Below, piece by piece: positions 1-64,000 of a stretch of DNA of 64,000 nt. This stretch comes from Christiangramia portivictoriae DSM 23547 (GTDB taxonomy: Bacteria; Bacteroidota; Bacteroidia; Flavobacteriales; Flavobacteriaceae). Location of the stretch: NCBI RefSeq assembly GCF_000423045.1, contig NZ_AUHF01000001.1:434001-498000 (forward strand). The letters are read 5' to 3'. The notes under the pieces are model-generated. The model did not search any database and was not told the DNA's origin. It saw nothing but the letters and a program-made list of their open reading frames with translations. The first letter of the stretch is position 1; each line of letters opens with the position of its first letter. The translations under genes were made by a program, and so were the position numbers.

Positions 1-2
1 AA

Positions 3-542
3 ACCGGGACTTATTTTGCTTCAGATCATATTGCTGAAAAGCCAGACGTAATCTGTATGTCTAAAGCTCTAACTGCAGGCCTGCTGCCAATGGGATTAAC
101 CTCGTGTAGTCAGAAAGTTTACGATGCTTTCTATTCAGATGAAATTGCGAAAGGTCTTTTTCACGGCCATACCTATACGGCGAATCCACTTGCGTGCGCA
201 GCGGCCCTGGCAGGTATAGAATTACTGACTTCCGAAGAAATTCAGCAGAACATTCATAGGATTTCAGAAAGTAACAAGAAGTTCATTCTTGAATTGAAGC
301 AGAACCAACAAGTTCTCAACCCTCGCTCCATGGGAGTGATCCTCGCTTTTGAGCTTGATGTGAAAATGGAGCGTTACGGGAATCAGCGCAATAAGCTTTT
401 CAGCTTTTTTATGGACAGGAGATTATTTTTACGTCCGCTTGGAAATACCATCTACATCGTTCCGCCTTATATTACTTCTGAAGCTCAGATGAGCGATATC
501 TACCAGTTGCTTCAGGAATGTATCGATCAATTTCAGGCGTAA
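3..542 (+). CDS. bioA: Adenosylmethionine-8-amino-7-oxononanoate aminotransferase, C-terminal part (cut by window start)
   Basis: PLP-dependent aminotransferase that makes 7,8-diaminopelargonate in cytoplasmic biotin synthesis. Only the last 179 residues are present; the reading frame is open from base 3, so the gene begins outside the window. The segment TGTYFASDH followed by CMSKALTAG matches the class III aminotransferase region that carries the PLP-binding lysine (the K of MSK, coded at 60-62). GHTYTANPLACAAA just after it is the usual substrate/cofactor loop. A ketosynthase gene follows after 63 bases and then bioB, so it belongs to a biotin operon. A generic class III aminotransferase is the only alternative and the context argues against it. 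Confidence 0.93.
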   Translation, partial: TGTYFASDHIAEKPDVICMSKALTAGLLPMGLTSCSQKVYDAFYSDEIAKGLFHGHTYTANPLACAAALAGIELLTSEEIQQNIHRISESNKKFILELKQNQQVLNPRSMGVILAFELDVKMERYGNQRNKLFSFFMDRRLFLRPLGNTIYIVPPYITSEAQMSDIYQLLQECIDQFQA

Positions 543-605
543 ATTAACGCTTGATGAACTGTCCAAAAGAACTATCCATAGTATTTTTGACATAAAAATA
601 AGTCC

Positions 606-1757
606 TTGAAAAATCCTATTTCCATAGACGCGATCGCCAGTGTTTCTCCCTTGGGAAGCGCTGCGGAAGAGATCTGGAACAACTACCTTCAAAACTCCCA
701 CCATTTTAGTAGAATAACTGCGGCTGAAGGATCCTGGTGGGCTGGAAAATTACCGGAGCAACTGGACAGGCAGCTAGCAGAGCTGCAGCAGGAAGATTCC
801 AGGTACCGCCATCTGGACCGTTCGGTTCTAATGGCTATCCTTACCGGCCGAAAACTTAAAGAACAAACCGGTTACACTAATAGTAATTCTGGGTTGAACA
901 TTGGAAGCAGCCGCGGTGCAACAGAACTTTTTGAAAAATATCACAAGGAATTCACAGAGACCGGAAAGGCCTCTACCTATAGTTCACCAACCACCACTTT
1001 AGGGAATATTAGCTCCTGGACCGCACAGGATCTGCAACTGGAAGGCCCCGAATTCTCCCATAGTATTACCTGTTCTACAGGAATGCATTCCATTCTGAAT
1101 GCGATCGCCTGGCTGGAAAGCGGCATGCGCGATCATTTCATTGCCGGTGGCAGCGAAGCACCACTTACAGGTTTTACGCTGGCACAAATGGAAGCTATGA
1201 AGATCTATGCGCAAAATAATGATGAATATCCATGTAAATCGCTGGATATGGAAAAGGAAAAGAATAGCATGATACTAAGTGAAGCGGCGGGATTGGTGTC
1301 TTTGAGTAAAAACACTTCAGTAAGTTCACAGGCTGTTATTCACGGGATTGGTTACGCCAATGAAGAATTAAAGCACGGTGCATCCCTATCCCGGGAAGGT
1401 TTCTGTCTTCAGAAGAGCATGAAAATGGCAATAAAAGATACTTCTGAAGAGATTGATGGGATCGTGATGCATGCTCCCGGAACCATTGGCGGGGATGTGG
1501 CTGAAGTAAATGCGGTAAAACATGTCTTTGGTGAGAACCATCCTGCCATTACCTCTAACAAATGGAAAACCGGGCATAGCTTTGCAACATCAGGAATTCT
1601 GAATATTCAAATGGCGGTCTTGATGCTTCAGCATCAGGAATTTATAACTGTGCCTTTTTCAAGATTTCAGAAAAAACCCACGCAATTAAAAAACATTCTG
1701 GTAAACTCTGTTGGTTTTGGCGGCAATGCGGTTTCCCTGCTAATTTCTGCAAATTGA
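606..1757 (+). CDS. Beta-ketoacyl-ACP synthase-like protein of the biotin operon
   Basis: A 383-residue thiolase-fold ketosynthase of the FabB/FabF type. It would join acyl-ACP or acyl-CoA to malonyl-ACP in the cytoplasm. The catalytic triad is visible: Cys156 in SITCSTG, the first His in HAPGT (replacing the usual HGTGT) and the second His in KTGHSFATSG. It is a little shorter than FabF (about 410) and diverged from housekeeping FabF, with a one-residue change in the HGTGT box. It lies between bioA and bioB, so a role in building the pimeloyl chain of biotin is inferred. The only usable start is TTG at 606; no in-frame ATG lies close by. Confidence 0.82.
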   Translation: MKNPISIDAIASVSPLGSAAEEIWNNYLQNSHHFSRITAAEGSWWAGKLPEQLDRQLAELQQEDSRYRHLDRSVLMAILTGRKLKEQTGYTNSNSGLNIGSSRGATELFEKYHKEFTETGKASTYSSPTTTLGNISSWTAQDLQLEGPEFSHSITCSTGMHSILNAIAWLESGMRDHFIAGGSEAPLTGFTLAQMEAMKIYAQNNDEYPCKSLDMEKEKNSMILSEAAGLVSLSKNTSVSSQAVIHGIGYANEELKHGASLSREGFCLQKSMKMAIKDTSEEIDGIVMHAPGTIGGDVAEVNAVKHVFGENHPAITSNKWKTGHSFATSGILNIQMAVLMLQHQEFITVPFSRFQKKPTQLKNILVNSVGFGGNAVSLLISAN

Positions 1758-1800
1758 TCATTTTAGACTCACATTCATAAAACTTTTTGCAGCTTTACTC

Positions 1801-1827
1801 TTGAAAGCTTAGTTTTCTTTATTTTTG
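1801..1827 (+). promoter_or_regulatory. Possible Bacteroidota-type promoter before bioB
   Basis: TTG at 1801-1803 and TATTTTTG (TAnnTTTG) at 1820-1827 are spaced by 16 bases, slightly short of the usual 17-23. The -7 box ends 17 bases before the bioB ATG. It would give bioB a start of its own as well as read-through from bioA. Confidence 0.35.
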
Positions 1828-1844
1828 AATACAAATCGAATTAC

Positions 1845-2936
1845 ATGGCACTTAAACACGACTGGACGAAGGAAGAGATCCTCGATATATATAACAAACC
1901 ATTTATGGATCTGCTTTACGAAGCTGCGAGCGTTCATCGCGAGCATCATGATCCAAATACGGTACAGGTTTCAACCTTACTTTCTATAAAGACCGGTGGC
2001 TGTCCCGAAGATTGCGGATATTGCCCTCAGGCGGCTCGATATCATACAGATCTGGAAGGGAACGATCTTATGAGCGTAAACCAGGTGAAAGCCCAGGCAT
2101 TGCGCGCTAAAGCATCTGGAAGTTCCAGAGTTTGTATGGGTGCAGCCTGGAGAAATGTGAAAGATGGGGAAGAGTTCGACAATGTCCTGGAAATGGTAAG
2201 AAGTATCAATAAGCTGGATATGGAGGTTTGCTGCACGCTGGGAATGCTTACAGAAAACCAGGCGGCAAGACTTGCAGAAGCTGGCCTTTACGCATACAAT
2301 CACAACCTTGATACATCTGAAGATTATTATAAAGAAGTGATCTCAACCCGTGGATTTGACGATAGACTTGCAACGATCGACAATGTTCGTAAAACGAACG
2401 TGACCGTATGCAGTGGAGGGATCATTGGAATGGGAGAAAGTACGGCAGACCGTGCAGGAATGCTGGTTGCGCTGGCGACTCTTAACCCACAGCCAGAATC
2501 TGTTCCAATCAATGCGCTTGTTCCTGTAGAAGGAACTCCAATGGAAGAACAGGAACCCGTACCAATCTGGGATATGATCAGGATGGTGGCAACAACCAGG
2601 ATCGTTATGCCAGAAACACAGGTGAGACTTTCAGCTGGAAGAACGCAGATGAGCAGAGAAGGACAGGCGATGTGTTTCTTCGCCGGAGCAAACTCCATAT
2701 TTGCCGGTGACAAATTGCTTACAACACCAAATCCTGATGTGAATGAGGATATGGAAATGTTTAAAATGCTTGGTTTGAATCCGCAAAAACCTTTTGTAAA
2801 GAAATCACAGCCTGAAAGTGTAGCTGCTGAAAATACTCAGTTTCAGAGTCAGAACGAGAAACCTAAATGGTCCCGACCAGGACACAAGATCGAGCGAAAT
2901 CTTGAAGCTCAGCAAAAGGCAAAAACGAAAGTTTAA
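1845..2936 (+). CDS. bioB: Biotin synthase
   Basis: Radical SAM enzyme that inserts sulfur into dethiobiotin, the last step of biotin synthesis. The [4Fe-4S] motif is GGCPEDCGYC with Cys53, Cys57 and Cys60, the same numbers as in E. coli BioB. Cysteines for the sacrificial [2Fe-2S] cluster appear in SRVCMGA, EVCCTLG and NVTVCSGG, and the conserved Arg lies in VRLSAGR. The conserved LTTPNPD ends the core near residue 305. A polar tail of about 45 residues after it is longer than in E. coli BioB (346 residues in total) and probably disordered. Third gene of the biotin run; 87 bases separate it from the ketosynthase gene. Confidence 0.97.
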   Translation: MALKHDWTKEEILDIYNKPFMDLLYEAASVHREHHDPNTVQVSTLLSIKTGGCPEDCGYCPQAARYHTDLEGNDLMSVNQVKAQALRAKASGSSRVCMGAAWRNVKDGEEFDNVLEMVRSINKLDMEVCCTLGMLTENQAARLAEAGLYAYNHNLDTSEDYYKEVISTRGFDDRLATIDNVRKTNVTVCSGGIIGMGESTADRAGMLVALATLNPQPESVPINALVPVEGTPMEEQEPVPIWDMIRMVATTRIVMPETQVRLSAGRTQMSREGQAMCFFAGANSIFAGDKLLTTPNPDVNEDMEMFKMLGLNPQKPFVKKSQPESVAAENTQFQSQNEKPKWSRPGHKIERNLEAQQKAKTKV

Positions 2937-2950
2937 CAAAAGAATACCTA

Positions 2951-3820
2951 TTGAAACTGGATCTCCAAAATATTCCCAGGCGAAGCAATCTTTCACAGGA
3001 AGAATTTCACCGGGAATATTTTGAACCCAGGAGACCAGTAATTATTGAAGATCTTAGCAGGAACTGGCCTGCTCTTAAAAAATGGAATTTCAGTTATTTC
3101 AAGGAAAAGGCAGGTGAGATCATTGTGCCCTTATATGACGGGAAACCAGCCAGTGGCCGTTCTAATTCTCATGGTCCGGCAAAAAAGATTCCTTTTAAAG
3201 ACTATATTGAAATTTTAGAAAAAGGTCCTACAGATCTACGGATGTTCTTCTTTAATCTACTTCAAAATTGCCCTGATCTTATCGAGGATTTCAAGTACCC
3301 GGAGCTGGGAGTGAAGTTCTTTAAGAAGCTTCCTGTATTATTTGTTGGTGGTGAAGGTTCGAAGGTCGTCATGCATTACGACATGGATCTGGCCAATAAT
3401 TTTCATTTTAACTTCGCAGGCAGAAAGCGAATTATTTTATATCCTCCAGATCAAACAGGTTTTATTTATAAGGTGCCATATTCCATCGTAAGTATGGAAA
3501 TCATTGATATGGAAGATCCTGATCTGGATAAATATCCGGCTTTAGCCAAGGCAAAGGGATATGAATGTACTTTAGAACATGGAGATGCTCTGTATATTCC
3601 CAGTCGCTGGTGGCATTGGGTTAAATATGAAACTCCTAGTCTTTCACTTACGCTTAGATCGCTGCCGTCAAAACCATCAGACCTTGGTGAAGTGTTATCC
3701 AACCTTTTATTTATGCGTAACTATGATAATTTGATGCGTAAATTGAAAGGACAAAAATGGATAGAATATAAAAACCGCAAGGCAATCGAACGCACACATC
3801 GCCATGCCGGTATTAAATGA
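2951..3820 (+). CDS. JmjC/cupin-8 domain protein, first of a tandem pair
   Basis: A 289-residue cupin-like protein of the JmjC-type Fe(II)/2-oxoglutarate oxygenase superfamily (cupin_8). The likely iron ligands are His142 and Asp144 (HYD) and the distal His222 (WWHW). The N-terminal segment PRRPVIIEDL...WPALKKW is typical of these proteins. The family includes protein and tRNA hydroxylases; the substrate here is unknown. The start is TTG at 2951, 14 bases after bioB; no better start is present. The downstream paralogue overlaps by four bases, so the two are translated together. Confidence 0.8.
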   Translation: MKLDLQNIPRRSNLSQEEFHREYFEPRRPVIIEDLSRNWPALKKWNFSYFKEKAGEIIVPLYDGKPASGRSNSHGPAKKIPFKDYIEILEKGPTDLRMFFFNLLQNCPDLIEDFKYPELGVKFFKKLPVLFVGGEGSKVVMHYDMDLANNFHFNFAGRKRIILYPPDQTGFIYKVPYSIVSMEIIDMEDPDLDKYPALAKAKGYECTLEHGDALYIPSRWWHWVKYETPSLSLTLRSLPSKPSDLGEVLSNLLFMRNYDNLMRKLKGQKWIEYKNRKAIERTHRHAGIK

Positions 3821-4695
3821 AGCATGAATTTATGAGACTTGAGAACATACCGAGAGTAAAAACGATTTCAAAGGCAGATTTTGTGCGAGATTATGTTAGA
3901 CCGCAAAAACCTGTCGTTATCGAACATTTGATAGATGACTGGCCTGCTTATAAAAAATGGTCACTGGGATATATTCAAGAAATTGCCTGCGACCGGGAAG
4001 TACCATTATATGACGACCGGCCCATAAGCTCAGAGTTCAAATTTAATGAGCCACATACAAAAATGAAAATGCGGGATTATGTGGATCTTCTCAATTCAAA
4101 ACCTACAAATTATCGAATTTTCCTGTATCATTTAATGAAAGAAGTTCCTGCGCTACAAAAGGATTTTAAGTTTCCAGATATGGGTTTGCGGTTTTTGAAG
4201 CAATTGCCCATGCTGTTTTTTGGCGGAGAGAACAGTAAGGTTTTTATGCATTATGATATTGACTATGCAAATATTCTTCACTTTCATTTCCACGGAAAAA
4301 AGCGCTGTATTTTGTTTCCTCCTTCTGAAAGCAAGTTTTTATACAAGGTGCCACATGCTTTGATAAGCCGTGAGGACATCGATTTTACGAATCCGGATTA
4401 TGAAAAATTTCCAGCACTCAAGGAAGCAAGTGGGTGTGTGACAGAGTTGAAGCATGGAGAAACTTTGTACATGCCTGAAGGTTACTGGCACCATATGACG
4501 TATTTAACAGCTGGTTTTTCCATGAGTTTGCGGGCAACGCCAAGAACTCTTACCAACCTTTCCAAGGCAGTTTATAACCTCGTTTTTATGAGGCATTTCG
4601 ATAACTATATGCGAAAATTACGCGGACAAAAATGGATCGACTATAAGAATAGGCAGGCTATTAAAAACACGCACAGTAAGAATAAAATTAGCTAG
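3817..4695 (+). CDS. JmjC/cupin-8 domain protein, second of a tandem pair
   Basis: A 292-residue paralogue of the preceding protein. The iron triad is kept: His145, Asp147 (HYD) and His225 (WHH). Similarity runs to the C-terminus, where both share a basic tail with MRKL.GQKWI.YKNR. The gene starts in an ATGA overlap with its neighbour, so translational coupling is likely. Its end overlaps the end of recX, which runs the other way, by four bases. A recent duplication is unlikely, because outside the motifs the two proteins differ at many positions; two distinct substrates or a heterodimer are both possible. Confidence 0.8.
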   Translation: MKHEFMRLENIPRVKTISKADFVRDYVRPQKPVVIEHLIDDWPAYKKWSLGYIQEIACDREVPLYDDRPISSEFKFNEPHTKMKMRDYVDLLNSKPTNYRIFLYHLMKEVPALQKDFKFPDMGLRFLKQLPMLFFGGENSKVFMHYDIDYANILHFHFHGKKRCILFPPSESKFLYKVPHALISREDIDFTNPDYEKFPALKEASGCVTELKHGETLYMPEGYWHHMTYLTAGFSMSLRATPRTLTNLSKAVYNLVFMRHFDNYMRKLRGQKWIDYKNRQAIKNTHSKNKIS

Positions 4696-5165
4696 ATGAT
4701 CTCCTGTATGGAGTCAAATACCAGCGAGGATTCATAGCCTTTTCGGAGGAGATGATCTGCCAGCTTTCCCTTTCTCTTGTACTCGTTAGGTTCGTTAATC
4801 TTCTCCAGTTTTTTTTCAGCAAGCTCAAAAAGCGTTGATCGATAATCTGACTCTTTAATTTCGGTAAGTCCCATTTTAATGATAGGTGACGAAATCCCTC
4901 TTTTCTTTAATTCCTGGGTGATCTTTACACGTCCCCATTTTTTAATTCTGAATTTTCCTCTAACGAAGCTTCTGGCAAAACGTTCTTCATTCAGGAATCC
5001 TTCCTGCATGAGTTCTATGATGATCTTTTCCTTGGCGGCGTCAATCATATGCATATCATTCAGTTTATCTTCCACTTCCTTCTGAGAACGATCTCTGTAG
5101 GCACAGAAATGCATAAGCTTCTGTAAAGCTTCCTCTACACTATAGGATTTGAATTTATGCTTCAT
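4692..5165 (-). CDS. recX: Regulatory protein RecX
   Basis: RecX binds RecA filaments and limits RecA activity in recombination and the SOS response. The 157-residue protein is all-helical with repeats of the RecX type; landmarks are YRDRSQKEVEDKL near residues 24-36 and the second repeat GFLNEERFARSFVRGK. Length is normal. recA is not next to it, which is common in Bacteroidota. The start overlaps the end of the upstream small membrane-protein gene by 11 bases, so they form a two-gene unit. Confidence 0.9.
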   Translation of the reverse strand: MKHKFKSYSVEEALQKLMHFCAYRDRSQKEVEDKLNDMHMIDAAKEKIIIELMQEGFLNEERFARSFVRGKFRIKKWGRVKITQELKKRGISSPIIKMGLTEIKESDYRSTLFELAEKKLEKINEPNEYKRKGKLADHLLRKGYESSLVFDSIQEII

Positions 5166-5355
5166 GGCGGGACAAGTATCTTTTCAGCTGGAATAGCCAG
5201 TAGATTATTGTAATTACAAACCAAATGCAAAATAGAACAACTTCCGAAGGAATTACATAATAAGTGTCACCTATATTGATTGTAATATGTTCCCCGTAGA
5301 AGGCAAATCCCAGAATAAGGGTGATGCCGCTTACAAGAAGTGGAAATTTCCTCAT
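5155..5355 (-). CDS. Small membrane protein of unknown function
   Basis: A 66-residue protein with two predicted membrane segments (about residues 6-20 and 38-56) and a basic C-terminus (QLKRYLSRHEA). I do not recognise the family. It overlaps recX by 11 bases and is probably co-transcribed with it. A TAnnTTTG box ends five bases before the ATG, so the mRNA may have almost no leader. Confidence 0.65.
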   Translation of the reverse strand: MRKFPLLVSGITLILGFAFYGEHITINIGDTYYVIPSEVVLFCIWFVITIIYWLFQLKRYLSRHEA

Positions 5356-5359
5356 GCCT

Positions 5360-5367
5360 CAAATATA
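5360..5367 (-). promoter_or_regulatory. Candidate -7 promoter box directly before the small membrane-protein gene
   Basis: On the minus strand this reads TATATTTG, a perfect TAnnTTTG box. Only four bases (AGGC) separate it from the ATG at 5355, so transcription would start at or next to the start codon. No TTTG is seen at the -33 position. Confidence 0.4.
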
Positions 5368-5410
5368 GAATTTTGAATAGTAAATACCTGCTATCGGAGA
5401 CTTCTAAGAC

Positions 5411-5438
5411 ATAAAAAACCTTCCGGAAGGGAAGGTTT
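5411..5438 (-). terminator. Rho-independent terminator of the DUF892 pseudogene
   Basis: On the minus strand a 9-bp stem (AAACCTTCC / GGAAGGTTT, loop CTTCC) is followed by a run of six T counting from the stem. It lies about 20 bases past the ancestral stop codon of the DUF892 gene and is now read through by the frameshifted frame. Confidence 0.85.
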
Positions 5439-5457
5439 AGCTAATTTATTGAAGCTC

Positions 5458-5938
5458 CTATTTCGCCTTTTGTTCAATCTGTTTTCAGCCAGCTTGTCCA
5501 GTTTCTCATCTGCCCTGTATTCTTCGTCCAGTGTCTTTTGCAGTTTCCTGGCGATGCTATCGTAACCGAGTTCCTTGGCATATCGAACTACGGTTCCGTA
5601 GCCTGAGATCTCGTAGTGTTCCACTCTCTGCGCGTCGGCAATTAGACCTGCATCACGCACAGCTTTCTCAGCATCGTCTTTTAGAAATGCTTCAGCTTCA
5701 GTAATAAGGCCTTTCATTGCTTTGCAGGTTTCACCGGTTGGTTTAATTTCGAGTTCCTCACAAACTTCGGCCAGGCGTGCTGGTGCGTCTCTGTTTCCTT
5801 GAGGTGTGCTTCAAATGCTTTCTTCAGTTTGGCGTCACTGGCATTTTCTGCCATTTTTGGAAGGGCTTTCAATAATTGAGTTTCTGCACTGTAGAGGTCC
5901 TTCAGCTGGTGTTCGAATAAATCCTTTAAGTTTTTCAT
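5458..5938 (-). pseudogene. DUF892 (YciE/YciF) ferritin-like protein, broken by two frameshifts
   Basis: Stress-associated four-helix ferritin-like protein of the YciF type, now in pieces. The N-terminal part (from ATG at 5938) reads NLKDLFEHQLKDLYSAE, the family signature, up to ETETHQ. One base is then missing near 5778-5779. After it the frame RLAEVCEELEIKP continues into CKAMKGLI and QRVEHYEISGYGT, again family landmarks. Near the end a second base is missing in the A run at 5466-5470; restoring it gives NKKAK and a stop at 5458-5460, just before the terminator. The repaired protein would be 160 residues, the usual family length. Both lesions are 1-base losses; the first is not in a homopolymer. 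Assembly error is possible. Confidence 0.85.
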
Positions 5939-6053
5939 ATTCAAGATTAAATGGTTAATCCCATAAAATTAATCTGAAGTGTAAGTGACTATAGTTAAAC
6001 CAATGCCAAAGAAATGTTGTTCAAATGCCAATTGGCAATTTCAGAATAAGGCA

Positions 6054-6093
6054 TAAAAAAACGCCTTCCAATTGCTTGAAAGGCGTTTTTTTT
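6054..6093. terminator. Terminator of rng, possibly bidirectional
   Basis: AAACGCCTT and AAGGCGTTT arms flank a short loop, with A and T runs on both sides. On the minus strand it overlaps the rng stop codon (6092-6094). No gene approaches from the left on the plus strand, so its real use is for rng. Confidence 0.85.
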
Positions 6094-7687
6094 ATTGGAT
6101 CACTTTCCCGTCATTATCGTGAAAGTGGTACTCTAAATACGTGTAAGCATCGCGAGGTAAAATTTTCACCCACCTTTTGTGGTCAACAAACCACTTGGAG
6201 CGGGGAGATGGAAAGCCTTTCGTTAAAAAGGCTGCAATAAAGGGATGTGCGCTAAGGGTGATCTTTTTGTGATCTTTTTTGATAAGCTTCTCAAGGTCGA
6301 CTTTGATCTTATTCACCAAACTAATTGGTGCTTCGATCTCGCCATTACCGTTTGGATTGTCCTCACGGGTCTTGATATTCATTTCAGGCCTTACGCGTTG
6401 TCTTGTAATTTGTATCAATCCGAATTTACTCGGAGGTAAAATCTTGTGCTTGGCACGGTCATCACTCATCTCGTTACGCAGGTGATCGTAGAGTTTCTTT
6501 CTGTTTTCGGCTTTATTCATGTCTATAAAGTCCACGACTATGATACCGCCCATGTCACGCAAGCGTAACTGCCGGGCAATCTCTGTGGCACTTATCATGT
6601 TAACCTCTAATGCAGTATCTTCCTGGTTCTTGGATTTATTGGAACGGTTACCGGAGTTCACGTCAATAACGTGCATAGCTTCAGTATGTTCTATTACCAG
6701 ATAGGCACCTTTACTCATGGAGACGGTGCGCCCAAAGGAAGTTTTAATTTGTCTCTCGATACCGTGTTTTTCGAAAATGGGTTGATTGGATTGATGCAAC
6801 TTTACGATTGATTCTTTTTCAGGAGCGATTTCGCCCACATAATCTTTGATTTGAGTATAAAGCGTTTCATCATCCACGCAAATGGAAGTAAATGAATCAT
6901 TGAATATGTCTCTTAGCAATGAAGAGGCTCTATTCAATTCTCCAAGAACTTTCGAGGGGTGATGAGGCTTATACAATTTTTTACACATGGCTGTCCAGCG
7001 ACCAACTAAATTCTGCAGGTCTCTGTCCAGTTCTGCTACTTTCTTGCCTTCGGCAACGGTTCTAACAATCACACCAAATCCTTTAGGTTTGATGCTCTTA
7101 ACCAGTCTCTTTAAACGTTCCTTTTCTTCTTTGCTTTCAATTTTTTGAGAAACTGAAACCCTGTTTGAAAAAGGCACGAGAACGATATAACGCCCTGGCA
7201 GCGAAAGCTCTGAGCTTATCCTGGGGCCCTTCGTGGAGATAGGTTCTTTTACTATTTGAACCAGTACCGATTGATTGGATTTTAAGACATCGGCAATTGC
7301 GCCGTTCTTGTCTATATCCTTTTCAATAGAAAAATTCTTTAAAGAATAATCTTTTAGTTTACCTGTGCTTACACGTTTGATGAACTTTAGCAGAGAAGAG
7401 ATCTGAGGTCCCAGATCATGATAGTGTAAAAAACCATCTTTCTCATAGCCAACATTTACAAATGCGGCATTTAACCCAGGAACAGCTTTTCGAATCTTGG
7501 CAATATAAATATCTCCAACATTGAATTTGGTGCTGTCCTCCTCTTTGTTAAGTTCAATAAGTTTTCCATCTTTTAATAAGGCAAAATCTACAGCAGAAGG
7601 TTCGGACCGGATAATTAATTCTTTGTCCACACTTCCAGATTTTATATCCATACCTGTAATAATTACAGACATAGATGGATTAAACAT
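6092..7687 (-). CDS. rng: Ribonuclease G/E family endoribonuclease
   Basis: Cytoplasmic 5'-end-dependent endoribonuclease for rRNA maturation and mRNA decay. The 531-residue protein has an S1 RNA-binding region (about residues 45-140; VGDIYIAKIRKAVPGLNAAFV) and the catalytic DNase I-like region with DVNSG and VVDFIDM, whose aspartates bind Mg2+. The Cys-x-x-Cys Zn-link found in E. coli RNase E/G is absent: the segment after RPEMNIKTRE reads DNPNGNGE. This may be normal for flavobacteria. Three ATG codons (7687, 7672, 7651) could start it; 7651 gives an N-terminus nearest to homologues I know. The 29-residue basic protein gene lies upstream. Confidence 0.93.
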   Translation of the reverse strand: MFNPSMSVIITGMDIKSGSVDKELIIRSEPSAVDFALLKDGKLIELNKEEDSTKFNVGDIYIAKIRKAVPGLNAAFVNVGYEKDGFLHYHDLGPQISSLLKFIKRVSTGKLKDYSLKNFSIEKDIDKNGAIADVLKSNQSVLVQIVKEPISTKGPRISSELSLPGRYIVLVPFSNRVSVSQKIESKEEKERLKRLVKSIKPKGFGVIVRTVAEGKKVAELDRDLQNLVGRWTAMCKKLYKPHHPSKVLGELNRASSLLRDIFNDSFTSICVDDETLYTQIKDYVGEIAPEKESIVKLHQSNQPIFEKHGIERQIKTSFGRTVSMSKGAYLVIEHTEAMHVIDVNSGNRSNKSKNQEDTALEVNMISATEIARQLRLRDMGGIIVVDFIDMNKAENRKKLYDHLRNEMSDDRAKHKILPPSKFGLIQITRQRVRPEMNIKTREDNPNGNGEIEAPISLVNKIKVDLEKLIKKDHKKITLSAHPFIAAFLTKGFPSPRSKWFVDHKRWVKILPRDAYTYLEYHFHDNDGKVIQ

Positions 7688-7728
7688 TATTTTTTCACAG
7701 GTTTTGAATCCTGAAGAAACCTTGATAA

Positions 7729-7761
7729 CAAAATTCGTTTGCTGAAGGTTTCAATTTCAAA
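7729..7761 (-). promoter_or_regulatory. Candidate promoter of rng
   Basis: On the minus strand TTTG (7758-7761), a 21-base spacer and GAATTTTG (7729-7736), one mismatch from TAnnTTTG. It lies between the terminator of the small basic-protein gene and rng. Confidence 0.4.
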
Positions 7762-7775
7762 GAACGATTGTAATT

Positions 7776-7807
7776 AAATAAAAAAAGTAGTTGTCACACT
7801 ACTTTTT
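7776..7807 (-). terminator. Terminator of the 29-residue basic protein gene
   Basis: On the minus strand AAAAAGTAG and CTACTTTTT pair across an 8-base loop, followed by more T. The upstream arm contains the TAG stop codon (7799-7801). Confidence 0.75.
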
Positions 7808-7888
7808 CTTGTGGCGATTAGCTCTTCTTCTCTTTTTACGCTTGTGCGTAGCCACCTTATGTCTTTTTCTTTTTTTACCACTTGGCAT
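7799..7888 (-). CDS. 29-residue highly basic protein, conserved next to rng/hup in Bacteroidota
   Basis: A complete frame from ATG (7886-7888) to TAG codes for 29 residues, starting MPSGKKRKRHKVATHKRK and ending RANRHKKK. Of these 18 are Lys, Arg or His, with no acidic residue. I recall near-identical short proteins annotated as hypothetical in many Bacteroidota, usually at this place between rng and hup. The composition resembles the smallest ribosomal proteins (bL34, bL36, bTHX), so ribosome or RNA binding is likely but is inference. It has its own terminator. It is too short for most gene finders. Confidence 0.8.
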   Translation of the reverse strand: MPSGKKRKRHKVATHKRKKRRRANRHKKK

Positions 7889-7928
7889 AGTGCAATGTCA
7901 TTTAAATTAATACTTATTTCTTGGAAAG

Positions 7929-7943
7929 ACCGGGCCGTCCGGT
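7929..7943 (-). terminator. Short GC-rich hairpin after hup
   Basis: ACCGG and CCGGT pair across a 5-base loop, eight bases past the hup stop. The following minus-strand bases (CTTTCC) are a poor U tract. It may be a weak terminator or a processing hairpin that sets the ratio of hup to the downstream small gene. Confidence 0.4.
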
Positions 7944-7951
7944 ATTTCAAT

Positions 7952-8242
7952 TTACTTTACCTCAACATTTGATTTAACTCCTTCTACAAAAATCTTTGCA
8001 GGTTTAAATGCAGGAATGTTGTGAGCAGGAATTTTAATGGTCGTGTTCTTGGAAATGTTTCTTCCAGTTTTTTCAGCTCTGGTCTTCACAACAAAACTTC
8101 CAAAACCACGAAGATAAACGTTATCTCCACTTTCCAGTGAAGTTTTAACCTCATCCATAAAAGATTCTATAGTAGCTTGTACGTCTGCCTTTTCCATTCC
8201 CAGTTTTTCTGAAATGTTTGCTACAATATCTGCTTTCGTCAT
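7952..8242 (-). CDS. hup: HU-family DNA-binding protein
   Basis: Dimeric nucleoid protein that binds and bends DNA. The 96-residue protein has the two N-terminal helices (TKADIVANISEKLG), the GFGSF turn, and the DNA-gripping beta arm ending IPAHNIPAFKPAK. Length and spacing are typical of HU/IHF. Expressed from a strong-looking promoter about 50 bases upstream. HU rather than IHF is assumed from the single gene; sequence alone does not decide it. Confidence 0.93.
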   Translation of the reverse strand: MTKADIVANISEKLGMEKADVQATIESFMDEVKTSLESGDNVYLRGFGSFVVKTRAEKTGRNISKNTTIKIPAHNIPAFKPAKIFVEGVKSNVEVK

Positions 8243-8290
8243 TTTCGTGCTATTTAAATTTAATTATTGGGGTTCAATTTTTCAAGGGGG

Positions 8291-8323
8291 CAAATATAAG
8301 AATTAAATCTGCAATATTTCAAA
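8291..8323 (-). promoter_or_regulatory. Promoter of hup
   Basis: On the minus strand TTTG (8320-8323), 21 bases, then TATATTTG (8291-8298) followed by C: a complete Bacteroidota consensus. It lies 49 bases before the hup ATG. Confidence 0.62.
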
Positions 8324-8382
8324 CCTAATTCACTAATAATTACGGAATAAACCTCTATTATTGCGGAGATTCATAATTTACT

Positions 8383-9435
8383 ATGGTTTTTTCCAAAAGA
8401 CTGAAGCAATGGTACTTGCAAAATAAACGCGACTTACCATGGAGATCTACTCAGGATCCCTATAAAATCTGGCTTAGTGAAATAATAATGCAGCAAACCC
8501 GGGTGGAACAGGGCTTGCCTTACTACCTGCGATTTACCGAGGTGTATCCAAACGTTCATGCGCTGGCAAATGCCCCGGAGCAGGAGGTGTTGAAATTATG
8601 GCAGGGACTGGGTTATTATTCAAGAGCAAGGAACCTTCACGCTACAGCGATCAAGGTTTCTAAGGAGCTTCAGGGTAACTTCCCAGATCATTATAAAGAA
8701 TTGAAGACCTTAAAAGGTGTTGGAGATTACACCGCCAGTGCAATTGCATCTTTTTGTTATAACGAACCGGTTGCTGTTGTAGATGGGAATGTGTACCGGG
8801 TGTTATCCAGAGTCTTCGGGGTAGAAACTCCTATTAATAGTACTACCGGAGTCAAAGAATTCAAAGCCCTTGCACAGGAACTTATAGATAAGGAAGATCC
8901 GGCTACCTTTAACCAGGCGATCATGGAATTTGGCGCTATACAATGTAAACCCCAGAATCCGCTATGTGAGACCTGCCCTTTTAACGACATATGTCTGGCG
9001 CTAAAAAATGATAAAATTAAAGAGCTGCCTGTAAAACTCAAAAAGACAAAGATCAGGCATCGTTACTTTAATTATATAGTACCACACTTCAGGCATGAGC
9101 AGACCATTCTGGAAGAAAGAACTGGGAAAGGTATCTGGTCTGGACTGTATCAGTTTCCATTGGTTGAAACCAGCAAACCTGCAGGGGAGGAAGAGCTTAT
9201 TAATACGCAAAACTTTCAGCAGCTAGTAGATGGCGAAAATTTTCTGCTAAGTATATATAATGAGAAGGAAGTAGTGCATAAATTATCGCATCAACACCTG
9301 CATACAACTTTCTGGAACCTAATAATTGACGTGGAAAATGATGAAACCATTAGTTTTAATGAGCTTCAGGATTATCCAGTTCCAGTACTTATAGAAAATT
9401 TTTTAAATGAGTTCCTTCCGGAGGAATATAAATAG
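8383..9435 (+). CDS. mutY: A/G-specific adenine DNA glycosylase
   Basis: Removes adenine mispaired with 8-oxoguanine in DNA base excision repair. The 350-residue protein has the glycosylase core with Glu33 (SEIIMQQT), the helix-hairpin-helix LKGVGDYTASA and catalytic Asp134 (VVDGNV). The [4Fe-4S] ligands are Cys188, Cys195, Cys198 and Cys204 in the pattern C-x6-C-x2-C-x5-C. The NUDIX-like C-terminal domain that recognises 8-oxoG follows from about residue 225, with a SHQHLHTTFW landmark. First gene of the mutY-ssb-gldE-gldD run, an order I recall from other Flavobacteriaceae. Confidence 0.96.
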   Translation: MVFSKRLKQWYLQNKRDLPWRSTQDPYKIWLSEIIMQQTRVEQGLPYYLRFTEVYPNVHALANAPEQEVLKLWQGLGYYSRARNLHATAIKVSKELQGNFPDHYKELKTLKGVGDYTASAIASFCYNEPVAVVDGNVYRVLSRVFGVETPINSTTGVKEFKALAQELIDKEDPATFNQAIMEFGAIQCKPQNPLCETCPFNDICLALKNDKIKELPVKLKKTKIRHRYFNYIVPHFRHEQTILEERTGKGIWSGLYQFPLVETSKPAGEEELINTQNFQQLVDGENFLLSIYNEKEVVHKLSHQHLHTTFWNLIIDVENDETISFNELQDYPVPVLIENFLNEFLPEEYK

Positions 9436-9446
9436 AAGCTTGTTTA

Positions 9447-9454
9447 TATCTTTG
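9447..9454 (+). promoter_or_regulatory. Candidate -7 box of the ssb promoter
   Basis: TATCTTTG followed by C is a perfect TAnnTTTGC box. A clear TTTG is missing at -33. It would give ssb a leader of about 85 bases and allow expression independent of mutY. Confidence 0.45.
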
Positions 9455-9543
9455 CCCGTTTTTGTCTTAGTGGCGGGAAAAAATTAGTATTTTAGAATAA
9501 ATTTAGTCTTAATAAGCCGCAACTGGCTTTAAATATTTTGGAG

Positions 9544-10026
9544 ATGACAGGTACATTGAACAAGGTAATGTTGATTGGACATACAGGAGATGACGTGAAA
9601 ATGCATTATTTTGAAGGTGGTGGATCGCTGGGGCGCTTCCCGATTGCTACTAACGAAAGCTATACCAATAAGACAACTGGTGAGCGTGTGACCAATACTG
9701 AATGGCACAATGTGGTAGTAAGGAACAAAGCTGCAGAGATCTGCGAAAAATACCTGAAGAAAGGAGACAAGGTTTATATCGAAGGTAGAATCAAGACTAG
9801 AAAATGGCAGGATGATTCGGGTAGCGAGCGCTATTCAACAGAAATTCATTGTACAGAATTTACATTTCTCACTCCCAAGAATGAAAGTTCTGCAGAGCCA
9901 ACTGCGGGAAATTCACAAATGGGTCAGAATAGGGCTATGCAACAACAGCAGTCTGTAACCCAAAATCCGGGAAGTAGAAATGAACCTTATAACCAGACAG
10001 AAGAAGAGGACGATCTGCCCTTCTAA
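9544..10026 (+). CDS. ssb: Single-stranded DNA-binding protein
   Basis: Protects single-stranded DNA in replication, repair and recombination. The OB fold covers about residues 1-110 (LNKVMLIGHTGDDVK, EWHNVVVRNKAAEICEKYLKKGDKVYIEGR). A Gln/Asn-rich linker leads to the acidic tip EEEDDLPF, the docking site for partner proteins. The ATG at 9544 gives 160 residues and the standard N-terminus TGTLNKV; an in-frame TTG six bases earlier is less likely. Confidence 0.96.
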   Translation: MTGTLNKVMLIGHTGDDVKMHYFEGGGSLGRFPIATNESYTNKTTGERVTNTEWHNVVVRNKAAEICEKYLKKGDKVYIEGRIKTRKWQDDSGSERYSTEIHCTEFTFLTPKNESSAEPTAGNSQMGQNRAMQQQQSVTQNPGSRNEPYNQTEEEDDLPF

Positions 10027-10047
10027 GTTTAACTAAAATTTCAGCCT

Positions 10048-11370
10048 TTGGATTCGGAACCTCCCAGTTTGCTTTTGTTTCTAGCCTCAATGGGAATTAC
10101 CCAGCTTATCAGCCTGGTTACCTTATTTGTGCTCTTATTATGCTCTGCGATGATCTCTGGAGCAGAAGTAGCTTTCTTTTCCCTTACTCCCGCTAATTTT
10201 ATTACTGAAGATGGGAAGAGGTCTAAGACTCAGAATATAGTTATCAGCCTGCTTGAAAAACCTAAAAAACTACTGGCTACGATTCTGGTAGCCAACAATT
10301 TTATCAATATTGCCATTGTCCTGCTGTTTGATAGTCTCACAGATGACATCTTCGGAAGGATGAATACCACCTATTTCGGGGTCGATCTTCGATTTATTTT
10401 TGAAGTTGGTGTAGTGACATTTTTGATCTTACTCTTCGGAGAAATTCTTCCGAAGGTATATGCCAGCAGAAACAAGGTGCAATTTTCTAATTTCATGGCG
10501 TATCCCATCAATGTGCTGGACACGCTTTTTTCACCTTTAAGTACTCCAATGAGGGCTGTTACGCTCTATTTTCATGATAAGTTCGGGAAACAACGTTCTT
10601 TTATTAGCATAGATCATCTTTCCCAGGCACTCGAACTTACCAGCGAAGAAGATACTACTCGGGAAGAACAGAAGATTCTGCAGGGCATCGTAAGTTTTGG
10701 AAATACAGACACCAAGCAGGTGATGCGCCCAAGAATGGACATTTTTGCCCTTAATGAAGAAAGTCCTTACGACGAAATAATTCCTGAGATCATCGAAAAC
10801 GGGTATTCCAGGATTCCTGTTTTTCGTGAAAATGTAGATAACGTCATTGGCATCTTATATATCAAAGATCTTTTACCATACCTGAATGAGAAGAAATTCG
10901 TCTGGACGAGTTTGCTTCGTGAACCTTACTTTGTTCCGGAGAATAAAAAACTGGATGATCTTCTCAACGATTTTAAAAACAAAAAAAACCATCTTGCTAT
11001 AGTTGTGGATGAGTATGGAGGAACCAGCGGACTCATTTCCCTGGAAGATATCATTGAAGAGATTGTAGGTGATATTAGTGACGAGTTTGATGATGAAGAT
11101 CTCATTTACTCCAAGCTGGATGAAAATAACTTCGTCTTTGAAGGGAAGACTCCGCTAAAAGATTTTTACAAGATCACCAGAATTGAAGATCCAGCTGTAT
11201 TCGAGGATCAAAAAGGAGAGGCAGATACTTTAGCTGGATTCCTGCTCGAAATTTCGGGAGGCTTTCCGAAGAAAAATGACGAGATCATATTTTTAAATTA
11301 TACGTTCTCCATCGAAGTCATAGACGATAAAAGGATCAAGCAAATCAAGCTAAATATTGCTCCTGTATGA
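10048..11370 (+). CDS. gldE: Gliding motility-associated membrane protein GldE (CorC/HlyC-type)
   Basis: A 440-residue inner-membrane protein. Order: DUF21/CNNM membrane domain with three or four segments (about residues 15-170), paired CBS domains (about 205-335; RPRMDIFAL and VVDEYGGTSGLIS), and a C-terminal CorC_HlyC domain (about 350-435; GFLLEISGGFPKK). In Flavobacterium, GldE is linked to GldD and its overexpression can compensate for some gldD defects. Start is TTG at 10048, giving the N-terminus DSEPPSLL, which I recall from GldE proteins. It overlaps gldD by four bases (ATGA). Confidence 0.9.
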   Translation: MDSEPPSLLLFLASMGITQLISLVTLFVLLLCSAMISGAEVAFFSLTPANFITEDGKRSKTQNIVISLLEKPKKLLATILVANNFINIAIVLLFDSLTDDIFGRMNTTYFGVDLRFIFEVGVVTFLILLFGEILPKVYASRNKVQFSNFMAYPINVLDTLFSPLSTPMRAVTLYFHDKFGKQRSFISIDHLSQALELTSEEDTTREEQKILQGIVSFGNTDTKQVMRPRMDIFALNEESPYDEIIPEIIENGYSRIPVFRENVDNVIGILYIKDLLPYLNEKKFVWTSLLREPYFVPENKKLDDLLNDFKNKKNHLAIVVDEYGGTSGLISLEDIIEEIVGDISDEFDDEDLIYSKLDENNFVFEGKTPLKDFYKITRIEDPAVFEDQKGEADTLAGFLLEISGGFPKKNDEIIFLNYTFSIEVIDDKRIKQIKLNIAPV

Positions 11371-11927
11371 GAAAACTGTGGTTTATAGTAGGTCTTCTGT
11401 TTTTATTCGCTTCCTGCCAGGATGAAGTGCAGCCAAAACCAAAAGCGTTCCTCGCCCTGGATTATCCAGAGGCCAGTTATGAGCAGATGAATATTGGCTG
11501 CCCGTACAGATTTGATAAAAACATGGATGCTCGAATATCGCCTTCCAGGAACAAAATTCCTTGTTGGATCAATATTAATTATGATTCAATGAATGGGGTG
11601 ATCTTTCTTACATATCAGCCTGTTCGTGGGAATCTCGATTCTTTACTTACCGATGCTCAAAAACTACCTTTACAGCATACTGTAAAAGCAGATGCCATAG
11701 AAGGTGATGTGTACATGAACGACCTGCATAAAACCTATGGAATGTTATATGAAGTGGAGGGTAACGCTGCCTCGCAGGCGCAGTTCTATCTAACAGATAG
11801 TACAAAACATTTTATCACAGGTTCTGTATACTTTAATAGTTTGCCAAACTACGATTCCATAGTGCCCGCAGCCAATTACCTCAAAAAGGATATCCGCGTC
11901 CTGATGGAAAGTCTTCAATGGAATTGA
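11367..11927 (+). CDS. gldD: Gliding motility lipoprotein GldD
   Basis: A 186-residue lipoprotein needed for gliding motility in Flavobacterium johnsoniae; related to type IX secretion-dependent motility. The signal peptide ends at Cys17 (LFASCQDE). The mature N-terminus PKPKAFLALDYPEASYE and the CPYRF segment are family landmarks. It overlaps gldE by four bases, as in other flavobacteria. The gldD and gldE pair does not itself prove that this organism glides; many non-gliding relatives keep it. Confidence 0.92.
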   Translation: MRKLWFIVGLLFLFASCQDEVQPKPKAFLALDYPEASYEQMNIGCPYRFDKNMDARISPSRNKIPCWININYDSMNGVIFLTYQPVRGNLDSLLTDAQKLPLQHTVKADAIEGDVYMNDLHKTYGMLYEVEGNAASQAQFYLTDSTKHFITGSVYFNSLPNYDSIVPAANYLKKDIRVLMESLQWN

Positions 11928-12014
11928 TAAGTTTTTAACAACCCTTTGGCTAAAAAGTCAATTATCTAGTTAAAAATACCTTATATTGTTAATGTAACCA
12001 TAAACACATTAATT

Positions 12015-14993
12015 ATGAGGCAATTTTGTTTGATATCTCTCAGGTTAATTCTTTTCCTGCTTACCCCAGTCGTCCTCTGCGCACAGGAGGTGCTGGAAGG
12101 TAAGACTATTAACGAAGCCACCGGTGAAGTGGTGCCATTTGTTAATGTCATCGAGAAAGGAACCACCAATGGGACCACCAGTGATTTTGATGGGAATTAC
12201 AGCATCAGTGTAGCTTCACTTCCCACGACTTTAGTCTTTTCTTACCTGGGATTTGAAACCCAGGAAATCAGAGTGACCTCTAATTCCCCCATGACGATCC
12301 AGTTTGTGCAATCTTCAGCTACCCTCGATGAAGTGGTGGTTACAGGGTTGGCAACCTCAGTAAAAAGAGCGAACGCGGCGAATGCCGTGTCATCCCTCTC
12401 TGCAAGTGAAATATCAGGTAGAACGCCTCCTCCAACGCTTGATGGAGCATTATATGGAAAATTCGCCGGAGCCACAGTAAGTGCCAACTCAGGTGCTCCT
12501 GGTGGAGGTTTATCGGTCAAACTTCGTGGTGCGACCTCTATTCAGGGGAATACACAGCCACTTTATATTATCGATGGGGTTTATATAGACAACAGTTCGA
12601 TTGCGGCCGGCCTTAACATCGTTTCTGCAGCCGCCGCCGGTGGTAGCGCCTCCAACCAGGACAACCCCTCTAACAGGATCGCAGATATCAACCCTGAAGA
12701 TATTGCTAATATCGAAATTCTAAAAGGTGCATCTGCCGCAGCGATCTACGGTTCCAGAGCCGCCGCCGGGGTGGTCATCATCACCACTAAAAAAGGTAAG
12801 GCTGGAGAAACTATTTTCAATTTCTCCCAGGCTACAGGCTGGACAGAAGTAAACAACCTTTTGGGTCTTCGTGATTATAATGAGCAGCGCGTACGCGATA
12901 GCTTTGGAGATGATGCCGCAGTAAGCTTCCTGGAAGCCCAGCAGGAAGGAAGGCTTGTGGATTATGAAAAAGAGATCTTCGGAGAAAAAGGACTTATAAG
13001 TATCACGAACTTCAGTATGAGCGGAGGTAGTGAGAAAACCCGGTTTTATACCGGTATCACACATAACGATGAGGAAGGTATCGTTAAAGGAACAGGTTAC
13101 AAGAAAACTTCGCTTCGATTGAATCTTGATCACAGACCAACCGACTTTATCAAGCTTGGACTAAGTTCCAGTTACGCACATTCATCTGCGAACAGAGGTT
13201 TTTTCAATAACGATAATTCAGGAACCACCATTGGGGTAACGCTTACCGGAACCACGCCATGGCTTGAACTTTTTCCGAATGAAGATGGGGTCTATCCAGA
13301 CAATCCAGCTGGGGCTTCCAATCCTCTGCAAACCAGAGACCAGGTTCGTAACAATGAAACCGTGAATAGATTTATTGTTGGTGGAACTGCCAATGTTGAT
13401 CTATATACTGCAGAAAGCTCTAATCTCGAATTGATCCTTCGCGGAGGTCTTGATTTCTACGGACTCAAAACCAGGGCGATATTCCCAAAATCTTTACAAT
13501 TTCAGAAGCCATCGAATGGTGGACTGAATGGGGTTGCGGTTCAGGGTGATACCCAGAATAAGAATTATAACCTTTCAGCTTTCCTGGTGCATAATTATTT
13601 TACCGGAAATGATCTGAACTTTCGTACTCAGGCCGGTGTAACCCGGGAGAACTTTGACAGGAATACTCAATTGATCTCAGCTACCGGACTTGTTGCTTCT
13701 GAAACTAATGTTGATCAGGCCGCAAATACTGGCGTGAATCAAACAAGATTGTTGCAGGAAGATTCTGGTTTCTTTGTTCAGGAAGAGGTGAATTTTCAGG
13801 ATAAAGTAATCGCAACGGTAGGTCTTAGAGGTGATAAATCTTCTAACAATGGTGATGCGAATGAGCTATATTACTATCCAAAAGCATCTGTCGCTGTAAA
13901 TCTCAACGAATTTGGATTCTGGAACGAAAACAGCCCATGGAGCCAGTTCAAACTAAGAGCTGCATACGGAGAGGCTGGAAATTTCCCGCCATTTGGAGCT
14001 CTTTTTACTTCTTATAATACCTTTTCTACAGATGGATTGCTGGGGATTAGTTTGATTGGAGTACGTGGAGATCGTGATCTTGAGTCTGAGAGACAAAAAG
14101 AACTTGAGTTTGGTACTGATGTTAGCTTCTTCAACAACAGGCTTAACTTTTCTGCCACCTATTATATCAAAACCATCGAAAATCTTATACTTCAGGCTTC
14201 TCTCGAACCTTCAACTGGATTTACCAGTGAATTTGTGAATGCCGGGGAATTAAGAAACCGTGGTATAGAATTGACTCTTGATGCAGTTCCTGTGGCTACA
14301 GAAGATTTTACCTGGAATCTTGGTGTAAATTTCTATAAGAACACTTCAGAAATTACCAGGCTTGATGTAGATCCTTTTAATATTGGAGCATTTGGAGCAA
14401 CCCTGGGAACCTTCAGAATTGAAGAAGGATCGAGCGCTACTCAAATCGTTGGGATTGGACCAAATCCTGGTGAGAACGGATTTCAGAAGTTTGGAGATGC
14501 CGAGCCAGATTTTCAAATGGGTTTTAACTCCCAGTTGATCTATAAGAATTTTGATCTATCCTTTGTATGGCAATGGAAAAATGGAGGCGAGAATGTGAAT
14601 CTTACAACCTTGTTGACAGATCTGAATGGAACCAGTCATGATTATGATACCGTAGATCTTGATCCAGACGGTCAGGTTGGAAATGGACCATATAGGGTGA
14701 GTCAGTTAGGATCTTCCGCTGAGGTTTTTGTAGAAGATGCTTCTTATTTAAGAATGCGTGAGCTTGGTTTATACTATAATATTCCTGCGGAAGTTTACGA
14801 CGATTTCCTAAATGGCTCGATCGATAATATCAAACTTGGATTCTCGGGAACCAACCTTATCAACATTTTTGATTACAATAGTTACGATCCTGAAGTATCC
14901 AACTTTGGAGCAAACGGAATTTTTACCGGGGTTGATGTTACGCCATTCCCTTCTTCTAAAAGATTTCTTTTTCACTTAGCAGTTAATTTTTAA
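12015..14993 (+). CDS. SusC/RagA-family TonB-linked outer membrane receptor
   Basis: A 992-residue outer-membrane importer driven by TonB. Order: signal peptide ending about residue 23 (LCAQ), carboxypeptidase-like beta-sandwich (about 26-110; GKTINEATGEVVPFVNV and DFDGNYSI), plug domain (about 115-250; LDEVVVTG, TLDGALYGKFAGA, PLYIIDGVYID, IEILKGASAAAIYGSRAA), then the 22-strand barrel ending in an aromatic residue (FHLAVNF). The SusD partner starts seven bases after its stop. No carbohydrate-active enzyme or sensor gene lies beside it, so the substrate cannot be inferred; protein or peptide import is as likely as glycan import. Confidence 0.96.
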   Translation: MRQFCLISLRLILFLLTPVVLCAQEVLEGKTINEATGEVVPFVNVIEKGTTNGTTSDFDGNYSISVASLPTTLVFSYLGFETQEIRVTSNSPMTIQFVQSSATLDEVVVTGLATSVKRANAANAVSSLSASEISGRTPPPTLDGALYGKFAGATVSANSGAPGGGLSVKLRGATSIQGNTQPLYIIDGVYIDNSSIAAGLNIVSAAAAGGSASNQDNPSNRIADINPEDIANIEILKGASAAAIYGSRAAAGVVIITTKKGKAGETIFNFSQATGWTEVNNLLGLRDYNEQRVRDSFGDDAAVSFLEAQQEGRLVDYEKEIFGEKGLISITNFSMSGGSEKTRFYTGITHNDEEGIVKGTGYKKTSLRLNLDHRPTDFIKLGLSSSYAHSSANRGFFNNDNSGTTIGVTLTGTTPWLELFPNEDGVYPDNPAGASNPLQTRDQVRNNETVNRFIVGGTANVDLYTAESSNLELILRGGLDFYGLKTRAIFPKSLQFQKPSNGGLNGVAVQGDTQNKNYNLSAFLVHNYFTGNDLNFRTQAGVTRENFDRNTQLISATGLVASETNVDQAANTGVNQTRLLQEDSGFFVQEEVNFQDKVIATVGLRGDKSSNNGDANELYYYPKASVAVNLNEFGFWNENSPWSQFKLRAAYGEAGNFPPFGALFTSYNTFSTDGLLGISLIGVRGDRDLESERQKELEFGTDVSFFNNRLNFSATYYIKTIENLILQASLEPSTGFTSEFVNAGELRNRGIELTLDAVPVATEDFTWNLGVNFYKNTSEITRLDVDPFNIGAFGATLGTFRIEEGSSATQIVGIGPNPGENGFQKFGDAEPDFQMGFNSQLIYKNFDLSFVWQWKNGGENVNLTTLLTDLNGTSHDYDTVDLDPDGQVGNGPYRVSQLGSSAEVFVEDASYLRMRELGLYYNIPAEVYDDFLNGSIDNIKLGFSGTNLINIFDYNSYDPEVSNFGANGIFTGVDVTPFPSSKRFLFHLAVNF

Positions 14994-15000
14994 TACGTAG

Positions 15001-16329
15001 ATGATGAAAAATACATTAACTAAAATATTCATACTCTTCTTTTTAATTAGCGGTTTTCAAGCCTGCGACGTTGAAGAGTTTTCAGATCTCAATAACCCGG
15101 AAGTAGATGCTTTCAGGGATAATCTCACCAGGGGTGATCTTCAGGATCTTGTTGGCGGTGTGCTCTACAGTATGCGTGTTAGACTTGGTACTTACTACGA
15201 TGATCTTGGGGTAATAGGCAGGGAATACTGGAGATTTTCCAGTTCAGATCCGCGATTTACTGCAGATTTACTAGGAAAAGAGAATGCGGTACTGGATAAC
15301 AATACTTTTTATATTACCAATCCATGGGCAGCCAGGTACAGAACTGTGAAAAACGTCAATTTAATTCTAGAATTCATAGATGGCCAGGACGTTTCAGCTC
15401 AATTTACAGACTTAGAGATTAGCGCTACCAAAGGTTTTTTAAAGACCGTGAAAGCTTATGAATTATTGCTGAATTTAAATCTAACTTACCAGAATGGGAT
15501 TAGAGTTGATGTGGCAGATGAAAATAATTTAGGGCCTTTCCTGGGTTATGACGCAGCATTGAGTGCGATACGGGCTTTACTTGATGAGGCAGCAGCAGAT
15601 CTTCAAAATGGTGGCGATTCGTATCCATTCACCCTTACTTCAGGATTTGCAGGCTTTAGTAGTCCAGGTTCATTCCTGGAGGCAAATAAGGCGATAGCAG
15701 CAAGAGTAGCCGCATATCAGGAAGATTTTCCTGCGGTTCTGGATTACCTGGAAGATAGTTTCCTTACTCTGGATGCTTCCATGCTTGATGAGGGTATTTA
15801 TTACAACTTCAGTGCAGACCAGACAGATATTTTAAATCCAATGTTCTTTCCAGTAGAGGCTTCTACTGCGGGAGCAAGGATCGTACAGCCAGATTTTGTA
15901 ACCGATGCCGAGGAAGGCGATGAGCGACTAAATAAAATAGCCCAGCGAAGTGAATCCCTTACCTTTGATTTTCTAACTGGAGATTACGCCGTTTTCAGGT
16001 ATACTTCTAATATCGATGCGATCCCGATTATCAGAAACGAGGAATTGATCCTTCTTTATGCGGAAGCAAATATTTATCAAAATCCTTCTGAAGCTGTTGC
16101 AGCTTTGAATTTGATCAGAAATTCAGCAGGACTGGATGATTATGATGGTGATTCTTCTGAAGCGTCCCTGATAGACGAGATGCTTATGCAAAGAAGGTAT
16201 TCCCTGTTCGCTGAAGGTCATCGCTGGCTGGACGTACGCAGGTATGATCGTTTGGATGAGTTGCCTATCGACAGGGAAGGGGATGATGTATTTGAGCAAT
16301 TTCCTATTCCGCTTACAGAAAACCAGTAA
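15001..16329 (+). CDS. SusD/RagB-family nutrient-binding outer membrane lipoprotein
   Basis: Surface lipoprotein that closes like a lid over the SusC barrel. The 442-residue protein has a signal peptide ending at Cys22 (GFQACDVEEF) and the helical TPR-like SusD fold; LNLIRNSAGLDDY and RRYSLFAEGHRWLDVRRY near the C-terminus are SusD signatures. It is shorter than many SusD proteins (450-600), as in small SusCD systems outside polysaccharide loci. Co-transcribed with the SusC gene; a strong terminator follows. Confidence 0.95.
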   Translation: MMKNTLTKIFILFFLISGFQACDVEEFSDLNNPEVDAFRDNLTRGDLQDLVGGVLYSMRVRLGTYYDDLGVIGREYWRFSSSDPRFTADLLGKENAVLDNNTFYITNPWAARYRTVKNVNLILEFIDGQDVSAQFTDLEISATKGFLKTVKAYELLLNLNLTYQNGIRVDVADENNLGPFLGYDAALSAIRALLDEAAADLQNGGDSYPFTLTSGFAGFSSPGSFLEANKAIAARVAAYQEDFPAVLDYLEDSFLTLDASMLDEGIYYNFSADQTDILNPMFFPVEASTAGARIVQPDFVTDAEEGDERLNKIAQRSESLTFDFLTGDYAVFRYTSNIDAIPIIRNEELILLYAEANIYQNPSEAVAALNLIRNSAGLDDYDGDSSEASLIDEMLMQRRYSLFAEGHRWLDVRRYDRLDELPIDREGDDVFEQFPIPLTENQ

Positions 16330-16347
16330 GTAACCTTTATTTCAGAT

Positions 16348-16380
16348 AAAAACCATCCTGTTTTGCAGGATGGTTTTTTT
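16348..16380 (+). terminator. Terminator of the SusC/SusD operon
   Basis: AACCATCCTG and CAGGATGGTT form a 10-bp stem with loop TTTTG, extended by A-T pairs and followed by a T run. It starts 19 bases after the SusD stop. Confidence 0.92.
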
Positions 16381-16430
16381 ATGCTTTCATAACATTTAAA
16401 AATTATCTTCGTCGCTCTAAAATTTCAGGT

Positions 16431-17327
16431 TTGAAAAACATAAAATGGATCTATCTCATCATTCTCTCCATTGTGTGGGGTAGCTCCTTTATCCTTATCA
16501 AAAAAGCACTTGTAGGATTGAGTCCTTTACAGGTTGGATCTTTCAGAATCATATTTGCTGCGCTGTTCCTGATATTCGTAGGCTTCCGAAGTTTGATGAA
16601 ACTGAATGCTAAACAATGGAAATGGATCATAATTTCAGGTTTTCTGGGTTCCTTCTTTCCGGTTTATTTTTTTGCTTTTGCTGAAACCGAAATCGACAGC
16701 GCCATCGCTTCCATCTTGAATGCAACCACCCCATTACTAACGCTGATCGTGGGAGCTGCTTTCTTTCGGGCTGTAGTTACACAGAACAAGATCACCGGCG
16801 TGATTATTGGCCTGCTGGGAACCTTCGGACTCATCCTTAGCGGGGCGAGTATCAATCCAGATCAGAATTACTTTTATAGCTTGCTGGTGATTATGGCAAC
16901 GGCATGTTATGCTGTAAACGTGAATATTCTCAAGACTAAAATGAGTGATATAAGTCCGCTTGGAATTACCGCAGGAAACTTTTTCGTGCTTTTATTCCCA
17001 GCATTTCTGATCCTTTATTTTTCAGGATTTTTTGATCTGGAGCCTATTACTACTGAAGTTGAATTATCCTTGGTCTATGTGGGCATACTTGGAATCATAG
17101 GAACAGGGGTGGCAATGATCATTTTCAATAAATTGATACAGATCTCAGATCCTGTATTTACTACCTCAGTTACTTATACTATTCCGGTTGTTGCGCTTGG
17201 ATGGGGAATGTTGGATGGAGAGGTCTTTAGTTTGTGGCAAATAGTCTCAGCAATGGTAATCCTGCTGGGTGTATTCATAGTGAATCGCTCAAGAAATATC
17301 ATCAGAAGAAGAAACAGCACCGAATAA
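16431..17327 (+). CDS. EamA/DMT-family transporter
   Basis: A 298-residue inner-membrane protein with about ten membrane segments in two EamA repeats (residues about 5-135 and 150-290). WGSSFILIKKAL near the N-terminus and the GIIGTGVAMIIFNKLIQ segment are typical of DMT/RhaT-like exporters. Substrates of such proteins (amino acids, metabolites) cannot be told from sequence. Start is TTG at 16431, directly before KNIKWIYL; no ATG suits. Isolated gene between two terminators. Confidence 0.9.
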   Translation: MKNIKWIYLIILSIVWGSSFILIKKALVGLSPLQVGSFRIIFAALFLIFVGFRSLMKLNAKQWKWIIISGFLGSFFPVYFFAFAETEIDSAIASILNATTPLLTLIVGAAFFRAVVTQNKITGVIIGLLGTFGLILSGASINPDQNYFYSLLVIMATACYAVNVNILKTKMSDISPLGITAGNFFVLLFPAFLILYFSGFFDLEPITTEVELSLVYVGILGIIGTGVAMIIFNKLIQISDPVFTTSVTYTIPVVALGWGMLDGEVFSLWQIVSAMVILLGVFIVNRSRNIIRRRNSTE

Positions 17328-17353
17328 AAAAAGCCCCGTTTCCAGGGCTTTTA
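17326..17353. terminator. Bidirectional terminator between the DMT transporter and M16 protease genes
   Basis: AAAAGCCC and GGGCTTTT pair around an 8-base loop, with A and T runs at either side. It serves two convergent genes. Confidence 0.88.
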
Positions 17354-17372
17354 TACTCTTCAGAAGAAATAA

Positions 17373-19448
17373 TTATTCTACAGAGAAATCTGCATCTTCG
17401 ACTCCTTCGTTCACCATAATCTCTGAAACCTTGAATTCAAAAGATTGTGGTCCCATACTTTGTGAGATAGTGAAAGGAAATTTCACTCCTTTTACTTCCT
17501 GGTAATCACCGTAACCTGTTGGGATGCTCATTGTTTGTCCTCCCTGGCTAACTGTTTTCACCGACTGTACTTTTAGTCCGCTGTCTACAGCATAGTAGTT
17601 CTTTGTAGTAGCATCTGCACTCACAACGTAAGCGTCTTTACCATCTACCTGCTCGATTCCTTCGATTTTAGCTTCACCAACAGTTAATTCTGGAAAAGCA
17701 TCAGCATCAGCTTTCGCAGCTTTAATCTGGTCTTCGTTGTATGGCATTTTCTGTCCCATCTGCATTACGAAGCCTTTCTCACCATTAAATACCTGCTTGC
17801 TTACAACCTGACCACCCATAGTTACTTCCTGGCTTAATTTTCCAGCAGAAGTTCTGGTCATGTCAAGTCCAAGTTCTCTTCCCTGAACATTTGCACTGGC
17901 GATCATTTTTACAGTTTCAATACCTTCAACTGCCTCACGACCACCAATAGCGTCGATATATTTGTTATATACCTTCTCAACGCTCATATCAGCATCAACT
18001 TGTTTTTGCTCTGGCTTTTCAGTTTTCTCACCAAACCTGTTGTAGTAGTTGATAGGGTAAGTTTTGCCATTATAGGTCATCTTCTCCAGATTCTCCAAAA
18101 CATCTGCACCTTTACCGGCGATCACGATTCTTGAATTATCTGCAAGGAAATACTTCTTGGCAACACGTTGAACGTCTGCTTTAGTAACCTTATCAATTCT
18201 TTCCAGGTACTCTTCGTAGAAATCATCATTAAGGTCTTCAGTCTCAATTTCCATAGCGAAATTTGCGATTGTTGAAGGCTGCTCCAATGAAAGAACGAAA
18301 TCTCCGGTGATCTTAGCCTTGGCGTTTGCCAGTTCCTGATCTGTTACCATCTCGTTTCTCATTTTGTAAATCTCGTCAAGAAATGCCACTACAGAGCTAT
18401 CTGTAACTTCATTTCTCACACTGGCACTGGCTACGAAAGTTGAAGCATATTTGTCATTCCCGGTGCTTGAGTAAGCTCCGTAAGTATAACCTTTGTCCTC
18501 ACGAAGGTTAAGGAATAATCTTGCTTCACCACCACCACCAAGAATCTTGTTAGCTACAAGAACCGGGAAGTAATCGTCATCTTTTTTCTTAAGATTGATT
18601 GTATTTACAAGGGCTATTTCAGACTGTACAGCATTTGGCATATCAACAAAGTTGATCTCTGTTTGCTTTACATTAGATACCGCTGGCATTTTAGCTTCCG
18701 GAGTCGCTTTCCCTGTCCATGAGGAAAAGTTCTTTTTCACAAGATCTTTTACGTCATCTTCATCTACATCTCCAACAACTACCAGGTAAGCGTTCTTTGG
18801 TGAAAACCATGTATTGTAATAAGATTTCACATCCTCCAGGGTCACTGCGTTTACAGTTTCTTCCGTAGAGAATTCACCATAAGGGTGATCTTTCCCATAT
18901 GCCAGTGCAGAGCGGACTCTACGAGCGTTGAAGGAAACATCCTTTTCACTGCTTTTTAGTCCGTCGATAGTTCTTGCTTTAGACTTGTCAAATTCTTCCT
19001 GGGTAAATTGTGCATTGATTATCCCATCTGCCATCAAGGCAAGCACATCAGGGAAGTATTTAGATAGGGTATTCGCATTCGCACCACCAGCATAAAAATT
19101 TAGACGTGCCCCAAGAAAATCAACTTTTTCGTTGAATTCATCTTTAGACATGTTCTTGGTTCCGGTCCCAATAAGGTCACCGGTAATTCCGGAAACACCT
19201 GCTTTGGCACCTTCAGCATGAGGAGCGTTATCAAATCTAAGAGACATGGCAACTCGTGGTAATTTGTTGTTTTCCACGATCATTACCTGCATTCCATTAT
19301 CAAGCTTGAAGGTTTCAGGTTCGTCTACATTTACTTTAGGAGCAGGACCCGGTTCGGGCATCTGGCTACGGTCAATCTGAGCTGAAACTCCAACAGTTAG
19401 CGTTGCAAATGCTGCCAGAGTTAGTATATTTTTTCTCATTTTTTTCAA
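17373..19448 (-). CDS. M16-family peptidase-like protein without the zinc motif (inactive partner), with C-terminal extra domain
   Basis: A 691-residue exported protein with signal peptide (ends about residue 23, VSAQ). Two M16 half-domains span about 40-470. The position where active M16 enzymes carry HxxEH reads ITGDLIGTGT, so no zinc site is present. The R/Y pair of the non-catalytic subunit is visible (KGYTYGAYSS and ASASVRNEVTD). The remaining 200 or so residues resemble the lipoprotein-carrier-like domain often attached to such proteins in Bacteroidota. It lies 11 bases downstream of an active M16 gene; the two probably form a heterodimer in the periplasm, like mitochondrial processing peptidase. 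Confidence 0.9.
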   Translation of the reverse strand: MKKMRKNILTLAAFATLTVGVSAQIDRSQMPEPGPAPKVNVDEPETFKLDNGMQVMIVENNKLPRVAMSLRFDNAPHAEGAKAGVSGITGDLIGTGTKNMSKDEFNEKVDFLGARLNFYAGGANANTLSKYFPDVLALMADGIINAQFTQEEFDKSKARTIDGLKSSEKDVSFNARRVRSALAYGKDHPYGEFSTEETVNAVTLEDVKSYYNTWFSPKNAYLVVVGDVDEDDVKDLVKKNFSSWTGKATPEAKMPAVSNVKQTEINFVDMPNAVQSEIALVNTINLKKKDDDYFPVLVANKILGGGGEARLFLNLREDKGYTYGAYSSTGNDKYASTFVASASVRNEVTDSSVVAFLDEIYKMRNEMVTDQELANAKAKITGDFVLSLEQPSTIANFAMEIETEDLNDDFYEEYLERIDKVTKADVQRVAKKYFLADNSRIVIAGKGADVLENLEKMTYNGKTYPINYYNRFGEKTEKPEQKQVDADMSVEKVYNKYIDAIGGREAVEGIETVKMIASANVQGRELGLDMTRTSAGKLSQEVTMGGQVVSKQVFNGEKGFVMQMGQKMPYNEDQIKAAKADADAFPELTVGEAKIEGIEQVDGKDAYVVSADATTKNYYAVDSGLKVQSVKTVSQGGQTMSIPTGYGDYQEVKGVKFPFTISQSMGPQSFEFKVSEIMVNEGVEDADFSVE

Positions 19449-19459
19449 TTTTTTAATTA

Positions 19460-20782
19460 TTATTCCGGCTGTTCGCTGGCTGGTAAATACTCAAGCACTA
19501 CTCTCTGGTTAGGCTTTAGGTATTCTGAAGCAACTCTTTTGATGTCTTCTCTGGTGATATTTCTGTAAATATCGATTTGATCGTTGATAAGATCTGTATC
19601 TCCATAAAGAAGATAGTTTCTTGCCAAAGAGTTTGCGATTCCTGCAATGCTGGAATTCGAGTTTACAAAGTTGTTCTCTGCTTTGTTCTGTAGCTTCTGA
19701 AAATCTTTTTCAGTAATAAGCTCACTTCTAAGTTTAGCGATCTCTTCTTCAATTTCAGTATTCAGAGTTTCCAATTCTGTTTCACCCTGAGGAATACTGA
19801 AGATAAGATACATCCCGTAATCTTCCTGCTCTAAATTGAAAGCTCCAACCTGAAGTGCCTGCTTCTGCTCATCCACAAGTTTTTTGTAAAGTTTCGAGCT
19901 GTTACCGTCACTAAGGTAATCTGAGATCATGTTTAGTACATAAGAATCCTTTTCAGTAAAAGCCGGAGTTCTGTATCCAATTACTGAAGCCGGGATCTGG
20001 ATGTTGGAGTCATAAGACTTGGCATTGATCTGCTCTGTAATTGGCTCTTCTTTTGGGAAATCTCTGGTTACTTCATCTCCTGAAGGAATTGGACCAAAGT
20101 AATCCTCGATCATCTTTTTAGTATCATCGATCTTGATATCACCAGCAACTACCAGTACAGCGTTGTTAGGAACATAATATTTATCGAAGTAAGCTTTGAA
20201 CTCATCTAAAGTAGCCGCATCAAGATCCTCCATATAGCCAATGTTTGGATCTTTATAAGGATGGTTTTTGAACATGTTCTCCTGCATTGCTGGTAACAGG
20301 TTGCCATAAGGAGAATTGTCCATACGCAGTCTTCTTTCTTCTTTTACCACTTCATTCTGAGTGTCCACACCTTTCTGTCCAATGATTGGGTGTAACATTC
20401 TTTCAGATTCCATCCACAATCCTAATTCAAGATTGTTGGAAGGAAATACTTCGTAATAGTAAGTTCTGTCCTGGCTGGTGTTGGCGTTGTTGCTACCACC
20501 ATTGGAACTCACGATTTCGAACCACTTTCCATTTGGAATGTTCTCGGTTCCTTCGAACAACAGGTGCTCGAAAAAGTGAGCCATCCCGGTTCTGCCGTCT
20601 TCACGGTCTTTTCCACCCACATGGTACATTACAGATGTGGTTACAACAGGAGCAGAGTTATCCTTGTGCAGGATCACGTGCAACCCGTTGTCTAAATCAT
20701 ACTCAGTAAATTCTACTTCCTGAGCAAATCCTACGATTCCAATCATGAAAAAGCAGAATAACAGTCCTAGTTTGTTAATCAT
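19460..20782 (-). CDS. M16-family zinc metallopeptidase (catalytic partner)
   Basis: A 440-residue periplasmic peptidase. The signal peptide (INKLGLLFCFFMIGIVGFAQ) starts from the ATG at 20782; an in-frame TTG at 20800 is less likely. The inverted zinc motif HFFEH gives His69, Glu72 and His73, and the third ligand lies in NEVVKEERR near residue 148. The protein has two half-domains as in PqqL/MPP-beta relatives. Substrate unknown, probably peptides. The inactive M16 gene follows after 11 bases. Confidence 0.93.
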   Translation of the reverse strand: MINKLGLLFCFFMIGIVGFAQEVEFTEYDLDNGLHVILHKDNSAPVVTTSVMYHVGGKDREDGRTGMAHFFEHLLFEGTENIPNGKWFEIVSSNGGSNNANTSQDRTYYYEVFPSNNLELGLWMESERMLHPIIGQKGVDTQNEVVKEERRLRMDNSPYGNLLPAMQENMFKNHPYKDPNIGYMEDLDAATLDEFKAYFDKYYVPNNAVLVVAGDIKIDDTKKMIEDYFGPIPSGDEVTRDFPKEEPITEQINAKSYDSNIQIPASVIGYRTPAFTEKDSYVLNMISDYLSDGNSSKLYKKLVDEQKQALQVGAFNLEQEDYGMYLIFSIPQGETELETLNTEIEEEIAKLRSELITEKDFQKLQNKAENNFVNSNSSIAGIANSLARNYLLYGDTDLINDQIDIYRNITREDIKRVASEYLKPNQRVVLEYLPASEQPE

Positions 20783-20947
20783 TTTTTTAAGGTTTTTCAA
20801 TTGCCATTATTAGTTTGTGTAGCTCGTGAAAAGTTACAATAAATTCAGCTTAATATGCAGATTGTGCGGAATGTGTTAAAATTAACAAGCTATTAAGGCA
20901 ATAAACGCGGTATTTTTAGGAAATTTACGATCAAAACCAACATTGCT

Positions 20948-21412
20948 ATGGGTAAATTCAGTATTCCTATTAAATACGGTGTGGCTGTTGCCGCCGGTCT
21001 TATTGCTTATTTTCTAATTCTTTCACTTTTCGATGCTCACAATCAACCAATCTACAGCCTATTCAATGGTGTGATCATGGCGTATGGTATGTTTGAGGCG
21101 GTTAAACATTACAGACTGCATAAAGGGAATAAATTTAAATATCAAAAGGGCTTTATGGCCAGTTTACTAACGGGCTTCAATGCTACTATTATATTTACGA
21201 TCTTTTTCGGTATTTACGCTACGGAAATAAATCCAGGGTTCCTGGATGAACTTATCACGGTTTGGATTACAGATTACAATACCAGCATTGGAGTTGTTTT
21301 ATTTGTAGTTGCCGTCATGGGATTTGCTACGAGCCTGGTACTAACCCTGGCATACATGCAGTTATTCAAAGATTCATGGAACACTAAAGAGGCTAAAAAG
21401 CATACTTTATAG
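20948..21412 (+). CDS. DUF4199-type membrane protein
   Basis: A 154-residue inner-membrane protein with four predicted segments (about 7-28, 35-52, 75-98, 115-142) and a basic loop HYRLHKGNKFKYQKGF between the second and third, the layout of DUF4199 proteins of Bacteroidota. Function unknown. Stands alone between the M16 genes (divergent) and rplU. Confidence 0.75.
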   Translation: MGKFSIPIKYGVAVAAGLIAYFLILSLFDAHNQPIYSLFNGVIMAYGMFEAVKHYRLHKGNKFKYQKGFMASLLTGFNATIIFTIFFGIYATEINPGFLDELITVWITDYNTSIGVVLFVVAVMGFATSLVLTLAYMQLFKDSWNTKEAKKHTL

Positions 21413-21436
21413 TCTAAGCCGAAAAAAACAAAAACC

Positions 21437-21467
21437 TTTGTCAATTAATTAATTAGAATTATATTTG
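21437..21467 (+). promoter_or_regulatory. Promoter of rplU-rpmA
   Basis: TTTG (21437-21440), exactly 19 bases, TATATTTG (21460-21467) followed by C. This is a full match to the Bacteroidota housekeeping consensus. Leader length to the ATG is about 57 bases. Confidence 0.78.
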
Positions 21468-21473
21468 CACCCG

Positions 21474-21491
21474 CTTGCGTGAAAACGGAAG
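21474..21491 (+). promoter_or_regulatory. GNRA-capped hairpin in the rplU leader
   Basis: CTTGCGT and ACGGAAG form a 7-position stem (one G-G mismatch) closed by a GAAA tetraloop. TGA and then TTTTT follow. It may act in regulating bL21/bL27 synthesis, or as an mRNA stabiliser; structure only, function inferred. Confidence 0.4.
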
Positions 21492-21529
21492 TGATTTTTA
21501 TTAAGTATTTATATAACTAATTATACGCT

Positions 21530-22021
21530 ATGTACGCAATTGTAGAGATAGCAGGGCAGCAATTTAAAGTTGCAAAAGACCAGAGAGTTTATGTGAATCG
21601 CCTGGCAGGTAAAGAAGGAGACAGTATCTCTTTTGATAAGGTACTTCTTACTGCAGATGGAGATAGCATTACTGTTGGCGCCCCGGCTATAGAAGGAGCT
21701 TTGGTTGGAGCAAAAATCAACCGTCACCTTAAAGGTGAAAAAGTAATCGTTTTCAAAAAGAAAAGACGTAAGGGTTACAGAACCAAAAATGGTCACAGAC
21801 AAGCACTTACTGAAATTCTTATCGAAGGTATCGATCTTAAAGGTGGATCTAAATCTACTTCAGCCAAGAAAGAAGAGCCTAAGAAAGAAAGCAAAAAAGA
21901 AGAATCTTCAAACGATCTAAGTCAGAACACAGTTGCAGAGCTGAGAGAAATGGCTAAAGACAAAGGTGTTGAGGGATATTCTTCAATGAAAAAAGCAGAA
22001 TTAATTGCTGCATTAAGCTAG
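21530..22021 (+). CDS. rplU: 50S ribosomal protein bL21 with C-terminal Rho-N/SAP-like extension
   Basis: Ribosomal large-subunit protein. Residues 1-103 are bL21 (YAIVEIAGQQFKVAKDQRVYVNRL; KKRRKGYRTKNGHRQALTEILI). A Lys/Glu-rich linker follows (about 104-127) and then a 35-residue domain LSQNTVAELREMAKDKGVEGY...KKAELIAALS, which has the helical pattern of Rho N-terminal/SAP-like nucleic-acid-binding modules. Standard bL21 is about 103 residues, so the tail adds 60. Upstream of rpmA by 25 bases, the usual pair. Confidence 0.95.
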   Translation: MYAIVEIAGQQFKVAKDQRVYVNRLAGKEGDSISFDKVLLTADGDSITVGAPAIEGALVGAKINRHLKGEKVIVFKKKRRKGYRTKNGHRQALTEILIEGIDLKGGSKSTSAKKEEPKKESKKEESSNDLSQNTVAELREMAKDKGVEGYSSMKKAELIAALS

Positions 22022-22046
22022 TGTAAACTACTAAAAACGAAATAAG

Positions 22047-22307
22047 ATGGCACATAAAAAAGGAGTTGGTAGTTCCAAGAACGGTAGAGAATCAGAATCG
22101 AAACGTCTAGGCGTGAAGATTTTTGGTGGACAGGCTGCTGTTGCGGGAAATATTATCGTAAGACAGAGAGGTACTGCTCACCGTCCAGGTGATAACGTAT
22201 ACGCTGGAAAAGATCATACTTTACACGCTAAAGTTGACGGACTAGTGAAATTCACTAAGAAGAAAGATGATAAATCTTATGTTTCTATCGAGCCATTTGA
22301 GGCATAG
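22047..22307 (+). CDS. rpmA: 50S ribosomal protein bL27
   Basis: Large-subunit protein near the peptidyl transferase centre. The 86-residue protein begins [16 protein letters not shown], so its N-terminal tail starts directly without the cleaved extension known in Firmicutes. [18 protein letters not shown] is the family signature. Expressed with rplU. Confidence 0.97.
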
Positions 22308-22328
22308 GTAGATTCAAATTTATATTGG

Positions 22329-22358
22329 AACCCTCTCCAGAAATGCAGAGGGTTTTTT
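22329..22358 (+). terminator. Terminator of rplU-rpmA
   Basis: AACCCTCT and AGAGGGTT pair across a 10-base loop; TTTT follows the stem. It begins 22 bases after the rpmA stop. Confidence 0.85.
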
Positions 22359-22409
22359 ATTTCCTATTCTTAAATTGTTTAACTTTACTTTTAAATAAAT
22401 AAACAAAAC

Positions 22410-22703
22410 ATGATCGCAGAAGAATATGATTTGGATGAAAGACAGATTGATCGTATCATTTCAATGGCATGGGAAGACAGAACTACCTTTGAAGCCATTG
22501 AGTTTCAATTTGGATTAAAAGAAGACGAGGTTATCAGGTTTATGCGCGAGCAGATGCATCCAAGGAACTGGAGAAAATGGAGAGCCAGAGTGCAGGGTAG
22601 AAAAACAAAACATGAGAAGCTGAGAAGTGATGATGTTAGCAGGTTTAAAAGCAAAGCTCAGCGTCATATCACCGGTAACAGAATTAGTAAAAAGAAATAT
22701 TAA
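22410..22703 (+). CDS. DUF2805 / TIGR03643 family protein
   Basis: A 97-residue basic protein. The N-terminal part EYDLDERQIDRIISMAWEDRTTFEAIEFQFGL is the family hallmark and looks like a helix-turn-helix; the C-terminal half is rich in Arg and Lys (NWRKWRARVQGRKTKHEK). Families of this type are uncharacterised. A nucleic-acid-binding role is a guess from composition. Confidence 0.82.
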   Translation: MIAEEYDLDERQIDRIISMAWEDRTTFEAIEFQFGLKEDEVIRFMREQMHPRNWRKWRARVQGRKTKHEKLRSDDVSRFKSKAQRHITGNRISKKKY

Positions 22704-22720
22704 TCCTTTCTACAGAAACA

Positions 22721-22747
22721 AAAAATCCCCGGGCAGCGGGGATTTTT
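22721..22747. terminator. Bidirectional terminator between DUF2805 and LVIVD genes
   Basis: AAAATCCCC and GGGGATTTT form a 9-bp stem around GGGCAGC, with A and T runs outside. It serves two convergent genes. Confidence 0.9.
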
Positions 22748-22773
22748 CGAAAAACCAAACAAAAAAAGGGTGA

Positions 22774-24000
22774 TCAATTCAAAGAGAATGTACTAATTAA
22801 ATTAACCTCATTACCCTTATAGGAATATTGGGAAAGTGTATTATCCCCGATCATTAGCAGCTTGTCATCAAGAGGAATGACATCATAGGTGTTAATGTTC
22901 GTAAATTGATCTACAAGACTAAGATCGGGGGTGTTTTTAGTGTCAAATATTTTCAGTCCTTCATCGCCATCACAAACGAAAAGCCAGTCATCCTTGACGC
23001 CCAGGCCATATGGATTGTTCATCTCATAGCTATTTACAATTCTGGGATTGCTCTTGTCTGCAACATCCACGACATCCAGTTGATTAAAATTTTGTCCGCA
23101 ATTATTGCCGCCACGAATGGTCACGTAAGCGTAGTTGTCTTTCACTACCACTGGATCGCATCCAAGTACGTGTTGAAGAAACGAGACCTGTTGTGGAGAT
23201 TCTGGGTTTGCCAGATCGTAAATATACATTCCAGTCGAGCTTCCAAGATAAAGGTGATCCTGATAATGGAAAATCGTTTCTATGTCCCAGCCGGCATATT
23301 CGCTGCTAAGTTCAACCGGGTTGGAAGGATTGCTTATGTCTATTACAGAGAGTTCGCTCTCTTCAGCTATGTAAAGCAATTCTTCACTTATGGTAAACCT
23401 GGCCATACTTCCGCCGATACCAGATCCACCGCCGTCTGCTTCTGAGAAGAAAGGCTCGTTAACAAGATCACCTCTTGCATATTCTATTTTTCGGGACTCG
23501 GTGATATAGCCTATAATGACTTCAGTAGTATAATCAAAGTTTTCAAAGTCGACAAAACTTACCTGTTCTGGTGGATTGCGATAGTAATTAGGAAAAATGT
23601 CTTTGACCCTGCCAGCTTCTTTAATAGCACTCATGTCACTAAGATCGAAAACGACCAGGTCCATCCCGTTATTAGCATAGAGCATGTTATTTCTAATCGC
23701 TACATCAGTATTACGAGGGATTTTTAAAAACTGAACTTTTACAGGGTTAAAAGGATCGGTATTATTGATTATGTGAACACCTTCGTTTTTGTCATTGATG
23801 AATATATAGTTCTGCCAGGCGTAGATCTTTCCCGATTCCTTGATTTCCCTGGGAGCCTGAATTTCTACAGAAGCACGAAAATCAGCGATGGACTGAGTTA
23901 CGGGTACTGCAACCGTAGTAAACTCATCATCACTATCCTCCTCACATGAAGTGAAGAGGAAAAGTGGTGATAATAGTAACACAAAAAGTAAATTTTTCAT
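22774..24000 (-). CDS. LVIVD-repeat lipoprotein
   Basis: A 408-residue exported lipoprotein; signal peptide ends at Cys19 (LFTSCEED) followed by an acidic stretch, the kind often seen on surface-exposed lipoproteins of Bacteroidota. The body contains repeated segments of the LVIVD type (for example LYIAEESELSVIDISNPSNPVELS, and NGMDLVVFDLSDMSAIKEAG), which build a beta-propeller-like domain. No catalytic residue is evident. Function unknown. Confidence 0.86.
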   Translation of the reverse strand: MKNLLFVLLLSPLFLFTSCEEDSDDEFTTVAVPVTQSIADFRASVEIQAPREIKESGKIYAWQNYIFINDKNEGVHIINNTDPFNPVKVQFLKIPRNTDVAIRNNMLYANNGMDLVVFDLSDMSAIKEAGRVKDIFPNYYRNPPEQVSFVDFENFDYTTEVIIGYITESRKIEYARGDLVNEPFFSEADGGGSGIGGSMARFTISEELLYIAEESELSVIDISNPSNPVELSSEYAGWDIETIFHYQDHLYLGSSTGMYIYDLANPESPQQVSFLQHVLGCDPVVVKDNYAYVTIRGGNNCGQNFNQLDVVDVADKSNPRIVNSYEMNNPYGLGVKDDWLFVCDGDEGLKIFDTKNTPDLSLVDQFTNINTYDVIPLDDKLLMIGDNTLSQYSYKGNEVNLISTFSLN

Positions 24001-24080
24001 GTGTAATTGTGGTTAGGTATCAGTTAGATGCTACACTTTCGAAAAGGTTGCGTAGGATTTAAGAAAATTTTTTCTGTCAC

Positions 24081-24111
24081 TTTGTCAGAACCTTGTTTAG
24101 TTCTATCTTTG
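24081..24111 (+). promoter_or_regulatory. Promoter of the miaB-secG run
   Basis: TTTG (24081-24084), 19 bases, TATCTTTG (24104-24111) followed by C, a full consensus match. The leader to the miaB ATG is about 28 bases. Confidence 0.76.
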
Positions 24112-24144
24112 CCTTTCTAAAAACCTAAAGGCTGGTTTAGATTT

Positions 24145-25590
24145 ATGGAGAAGACAATAGATGAGAAAAGACAGGGGAATTCATTAGTAATGGAGCCTAA
24201 GGCTGAAAACACCCGTAAGCTGTTTATTGAGAGTTATGGTTGCGCGATGAACTTCAGTGATTCTGAAATTGTCGCTTCCATTCTTAGTAAAGAAGGTTTT
24301 AATACTACCCAGAAACTGGAGGAAGCAGATCTTGTGCTGGTAAATACCTGTTCAATTCGTGATAAAGCAGAGCAAACAGTAAGGAAAAGACTGGAAAAAT
24401 ACAATGCCGTTAAAAGAATAAATCCCGGGATGAAAGTGGGAGTTCTGGGTTGTATGGCAGAGCGGCTTAAAAGCAAATTTCTTGAAGAAGAGAAGATCGT
24501 GGATATGGTCGTTGGGCCAGATGCCTATAAGGATCTTCCAAATCTTGTGAGTGAGATCGAAGAAGGTAGAAGTGCCATGAATGTGCTTTTATCCAAAGAG
24601 GAGACTTATGGCGATATTTCTCCGGTGAGGTTGCAAAGCAATGGGGTTTCGGCATTCGTATCGATTACCCGCGGTTGTGACAATATGTGTACTTTTTGCG
24701 TGGTTCCTTTTACCCGAGGTCGTGAACGCAGCCGTGATCCTCAAAGTATTCTGGAAGAGGTGAACGATCTGGCAGCTAAAGGTTTTAAAGAGATCACATT
24801 GCTGGGTCAAAACGTAGATAGTTATCTATGGTATGGGGGCGGACTCAAAAAAGACTTTAAAAATGCTACTGAAATTCAAAAGGCGACGGCGACAGATTTC
24901 TCACAACTTTTGAAACTGGTGGCAGAAGCACATCCTAAAATGAGAATCAGGTTCTCCACCTCAAATCCTCAGGATATGACGCTGGATGTGATCAAAATGG
25001 TAGCAAAGTATCCAAATATTTGTAATTACCTGCATTTACCAGTGCAGTCTGGAAGCAACCGAATTCTGAAGGCGATGAACAGGCTGCACACCCGTGAAGA
25101 ATATTTTGAGCTTATTCGAAATATCAGGGAAATGATCCCAAATTGCGGGATTTCTCAGGATATGATTACCGGCTTTCCAACAGAAACCGAGGAAGATCAC
25201 CAGGATACCTTATCCCTGATGGAGGAAGTTGTCTACGATTTTGGTTATATGTATGCTTATTCTGAAAGACCTGGAACTATGGCTGAAAGAAAGCTGGAAG
25301 ATGATGTGCCTCAGGAAGTCAAGAAAAGACGTCTTCAGGAGATCGTAGATCTTCAGCAGAAACATAGCAAACAGAGAACCAAACGATTCTTAGGTGAAAT
25401 TACGGAAGTATTGATCGAGCGGGAATCTAAAAAATCTGATCAACACTGGAGCGGTAGAAATTCACAGAATACGGTAGTGGTTTTTGACAAGGAAAATTAT
25501 AAGATCGGTGATTTTGTAAACGTAAAAATTAAGGACTGTACCAGCGCGACTCTTATCGGCGAGCCTGTGGGGTATAGTGATAATAACTAA
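24145..25590 (+). CDS. miaB: tRNA-2-methylthio-N6-dimethylallyladenosine synthase
   Basis: Radical SAM methylthiotransferase acting on A37 of tRNAs. The N-terminal UPF0004 domain binds the auxiliary cluster through Cys33, Cys69 and Cys103 (ESYGCAMN, VNTCSIR, LGCMAER). The radical SAM triad is Cys178, Cys182 and Cys185 (TRGCDNMCTFC). A TRAM domain closes the protein (about 410-475). The 481 residues include a short N-terminal extension of about 20. First gene of a run with the AAA+ activator, lptE, TPR and secG. Confidence 0.97.
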   Translation: MEKTIDEKRQGNSLVMEPKAENTRKLFIESYGCAMNFSDSEIVASILSKEGFNTTQKLEEADLVLVNTCSIRDKAEQTVRKRLEKYNAVKRINPGMKVGVLGCMAERLKSKFLEEEKIVDMVVGPDAYKDLPNLVSEIEEGRSAMNVLLSKEETYGDISPVRLQSNGVSAFVSITRGCDNMCTFCVVPFTRGRERSRDPQSILEEVNDLAAKGFKEITLLGQNVDSYLWYGGGLKKDFKNATEIQKATATDFSQLLKLVAEAHPKMRIRFSTSNPQDMTLDVIKMVAKYPNICNYLHLPVQSGSNRILKAMNRLHTREEYFELIRNIREMIPNCGISQDMITGFPTETEEDHQDTLSLMEEVVYDFGYMYAYSERPGTMAERKLEDDVPQEVKKRRLQEIVDLQQKHSKQRTKRFLGEITEVLIERESKKSDQHWSGRNSQNTVVVFDKENYKIGDFVNVKIKDCTSATLIGEPVGYSDNN

Positions 25591-25652
25591 CAATTACGAT
25601 GACATTCTTTTGATGAATACTGAGGAATGTATTAATAATACTGAAATTTTAA

Positions 25653-26918
25653 ATGGAATCAGTTCAGGCAATTAAACAGCGCTTTGGCATTATTGGAGAT
25701 GATCCAAAGCTAAACCGTGCAGTAGAAAAGGCAATCCAGGTTGCGCCCACAGATATTTCAGTACTTGTTACCGGAGAAAGTGGTGTGGGGAAAGAAAGTA
25801 TTCCGAAGATCATCCACGCGCTTTCCCATCGTAAACATGGGAAGTATATCGCAGTGAACTGTGGAGCGATTCCTGAAGGTACTATCGATAGTGAACTATT
25901 TGGACACGAAAAAGGAGCGTTTACAGGTGCAACTCAAACCAGAAGCGGTTATTTTGAAGTAGCCGATGGTGGAACGATCTTTCTTGATGAAGTTGGGGAA
26001 TTACCATTGCCTACTCAGGTGAGACTGCTTCGGGTGCTGGAAAATGGGGAATTTATAAAAGTAGGTTCTTCAAAAGTACAGAAAACCGATGTGCGAATTG
26101 TGGCGGCTACGAACATCAACATGTTCGAGAACATCAAGAAAGATAAATTCCGGGAGGATCTTTATTATCGTTTAAGTACGGTGGAAATTGCATTACCGCC
26201 ATTGAGAGAAAGAAAAGGTGACATCCATTTACTTTTCAGAAAATTTGCTTCAGATTTTGGTTTGAAATACAAGATGCCTACCATTAAGCTGGATGATGAT
26301 GCTGTTGATTTGCTGCTGAAATATCGATGGGGAGGGAATATTCGCCAGTTACGAAATATTGCAGAGCAGGTTTCCGTTCTGGAACAGAAGAGAAATATTA
26401 GCGCAGAAGAACTTCGACAATATCTTCCGGATATTGGGAGTAATTTACCGGCGGTTATTTCAGATAAAAAGAAAGAAGGAGATTTCAGCAATGAAAGAGA
26501 GATTCTTTACAAGGTACTGTTCGATATGAAAAGCGACCTTAATGATTTGAAGAAATTAACGCTGAAGCTGATGCAGGAGGGAGACAGCCAGCAGGTTCAG
26601 GATGAGAATGAAGGTCTTATAGAAAAGATCTACGGGAGCAGCGGTGATGATATAGATGAAGCTGATATTGATGAGGATGAATTGAATGTACTGCAAATTC
26701 CGCAACAAAATTCTTCTTCACCAAGCCAGGAAGAAAAGGATAAATATTATTTTGCTGAAGAGATCGAAGAGGAAGAAACCCTTTCACTTCAGGATAAAGA
26801 GTTGGAGCTTATTAAAAAATCGCTGGAAAGACACAGCGGAAAACGTAAGGCAGCAGCAGAAGAATTAGGAATAAGTGAACGAACTTTATATCGAAAGATC
26901 AAACAGTATAATTTATAA
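25653..26918 (+). CDS. Sigma-54-dependent-type AAA+ transcriptional activator without receiver domain
   Basis: A 421-residue regulator. The AAA+ domain fills residues about 10-245: Walker A GESGVGKES (41-49), the sigma-54 contact loop GAFTGA (88-93), Walker B GTIFLDEVGEL and arginine finger region FREDLYYRLS. After an acidic linker (about 270-370) the C-terminus is a Fis-type helix-turn-helix (about 378-420; ERHSGKRKAAAEELGISERTLYRKI). No N-terminal receiver or sensor domain is present, so activity may be set by level or partner protein. It sits between miaB and lptE; envelope-related targets are an inference from location. Confidence 0.92.
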   Translation: MESVQAIKQRFGIIGDDPKLNRAVEKAIQVAPTDISVLVTGESGVGKESIPKIIHALSHRKHGKYIAVNCGAIPEGTIDSELFGHEKGAFTGATQTRSGYFEVADGGTIFLDEVGELPLPTQVRLLRVLENGEFIKVGSSKVQKTDVRIVAATNINMFENIKKDKFREDLYYRLSTVEIALPPLRERKGDIHLLFRKFASDFGLKYKMPTIKLDDDAVDLLLKYRWGGNIRQLRNIAEQVSVLEQKRNISAEELRQYLPDIGSNLPAVISDKKKEGDFSNEREILYKVLFDMKSDLNDLKKLTLKLMQEGDSQQVQDENEGLIEKIYGSSGDDIDEADIDEDELNVLQIPQQNSSSPSQEEKDKYYFAEEIEEEETLSLQDKELELIKKSLERHSGKRKAAAEELGISERTLYRKIKQYNL

Positions 26919-26921
26919 TCA

Positions 26922-27428
26922 ATGACAAGATTTCTGAGTATTATCACGGCATTACTGGTGACTTTGAGCTTATCTTCCTGTATGTCCTATTCTTTTACAG
27001 GAGCCGATACGGGAGATGCTGAAACATTCCAGGTAAATTTCTTCCAGAATAATGCAGATCTTGTAGAGCCGGGTATTGACCGTGCATTCACGATCTCTCT
27101 GCAGGACCTTATTCAGAATCAAACAAGCTTAAGTCTTACCAATACGAATGGCGACCTGATCTTTGAAGGGGAAATCACGCAATTTTACGTGGCGCCTATG
27201 TCTGCCACAGCTGAAAATACCGCTGCGCAAAGTAGACTGACCATGGCGGTAAATGTTCGATATTACAATACCCTGGAGCCAGAAAAGGATTTTGAAAAGC
27301 GTTTTTCATTCTATTATGATTACCCGGCACAGCAACAATTGATAGGAGCGAACCTGGAGACTGCGCTTGACGAAATTTATACAAGAATTACTCAGGATAT
27401 ATTTAACGCGGCGCTTACCGACTGGTAA
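26922..27428 (+). CDS. lptE: LPS-assembly lipoprotein LptE-like
   Basis: A 168-residue lipoprotein; signal peptide ends at Cys20 (LSSCMSYSF). The segments SYSFTGADTGDAETFQVNFFQNNADLVEPG and the following strand pattern match LptE of Bacteroidota, which plugs the LptD translocon in the outer membrane. lptD is not in the window. It starts three bases after the activator stop, and its stop overlaps the next ATG by one base. Confidence 0.84.
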   Translation: MTRFLSIITALLVTLSLSSCMSYSFTGADTGDAETFQVNFFQNNADLVEPGIDRAFTISLQDLIQNQTSLSLTNTNGDLIFEGEITQFYVAPMSATAENTAAQSRLTMAVNVRYYNTLEPEKDFEKRFSFYYDYPAQQQLIGANLETALDEIYTRITQDIFNAALTDW

Positions 27429-28303
27429 TGGAAAAAAAAGCACTCATAAATTTATTGAACTCTCCTGCGGAAATCACCAAAGAACAAACGCGGGAACTGG
27501 AAATGTTGCTGGAAAAAGCACCTTATTTCCAGGCTGTTCGTGCCATACGCTTAAAAGGTTTAAAAGAGCACCAGGAGTTCAATTACAATACTGCTTTAAA
27601 AAGAACAGCGGCTTATACGACAGACCGTGATATTCTCTTCGAGTTTATTACTTCGGAAGAATTCAATCAAAATTCGATTGCCAGGCAGATCAGGCAGCAG
27701 GAAGACCGGCTGAAGGAAATGACGGTCTACGAACATGAAGAAGTTCATGGAAGACGAAGCATAGACCTGGATGATGCCATTAAGATGAAGCAGTCTGAAT
27801 CTGAACTGGTAATGGACCCCTCGTTATTTGAACGAGCGAAGGTGGTCGACACCACTTCAGATGAGGAACGCAACAATGAAATTTCCGAAGATAACGGCCT
27901 TGATATAGGAAAACCTCTGGAGTTTGATCAAAAGGAATCTCATTCCTTCTCAGAATGGTTAAAATTGACCAGGGCAGAACCCATTGAAAGAGAGAACAAT
28001 TCTGAAGAACCTGAAAACGAGGATCGACAGAGAAAATTTGATCTTATAGAAGAGTTCATTGCCAAAAATCCTAAGATCAAACCGGTAAAATCTGTCTCCA
28101 GAAACAATCTAGCCGAAGAATCGATGACCAGCCAGGAATCATTGATGACAGAGACCTTGGCAAGGGTTTATCTCGAGCAGAAAAACTACAAAAAAGCTAT
28201 CCAGGCCTATAAAATATTAATTTTGAAAAATCCCGAAAAAAGTGGTTTCTTTGCAGACCAAATTCGGGCAATAGAAAAATTACAAGACACTAATAACGAT
28301 TAA
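27428..28303 (+). CDS. TPR-containing cytoplasmic protein of unknown function
   Basis: A 291-residue acidic protein, conserved in my memory between lptE and secG in Flavobacteriaceae. N-terminal helical region (about 1-110), a long charged middle (about 115-225), and a single TPR-like hairpin at 235-285 (MTETLARVYLEQKNYKKAIQAYKILILKNPEKS). No signal peptide or membrane segment. The ATG overlaps the lptE stop (TAATG). Function unknown; the context suggests envelope biogenesis or secretion. Confidence 0.7.
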   Translation: MEKKALINLLNSPAEITKEQTRELEMLLEKAPYFQAVRAIRLKGLKEHQEFNYNTALKRTAAYTTDRDILFEFITSEEFNQNSIARQIRQQEDRLKEMTVYEHEEVHGRRSIDLDDAIKMKQSESELVMDPSLFERAKVVDTTSDEERNNEISEDNGLDIGKPLEFDQKESHSFSEWLKLTRAEPIERENNSEEPENEDRQRKFDLIEEFIAKNPKIKPVKSVSRNNLAEESMTSQESLMTETLARVYLEQKNYKKAIQAYKILILKNPEKSGFFADQIRAIEKLQDTNND

Positions 28304-28305
28304 GA

Positions 28306-28635
28306 ATGAGCACATTCACTATATTTTTAGCTTTAATAATTATCGTAGCATTTTTGCTGGTAGTTGTGATCATGGTTCAGAACCCAAAAGGTGGCGGACT
28401 TTCTTCTTCATTTGGCGGCGGTGGTCAGCAAATGGGAGGAGTAAAAAAGACAACAGATTTCCTGGATAAATCCACCTGGACACTGGCTACTTTATTACTT
28501 GTACTAATTCTGCTTTCTAATGTAGCTATCATGGATAGACCTTCAGAGGCTGGAACACGCGTTTTCGAAAGTGACGAACCCGTAAATACAGAAATGCCTG
28601 CAGCACCAGCTACTCAGACTGACAGTGAGCAGTAA
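28306..28635 (+). CDS. secG: Preprotein translocase subunit SecG
   Basis: Small partner of SecYE in the inner membrane. Of 109 residues, two membrane segments (about 3-22 and 53-74) flank the conserved NPKGGGLSSSFGGGGQQMGG loop. The C-terminal tail is Pro/Ala-rich. Last gene of the miaB run; two bases after the TPR gene; a strong terminator follows. Confidence 0.93.
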   Translation: MSTFTIFLALIIIVAFLLVVVIMVQNPKGGGLSSSFGGGGQQMGGVKKTTDFLDKSTWTLATLLLVLILLSNVAIMDRPSEAGTRVFESDEPVNTEMPAAPATQTDSEQ

Positions 28636-28658
28636 ATAAGAAACACATCTATATTCTG

Positions 28659-28690
28659 AAATGCCAGCTTATGACAAGCTGGCATTTTTT
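28659..28690 (+). terminator. Terminator after secG
   Basis: AATGCCAGCTT and AAGCTGGCATT make an 11-bp perfect stem with loop ATGAC, followed by TTTT. Confidence 0.93.
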
Positions 28691-28785
28691 ATTGCGTGAT
28701 GGCAGAGAATTGGAGCTGGCATAATTTTAGAAATATGTCTCCCGTATTTGAAAAATTAATTAACCTAATAATAAAATTTAACAAA

Positions 28786-29061
28786 ATGGGACTAAACATT
28801 AAGCCACTTTCAGACAGGGTTGTAATTGAGCCTGTTGCTGCAGAGAACAAAACTGCATCTGGAATCATCATTCCGGAAACAGCTAAAGAAAAGCCACAAA
28901 AAGGTAAAGTTGTAGCTGTTGGTGGAGGTACCAAAGATCACGAGATGACAGTGAAAGAAGGTGATACGGTTCTTTACGGTAAATATGCCGGTACTGAGCT
29001 AAAACTGGAAGGAACAGATTACCTGATCATGCGGGAAGATGATATACTGGCAATAGTATAA
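28786..29061 (+). CDS. groS: Co-chaperonin GroES
   Basis: Lid of the GroEL chamber. From the ATG at 28786 the protein is 91 residues, the usual length, beginning [15 protein letters not shown]. The mobile loop is [18 protein letters not shown]. The in-frame frame extends 30 codons further upstream, but that segment does not look coding and no homologue I know has it. No CIRCE repeat is visible upstream. groEL follows after 98 bases. Confidence 0.97.
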
Positions 29062-29075
29062 GTTTCACTACAATT

Positions 29076-29093
29076 TTCCGACATCCGTCGGAA
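29076..29093 (+). repeat. First hairpin in the groES-groEL spacer
   Basis: TTCCGAC and GTCGGAA form a perfect 7-bp stem with loop ATCC. No U run follows, so it is unlikely to be a terminator. Confidence 0.6.
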
Positions 29094-29123
29094 TACATAA
29101 TCTAAAATTTAATAACCAATAAT

Positions 29124-29141
29124 TCTGTAGACATCTACAGA
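29124..29141 (+). repeat. Second hairpin in the groES-groEL spacer
   Basis: TCTGTAG and CTACAGA form a perfect 7-bp stem with loop ACAT. It lies 18 bases before the groEL ATG and is followed by AT-rich sequence without a U run. Confidence 0.6.
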
Positions 29142-29144
29142 TGA

Positions 29145-30800
<1,656 letters not shown>

Positions 30801-30821
30801 TCATTCTTCCATATAATTATC

Positions 30822-30849
30822 AAAACCCGGCCATGTGCCGGGTTTTTTT
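30822..30849. terminator. Terminator after groEL, shared with the convergent SRPBCC gene
   Basis: AAAACCCGGC and GCCGGGTTTT form a 10-bp stem with loop CATGT, then TTT. The A run on the left allows use from the other strand as well, though the SRPBCC stop codon lies at its edge (30848). Confidence 0.9.
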
Positions 30850-31318
30850 ATGAATCATCATATTTTAGAAATTCGAAAGCTCCTTTTCTCAAATTGATGC
30901 CATATTCGAGATATGCTTTGAGACTCGCGAGAAAATTAGCCCAACCTTCGGTATTTCTGGCTAGCCACGCGATACCGTGCTCATTATTAAGCATTTCTTC
31001 CTCCTTTATTGCTAGCAGTGTCTGATCGTTTCCAATTGCTGTAAACTTAAACGTAACCGTGGTTATATGATTTTCAGCACCTTCCCAGTTAAGTACTATT
31101 ATTTCGGGCGAATCAGCCTTTATCACTTTCACTTTCACCTCCATAGATTTAAATTCCGGGAACTTCCAGATGACGTGATTACCAGTTTCCAGATTTAAAC
31201 TGGCTTCAGAAACAAAGAATTTGCTAAGGTCCCTGGCGTTTGCAACGGTATGGAAAACCTTTTCCCTACTTTCAGCGATCTGGATCTTTGTAAGAATGGT
31301 AAGTTTCTTCGGTTTCAT
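30848..31318 (-). CDS. SRPBCC (AHSA1-like START-fold) protein
   Basis: A 156-residue protein of the helix-grip fold. The N-terminal beta strand TILTKIQIAESREKVFHTVANARDLSKFF and the C-terminal helix GWANFLASLKAYLEYG are typical of AHSA1-like (activator of Hsp90 ATPase homologue) proteins. These bind hydrophobic ligands or polypeptides; the ligand is unknown. Divergent from the SLC13 transporter gene, convergent with groEL. Adjacency to groEL is probably coincidental. Confidence 0.82.
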   Translation of the reverse strand: MKPKKLTILTKIQIAESREKVFHTVANARDLSKFFVSEASLNLETGNHVIWKFPEFKSMEVKVKVIKADSPEIIVLNWEGAENHITTVTFKFTAIGNDQTLLAIKEEEMLNNEHGIAWLARNTEGWANFLASLKAYLEYGINLRKGAFEFLKYDDS

Positions 31319-31390
31319 TTTTTATTAAAGGCTTTATTTGAAGAATTTTGCTGAAAAGAATTATTCAATATCTTCAGCATTTTGAAATAT

Positions 31391-32872
31391 ATGAATTCTA
31401 AGGTTAAAATGATCGCGCTCGTTGCCGGGCCATTACTATTTGTTATCCTGCAGCTCTTAGGCCGACCAGATTCTATGCCGGCAGGTGCTTTCGACGTGCT
31501 TTGTATTACTCTATGGATGGCTGTTTGGTGGGTTTCAGAAGCTATTCCTATTGCGGTAACGGCATTACTGCCTATCATTCTCTTTCCATTGACTGGAGCG
31601 GTAAGTATAGATGCTACTACTGCGGCTTTTGGTCATAAATATGTGTTTTTATATTTGGGAGGTTTTATTCTGGCAGTCGCAATAGAAAAATGGGATCTGC
31701 ATAGAAGAATCGCCCTGAGTATCATTAACTTCATAGGTGCAGATGTTAAGATGATCATCCTGGGATTTATGGCTGCGACCGCTTTTCTTTCCATGTGGAT
31801 AAGCAATACCGCGACTTCGGTCATGATGTTACCTATTGGCACCGCAATTATTAGTCAGTTACAGGATAACCCGGCCAGCAAGGAGAATGAAAATGCTATA
31901 TTTGGTAAGGCGTTGATGCTGGCCATAGCCTATAGCGCTTCCATTGGTGGAGTTGCGACATTGATTGGAACTCCTCCCAATCTCGTGTTTGCCGGGATCG
32001 TGGAAGAAATTTATGGCATTGAGATTAGTTTCACGAAATGGATCGTTCTGGGTTTACCGGTGTCGGTTGCACTGTTGCTTATTTGCTGGAAATATTTAAC
32101 TACCAGAGCCTTCAGGTTTACACAGTCGGAATTTCCGGGAGGGAAGGCAGAAATTAAGCGTCTGAAAATGGAACTTGGCGGGATGAGTCTTCAGGAGAAA
32201 AGAGTTCTGGTGGTTTTTACAATAACCGCCTTTTGCTGGATTAGTAGAAGTTATCTTATCCAGCCAGTTTTACCTTTTATAGATGATACGATTATAGCGA
32301 TGATTGCAGCTGTGGCTCTCTTCCTGATCCCGGCTGGAAAAAAAAACAGGAAACTGGTTACCTGGGAGGAGGCTGTTAAAATTCCCTGGGGAATTATTTT
32401 ATTGTTCGGTGGAGGTATGGCACTTGCGAAAGGTTTTGGAGAAAGTGGCCTTGCGGTTTGGATTGGAGAGCAGTTAAAGAACCTAGAAAACCTGCCGCTT
32501 CTATTGTTAGTGGTTATATTAATAGCAGCAGTAAACTTTTTGACCGAAGTAACTTCCAACCTAGCTACCACTGCCATGTTACTGCCAATACTTGCCTCGA
32601 TGGCCCTGGCTCTGGATCTGCACCCGTATTTTTTGATGGTAGGGGCAACCCTTGCGGCCTCCTGTGCATTCATGCTGCCAGTGGCAACTCCGCCTAATGC
32701 AGTTGTTTTTGGATCTGGTTACCTCAGGATTCCAGATATGATAAAAACAGGTATTTGGATGAATATCGTGAGTATCCTGTTACTAAGCCTGATCGTCTAT
32801 TATTTATTACCGTACTTATGGGATTTCGATCCCGAAGTGATTCCGAAGAAATTCTTAAAAGCGGAAGATTAA
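31391..32872 (+). CDS. SLC13/DASS-family sodium-dependent anion symporter
   Basis: A 493-residue inner-membrane transporter with about eleven segments. The two substrate/Na+ motifs are visible: SNTATSVMMLPIG near residue 140 and TSNLATTAMLLPI near residue 395 (SNT-type motifs), together with IGTPPN and ATPPNAVVFG. It probably takes up dicarboxylates (succinate, malate) or a related anion. The ATG at 31391 is preferred over an in-frame TTG nine bases earlier. The stop codon overlaps the end of the convergent AraC regulator gene by four bases. Confidence 0.93.
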   Translation: MNSKVKMIALVAGPLLFVILQLLGRPDSMPAGAFDVLCITLWMAVWWVSEAIPIAVTALLPIILFPLTGAVSIDATTAAFGHKYVFLYLGGFILAVAIEKWDLHRRIALSIINFIGADVKMIILGFMAATAFLSMWISNTATSVMMLPIGTAIISQLQDNPASKENENAIFGKALMLAIAYSASIGGVATLIGTPPNLVFAGIVEEIYGIEISFTKWIVLGLPVSVALLLICWKYLTTRAFRFTQSEFPGGKAEIKRLKMELGGMSLQEKRVLVVFTITAFCWISRSYLIQPVLPFIDDTIIAMIAAVALFLIPAGKKNRKLVTWEEAVKIPWGIILLFGGGMALAKGFGESGLAVWIGEQLKNLENLPLLLLVVILIAAVNFLTEVTSNLATTAMLLPILASMALALDLHPYFLMVGATLAASCAFMLPVATPPNAVVFGSGYLRIPDMIKTGIWMNIVSILLLSLIVYYLLPYLWDFDPEVIPKKFLKAED

Positions 32873-33909
32873 TTTTCCTCGAATTCTTCTTCTTTGATAC
32901 TGGCTTTTGTTTGCAGGAAGTACTTAGGGCTAACTCCATACTTTTCTTTAAAAATCTTCGAAAAATAACTGCGGTTATTTAGTCCAATGGAAGTAACAAT
33001 TTCTGAAATATTCTTTTCAGAAAGTTTCAGCATTTCCTTGGCAGCCTCCAGTTTAATGTGCTGCATATATTTGTTTACAGTAAGATCATAAACATATTTA
33101 AAGCCTTCCTGAAGTTTATTGACATTAGTTCCAGCCTCTTTCGCCAGGGTCTCTACGGAAAGATTTGTACTAAGATCGCCCTGTATTCTTTTGGCAACAT
33201 AATTCACTTTTTCAATATCAGACTTTCTCAGGATTTTAGGCAAATTCTCGCCGTTCTCGTCATCCTGGTACTGGTCTATCTGTATGGTAAGCATTTCAAA
33301 AGCTTTGCCTTCAAGAAACAGATTGCGAAGAAATCCAGTGAAATCTTTTGTATTAATCTCCTCCATTAAGTCTGCCGACTTTATACTATAATTTCCCTGG
33401 TAAAAGAATTGTTTTTTTGAAACCGCATCTTTGAACAGTTCTTTCAGAGTAGGATCGAGATCTTTAAAATCATAATTGGAGCGATGCGCAAATACAGATC
33501 TAATGATTTCAAGGCTTGATACATGTGTTTTTACATCTTTCTTAAAGTAAAGAATATGGCCATCGTAACCACTGCTGCTCACTACAATATTCTGGTAGGT
33601 ATCTATGGTGTGTTCCTCAGAGCTGTGTTGAAAGCAATGGCTAACAGTACCTTCTGAACAAAAAATAAACTTTAAAGGGTGAACAGTGTTTAAAGAAAAA
33701 TGAATTTCAACATCCTGTGAGAATGTACAATCATAAGTGATATACCCCATGCCGGAGTCAAAACTGATCCCTCGAATAATGCCTTCACCAAATTTAGACG
33801 GGATTTCGATAAAAAGTTCGCCACTACGATTTCGTACATCTGCTTCCAGCGACTGCGCAATGTTTTGAACAATTTCATTCACTGGTAGCGTTTGAACATC
33901 AATTCTCAT
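32869..33909 (-). CDS. AraC-family transcriptional regulator
   Basis: A 346-residue regulator. The C-terminal ~100 residues are the double helix-turn-helix AraC domain (about 240-335; LSVETLAKEAGTNVNKLQEGFKYVYDLTVNKYMQHIKLEAAKEML and SIGLNNRSYFSKIFKEKYGVSPKYF). The N-terminal part is a beta-rich sensor region of unknown ligand. Flavobacteria use such proteins for nutrient control. Its target is not evident; neighbours on either side (SLC13 transporter and the arsenosugar locus) are candidates. Confidence 0.9.
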   Translation of the reverse strand: MRIDVQTLPVNEIVQNIAQSLEADVRNRSGELFIEIPSKFGEGIIRGISFDSGMGYITYDCTFSQDVEIHFSLNTVHPLKFIFCSEGTVSHCFQHSSEEHTIDTYQNIVVSSSGYDGHILYFKKDVKTHVSSLEIIRSVFAHRSNYDFKDLDPTLKELFKDAVSKKQFFYQGNYSIKSADLMEEINTKDFTGFLRNLFLEGKAFEMLTIQIDQYQDDENGENLPKILRKSDIEKVNYVAKRIQGDLSTNLSVETLAKEAGTNVNKLQEGFKYVYDLTVNKYMQHIKLEAAKEMLKLSEKNISEIVTSIGLNNRSYFSKIFKEKYGVSPKYFLQTKASIKEEEFEEN

Positions 33910-34203
33910 AAAATGATACTTATTTTTTCGCTTAATAAGTTAAGCTTTATTTAATGATAAATCTTAAAATCTACATTGGTAAAATTAAAGATTGTGTGAA
34001 AAAAATTAAGAATTAAGATTATAGAAATTATGATTTGAGCTAATGGTTCTGCGAAAAACGTTAGTGTTTAAGGCGTCTTTGGTGAAAAATCACCATTAAC
34101 TCCAATTTCGCAAGCTAGGATTCAAATCGAAAATCTATGTTAAAAATTTAAGGCATATCGGTTTCACTAAGAATTTCCGTTATTTTTCAGTAAAACTATA
34201 ATT
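33910..34203. other. Intergenic region with no gene seen
   Basis: AT-rich 294 bases between the AraC gene (transcribed away) and the small membrane-protein gene. It contains a 6-bp hairpin TGGTGA-AAAA-TCACCA at 34080-34095. No convincing promoter box, ORF or RNA gene was found. It would hold the upstream regulatory sites of both flanking genes. Confidence 0.5.
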
Positions 34204-34380
34204 ATGAATAAGGATAAAGACAGATCATCACCGGTTCCAAAGGAAGATCGTGACAGTGAACAAAAAGTAAATCAATCTACAGAAACCAGGGTTCAGAACT
34301 CCGGTTCCAAACTTTGGATAGTCATTGCGATCATCGCAGTTTTTCTACTCATTATTCTTGCCATTACCGGAGTCTTATAA
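34204..34380 (+). CDS. Small single-pass membrane protein, 58 residues
   Basis: A complete frame from ATG (34204) to TAA. The first 36 residues are highly polar and charged (NKDKDRSSPVPKEDRDSEQK), the rest is one membrane segment (about 37-57; LWIVIAIIAVFLLIILAITG). Orientation is likely N-in from the charges. I do not recognise a family. It lies 64 bases upstream of the CMD-family gene of the arsenosugar locus and may share its transcript. Short length and lack of homology information limit certainty. Confidence 0.55.
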   Translation: MNKDKDRSSPVPKEDRDSEQKVNQSTETRVQNSGSKLWIVIAIIAVFLLIILAITGVL

Positions 34381-34444
34381 TTAAAAACTGTAGCTTCGTT
34401 TATTACGTAATTATATATAACAACGCATACAAGAGATTAGATAG

Positions 34445-34780
34445 ATGGCTAAAAATTATTATGACCCGGCAGACCTTAGAAAATTTGGAGAAATTACTGA
34501 ATGGAGTGAGGAACTGGGAAGCAAGTTTTTTGATTATTATGGTAAGGTTTTCGAGGAAGGAGCACTTTCTGCGCGCGAAAAATCTTTAATCGCCCTTGCT
34601 GTGGCCCATGTTGTAAAGTGTCCTTATTGTATAGACGCTTACACAAGAGATGGACTGCAACGCGGCATTACCAAAGAGGAGATGATGGAGGCTGTCCATG
34701 CCGGAGCTGCCATAGAAAGTGGAGCTACGCTTGTGCACGGAGTGCAAATGATGAACAAATACAAAAAGCTAAGTATGTAA
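34445..34780 (+). CDS. Carboxymuconolactone decarboxylase-family protein, arsenosugar-locus type (TIGR04169-like)
   Basis: A 111-residue AhpD-like protein with redox motif CPYCIDAYTRDG (CxxC plus His-less variant) near residue 59. The family is found beside ArsS-type radical SAM genes and is annotated as arsenosugar biosynthesis-associated peroxidase-like. It likely handles thiol-bound reductive steps. First conserved gene of the locus; 44 bases before arsS. Confidence 0.87.
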   Translation: MAKNYYDPADLRKFGEITEWSEELGSKFFDYYGKVFEEGALSAREKSLIALAVAHVVKCPYCIDAYTRDGLQRGITKEEMMEAVHAGAAIESGATLVHGVQMMNKYKKLSM

Positions 34781-34824
34781 GTTTTCTGTGAACTGCAGAA
34801 CTAAACACACATAGAAAACACTAT

Positions 34825-35880
34825 ATGATCACAAAATCCCTGAAGGCAAGAAAAGACGATCTTTCAAGTCCCAAGAACCAGTTAGAATTTTTAAGCGAAG
34901 GCATATTTGAAGAAGGCGAGCTACCTTATTTTAAGGATAAGATCGCAGAAACTCATCAGCTGCCGTTCAAGCCTAAAAAACTTGAAATCCTGCAGTTAAA
35001 TCTTGGTTACATGTGTAATCAGGTTTGTTCACATTGTCATGTAGATGCCGGTCCAGATCGTAAAGAGATCATGACGGTAGAAACCATGAAACAATGCCTG
35101 GAAGTCATAAAAAATACCGGGGCTCATACCCTGGATCTTACCGGTGGAGCTCCAGAGATGAACCCGAACTTCAGGTGGTTCGTTGAGGAGGCGGCAAAAG
35201 CCGGGATCAGGGATTTTATCGTGAGATCCAATCTAACGATCATTCTGGCAAATAAAAAGTATCACGATCTTCCGGAGTTTTTTAAAAAGCATAATGTTCA
35301 TGTAGTTTCATCCCTTCCATTCTACAAGAGAGAAAAAACCGATAAGCAGAGAGGTAGCGGCGTCTTTGACAAATCGATCAAGGCATTGCAAATGCTGAAT
35401 GCGGTGGGTTACGCGCAGGAAGGTACCGGTTTGAAGCTGGACCTGGTCTATAATCCTTCCGGTGCATTTTTACCTACAGACCAACAGGCAATGGAACAGG
35501 ATTTTAAAAAGGCCCTGAAAGAAGATTTCAATATTGATTTTGGCAATTTGTTTGCCATTACCAACCTGCCAATAAGCCGCTTCCTGGAATATCTAATTGC
35601 TTCTGAAAATTATGAGGATTATATGTATGCACTGGTTGAAGCTTACAATCCGGCTGCTGTTGAAAATGTAATGTGTACCAACACTATTTCCATAAGTTGG
35701 GATGGATGGTTGTATGATTGCGATTTTAACCAGATGCTGGAATTAAAAGTGAATTCCAAAGTTCAGCATATTAGCGAATACAACGAGGATATTCTGAATG
35801 ATCGGAATATCATCATTTCACAGCATTGCTATGGTTGTACCGCAGGCGCGGGAAGTAGTTGCCAGGGAACAGTAACTTAA
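34825..35880 (+). CDS. arsS: Arsenosugar biosynthesis radical SAM protein ArsS
   Basis: Radical SAM enzyme reported in other organisms to attach the 5'-deoxyadenosyl group to dimethylarsenite, giving 5'-deoxy-5'-dimethylarsinoyl-adenosine. Cys64, Cys68 and Cys71 (GYMCNQVCSHC) bind the [4Fe-4S] cluster. The C-terminal Cys-rich segment has Cys335, Cys338 and Cys346 (CYGCTAGAGSSC), the region where some homologues carry selenocysteine (the older name was rSAM/selenodomain). Here all are Cys. Length 351 residues. rhodanese gene follows after one base. Confidence 0.93.
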   Translation: MITKSLKARKDDLSSPKNQLEFLSEGIFEEGELPYFKDKIAETHQLPFKPKKLEILQLNLGYMCNQVCSHCHVDAGPDRKEIMTVETMKQCLEVIKNTGAHTLDLTGGAPEMNPNFRWFVEEAAKAGIRDFIVRSNLTIILANKKYHDLPEFFKKHNVHVVSSLPFYKREKTDKQRGSGVFDKSIKALQMLNAVGYAQEGTGLKLDLVYNPSGAFLPTDQQAMEQDFKKALKEDFNIDFGNLFAITNLPISRFLEYLIASENYEDYMYALVEAYNPAAVENVMCTNTISISWDGWLYDCDFNQMLELKVNSKVQHISEYNEDILNDRNIIISQHCYGCTAGAGSSCQGTVT

Positions 35881-35881
35881 A

Positions 35882-36379
35882 ATGAAAGTACAGGGGTTCG
35901 TATTCAGTTTTATCATGGTTTTGGCGACTTCTGTTTACAGCCAGAGTTCGCTGGATGAACTGTTGAAAAAATACAACTCCGGGGATGTTTCATACACTTC
36001 TGTAGAGCAATTGCGCATGGATCAATTAAATGATGAGGTGATCATCCTGGATGCCAGAGAACGTGAAGAATACCGCACCAGCCACCTTCGTAATTCCCGT
36101 TTTATAGGCTATGATCATGTAAACTTAAGCCTGCTGGATACGGTCTCCAGAGATAAAAAGATCGTGGTTTACTGCTCCATAGGCATCCGGTCTGAGAAGA
36201 TCGCGCATAAAATTCAGGCTTTGGGATTTAAAGAAGTGAGAAATCTATACGGCGGTATCTTTGAATGGAAAAACGCCGGATTTCCAGTGTTTGATCAGGA
36301 AGAGATGGAAACCGAAAAAATTCATACTTTCTCAAAACACTGGTCAAAATATCTTAAAAATGGAGAAAAAATTTACTAA
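35882..36379 (+). CDS. Exported rhodanese-like protein of the arsenosugar locus
   Basis: A 165-residue protein; signal peptide likely ends near residue 20 (VYSQ). One rhodanese domain (about 45-145; IILDAREREEYRTSHL, VYCSIGIRSEKIAHKI) with active-site Cys98. It would move sulfur in the periplasm or reduce/thiolate an oxyanion such as arsenate. The next gene starts one base after its stop. Rhodanese genes occur in several such loci as I recall. Confidence 0.85.
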   Translation: MKVQGFVFSFIMVLATSVYSQSSLDELLKKYNSGDVSYTSVEQLRMDQLNDEVIILDAREREEYRTSHLRNSRFIGYDHVNLSLLDTVSRDKKIVVYCSIGIRSEKIAHKIQALGFKEVRNLYGGIFEWKNAGFPVFDQEEMETEKIHTFSKHWSKYLKNGEKIY

Positions 36380-36994
36380 GTGTCTAAAGAAGATCTTTTA
36401 ATCATATTTACGAAAAACCCAGTCCTAGGCAAGGTGAAAACCCGTCTCGCAAAGGGAATTGGTGATAACAAAGCCCTGGAAGTATATCAGTTTTTGCTGA
36501 AGCATACGAAGAAAGTAACCGAACAGCTTGATGTAGATAAGCAGGTTTATTACGCATGGAATATTGGTGAAAACGACATTTGGGAAGACCACTATTTTCA
36601 GAAAAGATTGCAGGTGGAAGGAGATCTGGGAGCGAAAATGGAAGCGGCATTTAAAGCTGGATTTTCTGAAGGTTACAGGAAAATTGTAATCATTGGAAGC
36701 GATCTTTATGACCTAGATGAATCAGATCTGGCAGCGGCCTTTACAGAACTTGAAACTCATGATCATGTGATTGGACCGGCAGAAGATGGTGGATACTATT
36801 TATTAGGAATGAAATCATTAAATTCGGCTTTATTCATCAATAAAGCCTGGAGTACTTCGAGTGTATTTGAGCAAAGTCTCCAGGATATGCAGGCTGGAAC
36901 TTATAAAGTGCTGCCTCTTAAAAATGATATAGATACGGAGGAAGACATCAGGAATATTCCGGTATTTCAAAAAATTATTAATAATGACAGATAG
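36380..36994 (+). CDS. Arsenosugar biosynthesis glycosyltransferase/nucleotidyltransferase-like protein, TIGR04282 type
   Basis: A 204-residue GT-A-fold protein, the transferase 1 of ArsS loci. The N-terminal LLIIFTKNPVLGKVKTRLAKGIG is the nucleotide-binding signature shared with CofC/MobA-like proteins; IGSDLYDL and GPAEDGGYYLLGM are further landmarks. GTG start at 36380 directly abuts the rhodanese stop. Its end overlaps the purine nucleoside phosphorylase start by 11 bases. Role inferred: transfer of a sugar or glycerol group onto the arsenic nucleoside product. Confidence 0.88.
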   Translation: MSKEDLLIIFTKNPVLGKVKTRLAKGIGDNKALEVYQFLLKHTKKVTEQLDVDKQVYYAWNIGENDIWEDHYFQKRLQVEGDLGAKMEAAFKAGFSEGYRKIVIIGSDLYDLDESDLAAAFTELETHDHVIGPAEDGGYYLLGMKSLNSALFINKAWSTSSVFEQSLQDMQAGTYKVLPLKNDIDTEEDIRNIPVFQKIINNDR

Positions 36995-37796
36995 AATAAA
37001 CGAATCGGTTGATTACTTGAAATCCAAAGGATTCGGTGAACCGGAAGTTGGGATCATCTTGGGTACAGGATTAGGGAAACTACTGGAAGATGTTGAAATT
37101 GAAGCCACTGCGAGTTATAACCATATACCCTATTTTCCAACGGCCACAGTAGAGTTTCACAAGGGAAAATTAATCTTTGGAACCCTGGCAGGAAAAAAAG
37201 TGGTCATCATGCAAGGAAGATTTCATTTGTATGAAGGCTATAGTCTTTTTGATGTTACTTTTCCGGTAAGGGTCATGAAACGTTTGGGAATGAAACGCTT
37301 GCTGGTCTCAAATGCGTCTGGAGCGATTAACCTGGATTATGGTAAAGGTGAGTTAATGCTTATCGATGATCATATCAACCTTCAGGGCGGTTCCCCGCTG
37401 GCGTTCCATGGTGTTGAACATCTGGGAGAACGTTTTGTGGACATGAGCGAACCCTATGACAGGTCCATGAACGAGCAGTTCGAAAGCACAGCTCAGGAAT
37501 TAGGGATCACATTGCACAAAGGGGTGTATGCATCGGTACTTGGTCCACAGCTGGAAACCCGTGCTGAATACCGGTATCTAAAGATCATTGGTGCAGATGC
37601 CGTTGGAATGAGTACAGTGCCGGAAGTGATCGTTGCCAATCATTTGGGAATCCCTGTTTCAGCAATTTCGGTAATCACAGATAAAGGGGATCCAGACAAT
37701 CTCGAAAAAGTAGATATTCAGGAAATTCTGGCGATGGCTGCCAAGGCAGAGCCAGATATGGTCAAATTATTTAAAGAGTTACTAAAGAAATTATAG
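36984..37796 (+). CDS. Purine nucleoside phosphorylase (trimeric PNP/MTAP family) in the arsenosugar operon
   Basis: A 270-residue phosphorylase. Family landmarks: LGTGLG (phosphate loop), His81 in GRFHLYEGY, Glu191 in GPQLETRAE, and GADAVGMSTVPEVI. At the base-recognition position where human PNP has Asn243 this protein has Asp233 (VITDKGDPD), as MTA phosphorylase does; in human PNP an Asp here shifts specificity toward 6-aminopurines. Adenine release from the ArsS product is therefore plausible. Glu191 is PNP-like, so the site is a mixture of both subfamilies. Start overlaps the previous gene by 11 bases, the next ATG follows immediately. Confidence 0.92.
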   Translation: MTDRINESVDYLKSKGFGEPEVGIILGTGLGKLLEDVEIEATASYNHIPYFPTATVEFHKGKLIFGTLAGKKVVIMQGRFHLYEGYSLFDVTFPVRVMKRLGMKRLLVSNASGAINLDYGKGELMLIDDHINLQGGSPLAFHGVEHLGERFVDMSEPYDRSMNEQFESTAQELGITLHKGVYASVLGPQLETRAEYRYLKIIGADAVGMSTVPEVIVANHLGIPVSAISVITDKGDPDNLEKVDIQEILAMAAKAEPDMVKLFKELLKKL

Positions 37797-38765
37797 ATGA
37801 GTTATTTAGAGATCACTAAAGATGTATATCGTGAAGCTGCGCTTACGCCAGATGTTGGATTATGCTGCACCACAAACCCAATTTGGGAACTTCCGGGATT
37901 AAAGATTCCGAAGATCATGCAGGAGATGAATTACGGTTGTGGTTCCACAGTACATGCCCGGGATCTGACAAATAATCCGCGTACACTTTACGTAGGAGTT
38001 GGCGGCGGAATGGAACTTTTACAGTTCGCTTACTTTTCCAGAATGAAATCTGGAGTGGTTGGAGTAGACGTGGTAGATGAAATGCTGGAAGCTTCCCGTA
38101 AGAACTTCGTGGAGGCTGAGGCACAGAATCCATGGTTTAAGTCTGAATTTGTAGATCTTAGAAAAGGAGATGCTACAGCTTTACCAGTAGAAGATAACTC
38201 TATAGATGTCGCCGCACAGAACTGTCTCTTCAATATTTTCAAAACTGAAGAGCTTACTCAGGCTCTAAATGAGATGTATCGGGTGCTGAAGCCACACGGT
38301 AGGCTTGTGATGAGCGATCCAACCTGTGAGCAGGAAATGAACGATGAGCTTAGAAATGATGAGCGACTAAGGGCACTTTGTCTTTCAGGAAGCCTGAGCA
38401 TCAAAGACTATGTAAAAGCACTTACCGATGCTGGTTTTGGAACTATTGAGATCAGGGCCAGAAAGCCTTATAGAATTCTGGATCCCAAAAATTATCCTAC
38501 AGAGGAATTGATCTATATCGAATCTATTGAAGTAGCAGCAATTAAAGATCCAATGCCAGAGGACGGGCCATGCATCTTTACTGGTAAAGCTGCGATCTAT
38601 TATGGAGACGAAGATCATTTTGATGATCAGAAAGGACATATTTTACTAAAGAACCAGCCCATTGCAATTTGTGATAAAACTGCAGGCGCGCTGGCAGATC
38701 TTGGAAGAGATGATATTTACATTAGCGAGTCCACCTGGCATTACGATGGTGGTGGGTGCTGCTAA
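37797..38765 (+). CDS. arsM: Arsenite S-adenosylmethionine methyltransferase ArsM, arsenosugar-locus type
   Basis: A 322-residue SAM-dependent methyltransferase that converts As(III) to methylated forms in the cytoplasm. SAM-binding motif LYVGVGGGMELLQF near residues 64-77. Arsenic-binding cysteines equivalent to algal ArsM positions are Cys48 (YGCGS), Cys143 (QNCLFN) and Cys195 (RALCLSGS); Cys23-Cys24 near the N-terminus and a GGGCC C-terminus add more thiols. The first methylation steps of the arsenosugar route are the natural assignment. Confidence 0.92.
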   Translation: MSYLEITKDVYREAALTPDVGLCCTTNPIWELPGLKIPKIMQEMNYGCGSTVHARDLTNNPRTLYVGVGGGMELLQFAYFSRMKSGVVGVDVVDEMLEASRKNFVEAEAQNPWFKSEFVDLRKGDATALPVEDNSIDVAAQNCLFNIFKTEELTQALNEMYRVLKPHGRLVMSDPTCEQEMNDELRNDERLRALCLSGSLSIKDYVKALTDAGFGTIEIRARKPYRILDPKNYPTEELIYIESIEVAAIKDPMPEDGPCIFTGKAAIYYGDEDHFDDQKGHILLKNQPIAICDKTAGALADLGRDDIYISESTWHYDGGGCC

Positions 38766-38779
38766 TAAATTTTAATATT

Positions 38780-39568
38780 ATGAAGAAAGTATTTTTAAGT
38801 TTCCTGATCCTGGTTTCAGGGGCATTCATTTGTCAATCCTGTAACCTTATTTCAAGTGCAGGGTTTAATAGTAAAGGGCTGCCCACTCCAGACGCTGCAA
38901 ATACTTCTGCAGCTGCCGAGCAAAAAGTAGATCATTCTAGTTGGGATAAACTTCTGAAAAAGCATGTATCTAGCGACGGAATGGTAGATTATAAGGGTTT
39001 CCAGAAAGACCGTGCTGCACTTGACGATTATCTGAAGATGCTATCTTCCATGCAGCCAGATGATTCCTGGAATCGCGACCAGCTTCTGGCATATTATATC
39101 AATCTTTATAATGCGTATACGGTGGATCTAATCCTTCGGAATTATCCAGTGAAGAGTATCAAAGATATTTCCGGAGCATGGACAAAGGAGTTCGTTAGAA
39201 TTGGGGACAAGGAAATCTCACTCGGTGCTATTGAAAACAGCTTGTTGCGAAAAATGGATGAGCCCAGAATTCACTTTGCGATCAATTGCGCATCGATAAG
39301 CTGCCCCAAACTTATGAATGAAGCGTACACTAGCGAGAATATCGAGAAGCAGCTGGAGAAAGCTACGAATGAATTTATCAATTCAGATAAGAATGACATT
39401 TCGGCTTCCCAGCTGAAGCTTTCGTCGATCTTTGACTGGTATAAGAAAGATTTTACTGAGGATGGTTCTTTGACCGAGTACGTTAACCAATATTCAGAAG
39501 TGAAGATCAACTCCAATGCCCGGGTAGAGTATAAGAATTACGACTGGAACCTGAACGAAGCAAAATAA
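38780..39568 (+). CDS. DUF547 lipoprotein of the arsenosugar locus
   Basis: A 262-residue exported protein from the ATG at 38780; the frame extends upstream to a GTG but that would overlap arsM. Signal peptide ends at Cys21 (CQSCNLIS; Cys18 is the alternative). The DUF547 domain is seen from about residue 70 (YYINLYNAYTVDLIL, ISLGAIENSLLRKM, CASISCPKL). Function unknown; DUF547 genes recur in loci with ArsS, which suggests a transport or modification role. Confidence 0.85.
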   Translation: MKKVFLSFLILVSGAFICQSCNLISSAGFNSKGLPTPDAANTSAAAEQKVDHSSWDKLLKKHVSSDGMVDYKGFQKDRAALDDYLKMLSSMQPDDSWNRDQLLAYYINLYNAYTVDLILRNYPVKSIKDISGAWTKEFVRIGDKEISLGAIENSLLRKMDEPRIHFAINCASISCPKLMNEAYTSENIEKQLEKATNEFINSDKNDISASQLKLSSIFDWYKKDFTEDGSLTEYVNQYSEVKINSNARVEYKNYDWNLNEAK

Positions 39569-39573
39569 ATTCT

Positions 39574-40260
39574 GTGATAAGTATCATTATCCCGGTCTAT
39601 AATGAAGAGAAGCAGCTTCCGGCTTTGCTGGAATACCTGGAAACTGCTTCTTCTTTTCATATTCGGGAAATACTTGTTGTCGATGGAGGAAGTACAGATG
39701 GAACTTCACGTATTGCCAGTGAACACCCTAAGGTTACTTATCATTTATCTGAAAAAGGCCGGGCAGTTCAAATGAATTTTGGTGCTGGAAAAGCCATTGG
39801 CGAACTACTATATTTCCTGCATGCCGATAGTTTTCCACCAGAAAATTTTGATAAACTAATCATGAAAGCTGTCGAAAATGGTCATGACTGTGGTTGTTTT
39901 CAAATGCGTTTCGATAAGAACCACTGGTGGCTGAATTTAATGGGGTTTTTCACGAAATTCAATCATCTTTCATGTAGGGGAGGAGACCAATCACTTTTTG
40001 TAACCAGCAAACTTTTCCATAGGCTTCAGGGATTTGATGAAAGTTATACGGTTTATGAAGACAACGAATTTATCAAGCGTCTTTATAAGCATGCTTCTTT
40101 TACGGTGATCAAGAAATGGCTTACGACCTCTGCACGTTTATACGATCGCATGGGAGTTTGGAAAACACAGAAATTATTTCTCGAAATCTACTGGAAAAGA
40201 AGATTTGGCGCTACGGCTGAAGATCTACGCTCTCACTATTACAAGCGGGTTAATTCCTGA
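39574..40260 (+). CDS. Arsenosugar biosynthesis glycosyltransferase, TIGR04283 type
   Basis: A 228-residue GT2-type transferase, the transferase 2 of ArsS loci. N-terminal SIIIPVYNEEKQLPALL and the nucleotide site VVDGGSTDGT are standard; LLYFLHADSFPP is the DxD-like region. GTG start at 39574, five bases after the DUF547 stop. Its end overlaps the end of the convergent GH113-like gene by 11 bases. It could couple the dimethylarsinoyl-ribose to glycerol-type aglycones, by inference from the pathway. Confidence 0.9.
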   Translation: MISIIIPVYNEEKQLPALLEYLETASSFHIREILVVDGGSTDGTSRIASEHPKVTYHLSEKGRAVQMNFGAGKAIGELLYFLHADSFPPENFDKLIMKAVENGHDCGCFQMRFDKNHWWLNLMGFFTKFNHLSCRGGDQSLFVTSKLFHRLQGFDESYTVYEDNEFIKRLYKHASFTVIKKWLTTSARLYDRMGVWKTQKLFLEIYWKRRFGATAEDLRSHYYKRVNS

Positions 40261-41278
40261 AACTGCTATAAAACTCTTTTATCACCTTTTCCGCAGGTTT
40301 GTTTTGAGGAGTGAACCTGGAATTTTCGAGTCCGCCACTACCGGTTTCCTGATGCCATTTCCAGAGAAAACCGCCGGCAAACCAGTCTTTGGACCATATT
40401 TGATCAAAAATCACACGATACGCATTTGCCTGTAAATTAAAATTGAGACCGGGATGTTCCCTTTCAGAATTCCAGGGAGTTTTCAAAGTGAAATCAATAC
40501 TTCTATACCCAAATTCTGTAAAGATGATTTGCTTGCTGAATTTTTCAGATACGGTTTCAAGTGAATTAAGATGAGGTTCCCAGCCTTTTTTTATCTGATC
40601 AGTTTCTGGTGAAGCTTCTGTGCTAATAGGAAAATAAGCGTCCACGCCTATATAATCCAGCTCATTCCATATTGTAGTTTGATCAAATTTATCCCAGTTT
40701 TCAGCATAGGTGATCTGCCCGCTGTATATCGCTCTTACTTCGGAAATGAGGCGATTCCAGAAAGCTGGCCTGTTGCTTACAAAATTGAAAAGTTCGGTTC
40801 CAATACAGAGAAGTTCCACATCAAGTTCTTCTGAAATTTCAGCATATAGAAGAATGAATTCAGCATAAGAATCTTCGAATTGTTTCCAGTCTACTTCAGT
40901 TTCAAATTGCAAATCTCCGGTAAAGCCGCCATTCCTGATCCAGATCTGAGGTTTGACCATGATCTTTAAATTGCGCTCTCTTAATTTTGAGACAGTATGT
41001 TCAATACCTTCCTGTCGTTCCCCAAACCACTGTCTTTTTATGTTAAATCTTAGCTGGGGATCTTCCTGGTCGGGTAGAAAAGCGAATGGCATCAGGGCAA
41101 TGTAATTCGCTTCAGTTTCAGCTACATAATCAGCTTCGGTGTCAAGTATAGAGTCCCGGGAAGCCACGAGACTAATTCCATTCATTTTTGATTCCGGCAA
41201 TTTTGTTTGACAGGATGCTGTAAGTAAACCGACCATTAAAAAGATCTGAAATATGATAAGTGCCGATTTCCACTGCAT
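40250..41278 (-). CDS. GH113-like glycoside hydrolase lipoprotein
   Basis: A 342-residue lipoprotein; signal peptide ends at Cys23 (LTASCQTK). TIM-barrel hydrolase of the GH113 type: general acid/base Glu162 in CIGTEL and nucleophile Glu255 in IIFTEFGYRS. GH113 contains beta-mannanases; the substrate here is not clear. Convergent with the last arsenosugar gene and overlapping it by 11 bases. It is not next to any SusC/SusD genes. Confidence 0.85.
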   Translation of the reverse strand: MQWKSALIIFQIFLMVGLLTASCQTKLPESKMNGISLVASRDSILDTEADYVAETEANYIALMPFAFLPDQEDPQLRFNIKRQWFGERQEGIEHTVSKLRERNLKIMVKPQIWIRNGGFTGDLQFETEVDWKQFEDSYAEFILLYAEISEELDVELLCIGTELFNFVSNRPAFWNRLISEVRAIYSGQITYAENWDKFDQTTIWNELDYIGVDAYFPISTEASPETDQIKKGWEPHLNSLETVSEKFSKQIIFTEFGYRSIDFTLKTPWNSEREHPGLNFNLQANAYRVIFDQIWSKDWFAGGFLWKWHQETGSGGLENSRFTPQNKPAEKVIKEFYSSFRN

Positions 41279-41373
41279 GTTTGCGTTATTTATTACCTAA
41301 GATATTGGGTTTGTAGTAATTTTCAGCTTATTTTACTAAATACCTTGCCGTTCGCAGCAAATTATAAAATTAT

Positions 41374-42660
41374 ATGGAGCATATCGTTATCATAGGAAAT
41401 GGAATCGCTGGTATCACCGCTGCCCGGCATATTAGAAAAGCTTCAGACTGCAGGATCACCGTAATTTCCGGGGAATCAGACTATTTTTTCTCGCGTACCG
41501 CCTTGATGTATGTCTATATGGGACATATGAAGTGGGATCATTTGAAGCCTTATGAAGACTGGTTCTGGGAAAAAAATCGAATAGAACTCATAAATGCCTG
41601 GGTTGATCATATAGATTTTAAGAATAAAGAGCTTGGTTTTTCTTCCAGGGAAACATTGCGCTACGACAAACTTATTCTGGCCACCGGTTCCTTGCCGAAT
41701 CGTTTTGGCTGGCCGGGAGAAGATCTTGATGGCGTACAGGGAATGGTCACTAAGCAGGACCTGGAAAAGCTGGAGGAAAGAACTTCTGGTATTCATCACG
41801 CTGTGGTTATTGGCGGCGGACTCATTGGTGTTGAGCTCGCAGAAATGCTGCATACGCGCAAAATTCCGGTCACTTTGCTGGTGAGGGAAAATGGCTTTTG
41901 GAGCAGTGTATTACCGCCGCAGGATGCAAAGATGATCTCTGAGCATATCCTTGCGCATGGAATAGACCTGAGGCATGAAACAGAGCTTGAAGAGGTTCTT
42001 GGAGATGAACAAGGCAGGGTTAGGGCAATAAGGACTACATCTGGCGAAGAGATCCCCTGCGAATTTGTGGGTCTTTGCGCGGGTGTAAGACCAAACATAA
42101 AATTTCTGGAGTCCCTGGATATTGAAACCCACAAAGGCATTCTGGTCAACGAATTTCTGGAGACCAGTGTTCCCGATGTTTATGCCATTGGAGACTGTGC
42201 CCAGCAGAAAAAAGCCATAGGACTACGAAAACCTGTGGAGGCAGTTTGGTATACCGGTAGGATCATGGGCGAAACTGTAGCGCAGACGGTTACTGGAACC
42301 AGAACTTCCTACCAACCTGGAAACTGGTTCAATTCAGCCAAATTTTTTGATATCGAATATCAAACATATGGCTGGGTTTTTAATAAACCGGGTCTAAATG
42401 AGCAGCATTTTCACTGGCAGCATGAAAGTGGAGAAAAGGCGATTACCATCGCTTTCGACACTGAAACTGGAAAGTTTAAGGGCATTAATACCTTCGGAAT
42501 AAGAATGCGACAGAAAGTTTTTGATAGATGGCTAAATGAAGAGAAGACGATCACGCATGTCCTGTCAAACCTAAAAGCAGCTAATTTCGATCCAGAATTT
42601 TACGAGCGTCATGAAGCTGAAATCTTTAAATACTTTACCAAAAATTTACAAAATACTTGA
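41374..42660 (+). CDS. NAD(P)/FAD-dependent oxidoreductase
   Basis: A 428-residue two-dinucleotide-domain flavoprotein. FAD-binding GNGIAGITAARHIRK at the N-terminus, NAD(P)-binding IGGGLIGVELAEML near residue 150, and the second FAD motif VYAIGDCAQ near residue 270. No redox-active Cys pair is seen, so it is not a thioredoxin-reductase type; similar to rubredoxin/ferredoxin reductases or NirB-like FAD parts. It overlaps the membrane Fe-S gene by four bases and so probably feeds electrons to it. Confidence 0.88.
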   Translation: MEHIVIIGNGIAGITAARHIRKASDCRITVISGESDYFFSRTALMYVYMGHMKWDHLKPYEDWFWEKNRIELINAWVDHIDFKNKELGFSSRETLRYDKLILATGSLPNRFGWPGEDLDGVQGMVTKQDLEKLEERTSGIHHAVVIGGGLIGVELAEMLHTRKIPVTLLVRENGFWSSVLPPQDAKMISEHILAHGIDLRHETELEEVLGDEQGRVRAIRTTSGEEIPCEFVGLCAGVRPNIKFLESLDIETHKGILVNEFLETSVPDVYAIGDCAQQKKAIGLRKPVEAVWYTGRIMGETVAQTVTGTRTSYQPGNWFNSAKFFDIEYQTYGWVFNKPGLNEQHFHWQHESGEKAITIAFDTETGKFKGINTFGIRMRQKVFDRWLNEEKTITHVLSNLKAANFDPEFYERHEAEIFKYFTKNLQNT

Positions 42661-44255
42661 TGAGTAGAATAGAACAAAACATGTCTGTAACCGGGGAGGC
42701 TGCAGCAACTCTAAATACAGGACAGAAATTGGCAAGTTTCCTCGGGATGTCTGGTCTAATCATCCTTTGTCTGGCTGCCTTCAATCTTAATTTTCCCAAT
42801 AAAGTTTTGTGGTTAAGTATCGCTTTGGGATCCATCATTGCTGGAATTTGTTGGTTCGCCCAGGCAACATATTCCGGTAGGCCTGCGGGTATCAAGAACG
42901 ACGGTGTCTGGTTTAAAAGCATGACCAGTCGCGGCTACCTGGCTTATCTTACCGGTCTTGGTTTGACCGGGTTTTATATTTTGCTCTATTTCTACCCCGA
43001 GTATCTTGGTTTAAGAGCACAAGGAGATAACGTAGGATTGATCGCTCTTTTTGATCCTTTAAGTTATCTGCTTAGTGGTAATCCAGCAAGCCAGTGGTTT
43101 GTGTATGGAACTTTATATACGATCGCTATCCTGGCTTTCGGAGTAAAGTTCTTATGGAAATACAGGCATAATCGCTATGAAAAACTGAGAACTTACAGTG
43201 TCATGTTCTTTCAGCTAGCTTTCGCATTCCTTATTCCCGAATTCATGTCCAGGCTTAACGATGATGGCATGAACCTGCCTTACTACGACCTAAAGAACAT
43301 CTGGCCACTTAATTATTACAATTTCGAGCAATACAGGATAGATGGTTTTCTTTCTTCCGGAGATATAGGTCTTGCCCTGCTGATCTTTGGGGTAGTTTCA
43401 ATTTTTGTGATTACGCCTATACTAACCTATAAATATGGGAAAAGATGGTACTGCAGTTGGGTATGCGGTTGTGGCGGCCTCGCTGAAACTGCCGGTGATC
43501 CTTATCGCCAGCTTTCAGATAAAAGTCTTTTTGCCTGGAAAGTTGAACGATGGGTGGTACATAGCGTGCTGGTATTCGTGGTTTTGATGACAACAGCGGT
43601 CGTTTACAGCTACCTTGGTTACGATTCATCAAAATACTGGCTTACAAGAGATGTTTTCCTTATTGGGGTTGGGGTTTTTCTAAGCCTCTTGTTTGCAGCG
43701 ATCTGGTATTTCAAAAGACAAGAATTACAAAAAGATGCCCGTTATGGAGCGATAGGCTACCTGGTAATCATCCTAGGATTGATCGCTTTTCATTACTTCA
43801 GCGGGCAGAACTTATTTTTGTTCAATGCCGAAAATTTGCGCCAGGCCTACGGATTCCTGATAGGGTCTATTTTTAGCGGAGTCATAGGTACCGGTTTTTA
43901 TCCAATTTTCGGGAACAGAGTCTGGTGTCGGTTTGGTTGTCCTATGGCAGCTATTTTGGGAATGCAGCAACGCTTATTTTCAAAATTCAGAATTACAACC
44001 AACGGAGGGCAGTGTATTTCGTGCGGAAATTGCTCAACCTATTGTGAAATGGGGATCGATGTACGTGCCTATGCGCAAAAAGGGGAGAACATTGTTCGAT
44101 CCAGTTGTGTTGGCTGCGGAATTTGCTCTGCCGTTTGTCCCAGAGGTGTTCTCAAACTTGAAAATGGTTCTACCAATAACCGAATTACTACTGAAAATGG
44201 GGTTGTTGGAGAAAATGTAGATCTTTTGGATCTTCTGAAGCAGAAAAGCCTATAA
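42657..44255 (+). CDS. Membrane-bound polyferredoxin (NapH/CcoG-like)
   Basis: A 532-residue inner-membrane electron-transfer protein with about eight membrane segments. Cys-rich loops YCSWVCGCGG and VWCRFGCPM resemble the Fer4_5 motifs of NapH/CcoG. Near the C-terminus two [4Fe-4S] ferredoxin motifs follow: CISCGNCSTYC and CVGCGICSAVCP. It starts by ATGA overlap with the flavoprotein gene. The likely partners are the flavoprotein and an unknown quinone or periplasmic acceptor. Not a typical CcoG; assignment to NapH-type is by motif only. Confidence 0.85.
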   Translation: MMSRIEQNMSVTGEAAATLNTGQKLASFLGMSGLIILCLAAFNLNFPNKVLWLSIALGSIIAGICWFAQATYSGRPAGIKNDGVWFKSMTSRGYLAYLTGLGLTGFYILLYFYPEYLGLRAQGDNVGLIALFDPLSYLLSGNPASQWFVYGTLYTIAILAFGVKFLWKYRHNRYEKLRTYSVMFFQLAFAFLIPEFMSRLNDDGMNLPYYDLKNIWPLNYYNFEQYRIDGFLSSGDIGLALLIFGVVSIFVITPILTYKYGKRWYCSWVCGCGGLAETAGDPYRQLSDKSLFAWKVERWVVHSVLVFVVLMTTAVVYSYLGYDSSKYWLTRDVFLIGVGVFLSLLFAAIWYFKRQELQKDARYGAIGYLVIILGLIAFHYFSGQNLFLFNAENLRQAYGFLIGSIFSGVIGTGFYPIFGNRVWCRFGCPMAAILGMQQRLFSKFRITTNGGQCISCGNCSTYCEMGIDVRAYAQKGENIVRSSCVGCGICSAVCPRGVLKLENGSTNNRITTENGVVGENVDLLDLLKQKSL

Positions 44256-44310
44256 TTTGTAAGGAGTTCTCCTATTTTCGCACTTCTTAAGCTGAACTGA
44301 ATAATTACGC

Positions 44311-45003
44311 ATGCATTCTTCCATCAAAGTAATCATTCCAGCCTATAACGAAGCCGATTCAATAGGTTTAGTGATCAATGACATTCCTGACATCGTGGAG
44401 GAAGTGATCGTGGTTAGTAACAATTCTACAGATGCTACGGAAGCTAATGCTGCCGCTGCAGGTGCAACCGTACTTCGGGAGCCTCGAAAAGGCTATGGCT
44501 ATGCCTGCTTAAAAGGAATGCAATACATCTCTGAACAGTCGGCTAAACCGGATATTATTGTCTTTCTGGATGGCGATTATTCCGATTATCCTTCAGAATT
44601 GGTCAGGATCATTCAGCCAATCATCGAAGAAGACAAAGATTTTGTAGTAGGAGCAAGGGTAAAGGAATGGCGTGAACCTGGTTCCATGACCTTTCCGCAG
44701 ATCTTTGGAAACTGGCTGGCAACAAGTTTGATGAGACTGTTCTTCAGCTCCACATTTACAGATCTTGGACCATTCCGGGCGATCAAATATCCAAAATTGC
44801 TTCAGCTGGAAATGGAAGACAAAACCTATGGCTGGACGGTAGAAATGCAGTTAAAGGCGCTTCGGAAAAATTTAAAATATGCTGAAATCCCGGTACATTA
44901 TCGAAACAGGATCGGGGTATCCAAAGTTTCAGGAACACTTAAAGGTGCTATCTTTGCAGGTGTGAAAATTTTGGGATGGATCTTCAAATACAGTTTTAAA
45001 TGA
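44311..45003 (+). CDS. Family 2 glycosyltransferase (DPM1-like)
   Basis: A 230-residue GT-A enzyme. IIPAYNEADSIGLV at the N-terminus and LDGDYSDYP (the DxD motif) near residue 90 fit polyprenol-phosphate sugar synthases. No C-terminal membrane segments. It overlaps the next glycosyltransferase by four bases. A role in making a lipid-linked sugar for the downstream GT-C enzyme is inferred. Confidence 0.88.
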   Translation: MHSSIKVIIPAYNEADSIGLVINDIPDIVEEVIVVSNNSTDATEANAAAAGATVLREPRKGYGYACLKGMQYISEQSAKPDIIVFLDGDYSDYPSELVRIIQPIIEEDKDFVVGARVKEWREPGSMTFPQIFGNWLATSLMRLFFSSTFTDLGPFRAIKYPKLLQLEMEDKTYGWTVEMQLKALRKNLKYAEIPVHYRNRIGVSKVSGTLKGAIFAGVKILGWIFKYSFK

Positions 45004-46475
45004 TAGACCTGCTGGTGATCATACTTTACACACTCGCGTTGCTGGTTATCTTTATCTACAGCCTTTCGCAGCTACATCTTTTGATCAATTATTTCAAGGC
45101 TTTAAAATCAAATGATACTGCGAGTAAATTTAATTTTGAAGGCAGTGATGCCTATCCATATGTAACCATACAATTACCACTTTATAATGAAGCCTATGTG
45201 GTGGAGCGTTTGCTGAAGAATATTTCAAAGGTCGACTATCCCAGGGAGAAGCTGGAAATTCAGGTACTTGATGATTCTACTGATGATTCTGTACATATTA
45301 CTTCCTTGCTGGTACAGCAGCTCAGGCAGGAAGGATTGGATATTCAGCATATTCGACGTAAAACACGTACTGGTTTTAAGGCCGGCGCCCTGAAAGAAGG
45401 TCTGGAGATCGCCCGCGGGGAATATATTGCTGTATTCGATTCAGATTTTGTACCGGGCAAAAACTGGCTGAAACAAACATTGCCTTATTTCAAGAATCCG
45501 CGTATCGGGGTGGTTCAAACCCGTTGGGGACATCTAAACCGTGATTATTCGTTGCTTACCAGGATACAGGCTTTCGCGCTTGATTTTCACTTTATCATGG
45601 AACAGACCGGAAGAAATTTTGGGCGTAATTTTATCAATTTTAACGGTACGGCGGGAATATGGAGAAAAGAATGCATTCTGGATGCCGGAAACTGGAGTGG
45701 TGATACGCTTACTGAAGATCTGGATCTAAGTTACAGGGCACAGATGAAAAAATGGGAATTCAAATACCTTGAACATGTTGAAACTCCGGCCGAATTGCCT
45801 GTGGTAATCAGTGCCGCACGGAGTCAGCAGTTTCGATGGAACAAAGGTGCTGCAGAGAATTTCAGGAAAAACTACGGTAAACTTTTAAGAGATAGATCTG
45901 CATCCTTTAGTACAAAATTTCATGGATTTTTTCATCTTTTGAACTCCAGTATGTTTTTGATCGTATTGTTTCTTGCGGTGCTTAGTCTGCCGGTACTTTA
46001 TATCAAGAATTCCAATCCGGCTTTCGACTGGTATTTCAATCTGGTCGCAGTTTTTGCCTTGAGTACACTCATCTTTTTTCTTTGTTACTATGTGGCCTGG
46101 TCAAGAATTCATGGAAAGGGTTTCAGATCATTTTTAAGGTTTGTAGGAATGTTTCTAACCTTTTTTTCCATAGCCATGGGATTTTCAGTTCATAATTCCC
46201 TGGCTGTGCTGGAAGGTCATCTCGGGAAACGTTCAGAATTTATAAGAACACCAAAGTTCAACATAGCCGAAGGTGGAGGTAAATGGAAAGGGAACAAATA
46301 CCTGTCTGGTAAGTTTTCCAGAAATGTGATTATTGAAGGCTTGCTATTCCTGTATTTTGGATTTGCCATTTATAGTGCTTTCAGACTTCAGGAGTTCGGA
46401 CTCATCATTTTCCACCTGATGTTGTTCGCCGGTTTTGGTTTTGTTTTCCTGAAAAGCTTAAAGTCTGAAGTTTAA
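45000..46475 (+). CDS. Processive family 2 glycosyltransferase (cellulose synthase-like)
   Basis: A 491-residue inner-membrane enzyme. N-terminal membrane segment (about 3-25), GT-A domain with LDDSTDDS (about 87), FDSDF, TEDLDLSYR and QFRWNKG (the Q-x-x-R-W motif), then about four membrane segments. It resembles the cellulose synthase/mannan synthase family; the polymer or glycolipid made is unknown. Cotranscribed with the DPM1-like gene and the GT-C gene. Confidence 0.9.
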   Translation: MIDLLVIILYTLALLVIFIYSLSQLHLLINYFKALKSNDTASKFNFEGSDAYPYVTIQLPLYNEAYVVERLLKNISKVDYPREKLEIQVLDDSTDDSVHITSLLVQQLRQEGLDIQHIRRKTRTGFKAGALKEGLEIARGEYIAVFDSDFVPGKNWLKQTLPYFKNPRIGVVQTRWGHLNRDYSLLTRIQAFALDFHFIMEQTGRNFGRNFINFNGTAGIWRKECILDAGNWSGDTLTEDLDLSYRAQMKKWEFKYLEHVETPAELPVVISAARSQQFRWNKGAAENFRKNYGKLLRDRSASFSTKFHGFFHLLNSSMFLIVLFLAVLSLPVLYIKNSNPAFDWYFNLVAVFALSTLIFFLCYYVAWSRIHGKGFRSFLRFVGMFLTFFSIAMGFSVHNSLAVLEGHLGKRSEFIRTPKFNIAEGGGKWKGNKYLSGKFSRNVIIEGLLFLYFGFAIYSAFRLQEFGLIIFHLMLFAGFGFVFLKSLKSEV

Positions 46476-46503
46476 TTAACTTAGCCGCAAATCCACATTT
46501 TTA

Positions 46504-47862
46504 ATGGATCTGAAATTGCTCAGGTTTTACAAAATCCCTATTCTAATAGCGCTGTCCTGTATTGCCTTTTACTGGACTTTTGCCTATACTTTGGTACGGG
46601 AGGATTTTGGGCGGCTAGTGATGCTTTATGCTGCCTTAAGTTTCCTGAGTTATAAGTTATATCAGTTACTAAGGCACAACTTCAAATACCTGGTCATTAT
46701 CGCGATCATTTTCAGACTGCTCTTTTTATTTGCACTTCCAGAACTTTCCCAGGATTATTTCAGGTTTATCTGGGATGGACAGCTCATCAACGCCGGCATT
46801 AATCCATATCAATTTATTCCTTCGGAAATTTCCGAAGAACTTAAATTTCCAAATACTGAAGTTTTGCTGGATGGGATGGGAAGTCTGAGTGCGGGACATT
46901 ATTCCAATTATCCGCCTGTAAATCAATCGATCTTTGCGATTTCGTCCTGGCTCGGAAATTCCAGCCAACTGCTCACCGTGATGTTTCTAAGGACATTCAT
47001 CATTCTGGCCGATCTGGGAACCATATTTTTTGGGGCACGCTTACTTACAAATCTCGGGCTTTCGAAGGACAGAATCTTCCTTTATATTCTTAATCCATTC
47101 ATTATTATAGAAATGACCGGGAATTTGCATTTTGAGTCGGTCATGGTGTTTTTCCTGGTCTGGTCACTTTATTTATTACAGCAGCAGCGCTGGTTAAGCT
47201 CTGCGATAGTACTGGGTTTATCTGTTTCGGTGAAGCTGCTGCCGCTGCTTTTTCTGCCACTTTTTCTAAACTTTTTTCTGAAGAACCCAAAGCTTTCTTT
47301 TGCGAAATTGATTGGTTTCTACAGCCTGGTAATACTAACGCTGGTATTCTCTTTCATTCCATTCTATTCTGAAGAAGTGCTGGCGAATTTTATGGCGAGC
47401 GTAGGATTATGGTTTGGTAAATTTGAATTTAATGCTTCCATATATTACCTGGTAAGATGGATAGGTTATCAGGTGAAAGGTTATAATATCATCGAAACTG
47501 CAGGCAGGATCTTACCGCTAATAACGATCGGTGCGGTATTGTTGCTCACATTTCAAAGAAATCATACATCGATGCAAAGTTTGATCAAAGGCATGTTATT
47601 AGGTGTTTCTGTTTACCTGCTGCTTTCTACTACAGTTCATCCCTGGTATCTGGCGATTCCACTTTTACTGAGTGTATTTACGAGTTGGAGATATATGCTT
47701 ATCTGGTCCCTGGTGGTCATTCTAAGTTATTCGGCCTATTCTAATGCTGATTATAATGAGAACCTATGGCTGGTAGCCTTAGAATATATCGTGGTGATAG
47801 GCTATTTCCTGTATGAACTTTTTCTTCAGAAAAGCATTAAGCCTGTGGATCGGGTTTATTAG
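46504..47862 (+). CDS. GT-C-type mannosyltransferase-like membrane protein (DUF2029/PIG-M-like)
   Basis: A 452-residue membrane protein with roughly ten segments. The periplasmic loop SQDYFRFIWDGQLINAGINPYQF holds the acidic pair typical of GT-C enzymes using polyprenol-phosphate sugars, and VKLLPLLFLPLFL, VHPWYLAIPLLL are GT87-like segments. It would use the sugar donor made by the DPM1-like neighbour. The end overlaps the convergent LAB_N gene by 26 bases. Confidence 0.83.
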   Translation: MDLKLLRFYKIPILIALSCIAFYWTFAYTLVREDFGRLVMLYAALSFLSYKLYQLLRHNFKYLVIIAIIFRLLFLFALPELSQDYFRFIWDGQLINAGINPYQFIPSEISEELKFPNTEVLLDGMGSLSAGHYSNYPPVNQSIFAISSWLGNSSQLLTVMFLRTFIILADLGTIFFGARLLTNLGLSKDRIFLYILNPFIIIEMTGNLHFESVMVFFLVWSLYLLQQQRWLSSAIVLGLSVSVKLLPLLFLPLFLNFFLKNPKLSFAKLIGFYSLVILTLVFSFIPFYSEEVLANFMASVGLWFGKFEFNASIYYLVRWIGYQVKGYNIIETAGRILPLITIGAVLLLTFQRNHTSMQSLIKGMLLGVSVYLLLSTTVHPWYLAIPLLLSVFTSWRYMLIWSLVVILSYSAYSNADYNENLWLVALEYIVVIGYFLYELFLQKSIKPVDRVY

Positions 47863-48475
47863 ATTTTTTCAGAAGATAGATATCGCGCATATAGATGAGT
47901 GCGCCAAAAAAATGCGCTGCCATAAGCACCGGGTCTTCACGGAAAATTCCATAAGTGAAAAGCAGGCTGGAACCAATTAAACTAAGGATCCAGAAACCAA
48001 GCGGTAGTGAAGATTCCTGATTAACTTCAGAATAATACCACTGGTAAAAAAATCTTGAGGTGTATACGATCTGAGCTACCAGACCTAAAGCGATGATCCA
48101 TCCGGCAATATCTTCAGACCTGAGGACATCATCCCAGGTTTGTGTGCCAAAAAACGTGATGTAGGCCGCAATCGCAAAAGGGAAAATAATGACCAGGCCT
48201 TTGAAGAAAATATTCCTGTTCTTCCATTCATTCATTAAGAACAGGTTTCTCCAGTATACACCATATATCAAAAACTGTCCTAGCATGATCGCAAAATCAT
48301 CCCGTAAATAACCATAGGTAAACAACAGGATAGAGGCCAGTAGGCTCAGTTTCCAGAATAACACCGGGGTTTCAACTTCTTTGGATTTTTCAGAAAGAAA
48401 CCATTGGCTTATCAGCCTTGCGCTGAATAACAGCTGCGCTAAAAAACCTATTGCAAATATTGGCCAGTTCTCCAT
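47837..48475 (-). CDS. Duplicated LAB_N-domain membrane protein
   Basis: A 212-residue inner-membrane protein with two copies of the lipid-A-disaccharide synthase N-terminal domain (LAB_N, about residues 1-85 and 120-205). Both copies share a pattern: (S/T)ARLISQWFLSE versus TSRFFYQWYYSE, then LFTYGYLRDD versus LFTYGIFRED. Six or so membrane segments. Function unknown; LAB_N proteins are related to sugar-lipid transport helpers. Downstream of the lipoprotein gene by one base. Confidence 0.87.
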   Translation of the reverse strand: MENWPIFAIGFLAQLLFSARLISQWFLSEKSKEVETPVLFWKLSLLASILLFTYGYLRDDFAIMLGQFLIYGVYWRNLFLMNEWKNRNIFFKGLVIIFPFAIAAYITFFGTQTWDDVLRSEDIAGWIIALGLVAQIVYTSRFFYQWYYSEVNQESSLPLGFWILSLIGSSLLFTYGIFREDPVLMAAHFFGALIYMRDIYLLKKSNKPDPQA

Positions 48476-48476
48476 T

Positions 48477-49055
48477 TTAGTTATTCATTCTTTTAAGGAT
48501 CTTCTTTAAACTATTTTTCATCATAGATTGAGCACTTACAGAGAATGCAAAATCCTTACTATCATCAGGAACTTTCAACTCAGACCGTACATGGCTGTGA
48601 TAAACACTAACTTTTTCATTTAAATTAATGATTTCCAGCGATACCTTGGTCACATTGGCCTCACCAGGATCGATATTTCCTATTTGTATAGATCCAAGAT
48701 CGTCTGCAGGCTTTTCAGCCTTGATATTAATGAAATAGTCATAACCTTTTACTCTTGAAGCCAATTGCTCAAGATCTTCCGCTGAACTATTGAAACCAGG
48801 CCTTGGGTTGATCAGGGTTACCGGAGTGTTCTGTATGCTTACAAGTTTTCTGTTTGGGATACGATCTTCTAATTTGTCAAAAACCATCTCTCGTAATTCC
48901 ATCCGTACGCTTTCCGGTGCATCAATAACATTCAGCAAATAGGAGCCTTCAGGAAAGCTGTATGCTTTCTGGGATAAACCCGAAAACATATAACTGGGTG
49001 TATTGCAGGACTGCAGTATAAAAGCGAGGATTAGAAAAAGAGCAGTTTTCTTCAT
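48477..49055 (-). CDS. Lipoprotein of unknown function
   Basis: A 192-residue lipoprotein from the ATG at 49055; the frame continues nine codons upstream without support. Signal peptide ends at Cys17 (LQSCNTPS). I do not recognise a domain. It shares a transcription unit with the LAB_N gene, one base apart, and is preceded by the terminator of the DHS-like gene. Confidence 0.7.
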   Translation of the reverse strand: MKKTALFLILAFILQSCNTPSYMFSGLSQKAYSFPEGSYLLNVIDAPESVRMELREMVFDKLEDRIPNRKLVSIQNTPVTLINPRPGFNSSAEDLEQLASRVKGYDYFINIKAEKPADDLGSIQIGNIDPGEANVTKVSLEIINLNEKVSVYHSHVRSELKVPDDSKDFAFSVSAQSMMKNSLKKILKRMNN

Positions 49056-49070
49056 GATATTAAAAACAGA

Positions 49071-49113
49071 AAAGCTGCTCAATAATAGGCAATTTCGCCA
49101 TTTGAGCAGCTTT
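49071..49113 (-). terminator. Terminator of the polyamine operon
   Basis: On the minus strand AAAGCTGCTCAA and TTGAGCAGCTTT make a 12-bp perfect stem with a 19-base loop, followed by T-rich sequence. It lies 23 bases after the DHS-like stop. Confidence 0.75.
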
Positions 49114-49136
49114 CACGTAAGGTAATTCTTTGTTAA

Positions 49137-50108
49137 TTACATATCCAGAAGATAGGCAAATATAAGAGGTGCCACGATGGTTGCGTCGCTTTCGATAATA
49201 TGTTTAGGGGTGTTGATGTCCAGTTTTCCCCAGGTGATCTTCTCATTGGGAACCGCACCAGAGTATGATCCATAACTGGTAGTAGAATCTGAGATCTGGC
49301 AGAAGTAGCTCCAGAATGGAGTCTCTGTTCGCTCCATATCCTGGTAGAGCATAGGAACCACGCAAATTGGGAAATCTCCGGCTATACCACCGCCAATCTG
49401 GAAGAAACCTATCCCATTATCAGAATTTTCAGTATACCAGTCGGCAAGGAAGGTCATATATTCTATTCCAGATTTCATCGTACTCGCCTTCAGTTCACCT
49501 TTAAGTACGTAAGAGGCGAAAATATTCCCTAAGGTAGAATCTTCCCATCCCGGTACCACCATAGGCAGGTTCTTTTCCGCAGCAGCATACATCCAGGAAT
49601 CTTTTAAGTCGATCTCATAATGCTCTTCCATCACGCCGCTAAGCAAGAGTTTGTGTAAAAATTCATGAGGGAAATAACGTTCCCCTTTTTCCTCAGCATC
49701 TTTCCAGATCTTGAAAATATGATCCTGAATTCTTCTAAAAGCTTCTTCTTCAGGAATACAGGTGTCGGTCACCCGGTTCAAACCTTTCTCCAGCAGATCC
49801 CACTCATCCTGAGCGGTAAGATCGCGATAATTTGGAACCCGCTTATAATGAGAGTGTGCTACCAGGTTCATAACATCCTCTTCCAGGTTTGCGCCGGTAC
49901 AGGAAACAATATGAACTTTATCCTGGCGAATCATCTCGGCAAAGATCTTTCCTATCTCTGCAGTACTCATTGCCCCGGCAAGGGAAACAAGCATCTTGGA
50001 ACCGCCTTGCAGCTGCTTCTCATAATCTTTTGCAGCATCTACTAACGCTGCCGCATTAAAATGCAGGTAATATTTTTCTATGAATTGTGAAATATGTCCT
50101 TTACTCAT
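49137..50108 (-). CDS. Deoxyhypusine synthase-like protein, probable homospermidine synthase
   Basis: A 323-residue NAD-dependent aminobutyl transferase fold. The catalytic lysine equivalent to human Lys329 is Lys295 (TWGKLDI). HIVSCTGANLEEDVMN and GIGFFQIGGGIAGDFP are family landmarks. Bacteria have no eIF5A, so hypusine formation is excluded; DHS-like proteins in Bacteroidota are thought to form sym-homospermidine from putrescine, the main polyamine of many flavobacteria. It overlaps agmatinase by eight bases, which fits a polyamine role. Confidence 0.86.
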   Translation of the reverse strand: MSKGHISQFIEKYYLHFNAAALVDAAKDYEKQLQGGSKMLVSLAGAMSTAEIGKIFAEMIRQDKVHIVSCTGANLEEDVMNLVAHSHYKRVPNYRDLTAQDEWDLLEKGLNRVTDTCIPEEEAFRRIQDHIFKIWKDAEEKGERYFPHEFLHKLLLSGVMEEHYEIDLKDSWMYAAAEKNLPMVVPGWEDSTLGNIFASYVLKGELKASTMKSGIEYMTFLADWYTENSDNGIGFFQIGGGIAGDFPICVVPMLYQDMERTETPFWSYFCQISDSTTSYGSYSGAVPNEKITWGKLDINTPKHIIESDATIVAPLIFAYLLDM

Positions 50109-50976
50109 CTTCGTCTTCTTCGGTAAAATTTTGGTATTTAAATTTGTAGCTCAACATTTTATAGTAAAGTTTTGCCGCCAGAAAATCTGAAGATTTTTCC
50201 TTTTGATCCGGGCATAGCTCTACGATATCAAATCCTACTACATTCTTTTTCTTAAAGGTTGTTTTAAGGAATTCCAGGGTTTCGTACCAGAATAATCCAC
50301 CTGGCTCCGGAGTCCCGGTGGAAGGCATGATACTGGGATCGAATGCGTCCAGATCTATGGTAATGAATACATTGGGCGTCATTTGTCCAATAGCATCATC
50401 CTGCCAGTCCTCGTAAAGATCATGAGCGAAATATACCTGGTTTTCGTCCATGTGTTCTTTTTCTGAAATATCCATGGAGCGAATTCCTATCTGGATAAGA
50501 TTGGTATTCTTGCTTGCTTCATGAAGAGCACAGGCGTGGTTGCAGGTACTGCCCTCGTACTCTGGTCTAAGATCTGCATGAGCATCCAGTTGGACTACCG
50601 TAAGGTCTGAGAAAGATTCATTAAAAGCCTTGATGCTTCCAATTGAAACCGAATGTTCGCCGCCAAACAAGGTTACAAATTTCTCCTGTTTGATATAGTT
50701 CTTCGTGGTTTTATAAACCGCTTCCACCATTTTTTCCGGAGAAGAATCCTCGGTCACCGGAGGTGCCAGGTAAATACCCTTTTTGTAAACCTCGGTATTG
50801 GTTTCGATGTCATAAAGCTCCATGTTTTCTGAAGCGTCTAAAAATGCGTCCGGACCTTTATCGGCACCTTTTTGCCAGGTACTGGTTCCATCATACGGCA
50901 CAGGAATCAATACCACTTTTGCTTCGTCTATACGAGCATATTTGTCTGGTATCCCGGCGTAATTCTTTTTGCTCAT
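50101..50976 (-). CDS. speB: Agmatinase
   Basis: Mn-dependent ureohydrolase that splits agmatine into putrescine and urea. Metal-ligand motifs are FGGEHSVS, QLDAHADLR and DLDAFDPS. TGTPEPGG is the typical substrate-loop ending. The 291 residues match agmatinase rather than arginase in context: arginine decarboxylase lies upstream by 53 bases and the DHS-like gene overlaps downstream. Confidence 0.92.
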   Translation of the reverse strand: MSKKNYAGIPDKYARIDEAKVVLIPVPYDGTSTWQKGADKGPDAFLDASENMELYDIETNTEVYKKGIYLAPPVTEDSSPEKMVEAVYKTTKNYIKQEKFVTLFGGEHSVSIGSIKAFNESFSDLTVVQLDAHADLRPEYEGSTCNHACALHEASKNTNLIQIGIRSMDISEKEHMDENQVYFAHDLYEDWQDDAIGQMTPNVFITIDLDAFDPSIMPSTGTPEPGGLFWYETLEFLKTTFKKKNVVGFDIVELCPDQKEKSSDFLAAKLYYKMLSYKFKYQNFTEEDEDE

Positions 50977-51029
50977 GGCTAATTGAATTGTTTAGTTAGT
51001 TGTTTGTTAGTTGATTAAAGGTATAAATT

Positions 51030-52433
51030 TTAATTATTTCTATCATAGCCAAGAATACTCAGCATATCTTCAGAATTCTGTTGTTCACTGAAGAGCCTTG
51101 TTGTGATTTGGTCCTTCTCATCCCTGTCTATCAGGATATGTTTAGGCTGCGGAATCAGGCAGTGCTGTAAACCGCCAAATCCTCCAATCGTATCCTGGTA
51201 AGCTCCTGTATTAAAGAATCCAATATATAAAGGCTTCTCTTTTTTAAACTTCGGAAGATAGATCGCGTTGGTATGCTGTTCAGAATTATAATAATCGTCA
51301 CTATCGCAGGTAAGGCCGCCAAGTAAAACGCGCTCATACTCGTCATTCCACCTATTAACGGCCAGCATGACAAATTTCTTGCTGATAGCCCAGGTGTCTG
51401 GCAAAGTAGTAATGAACGAAGAATTGATCATATTCCACTTTTCACGGTCATTCTGCTGCTTCTGGTATAAAACCTCATAGATCGCCCCTCCACTTTCACC
51501 AACTGTAAAACTTCCAAATTCAGTAAAAATGTTTGGAACGTCTACACCAGCTTCTTCACAGGTTAATTTGATCTGGTTAATGATCTCATCTACCATATAG
51601 GCATAATCATAATCGAACGCCAGAGAATTCTTGATTGGAAATCCACCACCAATGTTCAGGCTATCCAGGCTTGGACAAAGCTTCTTCAAATTGGTGTATA
51701 CTTTCAAACACTTGTTTAATTCATTCCAGTAATAAGCCGTATCGCGAATCCCGGTGTTAATGAAAAAGTGAAGCATCTTCAGGTCTACCTGGTCGTTATC
51801 CTTCAGTTGTTTATGGAAAAAAGGAACAATATTCTTGTAGCCAATTCCCAGTCTTGATGTATAGAACTCAAATTTTGGCTCTTCTTCCGAAGCAATTCTA
51901 ATCCCTACCTGGAACTTTCCATTTACTTTTTCTGAAAGTAGATCCAGTTCTTCATAATTATCGATCACTGGGATACACTTCTGGTGACCGCCATTGATCA
52001 GCCTGCTGATATTTTCTACATACTGATCTCTTTTGAAACCATTGCAGATCACCCAATGGTCGTTGGTGATCTTTCCTGCTGTTTTCAGCTTTTCGACAAT
52101 ATTAATGTCGAAAGCTGAAGATGTTTCGATATGGATATCATTTCTTAGCGCTTCCTTGAGAACATGTTCAAAATGGGAGCTTTTTGTGCAATAGCAGTAG
52201 TTGTAAGTACCCTGATAATTGTGTTTTTCCAGGGCGGCCTTGAACCAGCCTTTTGCCCGGTTTATATTCTGAGATATTTTCGGCAGGTATGTGAACTTGA
52301 GCGGAGCACCATACTGCTCTACAAGTTTCATAAGGTCGATATCATGAAATTTCAACTCGGTTCCTTCCAGAGTAAATTCTTCCTGTGGAAAGTAATAGGT
52401 CTGGTCAATGAGGTCGCTGTACTTTGTATTCAA
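51030..52433 (-). CDS. speA: Biosynthetic arginine decarboxylase
   Basis: PLP enzyme of the alanine-racemase-fold (group IV) family that turns arginine into agmatine. PLP lysine Lys84 in YCTKSSHF; the glycine-rich phosphate site LNIGGGFP; and the C-terminal barrel with TCDSDD (substrate/PLP contact Cys-Asp). At 467 residues it is shorter than E. coli SpeA (about 650) but usual for Bacteroidota. Start is a TTG at 52433; no ATG lies in frame upstream within a sensible distance. Heads the polyamine operon. Confidence 0.9.
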   Translation of the reverse strand: MNTKYSDLIDQTYYFPQEEFTLEGTELKFHDIDLMKLVEQYGAPLKFTYLPKISQNINRAKGWFKAALEKHNYQGTYNYCYCTKSSHFEHVLKEALRNDIHIETSSAFDINIVEKLKTAGKITNDHWVICNGFKRDQYVENISRLINGGHQKCIPVIDNYEELDLLSEKVNGKFQVGIRIASEEEPKFEFYTSRLGIGYKNIVPFFHKQLKDNDQVDLKMLHFFINTGIRDTAYYWNELNKCLKVYTNLKKLCPSLDSLNIGGGFPIKNSLAFDYDYAYMVDEIINQIKLTCEEAGVDVPNIFTEFGSFTVGESGGAIYEVLYQKQQNDREKWNMINSSFITTLPDTWAISKKFVMLAVNRWNDEYERVLLGGLTCDSDDYYNSEQHTNAIYLPKFKKEKPLYIGFFNTGAYQDTIGGFGGLQHCLIPQPKHILIDRDEKDQITTRLFSEQQNSEDMLSILGYDRNN

Positions 52434-52456
52434 TTTGCGTAAATGATTTTAAGGCT

Positions 52457-52486
52457 AAAAATTAGATAATAATTGATAGGGTCAAA
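52457..52486 (-). promoter_or_regulatory. Candidate promoter of the polyamine operon
   Basis: On the minus strand TTTG (52483-52486), 18 bases, TAATTTTT (52457-52464; one mismatch). The leader to the TTG start would be about 20 bases. Confidence 0.4.
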
Positions 52487-52541
52487 AAGATCGACTAATA
52501 AATTAATGTTAAGATAAGAGATTGGCTCGTTCCACGATGTA

Positions 52542-52560
52542 ACGATAGATATCTGATCGT
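52542..52560. repeat. Imperfect palindrome upstream of speA
   Basis: ACGAT-AGATATCT-G-ATCGT: a 13-base-pair dyad with one unpaired G. It sits about 56 bases upstream of the candidate -33 box. A regulator binding site is possible; no regulator is known. Confidence 0.4.
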
Positions 52561-52710
52561 CATGGAGTTGCGCTGCTGAAGACCTTTCAGCTAATAAAAA
52601 AGCAGTTCTATTCAATTACCTATTAATCGACAGGAAGCCAGTGAAAACCCTCTGACTTTTGACGTGGTAAATGTATTTAAAAAATTAAAATGGAAAAGCG
52701 AAAAAATGAA

Positions 52711-53550
52711 TTAGTGCATCCCAAGGTTGATAACCTCCTGTTCGGTAAGGTTTCTGGTGCGTCCGCGCGACAGATCTTTCTTGGTAAGCCCCCCAAACAC
52801 CACACGGTCCAGGCTTTCTACATCGTATCCCAAACTTTTAAATATCCTGGTTACAATATGCTCTTTAATGCTATATAGTTCGATCCCAACTTCTGTATGT
52901 GGTTTATCGTCGATAAAACTAATGCTGGTCACGATCACTTTGGAACCTTCCAGAAAAACTCCTTTCTCAATAGAGGCGAGATCTTCGCGGGATAATGGTT
53001 TACTTAGAGTTACATGGTAGATCTGGCGAATACCATTTTTAGGTTTTGCCAGTTTTTTAGCAAGAGTTCCATCATTGGTGAATAGCAAAAGACCCTTGGC
53101 CTGGTTGTCCAGTTTGCCAACCGGGCTAACCCTGGCGCTGGTTACTTTGGAGACAAGCTCCATGACAGTTTTACCACCTTTTTCAGGATTTCCGGTGACA
53201 AAAAAACCGGCTGGTTTATTCAGCAATATGTATTGTGGTTTTTCCGGGTTGATGCGGCGACCATCAAAACGAACATCATCTTCAAGTTTTACGCGGTAAC
53301 CCATTTCGGTAACAGATTTCCCGTTTACCGTCACATTACCTGCTGCAATGTACATATCTGCATCTCTACGCGAGCAAATTCCGGCATTGGCGATATACTT
53401 ATTCAAACGAATACCATCGGTATTGGAAAGCGGACTCTTCTCCATTTTTGGTTTTACCGGTGCATTCCCACGTGCGTGAGATTTTTTCCTGGTACCACCA
53501 CCTTGTCTGCCACTGTTCTTACCACCTGAAGATCTATCGTTTCTGCTCAT
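52711..53550 (-). CDS. RluB/RsuA-family 23S or 16S rRNA pseudouridine synthase
   Basis: A 279-residue RNA-modifying enzyme. N-terminal Gly/Ser/Lys-rich tail (about 1-40), S4 domain (about 48-95; LNKYIANAGICSRRDADMYIAAGNVTVNG), then the catalytic domain with Asp in VGKLDNQAKGLLLFTNDG, equivalent to the GRLD.xTxGLLL motif. The conserved Arg of RLD is Lys here (KLD). RluB-like by neighbours I know; RsuA is an alternative. ATG at 53550 preferred over the TTG at 53556. Confidence 0.88.
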   Translation of the reverse strand: MSRNDRSSGGKNSGRQGGGTRKKSHARGNAPVKPKMEKSPLSNTDGIRLNKYIANAGICSRRDADMYIAAGNVTVNGKSVTEMGYRVKLEDDVRFDGRRINPEKPQYILLNKPAGFFVTGNPEKGGKTVMELVSKVTSARVSPVGKLDNQAKGLLLFTNDGTLAKKLAKPKNGIRQIYHVTLSKPLSREDLASIEKGVFLEGSKVIVTSISFIDDKPHTEVGIELYSIKEHIVTRIFKSLGYDVESLDRVVFGGLTKKDLSRGRTRNLTEQEVINLGMH

Positions 53551-53564
53551 TGCCAAAATTTTTG

Positions 53565-53572
53565 CAAAGATA
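53565..53572 (-). promoter_or_regulatory. Candidate -7 box before the pseudouridine synthase gene
   Basis: On the minus strand TATCTTTG followed by C, a perfect TAnnTTTGC box. It ends 15 bases before the ATG, so the leader would be very short. No clear -33 element. Confidence 0.45.
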
Positions 53573-53631
53573 CGTTATCCCGCCTAGGGATACTAAGTAT
53601 TTGAGAAAACTTTTAAGATGAGGCTTTTACC

Positions 53632-54537
53632 TTAAAAAACCCGGTTGAGCACTTCCTGCAGATCAATAAGTAGAATACTGAAAACCCCTACCACAATGAT
53701 CAGTTTTAAAATATTATGCAATAGAAGGTATTGCCATTTTGCTTTGCTGAAGTATAAAAGCAGAAGAAAAATGCCGAGTAAGAGCAGCGAGGTATAAAAA
53801 TAATAGTTCATATAACCTGTCTTGAATTGAGTGATCAACAGGTAAATAGGAATGATAGCAAGGACAGTGCAGACTGCAAGGCAGAATTTGCTCCATCGTT
53901 CCCCATAAACAAGTGGTATGGTACGGTAATTCTGGGCGAGATCCCCCTGCATGTTTTCCAGGTCTTTTACCAGTTCGCGCATAAGGATCATTAGATAAAG
54001 AAATGTTGCGTGAATGAATATCACGGTCTCAAAATTCCTGTAATAGACGAAGATCACAAAAAATGGAGTGATCGCAAGCACAGAAGCAACCAGGTTTCCA
54101 AAGAAAAGGATCTTTTTCAAACGATGTGAATACAGCCAGATCACGAAAATATAGATACTGAAAAATACTACCGCTTTAAATGACACATAGCTGGCAAAAA
54201 TGATTGCCGCGAAATTCAGAATGAAATAGACCGATAATTTTGTACGCTGACTAACCACTCTGTCCAGCATTGTCTTTTTTGGCCGGTTTATAAGGTCTTT
54301 TTCACTATCGTAAAAGTTATTGATAATATATCCTGAAGCGATCACCGTAGAGGAAGCGAGGATTAGAAAAAAGAGATTTGCATCAAAGAATACTTCCCTT
54401 AATGGCTTATCTGGGGCCAGTATAAATGCAGATGTAAGATACTGAGCGAGGACGACCACTAAAATATTATATCCCCTAACTACAGAAAATAGACTGAGTA
54501 TCTTCAGCAGCAGGCGCTTTTTCGCGATCCCTGGCAT
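53632..54537 (-). CDS. UbiA-family prenyltransferase (geranylgeranylglycerol-phosphate geranylgeranyltransferase-like)
   Basis: A 301-residue inner-membrane enzyme with about eight or nine membrane segments. The first Asp-rich motif is NNFYDSEKDLINRP, the second is near DLENMQGDLAQNYRT. It transfers a polyprenyl group from its diphosphate onto an acceptor; in databases these Bacteroidota proteins are called geranylgeranylglycerol-phosphate geranylgeranyltransferase, but the acceptor is unproven. Located directly after the mevalonate kinase-like gene. Confidence 0.84.
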   Translation of the reverse strand: MPGIAKKRLLLKILSLFSVVRGYNILVVVLAQYLTSAFILAPDKPLREVFFDANLFFLILASSTVIASGYIINNFYDSEKDLINRPKKTMLDRVVSQRTKLSVYFILNFAAIIFASYVSFKAVVFFSIYIFVIWLYSHRLKKILFFGNLVASVLAITPFFVIFVYYRNFETVIFIHATFLYLMILMRELVKDLENMQGDLAQNYRTIPLVYGERWSKFCLAVCTVLAIIPIYLLITQFKTGYMNYYFYTSLLLLGIFLLLLYFSKAKWQYLLLHNILKLIIVVGVFSILLIDLQEVLNRVF

Positions 54538-54547
54538 AAAATTGAGT

Positions 54548-55492
54548 TTAGAAGTTGTAAACTACTTCCAGGTTGTATCCTTTAAGTGATTTTCTTGCTT
54601 TTTCGATATCTTCAGTAAAGCCCAAGATATAACCTCCGCCACCAGAACCACAAAGTTTCAGGTAGTAATCATTGGTTTCAATTCCTTTTTGCCACAGCTT
54701 ATGGAACTGCGCAGGGATCATTGGTTTGAAGTTATCCAGTACGGTATGAGATAATTTTTTCACATTCTTGAAAAGTGATTTTACATCCCCTTTCAGGAAG
54801 TCATCCACACAGGCGTCTGTCTGGGTGACGAATTGATCTTTCAGCATTTTTCTGAAAGGTTCCTGCTTCATGTTTTCCATGAAGATACTTACCATTGGCG
54901 CCGTATCTCCGGTAATTCCACTGTCTAATAGAAAAACAGCTCCTGTTCCATTTTCGGTTTGAGAAGGGATACCTGCAGGTTCAATATTCTCTTTGGAATT
55001 GATCAGGATTGGAATGCTCAAATATGAGTTTAGCGGATCCAGTCCTGAGGATTTTCCGTGGAAGAATGACTCCATTTCTCCAAAAATCTTCTTCAGCTTT
55101 AATAATTTGTCCCGGGTAAGATTTTCCAGAACGGTGATCTTATCTTGGGCATATTTATCATAAATAGCGGCAACCAATGCACCACTACTACCAACGCCAT
55201 AACCTTGAGGAATACTGGAATCAAAATACATTCCGCTGGAAATATCAGTCTTGAGCGCTTCCATATCGAACTGTACAAGCTCCGGGTTGTTTTCCTGAAG
55301 TGCTTCGAGGTACGCAGCAAACTTACGCAGATTGGCGTTCGATTTTTTCGCCTGTTCCGTATCATTGTCAGACAACTTCAAGGCGCCGTTATAGAAATTA
55401 TAAGGAATCGATAAACCTTTGGAATCTTTGATGATCCCGTATTCTCCGAAGAGAAGAATTTTTGAGTAAAATAAAGGTCCTTTCATAAGCAT
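54548..55492 (-). CDS. GHMP kinase, probable mevalonate kinase
   Basis: A 314-residue ATP-dependent kinase. N-terminal SKILLFGEYGIIKDSKGLSIPY, the phosphate loop PQGYGVGSSGALVAAIY (about residue 95-112) and C-terminal KLCGSGGGGYILGF are the three GHMP motifs. Its place beside mevalonate diphosphate decarboxylase supports mevalonate or phosphomevalonate kinase. The ATG at 55492 (or 55486, two codons later) starts it. Closest to mevalonate kinase by the GEY-type start. Confidence 0.87.
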   Translation of the reverse strand: MLMKGPLFYSKILLFGEYGIIKDSKGLSIPYNFYNGALKLSDNDTEQAKKSNANLRKFAAYLEALQENNPELVQFDMEALKTDISSGMYFDSSIPQGYGVGSSGALVAAIYDKYAQDKITVLENLTRDKLLKLKKIFGEMESFFHGKSSGLDPLNSYLSIPILINSKENIEPAGIPSQTENGTGAVFLLDSGITGDTAPMVSIFMENMKQEPFRKMLKDQFVTQTDACVDDFLKGDVKSLFKNVKKLSHTVLDNFKPMIPAQFHKLWQKGIETNDYYLKLCGSGGGGYILGFTEDIEKARKSLKGYNLEVVYNF

Positions 55493-55534
55493 TCAGGTTC
55501 AGTCGTCAGAAATGTGGGTGCAAACTTGTTAAAA

Positions 55535-56617
55535 TTACAATTTTTTTGCGCCATTCCCAACCTGGTCGCAAATATAGTGTCCATTCTCACAATACGCAAC
55601 TAACTCATTCTTAATGAACTCTAAAACTTTAGAAGCGTGATTCTCAGGATATAGCAAATGTACGTTGGCGCCCGCATCAAGGGTGAAACAAGCGGGAATA
55701 CCAGTGTCTTTTCTAAATTTCCAGATCCTGTTAATGATTTCCAGCGTGTTGGGTTTCATCAGGATAAAATACGGCTGACTACTCATCATCATGGCATGAA
55801 GTGTCAATGCTTCACTTTCCACGATTTTTATGAATTCTGAATAGTCCCCAGATTTCAGGACAGGCAATAGCTTGCTTAAATTGCGGTGTGCCTGCAGGAA
55901 GCGTTCTTCAGCAAAGGGATGTCCATGCATTAGATCATGACCAACCGTACTGCTAACCTGCTTTTCACCTTTATCTACCAGTAAAATGGTGTCCTGGAAA
56001 TTCTGAAAATTTTCATGTAGTTCATCTTCATACTTAACGGCAAAAAGATCTGACGAGCTCTCAACATCATTGTGTTTTCCCCAGATCATAAGATCGCCCT
56101 GGATACTTCTGGAGGCACTGCCGGATCCAAGACGGGCCAGGAAGGATGCTTTTCTTTGGAAATGTTCTTCACTCATTCCGGGATCCAGCTGTCGTTCAAG
56201 ATCCATGATGCAAAGAGCAAGGGCGCTCATCCCCGAAGCAGAAGATGCAATCCCACTGCTGTGTGGAAAGCTGTTTTCACTTCTAATGGTAAACCTGTAA
56301 TCATTTAAATAAGGGCAATATTGCTGAATCCGTTCAAAGAATTTCTGGATTTTTGGTTTAAAATCCACTTTGGGTTTGTCCTCAAAATAGAAATCGAACT
56401 CAAAACTGTCAGATTTATCCTCTTTCTTCTGAAATTCCAGGCTTGTGATGGACCTGCAATTATCTAGTGTAAAGCTAATGGATGGATTTGCAGGAATTTG
56501 ATGTTCTTTTTTTCCCCAGTATTTCACCAGGGCTATATTACTCGGGGATTGCCAGCTCACCTTACCAGAAACAATTTCATTTGAAAACATGGGGGGAACA
56601 AATTCCGGATGCGTCAT
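55535..56617 (-). CDS. mvaD: Diphosphomevalonate decarboxylase
   Basis: GHMP-family enzyme of the mevalonate route that makes isopentenyl diphosphate. SWQSPSNIALVKYWGKK near the N-terminus and SSGIASSASGMSALALCI (phosphate loop) are diagnostic. From the ATG at 56617 the protein is 360 residues. An in-frame TTG at 56635 is excluded by the TAACTTTG promoter box that overlaps it. 42 bases upstream of the kinase gene. Confidence 0.93.
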   Translation of the reverse strand: MTHPEFVPPMFSNEIVSGKVSWQSPSNIALVKYWGKKEHQIPANPSISFTLDNCRSITSLEFQKKEDKSDSFEFDFYFEDKPKVDFKPKIQKFFERIQQYCPYLNDYRFTIRSENSFPHSSGIASSASGMSALALCIMDLERQLDPGMSEEHFQRKASFLARLGSGSASRSIQGDLMIWGKHNDVESSSDLFAVKYEDELHENFQNFQDTILLVDKGEKQVSSTVGHDLMHGHPFAEERFLQAHRNLSKLLPVLKSGDYSEFIKIVESEALTLHAMMMSSQPYFILMKPNTLEIINRIWKFRKDTGIPACFTLDAGANVHLLYPENHASKVLEFIKNELVAYCENGHYICDQVGNGAKKL

Positions 56618-56632
56618 TCTGAAAATTTTTTC

Positions 56633-56640
56633 CAAAGTTA
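56633..56640 (-). promoter_or_regulatory. Candidate -7 box before mvaD
   Basis: On the minus strand TAACTTTG, a full TAnnTTTG match, 15 bases before the ATG at 56617. -33 element weak. It supports the chosen start codon. Confidence 0.42.
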
Positions 56641-56712
56641 AACTTTATGTAAAGATCTGAAGTGGTTCGCTTTTAAATTAATTGCTAAATTAGAGGGAGT
56701 AACCAACCAGAT

Positions 56713-57192
56713 ATGACCACAAAACTTCTCATGCGGAGCACTTTTGCGGTAGGCATTTGTCTTGTCTTCGGTCTTCTTGGTGCGATCGCTATACAAACAG
56801 GAGTATCAGGCTGGTATTCTGGCCTGCAGAAACCCCTGTTCCATATAAAGCAAGAAACATTAAGCTGGATCTGGCTTGTAATGTATGTGTTACTCGGTAT
56901 CGCTGCCGGAATTGTGTGGAGTAAAGGTTTTTATCACAAATGGGTCAAAACAGCGCTTTATCATTTCGGGTTTCAGTTGTTTCTAAACGGCTTTTGGTTC
57001 CTTCTATTCTTCGCTCTAAAACGACCAGGCCTGGCACTGCTGGATCTTGCTCTTCTTTTTGTAGTCACGCTTATAACTATAAGGTGGTTTAAAATTGTGA
57101 GCAGTACAGCTGCATACCTGCTTATTCCATATGCATTGTGGGTGCTACTTTCGCTTGTTTTCAATTTTGAGATCTGGCGCCTTAACTCATAG
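56713..57192 (+). CDS. TspO/MBR family protein
   Basis: A 159-residue inner- or outer-membrane tryptophan-rich sensory protein with five membrane segments. VSGWYSGLQKPLFHIKQE (W-x-x-x-L-x-K-P) and FLNGFWFLLFFALKRPGLALLD are the family motifs. Members bind porphyrins or cholesterol-like ligands and affect stress or light responses. Its end overlaps the convergent BaiN-like gene by 11 bases. Confidence 0.9.
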   Translation: MTTKLLMRSTFAVGICLVFGLLGAIAIQTGVSGWYSGLQKPLFHIKQETLSWIWLVMYVLLGIAAGIVWSKGFYHKWVKTALYHFGFQLFLNGFWFLLFFALKRPGLALLDLALLFVVTLITIRWFKIVSSTAAYLLIPYALWVLLSLVFNFEIWRLNS

Positions 57193-58411
57193 CTTGCGCT
57201 GCAAGAAATCCTCCTGTCCAGGCATTCTGAAAATTAAATCCTCCGGTGATCGCATCTATATTTAGTATTTCTCCAGCGAAGTACAGGTTTGGATGAATTT
57301 TACTTTCAAAGGTTTTGAAATCTATTTCTTTCAGGTCAATTCCTCCGGCGGTGACAAATTCTTCTTTAAAAGTACTTTTTCCATTTACCTGGAATACCGC
57401 TGCAGTAAGTTGCCCGCCAAGTTTTGATAATTGCTGTTTGTTAAGGTCTGCCCATTTGCTATCCTGGGAAATTCCGGAAGCAAGCACAAGGCTGTGCCAA
57501 AGTCTTTTAGGAAGGTCGAATTGTGATCTTTTGTAAACCTGCTGCCTGGAATGTTCCTGTTTCAAATCTTTCAAAGTTTCTATGATAGACAGTTCATTTT
57601 CACCGGGAATCCAGTTCACTTTGACGCTGAATTTATACTGAAGTTCATGCAAAGCCCTCGCTCCCCACGCCGAAAGCTTTAAAATGGCGGGACCGCTAAA
57701 TCCCCAATGAGTTATAAGCAATGGACCATCGCTGCTAAGTCTGGCTTCGGGAATTTCTAATTCTGCATCCAGGGCGATACCGGGAAGATCTTTAATCCTG
57801 TCATCCTTACTATTAAAGGTAAAAAGAGATGGAACCGCGTCTACAATGGAATGTCCGCTATTTTCCAGGAGATTCCAGATCTTCGAGTTGCTTCCGGTGG
57901 CGAGCATTAATTTTTCGCAATTATATGCAGCGCCTGAAGTCTCGATCTTCCATTGATTTTCTTCAGAATAAAATCTTTTCAAAGTCTCCCCGGTGCGAAC
58001 TTCAATATTCAATTTAGCGCATTGCTTTCTGAAGCATTCAATGATGGTTTCCGAAGAATCTGTCACCGGGAACATGCGTCCGTCTTCTTCGGTTTTAAGG
58101 GAAACACCTCGCTGCTCGAACCAACCAATCGTTTCACCAGTCATGAATTTGTGAAAAGGCCCTCGCAGTTCCTTGCTTCCGCGGGGATATTTGCGAACCA
58201 GTTCAGCCGGAGTGAATTCGGCATGGGTGACATTACAACGGCCACCGCCGGATATTCGAACCTTATTCAATACATCCTTTCCTCTTTCCAGAATAAGAAC
58301 TTTCAGAGACCTGTTGTTTTCAGCAATATTGATCGCTGTAAAAAAACCTGCTGCCCCGCCACCTACGATGATCCTGTCAAAATATTCCAAACCTGAACTG
58401 TTTAATGGCAA
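57182..58411 (-). CDS. BaiN/HI0933-like NAD(P)/FAD-dependent oxidoreductase
   Basis: A 409-residue flavoprotein. N-terminal FAD motif VGGGAAGFFTAINIAENN, SGGGRCNVTHAEFTP (family-specific), and the C-terminal AGEILNIDAITGGFNFQNAWTGGFLAAQAM signature. Function of most family members is unknown. The start is a TTG at 58411 in this reading; another TTG at 58390 is equally near, and no ATG precedes the FAD motif. Confidence 0.88.
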   Translation of the reverse strand: MPLNSSGLEYFDRIIVGGGAAGFFTAINIAENNRSLKVLILERGKDVLNKVRISGGGRCNVTHAEFTPAELVRKYPRGSKELRGPFHKFMTGETIGWFEQRGVSLKTEEDGRMFPVTDSSETIIECFRKQCAKLNIEVRTGETLKRFYSEENQWKIETSGAAYNCEKLMLATGSNSKIWNLLENSGHSIVDAVPSLFTFNSKDDRIKDLPGIALDAELEIPEARLSSDGPLLITHWGFSGPAILKLSAWGARALHELQYKFSVKVNWIPGENELSIIETLKDLKQEHSRQQVYKRSQFDLPKRLWHSLVLASGISQDSKWADLNKQQLSKLGGQLTAAVFQVNGKSTFKEEFVTAGGIDLKEIDFKTFESKIHPNLYFAGEILNIDAITGGFNFQNAWTGGFLAAQAMS

Positions 58412-58435
58412 AAATAAACAACTAACACTTAGTAC

Positions 58436-59149
58436 CTAGACTTGCAACAATTTTACGGGATCCTTCAATCGATCTGGAAAGTCTGAAATGATTCCGTCAA
58501 CGCCAAAATCGATCATTCTAAGGATGTCGTTTACTTCATTCACCGTCCACACGTTTACCTGAAAACCTTGGTCCTGGCAAAGTTTTGTGTTGTCTCTGGT
58601 AATAATTCCTACAGAAGGGTGTATCGCCACCGCATCCAGTTTCTTTCCAAGCTCTATCGCTTCGGGAACACTGGCTTTGCTCAGAACCGCCAGGGGTATC
58701 CTGGAATTGATCTTTCTGACTTCGAATAATTCATTTTTTTGAAAACTGGAAACCAGAAAGCTGCCATACTCCCAGTTTTCCTTTTCAACTTTATCTTTGA
58801 TTATTTCTGAAACCGCTCTCGCAGTATTCCTGCCTTTCAGCTCAATATTGATCTGGCATTTATTTTCGATAAGTTCAAGCACCTGGAGAAGGGTTGGGAT
58901 CCTGAACCTTTCCTCAATAAGCATTTCCTGTAATTGGGAACTGGTTTTTTTAGCAATTTCCCCGCTGCCGTCAGTAGTCCTGTCCAGAGTAAAGTCGTGA
59001 ATCACGTATAACTCGCCACTAGCGCACCGGTGAACATCAATTTCAATCATATCTACACCCAGATCGATCGCTTTTGCAATACTTTCGAGAGTATTTTCAG
59101 CAAGGTGAGCCTTTGCACCACGATGGCCAATTTTATTGATTTTTCCCAT
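58436..59149 (-). CDS. Glycerophosphodiester phosphodiesterase
   Basis: A 237-residue GDPD-family TIM-barrel enzyme that hydrolyses glycerophosphodiesters to glycerol-3-phosphate and alcohol. GHRGAKAHLAENTLESI (catalytic His and Arg), MIEIDVHRCASGELYVIHDFTLDRTT (Glu, Asp, His of the metal site). No signal peptide, so cytoplasmic like E. coli UgpQ. Next to a BaiN-like flavoprotein gene on the same strand, 24 bases apart. Confidence 0.91.
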   Translation of the reverse strand: MGKINKIGHRGAKAHLAENTLESIAKAIDLGVDMIEIDVHRCASGELYVIHDFTLDRTTDGSGEIAKKTSSQLQEMLIEERFRIPTLLQVLELIENKCQINIELKGRNTARAVSEIIKDKVEKENWEYGSFLVSSFQKNELFEVRKINSRIPLAVLSKASVPEAIELGKKLDAVAIHPSVGIITRDNTKLCQDQGFQVNVWTVNEVNDILRMIDFGVDGIISDFPDRLKDPVKLLQV

Positions 59150-59341
59150 ACTTCAATTTAGAGTTTAATGACTTTCCCTGAAAGTTTAGCGGTTTAGCTA
59201 CAAACTTCGGAAATTTAGAAATGATTATGACGGCTTAACATTTAATTAAAGAAAAGCCGGGCTAAATTGAATTTCAATTAAAATCTGGCAAGTCAACTAC
59301 AGCATATTCCTGCTCATGCCGGCCTAAAAAACTTACAATAT

Positions 59342-59863
59342 ATGGATAAGTGGTTCGCTTTCGACATCCCTTCTTTTATAGCAATCATACTCACTGCGGT
59401 AGGTATTTATATTGCGGTCATCATCTTTACGCGAATTGCCGGAAAAAGAAGTTTTTCCAAGATGTCCAGTTTTGACTTTGCCATGACCGTTGCCCTTGGT
59501 TCCATGGTAGCTACTACCGTTTTAAGTAAAAGTGTGAGTTTGTGGGAAGGTGTTGTTGGTATTGGAGCGATTTATGTACTGCAACTTTTCGTAGCGATCC
59601 TTCGTAGATTTCAAATTGTGCAAAATACTGTGGATAATGGTCCTTTGATGCTCATGGATGGACAAACAGTACTTCATGAAAACTTAAAAAAAGCCCGTGT
59701 GACCGAGGCTGATCTTCGTTCCAAATTAAGGGAGGCAAATGTGATAAGGCTCAAGGAGGTTAGAGCCGTGGTTTTCGAAGCTACCGGAGATATCTCTGTT
59801 TTACATACCGATAAAGACAACGAAGAACTGGAGGATTATTTGTACAAAGACGTTTCAAAGTAA
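59342..59863 (+). CDS. DUF421 (YetF-like) membrane protein
   Basis: A 173-residue protein with three N-terminal membrane segments (about 10-32, 48-65, 70-87) and a soluble C-terminal domain (about 90-165) containing the TVLHENLKKARVTEADLRSKLREANV segment seen in YetF relatives. Function unknown; stress-related in Bacillus. Stands alone. Confidence 0.85.
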   Translation: MDKWFAFDIPSFIAIILTAVGIYIAVIIFTRIAGKRSFSKMSSFDFAMTVALGSMVATTVLSKSVSLWEGVVGIGAIYVLQLFVAILRRFQIVQNTVDNGPLMLMDGQTVLHENLKKARVTEADLRSKLREANVIRLKEVRAVVFEATGDISVLHTDKDNEELEDYLYKDVSK

Positions 59864-59899
59864 GAGTCTATGGATCAGGTTATACTCAGAACTTAGTGA

Positions 59900-59907
59900 T
59901 AATTTTG
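59900..59907 (+). promoter_or_regulatory. Possible -7 box upstream of the PaiB-like gene
   Basis: TAATTTTG matches TAnnTTTG, about 112 bases before the ATG at 60020. No TTTG at -33 was seen, so the call is weak. Confidence 0.3.
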
Positions 59908-60019
59908 GTAGTATTTCTAAATTCACCCTATTATTCTGAAATTAGCTGATGAAACCAGGCATTATGAGCGCATGGTAGATACGGACCGGAAATTCCTGTT
60001 CCTTTAATGAGTTTACAAT

Positions 60020-60637
60020 ATGTACAGACCAAAAAAATATCGAAAAGATGATGACCAGTTCATTCTTCCTTTTCTGCGGAAGCATCCTTTCGCTACATTC
60101 ATATTAAAAGGTGAAGACCTGCTTGCCACGCATATTCCTGTGCTCATTCAACAGACTGAAGATGGCAGCTGGAAATTATTTTCGCATATCGCCAATCATA
60201 ATAGACAAAAGCAATTTCTGAAGGATGACGTTGAGGTGCTGGTCATTTTCCACGGTGCTCATTCTTATATTTCCTCCTCCTGGTATAAGGAAGCCGATAT
60301 TAGCACCTGGGATTATTCCGCAGTTCATGTAAATGGAAAAATTAAACTTCAGTCTGATACAGAACTGAGAGCGTCGCTGGATGAACTGGTAGCCAACTTT
60401 GAAAAAGAGCAGGAAAATCCTTTTTACTACAACCAAATTCCGAAGAAAATGCTGGAAGAACATCTTCCTCTCATCACGGGTTTTTGGATCGAGCCAGTAA
60501 AGGTAGAAGGCATCGCCAAGTTGCATCAATCCTATCATTCTGAAGACGTAGATAGGGTGATAAGAAAACTGGATGCTTCAGAAGATCCTTTACGAAAACA
60601 AATTTCAGAAGACATTAAAAAAGAACATCAACTCTAA
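60020..60637 (+). CDS. PaiB-like FMN-binding protein
   Basis: A 205-residue FMN-binding split-barrel protein. MYRPKKYRKDDDQFILPFLRKHPFATFI and GAHSYISSSWYKEADISTWDYSAVHVNGK are typical PaiB landmarks. In Bacillus PaiB is described as a negative regulator of sporulation and protease genes; enzymatic activity is likely but not proven. Its stop overlaps the DUF1989 ATG by one base. Confidence 0.9.
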   Translation: MYRPKKYRKDDDQFILPFLRKHPFATFILKGEDLLATHIPVLIQQTEDGSWKLFSHIANHNRQKQFLKDDVEVLVIFHGAHSYISSSWYKEADISTWDYSAVHVNGKIKLQSDTELRASLDELVANFEKEQENPFYYNQIPKKMLEEHLPLITGFWIEPVKVEGIAKLHQSYHSEDVDRVIRKLDASEDPLRKQISEDIKKEHQL

Positions 60638-61218
60638 TGATCGAAGTAATAGAAAAACAAACCGGTGCCGCCTTTCAATTAAAAACAGGTCAGAAATTAA
60701 AAGTGATCGATCCTAAGGGCGAACAGGTAAGCGATATGGTTCTTTTCAATGCAAAAGATACCCGGGAGAAAATATCTTCGGGTAAGACCCTGGATTTTGA
60801 AGAGAGTATTTTAATTAGCCAGGGAAATCATCTATGGAGCAATAGAAGCCATAAAATGATGGAAATCCTTGAAGATACGAACGGTCGAAATGACTTTCTG
60901 CTCGCGCCATGCAGTCCGGAGACTTTCCAGATCATGTATAACAAACAGGAATACCATCCAAGCTGTTTCGAGAATCTTTATACCAACCTGGAAAAGTTTG
61001 AAATCACCCCAGATGATATCCCTACCGCATTCAATATATTTATGAACGTACAGTTTGACAGCAACGGGAAACTGAGCGTAGATCCTCCATTGAGTAAAGC
61101 TGGAGATTACGTATTATTCGAAGCTAAAATGGATCTTATAGTGGCATTAACAGCCTGCTCTGCCGAAGATAGTAACGGCGGAAGCTTTAAACCAATACAT
61201 TACGAAATCATCGATTAA
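60637..61218 (+). CDS. DUF1989 (urea carboxylase-associated) family protein
   Basis: A 193-residue protein. VIDPKGEQVSDMVLFNAKD, SEGxxLWSNxxxKM-like LWSNRSHKMMEIL, LLAPCSPETFQIMYN and the HPSCFENL segment match DUF1989, which elsewhere accompanies urea carboxylase/allophanate hydrolase. No such genes are nearby here; it sits with the PaiB-like gene by one-base overlap. Function unknown. The end overlaps the convergent TerC gene by four bases. Confidence 0.85.
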   Translation: MIEVIEKQTGAAFQLKTGQKLKVIDPKGEQVSDMVLFNAKDTREKISSGKTLDFEESILISQGNHLWSNRSHKMMEILEDTNGRNDFLLAPCSPETFQIMYNKQEYHPSCFENLYTNLEKFEITPDDIPTAFNIFMNVQFDSNGKLSVDPPLSKAGDYVLFEAKMDLIVALTACSAEDSNGGSFKPIHYEIID

Positions 61219-61934
61219 GTATTCTTTTTCCGGTAACGCATATTCAGCATTTCGATGGCCAGGGAGAAGAATACCGCAAAATAGATATAGCCTTTTGGAA
61301 CATGGTAATGCGCCCCTTCTACTATTAGCATCACTCCAATGAGTATCAGGAAAGACAGTGCTAGAATTTGTATCGTTGGATGATTATTCACAAATTCTCC
61401 TACCGGTTTGGCAAATATCATCATAATGATAATGGAAACAATTACCGCGATCACCATCAATATGATCTGGTCTGTAAGACCAACGGCAGTAAGAATAGAA
61501 TCGAAGGAGAAGACGATATCCAGAAGTACAATCTGTACGATCGCAGAGCTGAAACTGATTGTTGATTTCTTTCCGTTTTCTTGCGTATTATTTTCATCCT
61601 GACCTTCCACCTTATGATGAATTTCCAAAGTACTCTTCACAAGCAGAAATATACCTCCGGAAATTAAAATGATATCCCGCCAGCTAAGTTCAAAATCTGC
61701 GACGGTAAGTACCGGTTCGGTAAGGCCAATGATCCATGTAATGCTGAGAAGCAGCAATATTCTCATGATCAGGGCAATTGATAAACCTCCAATTCGTGCT
61801 TTTTTCTGACTCTTCTCTGGTACCTTGCCGGCTACAATGGAGATAAATATAATATTGTCAATTCCCAGAACGATTTCCAGGAAGGTAAGTGTTAGAAGAG
61901 CTACCCAGGTGTCTGGTTGCAGAAATATTTCCAT
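61215..61934 (-). CDS. TerC-family membrane protein
   Basis: A 239-residue inner-membrane protein with seven or eight segments. LTFLEIVLGIDNIIFISIVAGKVP and QIVLLDIVFSFDSILTAVGLTDQ carry the acidic residues (Asp, Asp) characteristic of TerC/YkoY proteins, now linked to Mn2+ efflux and metal loading of exoproteins. A short GQDENNTQENGKK loop separates the halves. Confidence 0.92.
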   Translation of the reverse strand: MEIFLQPDTWVALLTLTFLEIVLGIDNIIFISIVAGKVPEKSQKKARIGGLSIALIMRILLLLSITWIIGLTEPVLTVADFELSWRDIILISGGIFLLVKSTLEIHHKVEGQDENNTQENGKKSTISFSSAIVQIVLLDIVFSFDSILTAVGLTDQIILMVIAVIVSIIIMMIFAKPVGEFVNNHPTIQILALSFLILIGVMLIVEGAHYHVPKGYIYFAVFFSLAIEMLNMRYRKKNT

Positions 61935-62015
61935 GATCTATTGGTTGGTACAGACTCAAAATTAGATAAAAATGATTCACTCTTAGTTAATATTTTGAGA
62001 AACTGATTAAGCCTG

Positions 62016-62504
62016 TCAATTCTCAAAACCGAATTTAAAATTGAGTCCTCCGTAAACGGAGATCTGGAAAAAATCATAATCTGTTCTCCAGCGGGATTCG
62101 CCTCGCAGGTAGACGAAGAACCTGGAAAAATGGAATTCAAGTCGGTTGTTAATGGCTAGCGATGGAAATGATTTCCAGGGTCTTTGAATCACGGAAAGTG
62201 ATAGATCTGATACCGGGACCAGTCTTTTGCCAGGTCGGTAAACATAACCTATATTGAAACCAGAGGACGCGTAATTGATCTCCCAGAAGGTTTCGTGATA
62301 TAATTCAAAACCTACATGTTCGTTTCTATATCCCAAAGAAAATATCCCGTCGTAAGCTGCTGAATTAACCGTACCTCCAAAGATGGCATTGCGAACATCC
62401 AGACCCGAGCCAGCATAAAAATACGTTTCGCTGGTCGTTACCCAGCTTTGAGCGAAGTTTTGCAGCGTTGAACAGAGCAAAATTAAAAAATACCTTTTCC
62501 TCAT
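62016..62504 (-). CDS. Small exported beta-rich protein, probably outer membrane
   Basis: A 162-residue protein from the ATG at 62504. Signal peptide ends near residue 19 (NFAQ). The rest has alternating hydrophobic/aromatic strands (YFYAGSGLD, FSLGYRNEHVGFELYHETFWEINYAS, FFVYLRGESRWRTDY) and ends with ISVYGGLNFKFGFEN, consistent with a small beta-barrel or a barrel fragment. I do not recognise the family; it is shorter than an 8-strand OmpA barrel would suggest but compatible. Confidence 0.6.
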   Translation of the reverse strand: MRKRYFLILLCSTLQNFAQSWVTTSETYFYAGSGLDVRNAIFGGTVNSAAYDGIFSLGYRNEHVGFELYHETFWEINYASSGFNIGYVYRPGKRLVPVSDLSLSVIQRPWKSFPSLAINNRLEFHFSRFFVYLRGESRWRTDYDFFQISVYGGLNFKFGFEN

Positions 62505-62809
62505 CAAATTTAGAAAATAGAAAACCAGTCCAGCCTAACCGGTCTTTCGGGATGTCTCTTTGCCTTTTGATGCTTGGTTAAGGATGAATATAGAGCTTTA
62601 TTGCAAATAAATTGATTGAGAAAGCTTAAATGCTAATATTCATAGTTGTAAGTTGAGATTACGCTAAAATATTTAGCGGTAAACTAATAAACTTCTATAG
62701 TTTGTTTATTTTATTTATTAATTCTTAAATTCTCCACTTAAATTAAGACTATCCACGCTCCAATGCCAATTTATTGGATAAGTGAAGCGAAACACATTTA
62801 ACCAAGATT
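62505..62809. other. Intergenic region upstream of the MFS gene
   Basis: About 305 bases, AT-rich, no ORF or RNA gene seen. It contains the palindrome CGCTAAA-ATA-TTTAGCG (62662-62678) about 130 bases before the MFS start, a possible operator. No full promoter consensus was found. Confidence 0.5.
62662..62678. repeat. Palindrome, possible operator of the MFS transporter gene
   Basis: CGCTAAA and TTTAGCG arms separated by ATA, a perfect 7-bp dyad. Such sites are typical targets of dimeric regulators (LacI/GntR-like); none is encoded in the window. Confidence 0.45.
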
Positions 62810-64000
62810 ATGAACAAAATCTTTTTCTACTCCATAAGTGCCGCACTTGCGGGATTTCTCTTTGGATTTGATACCGTGGTAATTTCCGGTGCAGATAAAC
62901 AGTTGCAGGCCCTGTGGGGAACTTCAGATGCTTTTCATGGCTCTGTGGTAATGGCAATGGCGCTATGGGGAACTGTAGTTGGGGCGATCTTTGGAGGCAT
63001 ACCTACCAATAGATTTGGCAGAAAAAACACCTTGCTGGTCATTGGTGTTCTGTATTTCGTCTCCGCATTGGGCTCAGCATTAGTGGACGATCCATACAGC
63101 TTCGCATTTTTTAGATTTCTGGGTGGCCTTGGGGTAGGAGCCAGTACTATCACAGCGCCAGCATATGTCTCGGAAATTGCGCCTGCCAACAAGCGAGGAA
63201 AACTGGTCGCATTGTACCAGTTTAATATCGTTCTGGGGATCCTTATTGCATTTCTCTCCAATTACCTATTAAGAAATACAGGAGAGGAACCTTGGAGATG
63301 GATGGTTGGGGTAGAAGCAATTCCCGCCTTCATATATATTCTGTTCGTTTTTGGAATACCAAAGAGTCCGCGTTGGCTGTTTTCCAAAGGGAAAATGGCT
63401 GAAGCCAAACGAATTCTGGAAAAGATTAGTCCAGGTCTGGATGTAAGTACTAAAGTGCAGGAAATCAGGACACAATCTGATGCCGAAGTTACCGGTGAAA
63501 ATATCTTTATGAAAAAGTACCGTTTTCCGCTCATTCTTGCATTTCTAATCGCATTTTTCAACCAGTTATCCGGTATTAACGCTTTCCTGTATTATGCTCC
63601 TAGAATTTTTGAAGCTGCCGGGCTGGGAGAGAGTACAGCCTTGCTAAGTAGTATTGGAATTGGAGTGGTAAACCTGTTATTTACCTTGTTAGGCGTATTT
63701 CTTATTGATAAACTTGGTCGAAAACAACTTCTGTTATATGGATCTATAGGTTATATTATCTCCCTTTCACTGGTTGCGGCCGCATTTTTTCTGAATTGGG
63801 GAGGACTTTGGGTACCCATATTTTTATTCCTTTTCATAGCTTCTCATGCCATAGGACAGGGAGCGGTGATCTGGGTATTTATTTCTGAAATATTTCCGAA
63901 TAGATTACGAGCCTCAGGACAGGCATTTGGAAGTTCGACTCATTGGGTACTTGCTGCCATCATTCCTTCCAGTATTCCGTATCTATTCAGCACAATTGGT
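62810..64000 (+). CDS. Sugar-porter family MFS transporter (cut by window end)
   Basis: The first 397 residues of an MFS sugar/H+ symporter. Landmarks: FGFDTVVISGAD (segment 1), RFGRKNTLLVIG (loop 2-3 motif), RFLGGLGVGAST, PAYVSEIAPANKRG, IPKSPRWLFSKGK, and QLSGINAFLYYAP (segment 7). About nine segments are visible, the last ones are cut off at base 64000. The start is an ATG at 62810. A hexose or related sugar is the likely substrate. Confidence 0.92.
   Translation, partial: MNKIFFYSISAALAGFLFGFDTVVISGADKQLQALWGTSDAFHGSVVMAMALWGTVVGAIFGGIPTNRFGRKNTLLVIGVLYFVSALGSALVDDPYSFAFFRFLGGLGVGASTITAPAYVSEIAPANKRGKLVALYQFNIVLGILIAFLSNYLLRNTGEEPWRWMVGVEAIPAFIYILFVFGIPKSPRWLFSKGKMAEAKRILEKISPGLDVSTKVQEIRTQSDAEVTGENIFMKKYRFPLILAFLIAFFNQLSGINAFLYYAPRIFEAAGLGESTALLSSIGIGVVNLLFTLLGVFLIDKLGRKQLLLYGSIGYIISLSLVAAAFFLNWGGLWVPIFLFLFIASHAIGQGAVIWVFISEIFPNRLRASGQAFGSSTHWVLAAIIPSSIPYLFSTIG

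Follow-up and report, generated by a model that had tools for sequence, protein, structure and literature searches.

An arsenosugar-type gene cluster of Christiangramia portivictoriae as a possible merger of an arsenic part with a backbone run that also exists alone

The window analysed here, a stretch of 64,000 nucleotides from the marine bacterium Christiangramia portivictoriae DSM 23547, holds what we read as a real arsenosugar-type cluster that is nevertheless a merger, with an arsenic part set into a backbone run that also exists alone; we put the probability of this reading slightly above one half (about 0.52). Only three members of the run, cmd, arsS, and arsM, look arsenic-specific. 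As cmd-arsS plus arsM they would be lodged inside a backbone of rhodanese, TIGR04282, purine nucleoside phosphorylase (PNP), DUF547, and TIGR04283 genes, followed by an FAD reductase, a NapH-like protein, and glycosyltransferases. Because some relatives keep much of this run without the arsenic enzymes, it is suggested that an arsenic pathway was plugged into an older sugar-handling pathway. Five of the genes already bear arsenosugar names in NCBIfam, so the cluster core is already known, and what is added here is the longer run and its composite nature. A literature search, with subscription journals mostly outside its scope, did not find this gene order described.

By ORF reading of the window, eight plus-strand ORFs extend from the CMD start at 34445 to the TIGR04283 end at 40260, with intervals, in order, of 44, 1, 0, −11, 0, 14, and 5 bases. 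This matches the initial annotation, which had described eight genes on one strand with gaps of 0 to 44 bases and an 11-base overlap. The genes are as placed there, but the interval had been opened at 34204, where it is not CMD that begins but a separate ORF of 58 aa with one TM (34204..34380, + strand); a similar ORF is present in the Christiangramia loci L076 and L077, a counterpart was not seen in L078, and a Pfam search gave no match. The description of the eight as known families also holds, with seven passing their NCBIfam cut-offs and the DUF547 protein its Pfam threshold, but the run continues beyond 40260. After a GH113-family protein on the opposite strand (40250..41278, − strand; found in 22/121 arsS loci), it extends from 41374 to 47862 on the plus strand. 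Here lie an FAD pyridine nucleotide-disulphide oxidoreductase of the NADH:ferredoxin reductase type (41374..42660; 21/121 arsS loci), a NapH-like membrane polyferredoxin that has two 4Fe-4S motifs close to its C-terminus and scores below the NCBIfam cut-off (42657..44255; 16/121), a GT2 glycosyltransferase of the polyprenyl-phosphate type, gt2b (44311..45003; 16/121), and a CelA-like GT2 membrane glycosyltransferase (45000..46475) with a below-cut-off homologue in L233. The gt2b homologue in L233 matched AglJ and dolichyl-P hexose transferase models, also below cut-off. Last comes a polytopic membrane protein, GT-C-like by eye (46504..47862, + strand), which had no match in a Pfam search; in the ArsS-negative loci L233, L234, and L255 it also comes after gt2b and the CelA-like gene. 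Other families, too, have the FAD reductase, the NapH-like protein, and the glycosyltransferases in the neighbourhood of arsS or arsM.

The assignment of the radical SAM protein to ArsS (34825..35880, + strand) is borne out, as it scores well above the curated TIGR04167 cut-off (442.1 bits vs 300), matches DUF3641, and keeps its CX3CX2C motif at residues 64/68/71; C64, C68, C71, C284, C299, C335, C338, and C346 are invariant across 18 sequences. ArsM (37797..38765, + strand) likewise exceeds the curated cut-off of the arsenosugar-type model NF038099 (569.4 bits vs 400), and the CMD/AhpD-like protein with its CPYC motif (34445..34780, + strand) that of TIGR04169 (199.5 bits vs 120). The likeness to the ArsM-ArsS arsenosugar pathway lies in both enzymes being over cut-off in one run with a TIGR04169 CMD attached; the window differs in adding a PNP, an FAD reductase, a NapH-like protein, and glycosyltransferases, and in that the greater part of the run can be found apart from ArsS. 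ArsM of this type occurs in 20/296 phylum genomes, all 20 of which are ArsS-positive too; in the window's family, 30 genomes were sampled and both enzymes occur in the same 14. Reportedly, Cheng et al. 2021 is a study on ArsS. The adenosylation of arsenic by ArsS is cited in PMC12159101.

Separability is seen in eleven ArsS-negative genomes that retain a run from TIGR04282 to TIGR04283, with PNP between in seven, where ArsS-negative means no match at E 1e-60, a threshold that a more divergent ArsS would escape. None of cmd, arsS, or arsM was found inside these eleven runs; a whole-genome ArsM search covered three of the genomes (G142, G154, and G182). In G312, G397, G469, and G488, rhodanese, TIGR04282, PNP, DUF547, and TIGR04283 are grouped with no cmd, arsS, or arsM among them, contrary to the view of all eight genes as one arsenosugar set, and the same five genes are present in part in the seven others. 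The order is TIGR04282-PNP-(DUF547)-TIGR04283 in G182, G312, G330, G397, G419, G469, and G488, TIGR04282-DUF547-TIGR04283 in G445 and G468, and rhodanese-TIGR04282-FA_hydroxylase-DUF547-TIGR04283-FAD-NapH-GTs in G142 and G154, which are ArsS- and ArsM-negative; the weaker assemblies among these are G330 (320 contigs), G445 (87% complete), and G468 (90%). TIGR04283 is over cut-off in 11/11, and TIGR04282 and TIGR04283 both are in all four genomes scanned by HMM (G142, G397, G488, and G312). The ArsS-negative loci that have TIGR04282, PNP, and TIGR04283, seven in all, form one supported group (97/95), which sits on long branches and also takes in one ArsS-positive row; they may reflect one common event. 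No alignment column conserved in 95% or more of the ArsS-positive rows was absent from all ArsS-negative rows for PNP (68 vs 7 rows), TIGR04282 (80 vs 11), or TIGR04283 (45 vs 11), in a comparison of rows longer than 190 aa with at least 38% identity to the window protein that left out the L045 PNP and the L244-L252 rows for TIGR04282 and TIGR04283.

We know of no assignment for the arsenosugar steps downstream of ArsS, and the locus offers PNP as a candidate for removing adenine, TIGR04282 for activation, and TIGR04283 for transfer. It had been proposed that the two transferases finish the sugar, but the TIGR04282 half of that proposal is now doubtful. The TIGR04282/DUF2064 protein (36380..36994, + strand, GTG start) scores 209 bits against a cut-off of 134 in its own model and matches CofC in Pfam (28.8 against a threshold of 22), although it falls below the cut-off of the CofC/FbiD guanylyltransferases (TIGR03552; 37 bits vs 105). 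The best fold match of its predicted model is 3cgx, titled nucleotide-diphospho-sugar transferase; ranks 2-12 are Rv2983 (TM 0.63), MM2497 (TM 0.70), 3-phosphoglycerate guanylyltransferase, an Rv0371c homologue, IspD, and KdsB, and ArnC/GtrB glycosyltransferases are also among the matches. Rv2983 and Rv0371c are nucleotidyltransferases. The fold matches are mostly nucleotidyltransferases, with some glycosyltransferases among them, and the predicted fold of the protein appears closer to the former; in sequence, too, it resembles nucleotidyltransferases.

The PNP (36984..37796, + strand) is of the class I trimeric type, passing PRK08202 (341 bits vs 218) and the bacterial trimeric model TIGR01700 (297.5 vs 293.35) and missing the MTA phosphorylase cut-off (TIGR01694; 106.8 vs 274.85). 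In a tree using 82/124 rows, with cluster rows thinned to 35, a single clade (100/99) holds the cluster PNPs and excludes the second PNPs of genus g2; the three ArsS-positive genomes of that genus carry both kinds. Where the g2 second PNPs have His, cluster PNPs have Ile or Val in 76/76 rows, of which eight repeat a gene already included, L210 (1/59 loci) having been dropped by a length filter. D233 and I245 of the window PNP presumably correspond to human N243 and H257, as matched by alignment and human motifs. PMC6128611 gives a rise of about 4,000-fold in catalytic efficiency for adenosine with Asp at human N243, and in the simulations described in PMC4308819 the bond of His257 to the ligand 5'-OH is not persistent. 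Asp at the N243 position, the base site, was rejected as the mark of a dedicated adenine-nucleoside PNP, as it is found in 123/123 rows (76 cluster, 47 other). Ile at the H257 position, the 5' site, separates the cluster rows from ten His rows in the window's family (L192-L200 and L203) and fails as a cluster mark in the phylum; of the 47 other rows, 25 have it. The cmd gene is present in 110/121 arsS loci. Outside the window's family, PNP adjoins arsS in 0/27 fetched loci (L049-L075). PNP adjoins ArsM even with arsS elsewhere (G130, G134, and G234).

The TIGR04283 protein (39574..40260, + strand, GTG start; 227.5 bits vs 182) is a GT2-family glycosyltransferase, and L058 has a fusion of TIGR04283 with TIGR04282. 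If the operon were dedicated, all eight genes would serve arsenosugar only, and the ArsS-negative runs would be relics left when arsS and arsM were lost, or would use an arsenic nucleoside from elsewhere. The NCBIfam names favour this, as does the strong co-occurrence of TIGR04283 with ArsS (both in 143 and neither in 47 of 219 family genomes; TIGR04283 in 107/121 ArsS-positive genomes of the phylum sample), and backbone genes adjoin arsS in distant families, e.g., L056, L058, L060, L067, and L072. TIGR04283 is not, however, confined to ArsS genomes as its name implies, since ArsS is absent from 9/152 TIGR04283-positive genomes among the 219 of the family (all over cut-off) and, at the thresholds used, from 62/169 in the phylum (157/169 over cut-off). 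Ordered runs are retained in the eleven ArsS-negative genomes, and PNP pN/pS between ArsS-negative rows and the nearest ArsS-positive ones is 0.11-0.19, a rough sign of constraint given mostly saturated synonymous sites. We think a dedicated operon rather unlikely. Against our own preferred reading, as does the position of PNP outside the family, it counts that TIGR04283 is absent from 20/163 ArsS-positive family genomes and 14/121 in the phylum sample, and NF038099-type ArsM from 101/121, so other enzymes must serve in those genomes.

Two further alternatives concern PNP. It might act in general salvage of 5'-deoxyadenosine or methylthioadenosine for radical SAM enzymes including ArsS, with no action on the arsenic nucleoside. 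The other two PNP_UDP_1 proteins of the genome are DeoD-like and uridine-phosphorylase-like by eye, with none further at E 0.001, such that the genome shows no obvious separate enzyme for this task, and Ile/Val/Leu occupies the 5' site in 35/47 PNPs outside the cluster. Yet the gene lies beside arsM and between TIGR04282 and TIGR04283, its MTAP score is far under cut-off, and the neighbouring activating and transferring enzymes suit synthesis more than salvage, making this role improbable. It is still harder to credit that PNP aids arsenate reduction to arsenite for ArsM by arsenolysis. The review PMC12608789 treats PNP and arsenate reduction, such a role is reported in vitro for mammalian PNP, and a CMD protein with CPYC is in the run, but an ars operon is present elsewhere in the genome and PNP is kept in runs without ArsM.

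Under the preferred reading of a merger, ArsM would give dimethylarsenite and ArsS would attach a 5'-deoxyadenosyl group, as reported for the ArsS family. PNP and phosphate would then cleave the ArsS nucleoside to 5-deoxy-5-dimethylarsinoyl-ribose-1-phosphate, which TIGR04282, as a CofC-like nucleotidyltransferase, may join to an NTP, and TIGR04283 may pass the ribose so activated to glycerol or a lipid as acceptor, with CMD as a putative thiol redox partner. ArsS-negative relatives would run the same PNP-TIGR04282-TIGR04283 route on an arsenic-free nucleoside. A bolder version, which we advance tentatively as possible but short of probable, is that ArsM and ArsS feed an arsenic nucleoside into an older PNP-nucleotidyltransferase-glycosyltransferase pathway, by which ArsS-negative bacteria convert a common nucleoside such as 5'-deoxyadenosine to a conjugate carrying a ribosyl or 5-deoxyribosyl group, which may be a lipid. 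The analysis itself establishes gene content, separability, the PNP clade, and the fold similarity of TIGR04282, while all substrates and products after ArsS, and any roles of CMD, rhodanese, DUF547, FAD, and NapH, are what we infer. In hopanoid synthesis, according to PMC12583986, the radical SAM enzyme HpnH adds 5'-deoxyadenosyl and a putative phosphorylase, HpnG, then takes off adenine, so that a ribosyl product remains; the likeness to the proposed ArsS-PNP pair is in reaction order, and HpnH acts on a hydrocarbon rather than on arsenic. A natural control is offered by relatives that have the same run minus the arsenic enzymes. Should the backbone make a product of its own, the arsenosugar database names mislead for these proteins, and arsenosugar potential counted via TIGR04282 or TIGR04283 is too high.

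Among the remaining backbone genes, the rhodanese (35882..36379, + strand; NF045521, 197 bits vs 145) contains a CSIGIRS loop and what looks by eye like a signal peptide. The DUF547 protein (38780..39568, + strand; Pfam, 100 bits vs 27) is a putative lipoprotein by eye; comparing its predicted structure with the PDB, at E up to 0.001, gave no match from which to read a function. The idea of FAD-NapH as an ArsS-specific electron donor is weakened by 20/61 NapH-positive genomes without ArsS. L245 and L246 have rhodanese-DUF547-FAD-NapH-GTs with no TIGR04282, TIGR04283, or ArsS adjoining.

A candidate regulator of the run is a divergent AraC-family gene (32869..33909, − strand; Pfam HTH_18 and HTH_AraC), which lies upstream of cmd in 4/80 named loci (L076-L079), with a 61-aa ORF intervening in L077 and differing genes beyond it in L078 and L079. 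Two of its four cysteine columns are conserved in 5/5, too few for it to be taken as an arsenic sensor. A Bacteroidota promoter pattern was looked for upstream of cmd and not found. A conserved intergenic motif, GTTNTGNGAAAAACGTTA (34046..34063, + strand), is a candidate operator; it was drawn from an alignment of the window, L076, L077, and L078, and its presence in those four is by construction. The window contains the motif once, compared with an expectation of 0.08, and the motif's 11-base core was not found in L079 and occurs once in the unrelated L153. As had been noted, the run differs from an ArsR-controlled ars resistance operon in carrying neither arsR nor an arsenite pump, and neither the five HTH_5 matches of the genome nor its one Acr3 match falls within the window; a separate arsR-DUF6428-ORF-acr3 operon is on contig 2.

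An ORF reading of the window bears out the order, strand and spacing of the eight genes that the initial annotation had placed in one arsenosugar operon (cmd, arsS, rhodanese, TIGR04282, PNP, arsM, DUF547 and TIGR04283; 34445-40260, + strand), but the 34204 it gave as the start is the first base of another ORF, of 58 aa. NCBIfam cut-offs are exceeded by seven of the proteins; the eighth, DUF547, is over that of Pfam. The closest named relatives are Christiangramia, with ArsS identities of 98% and 91% at two fetched loci (L076 and L077). Since NCBIfam already gives arsenosugar biosynthesis names to five families (TIGR04167, TIGR04169, TIGR04282, TIGR04283, NF038099), curators are familiar with the core of the observation; what is new is the extension of the run, meaning the gene series of the window and its counterparts, and the re-partition of its genes. 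Our main reading, held at slightly better than even odds (roughly 0.52), is that the arsenic genes (cmd-arsS and arsM) lie inside a backbone run that also occurs without them, the chemistry of which we infer. Such separability changes how the family names are read, and suggests an order for the post-ArsS steps that can be put to the test.

Runs without arsenic genes are found in both genome samples. Genomes with TIGR04283 and no ArsS match at the search threshold (ArsS-negative) number 62 of 169 in the Bacteroidota sample, where 157/169 exceed the TIGR04283 cut-off, and 9 of 152 in the family sample (Flavobacteriaceae, one genome per genus), where all exceed it. Eleven ArsS-negative loci were read: these nine of the family sample, and two (G142 and G154) of the phylum sample; those of G330 and G445 are short contigs. 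TIGR04282 and TIGR04283 are present in 11/11 (proteins of G142, G397, G488 and G312 pass both cut-offs), rhodanese in 9/11 (none was seen in G468, nor in G182, whose fetched stretch stops at TIGR04282), DUF547 inside the run in 9/11, PNP in 7/11, and FAD reductase and NapH close by in 6/11. Neither cmd, arsS nor arsM occurs in any of the eleven runs, a weak 34% CMD-family match in G182 being outside the run. Two further genomes, G076 and G111, carry rhodanese-DUF547-FAD-NapH-glycosyltransferases with no TIGR04282, TIGR04283 or PNP adjoining, and neither is TIGR04283-positive, so that this part can stand alone. Because the remaining parts recur in runs without arsenic genes, the run is a composite, in which cmd-arsS and arsM alone appear to be linked to arsenic. 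Counting against this argument, 20 of 163 ArsS-positive family genomes are without TIGR04283, which is thus not required everywhere ArsS acts.

In a midpoint-rooted tree of joined TIGR04282, PNP and TIGR04283 from 45 loci, seven ArsS-negative three-gene loci and one ArsS-positive row form a group of eight supported at 97/95, whose end branches measure 0.29 to 0.61 changes per column. If loss of the arsenic genes preceded the diversification of this group, the run would have been long-lived without them; independent losses, or genes never gained, are tenable alternatives to one early loss. Among positions at least 95% conserved in ArsS-positive PNP, TIGR04282 and TIGR04283, none is altered in all ArsS-negative copies, as expected if the substrate class is common to both. 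This result is what weighs most against a role in arsenosugar synthesis alone.

The run also extends downstream. In the window, FAD reductase, a NapH-like protein and a polyprenyl-phosphate-type GT2 glycosyltransferase (gt2b) come after the eight genes (41374-45003). The same three are immediately behind PNP in L079 and L091; in L060 and L067, FAD reductase and NapH come after TIGR04282; L072 has both before cmd-arsS and gt2b after; and L058 has gt2b and a weak NapH-like gene (29%). With positions read by eye, arsS or arsM is no more than 20 kb from NapH in 17 of 41 NapH- and ArsS-positive genomes, both in the family (G000, G029, G084, G088, G103, G118, G130, G134, G226, G234, G289) and in three other families (G027, G101, G105, G144 in f24; G137 in f28; G152 in f34). 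A further 20 genomes of the phylum sample are NapH-positive without ArsS.

ArsS was found in 121/296 phylum and 163/219 family genomes, and arsenosugar-type ArsM in 20/296 phylum genomes, each ArsS-positive. More than one ArsS match was seen in G286 (C7, C8), G355 and G463, some of which may be contig pieces. Neighbours were counted at ≥35% identity within ~10 kb either side in 121 arsS loci (a set of 40, a second set of the best 80 of 591 matches, and the window; ArsS ORF in 120), a biased set in which counts are lower bounds: cmd in at least 110, TIGR04282 82, PNP 70, ArsM 62, rhodanese 59, DUF547 50, TIGR04283 45, a divergent TIGR04282-like protein 29, FA_hydroxylase 26, GH113 22, FAD reductase 21, NapH 16 and gt2b 16. 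PNP adjoins arsS in 0 of 27 extra-family loci (L049-L075), which slightly lowers our confidence in the main reading.

The window's genome has three PNP-type proteins: the trimeric-type PNP of the run and, named by eye, a DeoD-like and a uridine-phosphorylase-like protein. Cluster PNPs form one clade (support 100/99; 82 of 124 rows used), including one ArsS-negative row, G182, whose PNP sits in the same type of run; ArsS-positive genomes of genus g2 (G084, G218, G289) each have a second PNP besides the cluster one. At the human His257 position, all 76 cluster rows have Ile or Val, and ten rows from genera g2 and g6 (L192-L200, L203) have His. This fits a 5'-modified nucleoside without proving it, because Ile is also frequent outside the cluster (25/47 rows) and, in excerpts of PMC4308819, the His257 bond to the ligand 5'-OH was not persistent in simulations. 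Every PNP row compared has Asp at the human Asn243 position, a residue described in excerpts of PMC6128611 as permitting adenosine.

The AlphaFold model of the TIGR04282 protein (mean pLDDT 93.3) best matches 3cgx, followed by Rv2983, MM2497, 3-phosphoglycerate guanylyltransferase, an Rv0371c homologue, IspD and KdsB, with the glycosyltransferases ArnC and GtrB ranking lower. Invariant or near-invariant residues include K20, R22, G106, D108, DGG 136-138, D183 and D185; in nucleotidyltransferases, Asp pairs of this kind coordinate metal. In L058 (6989-8272), TIGR04283 and TIGR04282 are fused in one ORF of at least 427 aa, which argues for the two acting as successive steps.

The window has no arsR-type gene; the initial annotation had noted none in the operon. 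An arsR-DUF6428-ORF-acr3 operon lies on another contig of the same genome; its third ORF is PTP-type arsenate reductase-like by eye and has no match in Pfam or NCBIfam. A divergent AraC-family gene is kept upstream of cmd in L076-L079, where genes past it vary, and a motif between it and cmd is kept in 4/5.

Other neighbours were also noted. Genes beside cmd-arsS encode a SusC-SusD pair (at least 18/121 loci) as well as an SSF symporter and a calcineurin-like phosphoesterase (at least 19/121 each; e.g., L095:11121-18734), frequently accompanied by the divergent TIGR04282-like protein; the set may serve uptake of an organoarsenical or phosphoester, e.g., algal. A PiT-type (PHO4) phosphate transporter occurs in at least 9/121 arsS loci, mainly adjoining arsM, as it does in two more arsM loci (examples are L094:14136-15248, L058:18368-19486, L237 and L243). 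The fatty-acid-hydroxylase family protein (PF04116; L086:14116-15000), distantly OlsE-like and often ahead of DUF547, is also within ArsS-negative runs (L233:6227-7099; L234), hinting at a lipid product. Downstream in the window (49137-52433), a polyamine cluster was recognized by eye, with a deoxyhypusine-synthase-like protein, agmatinase and arginine decarboxylase.
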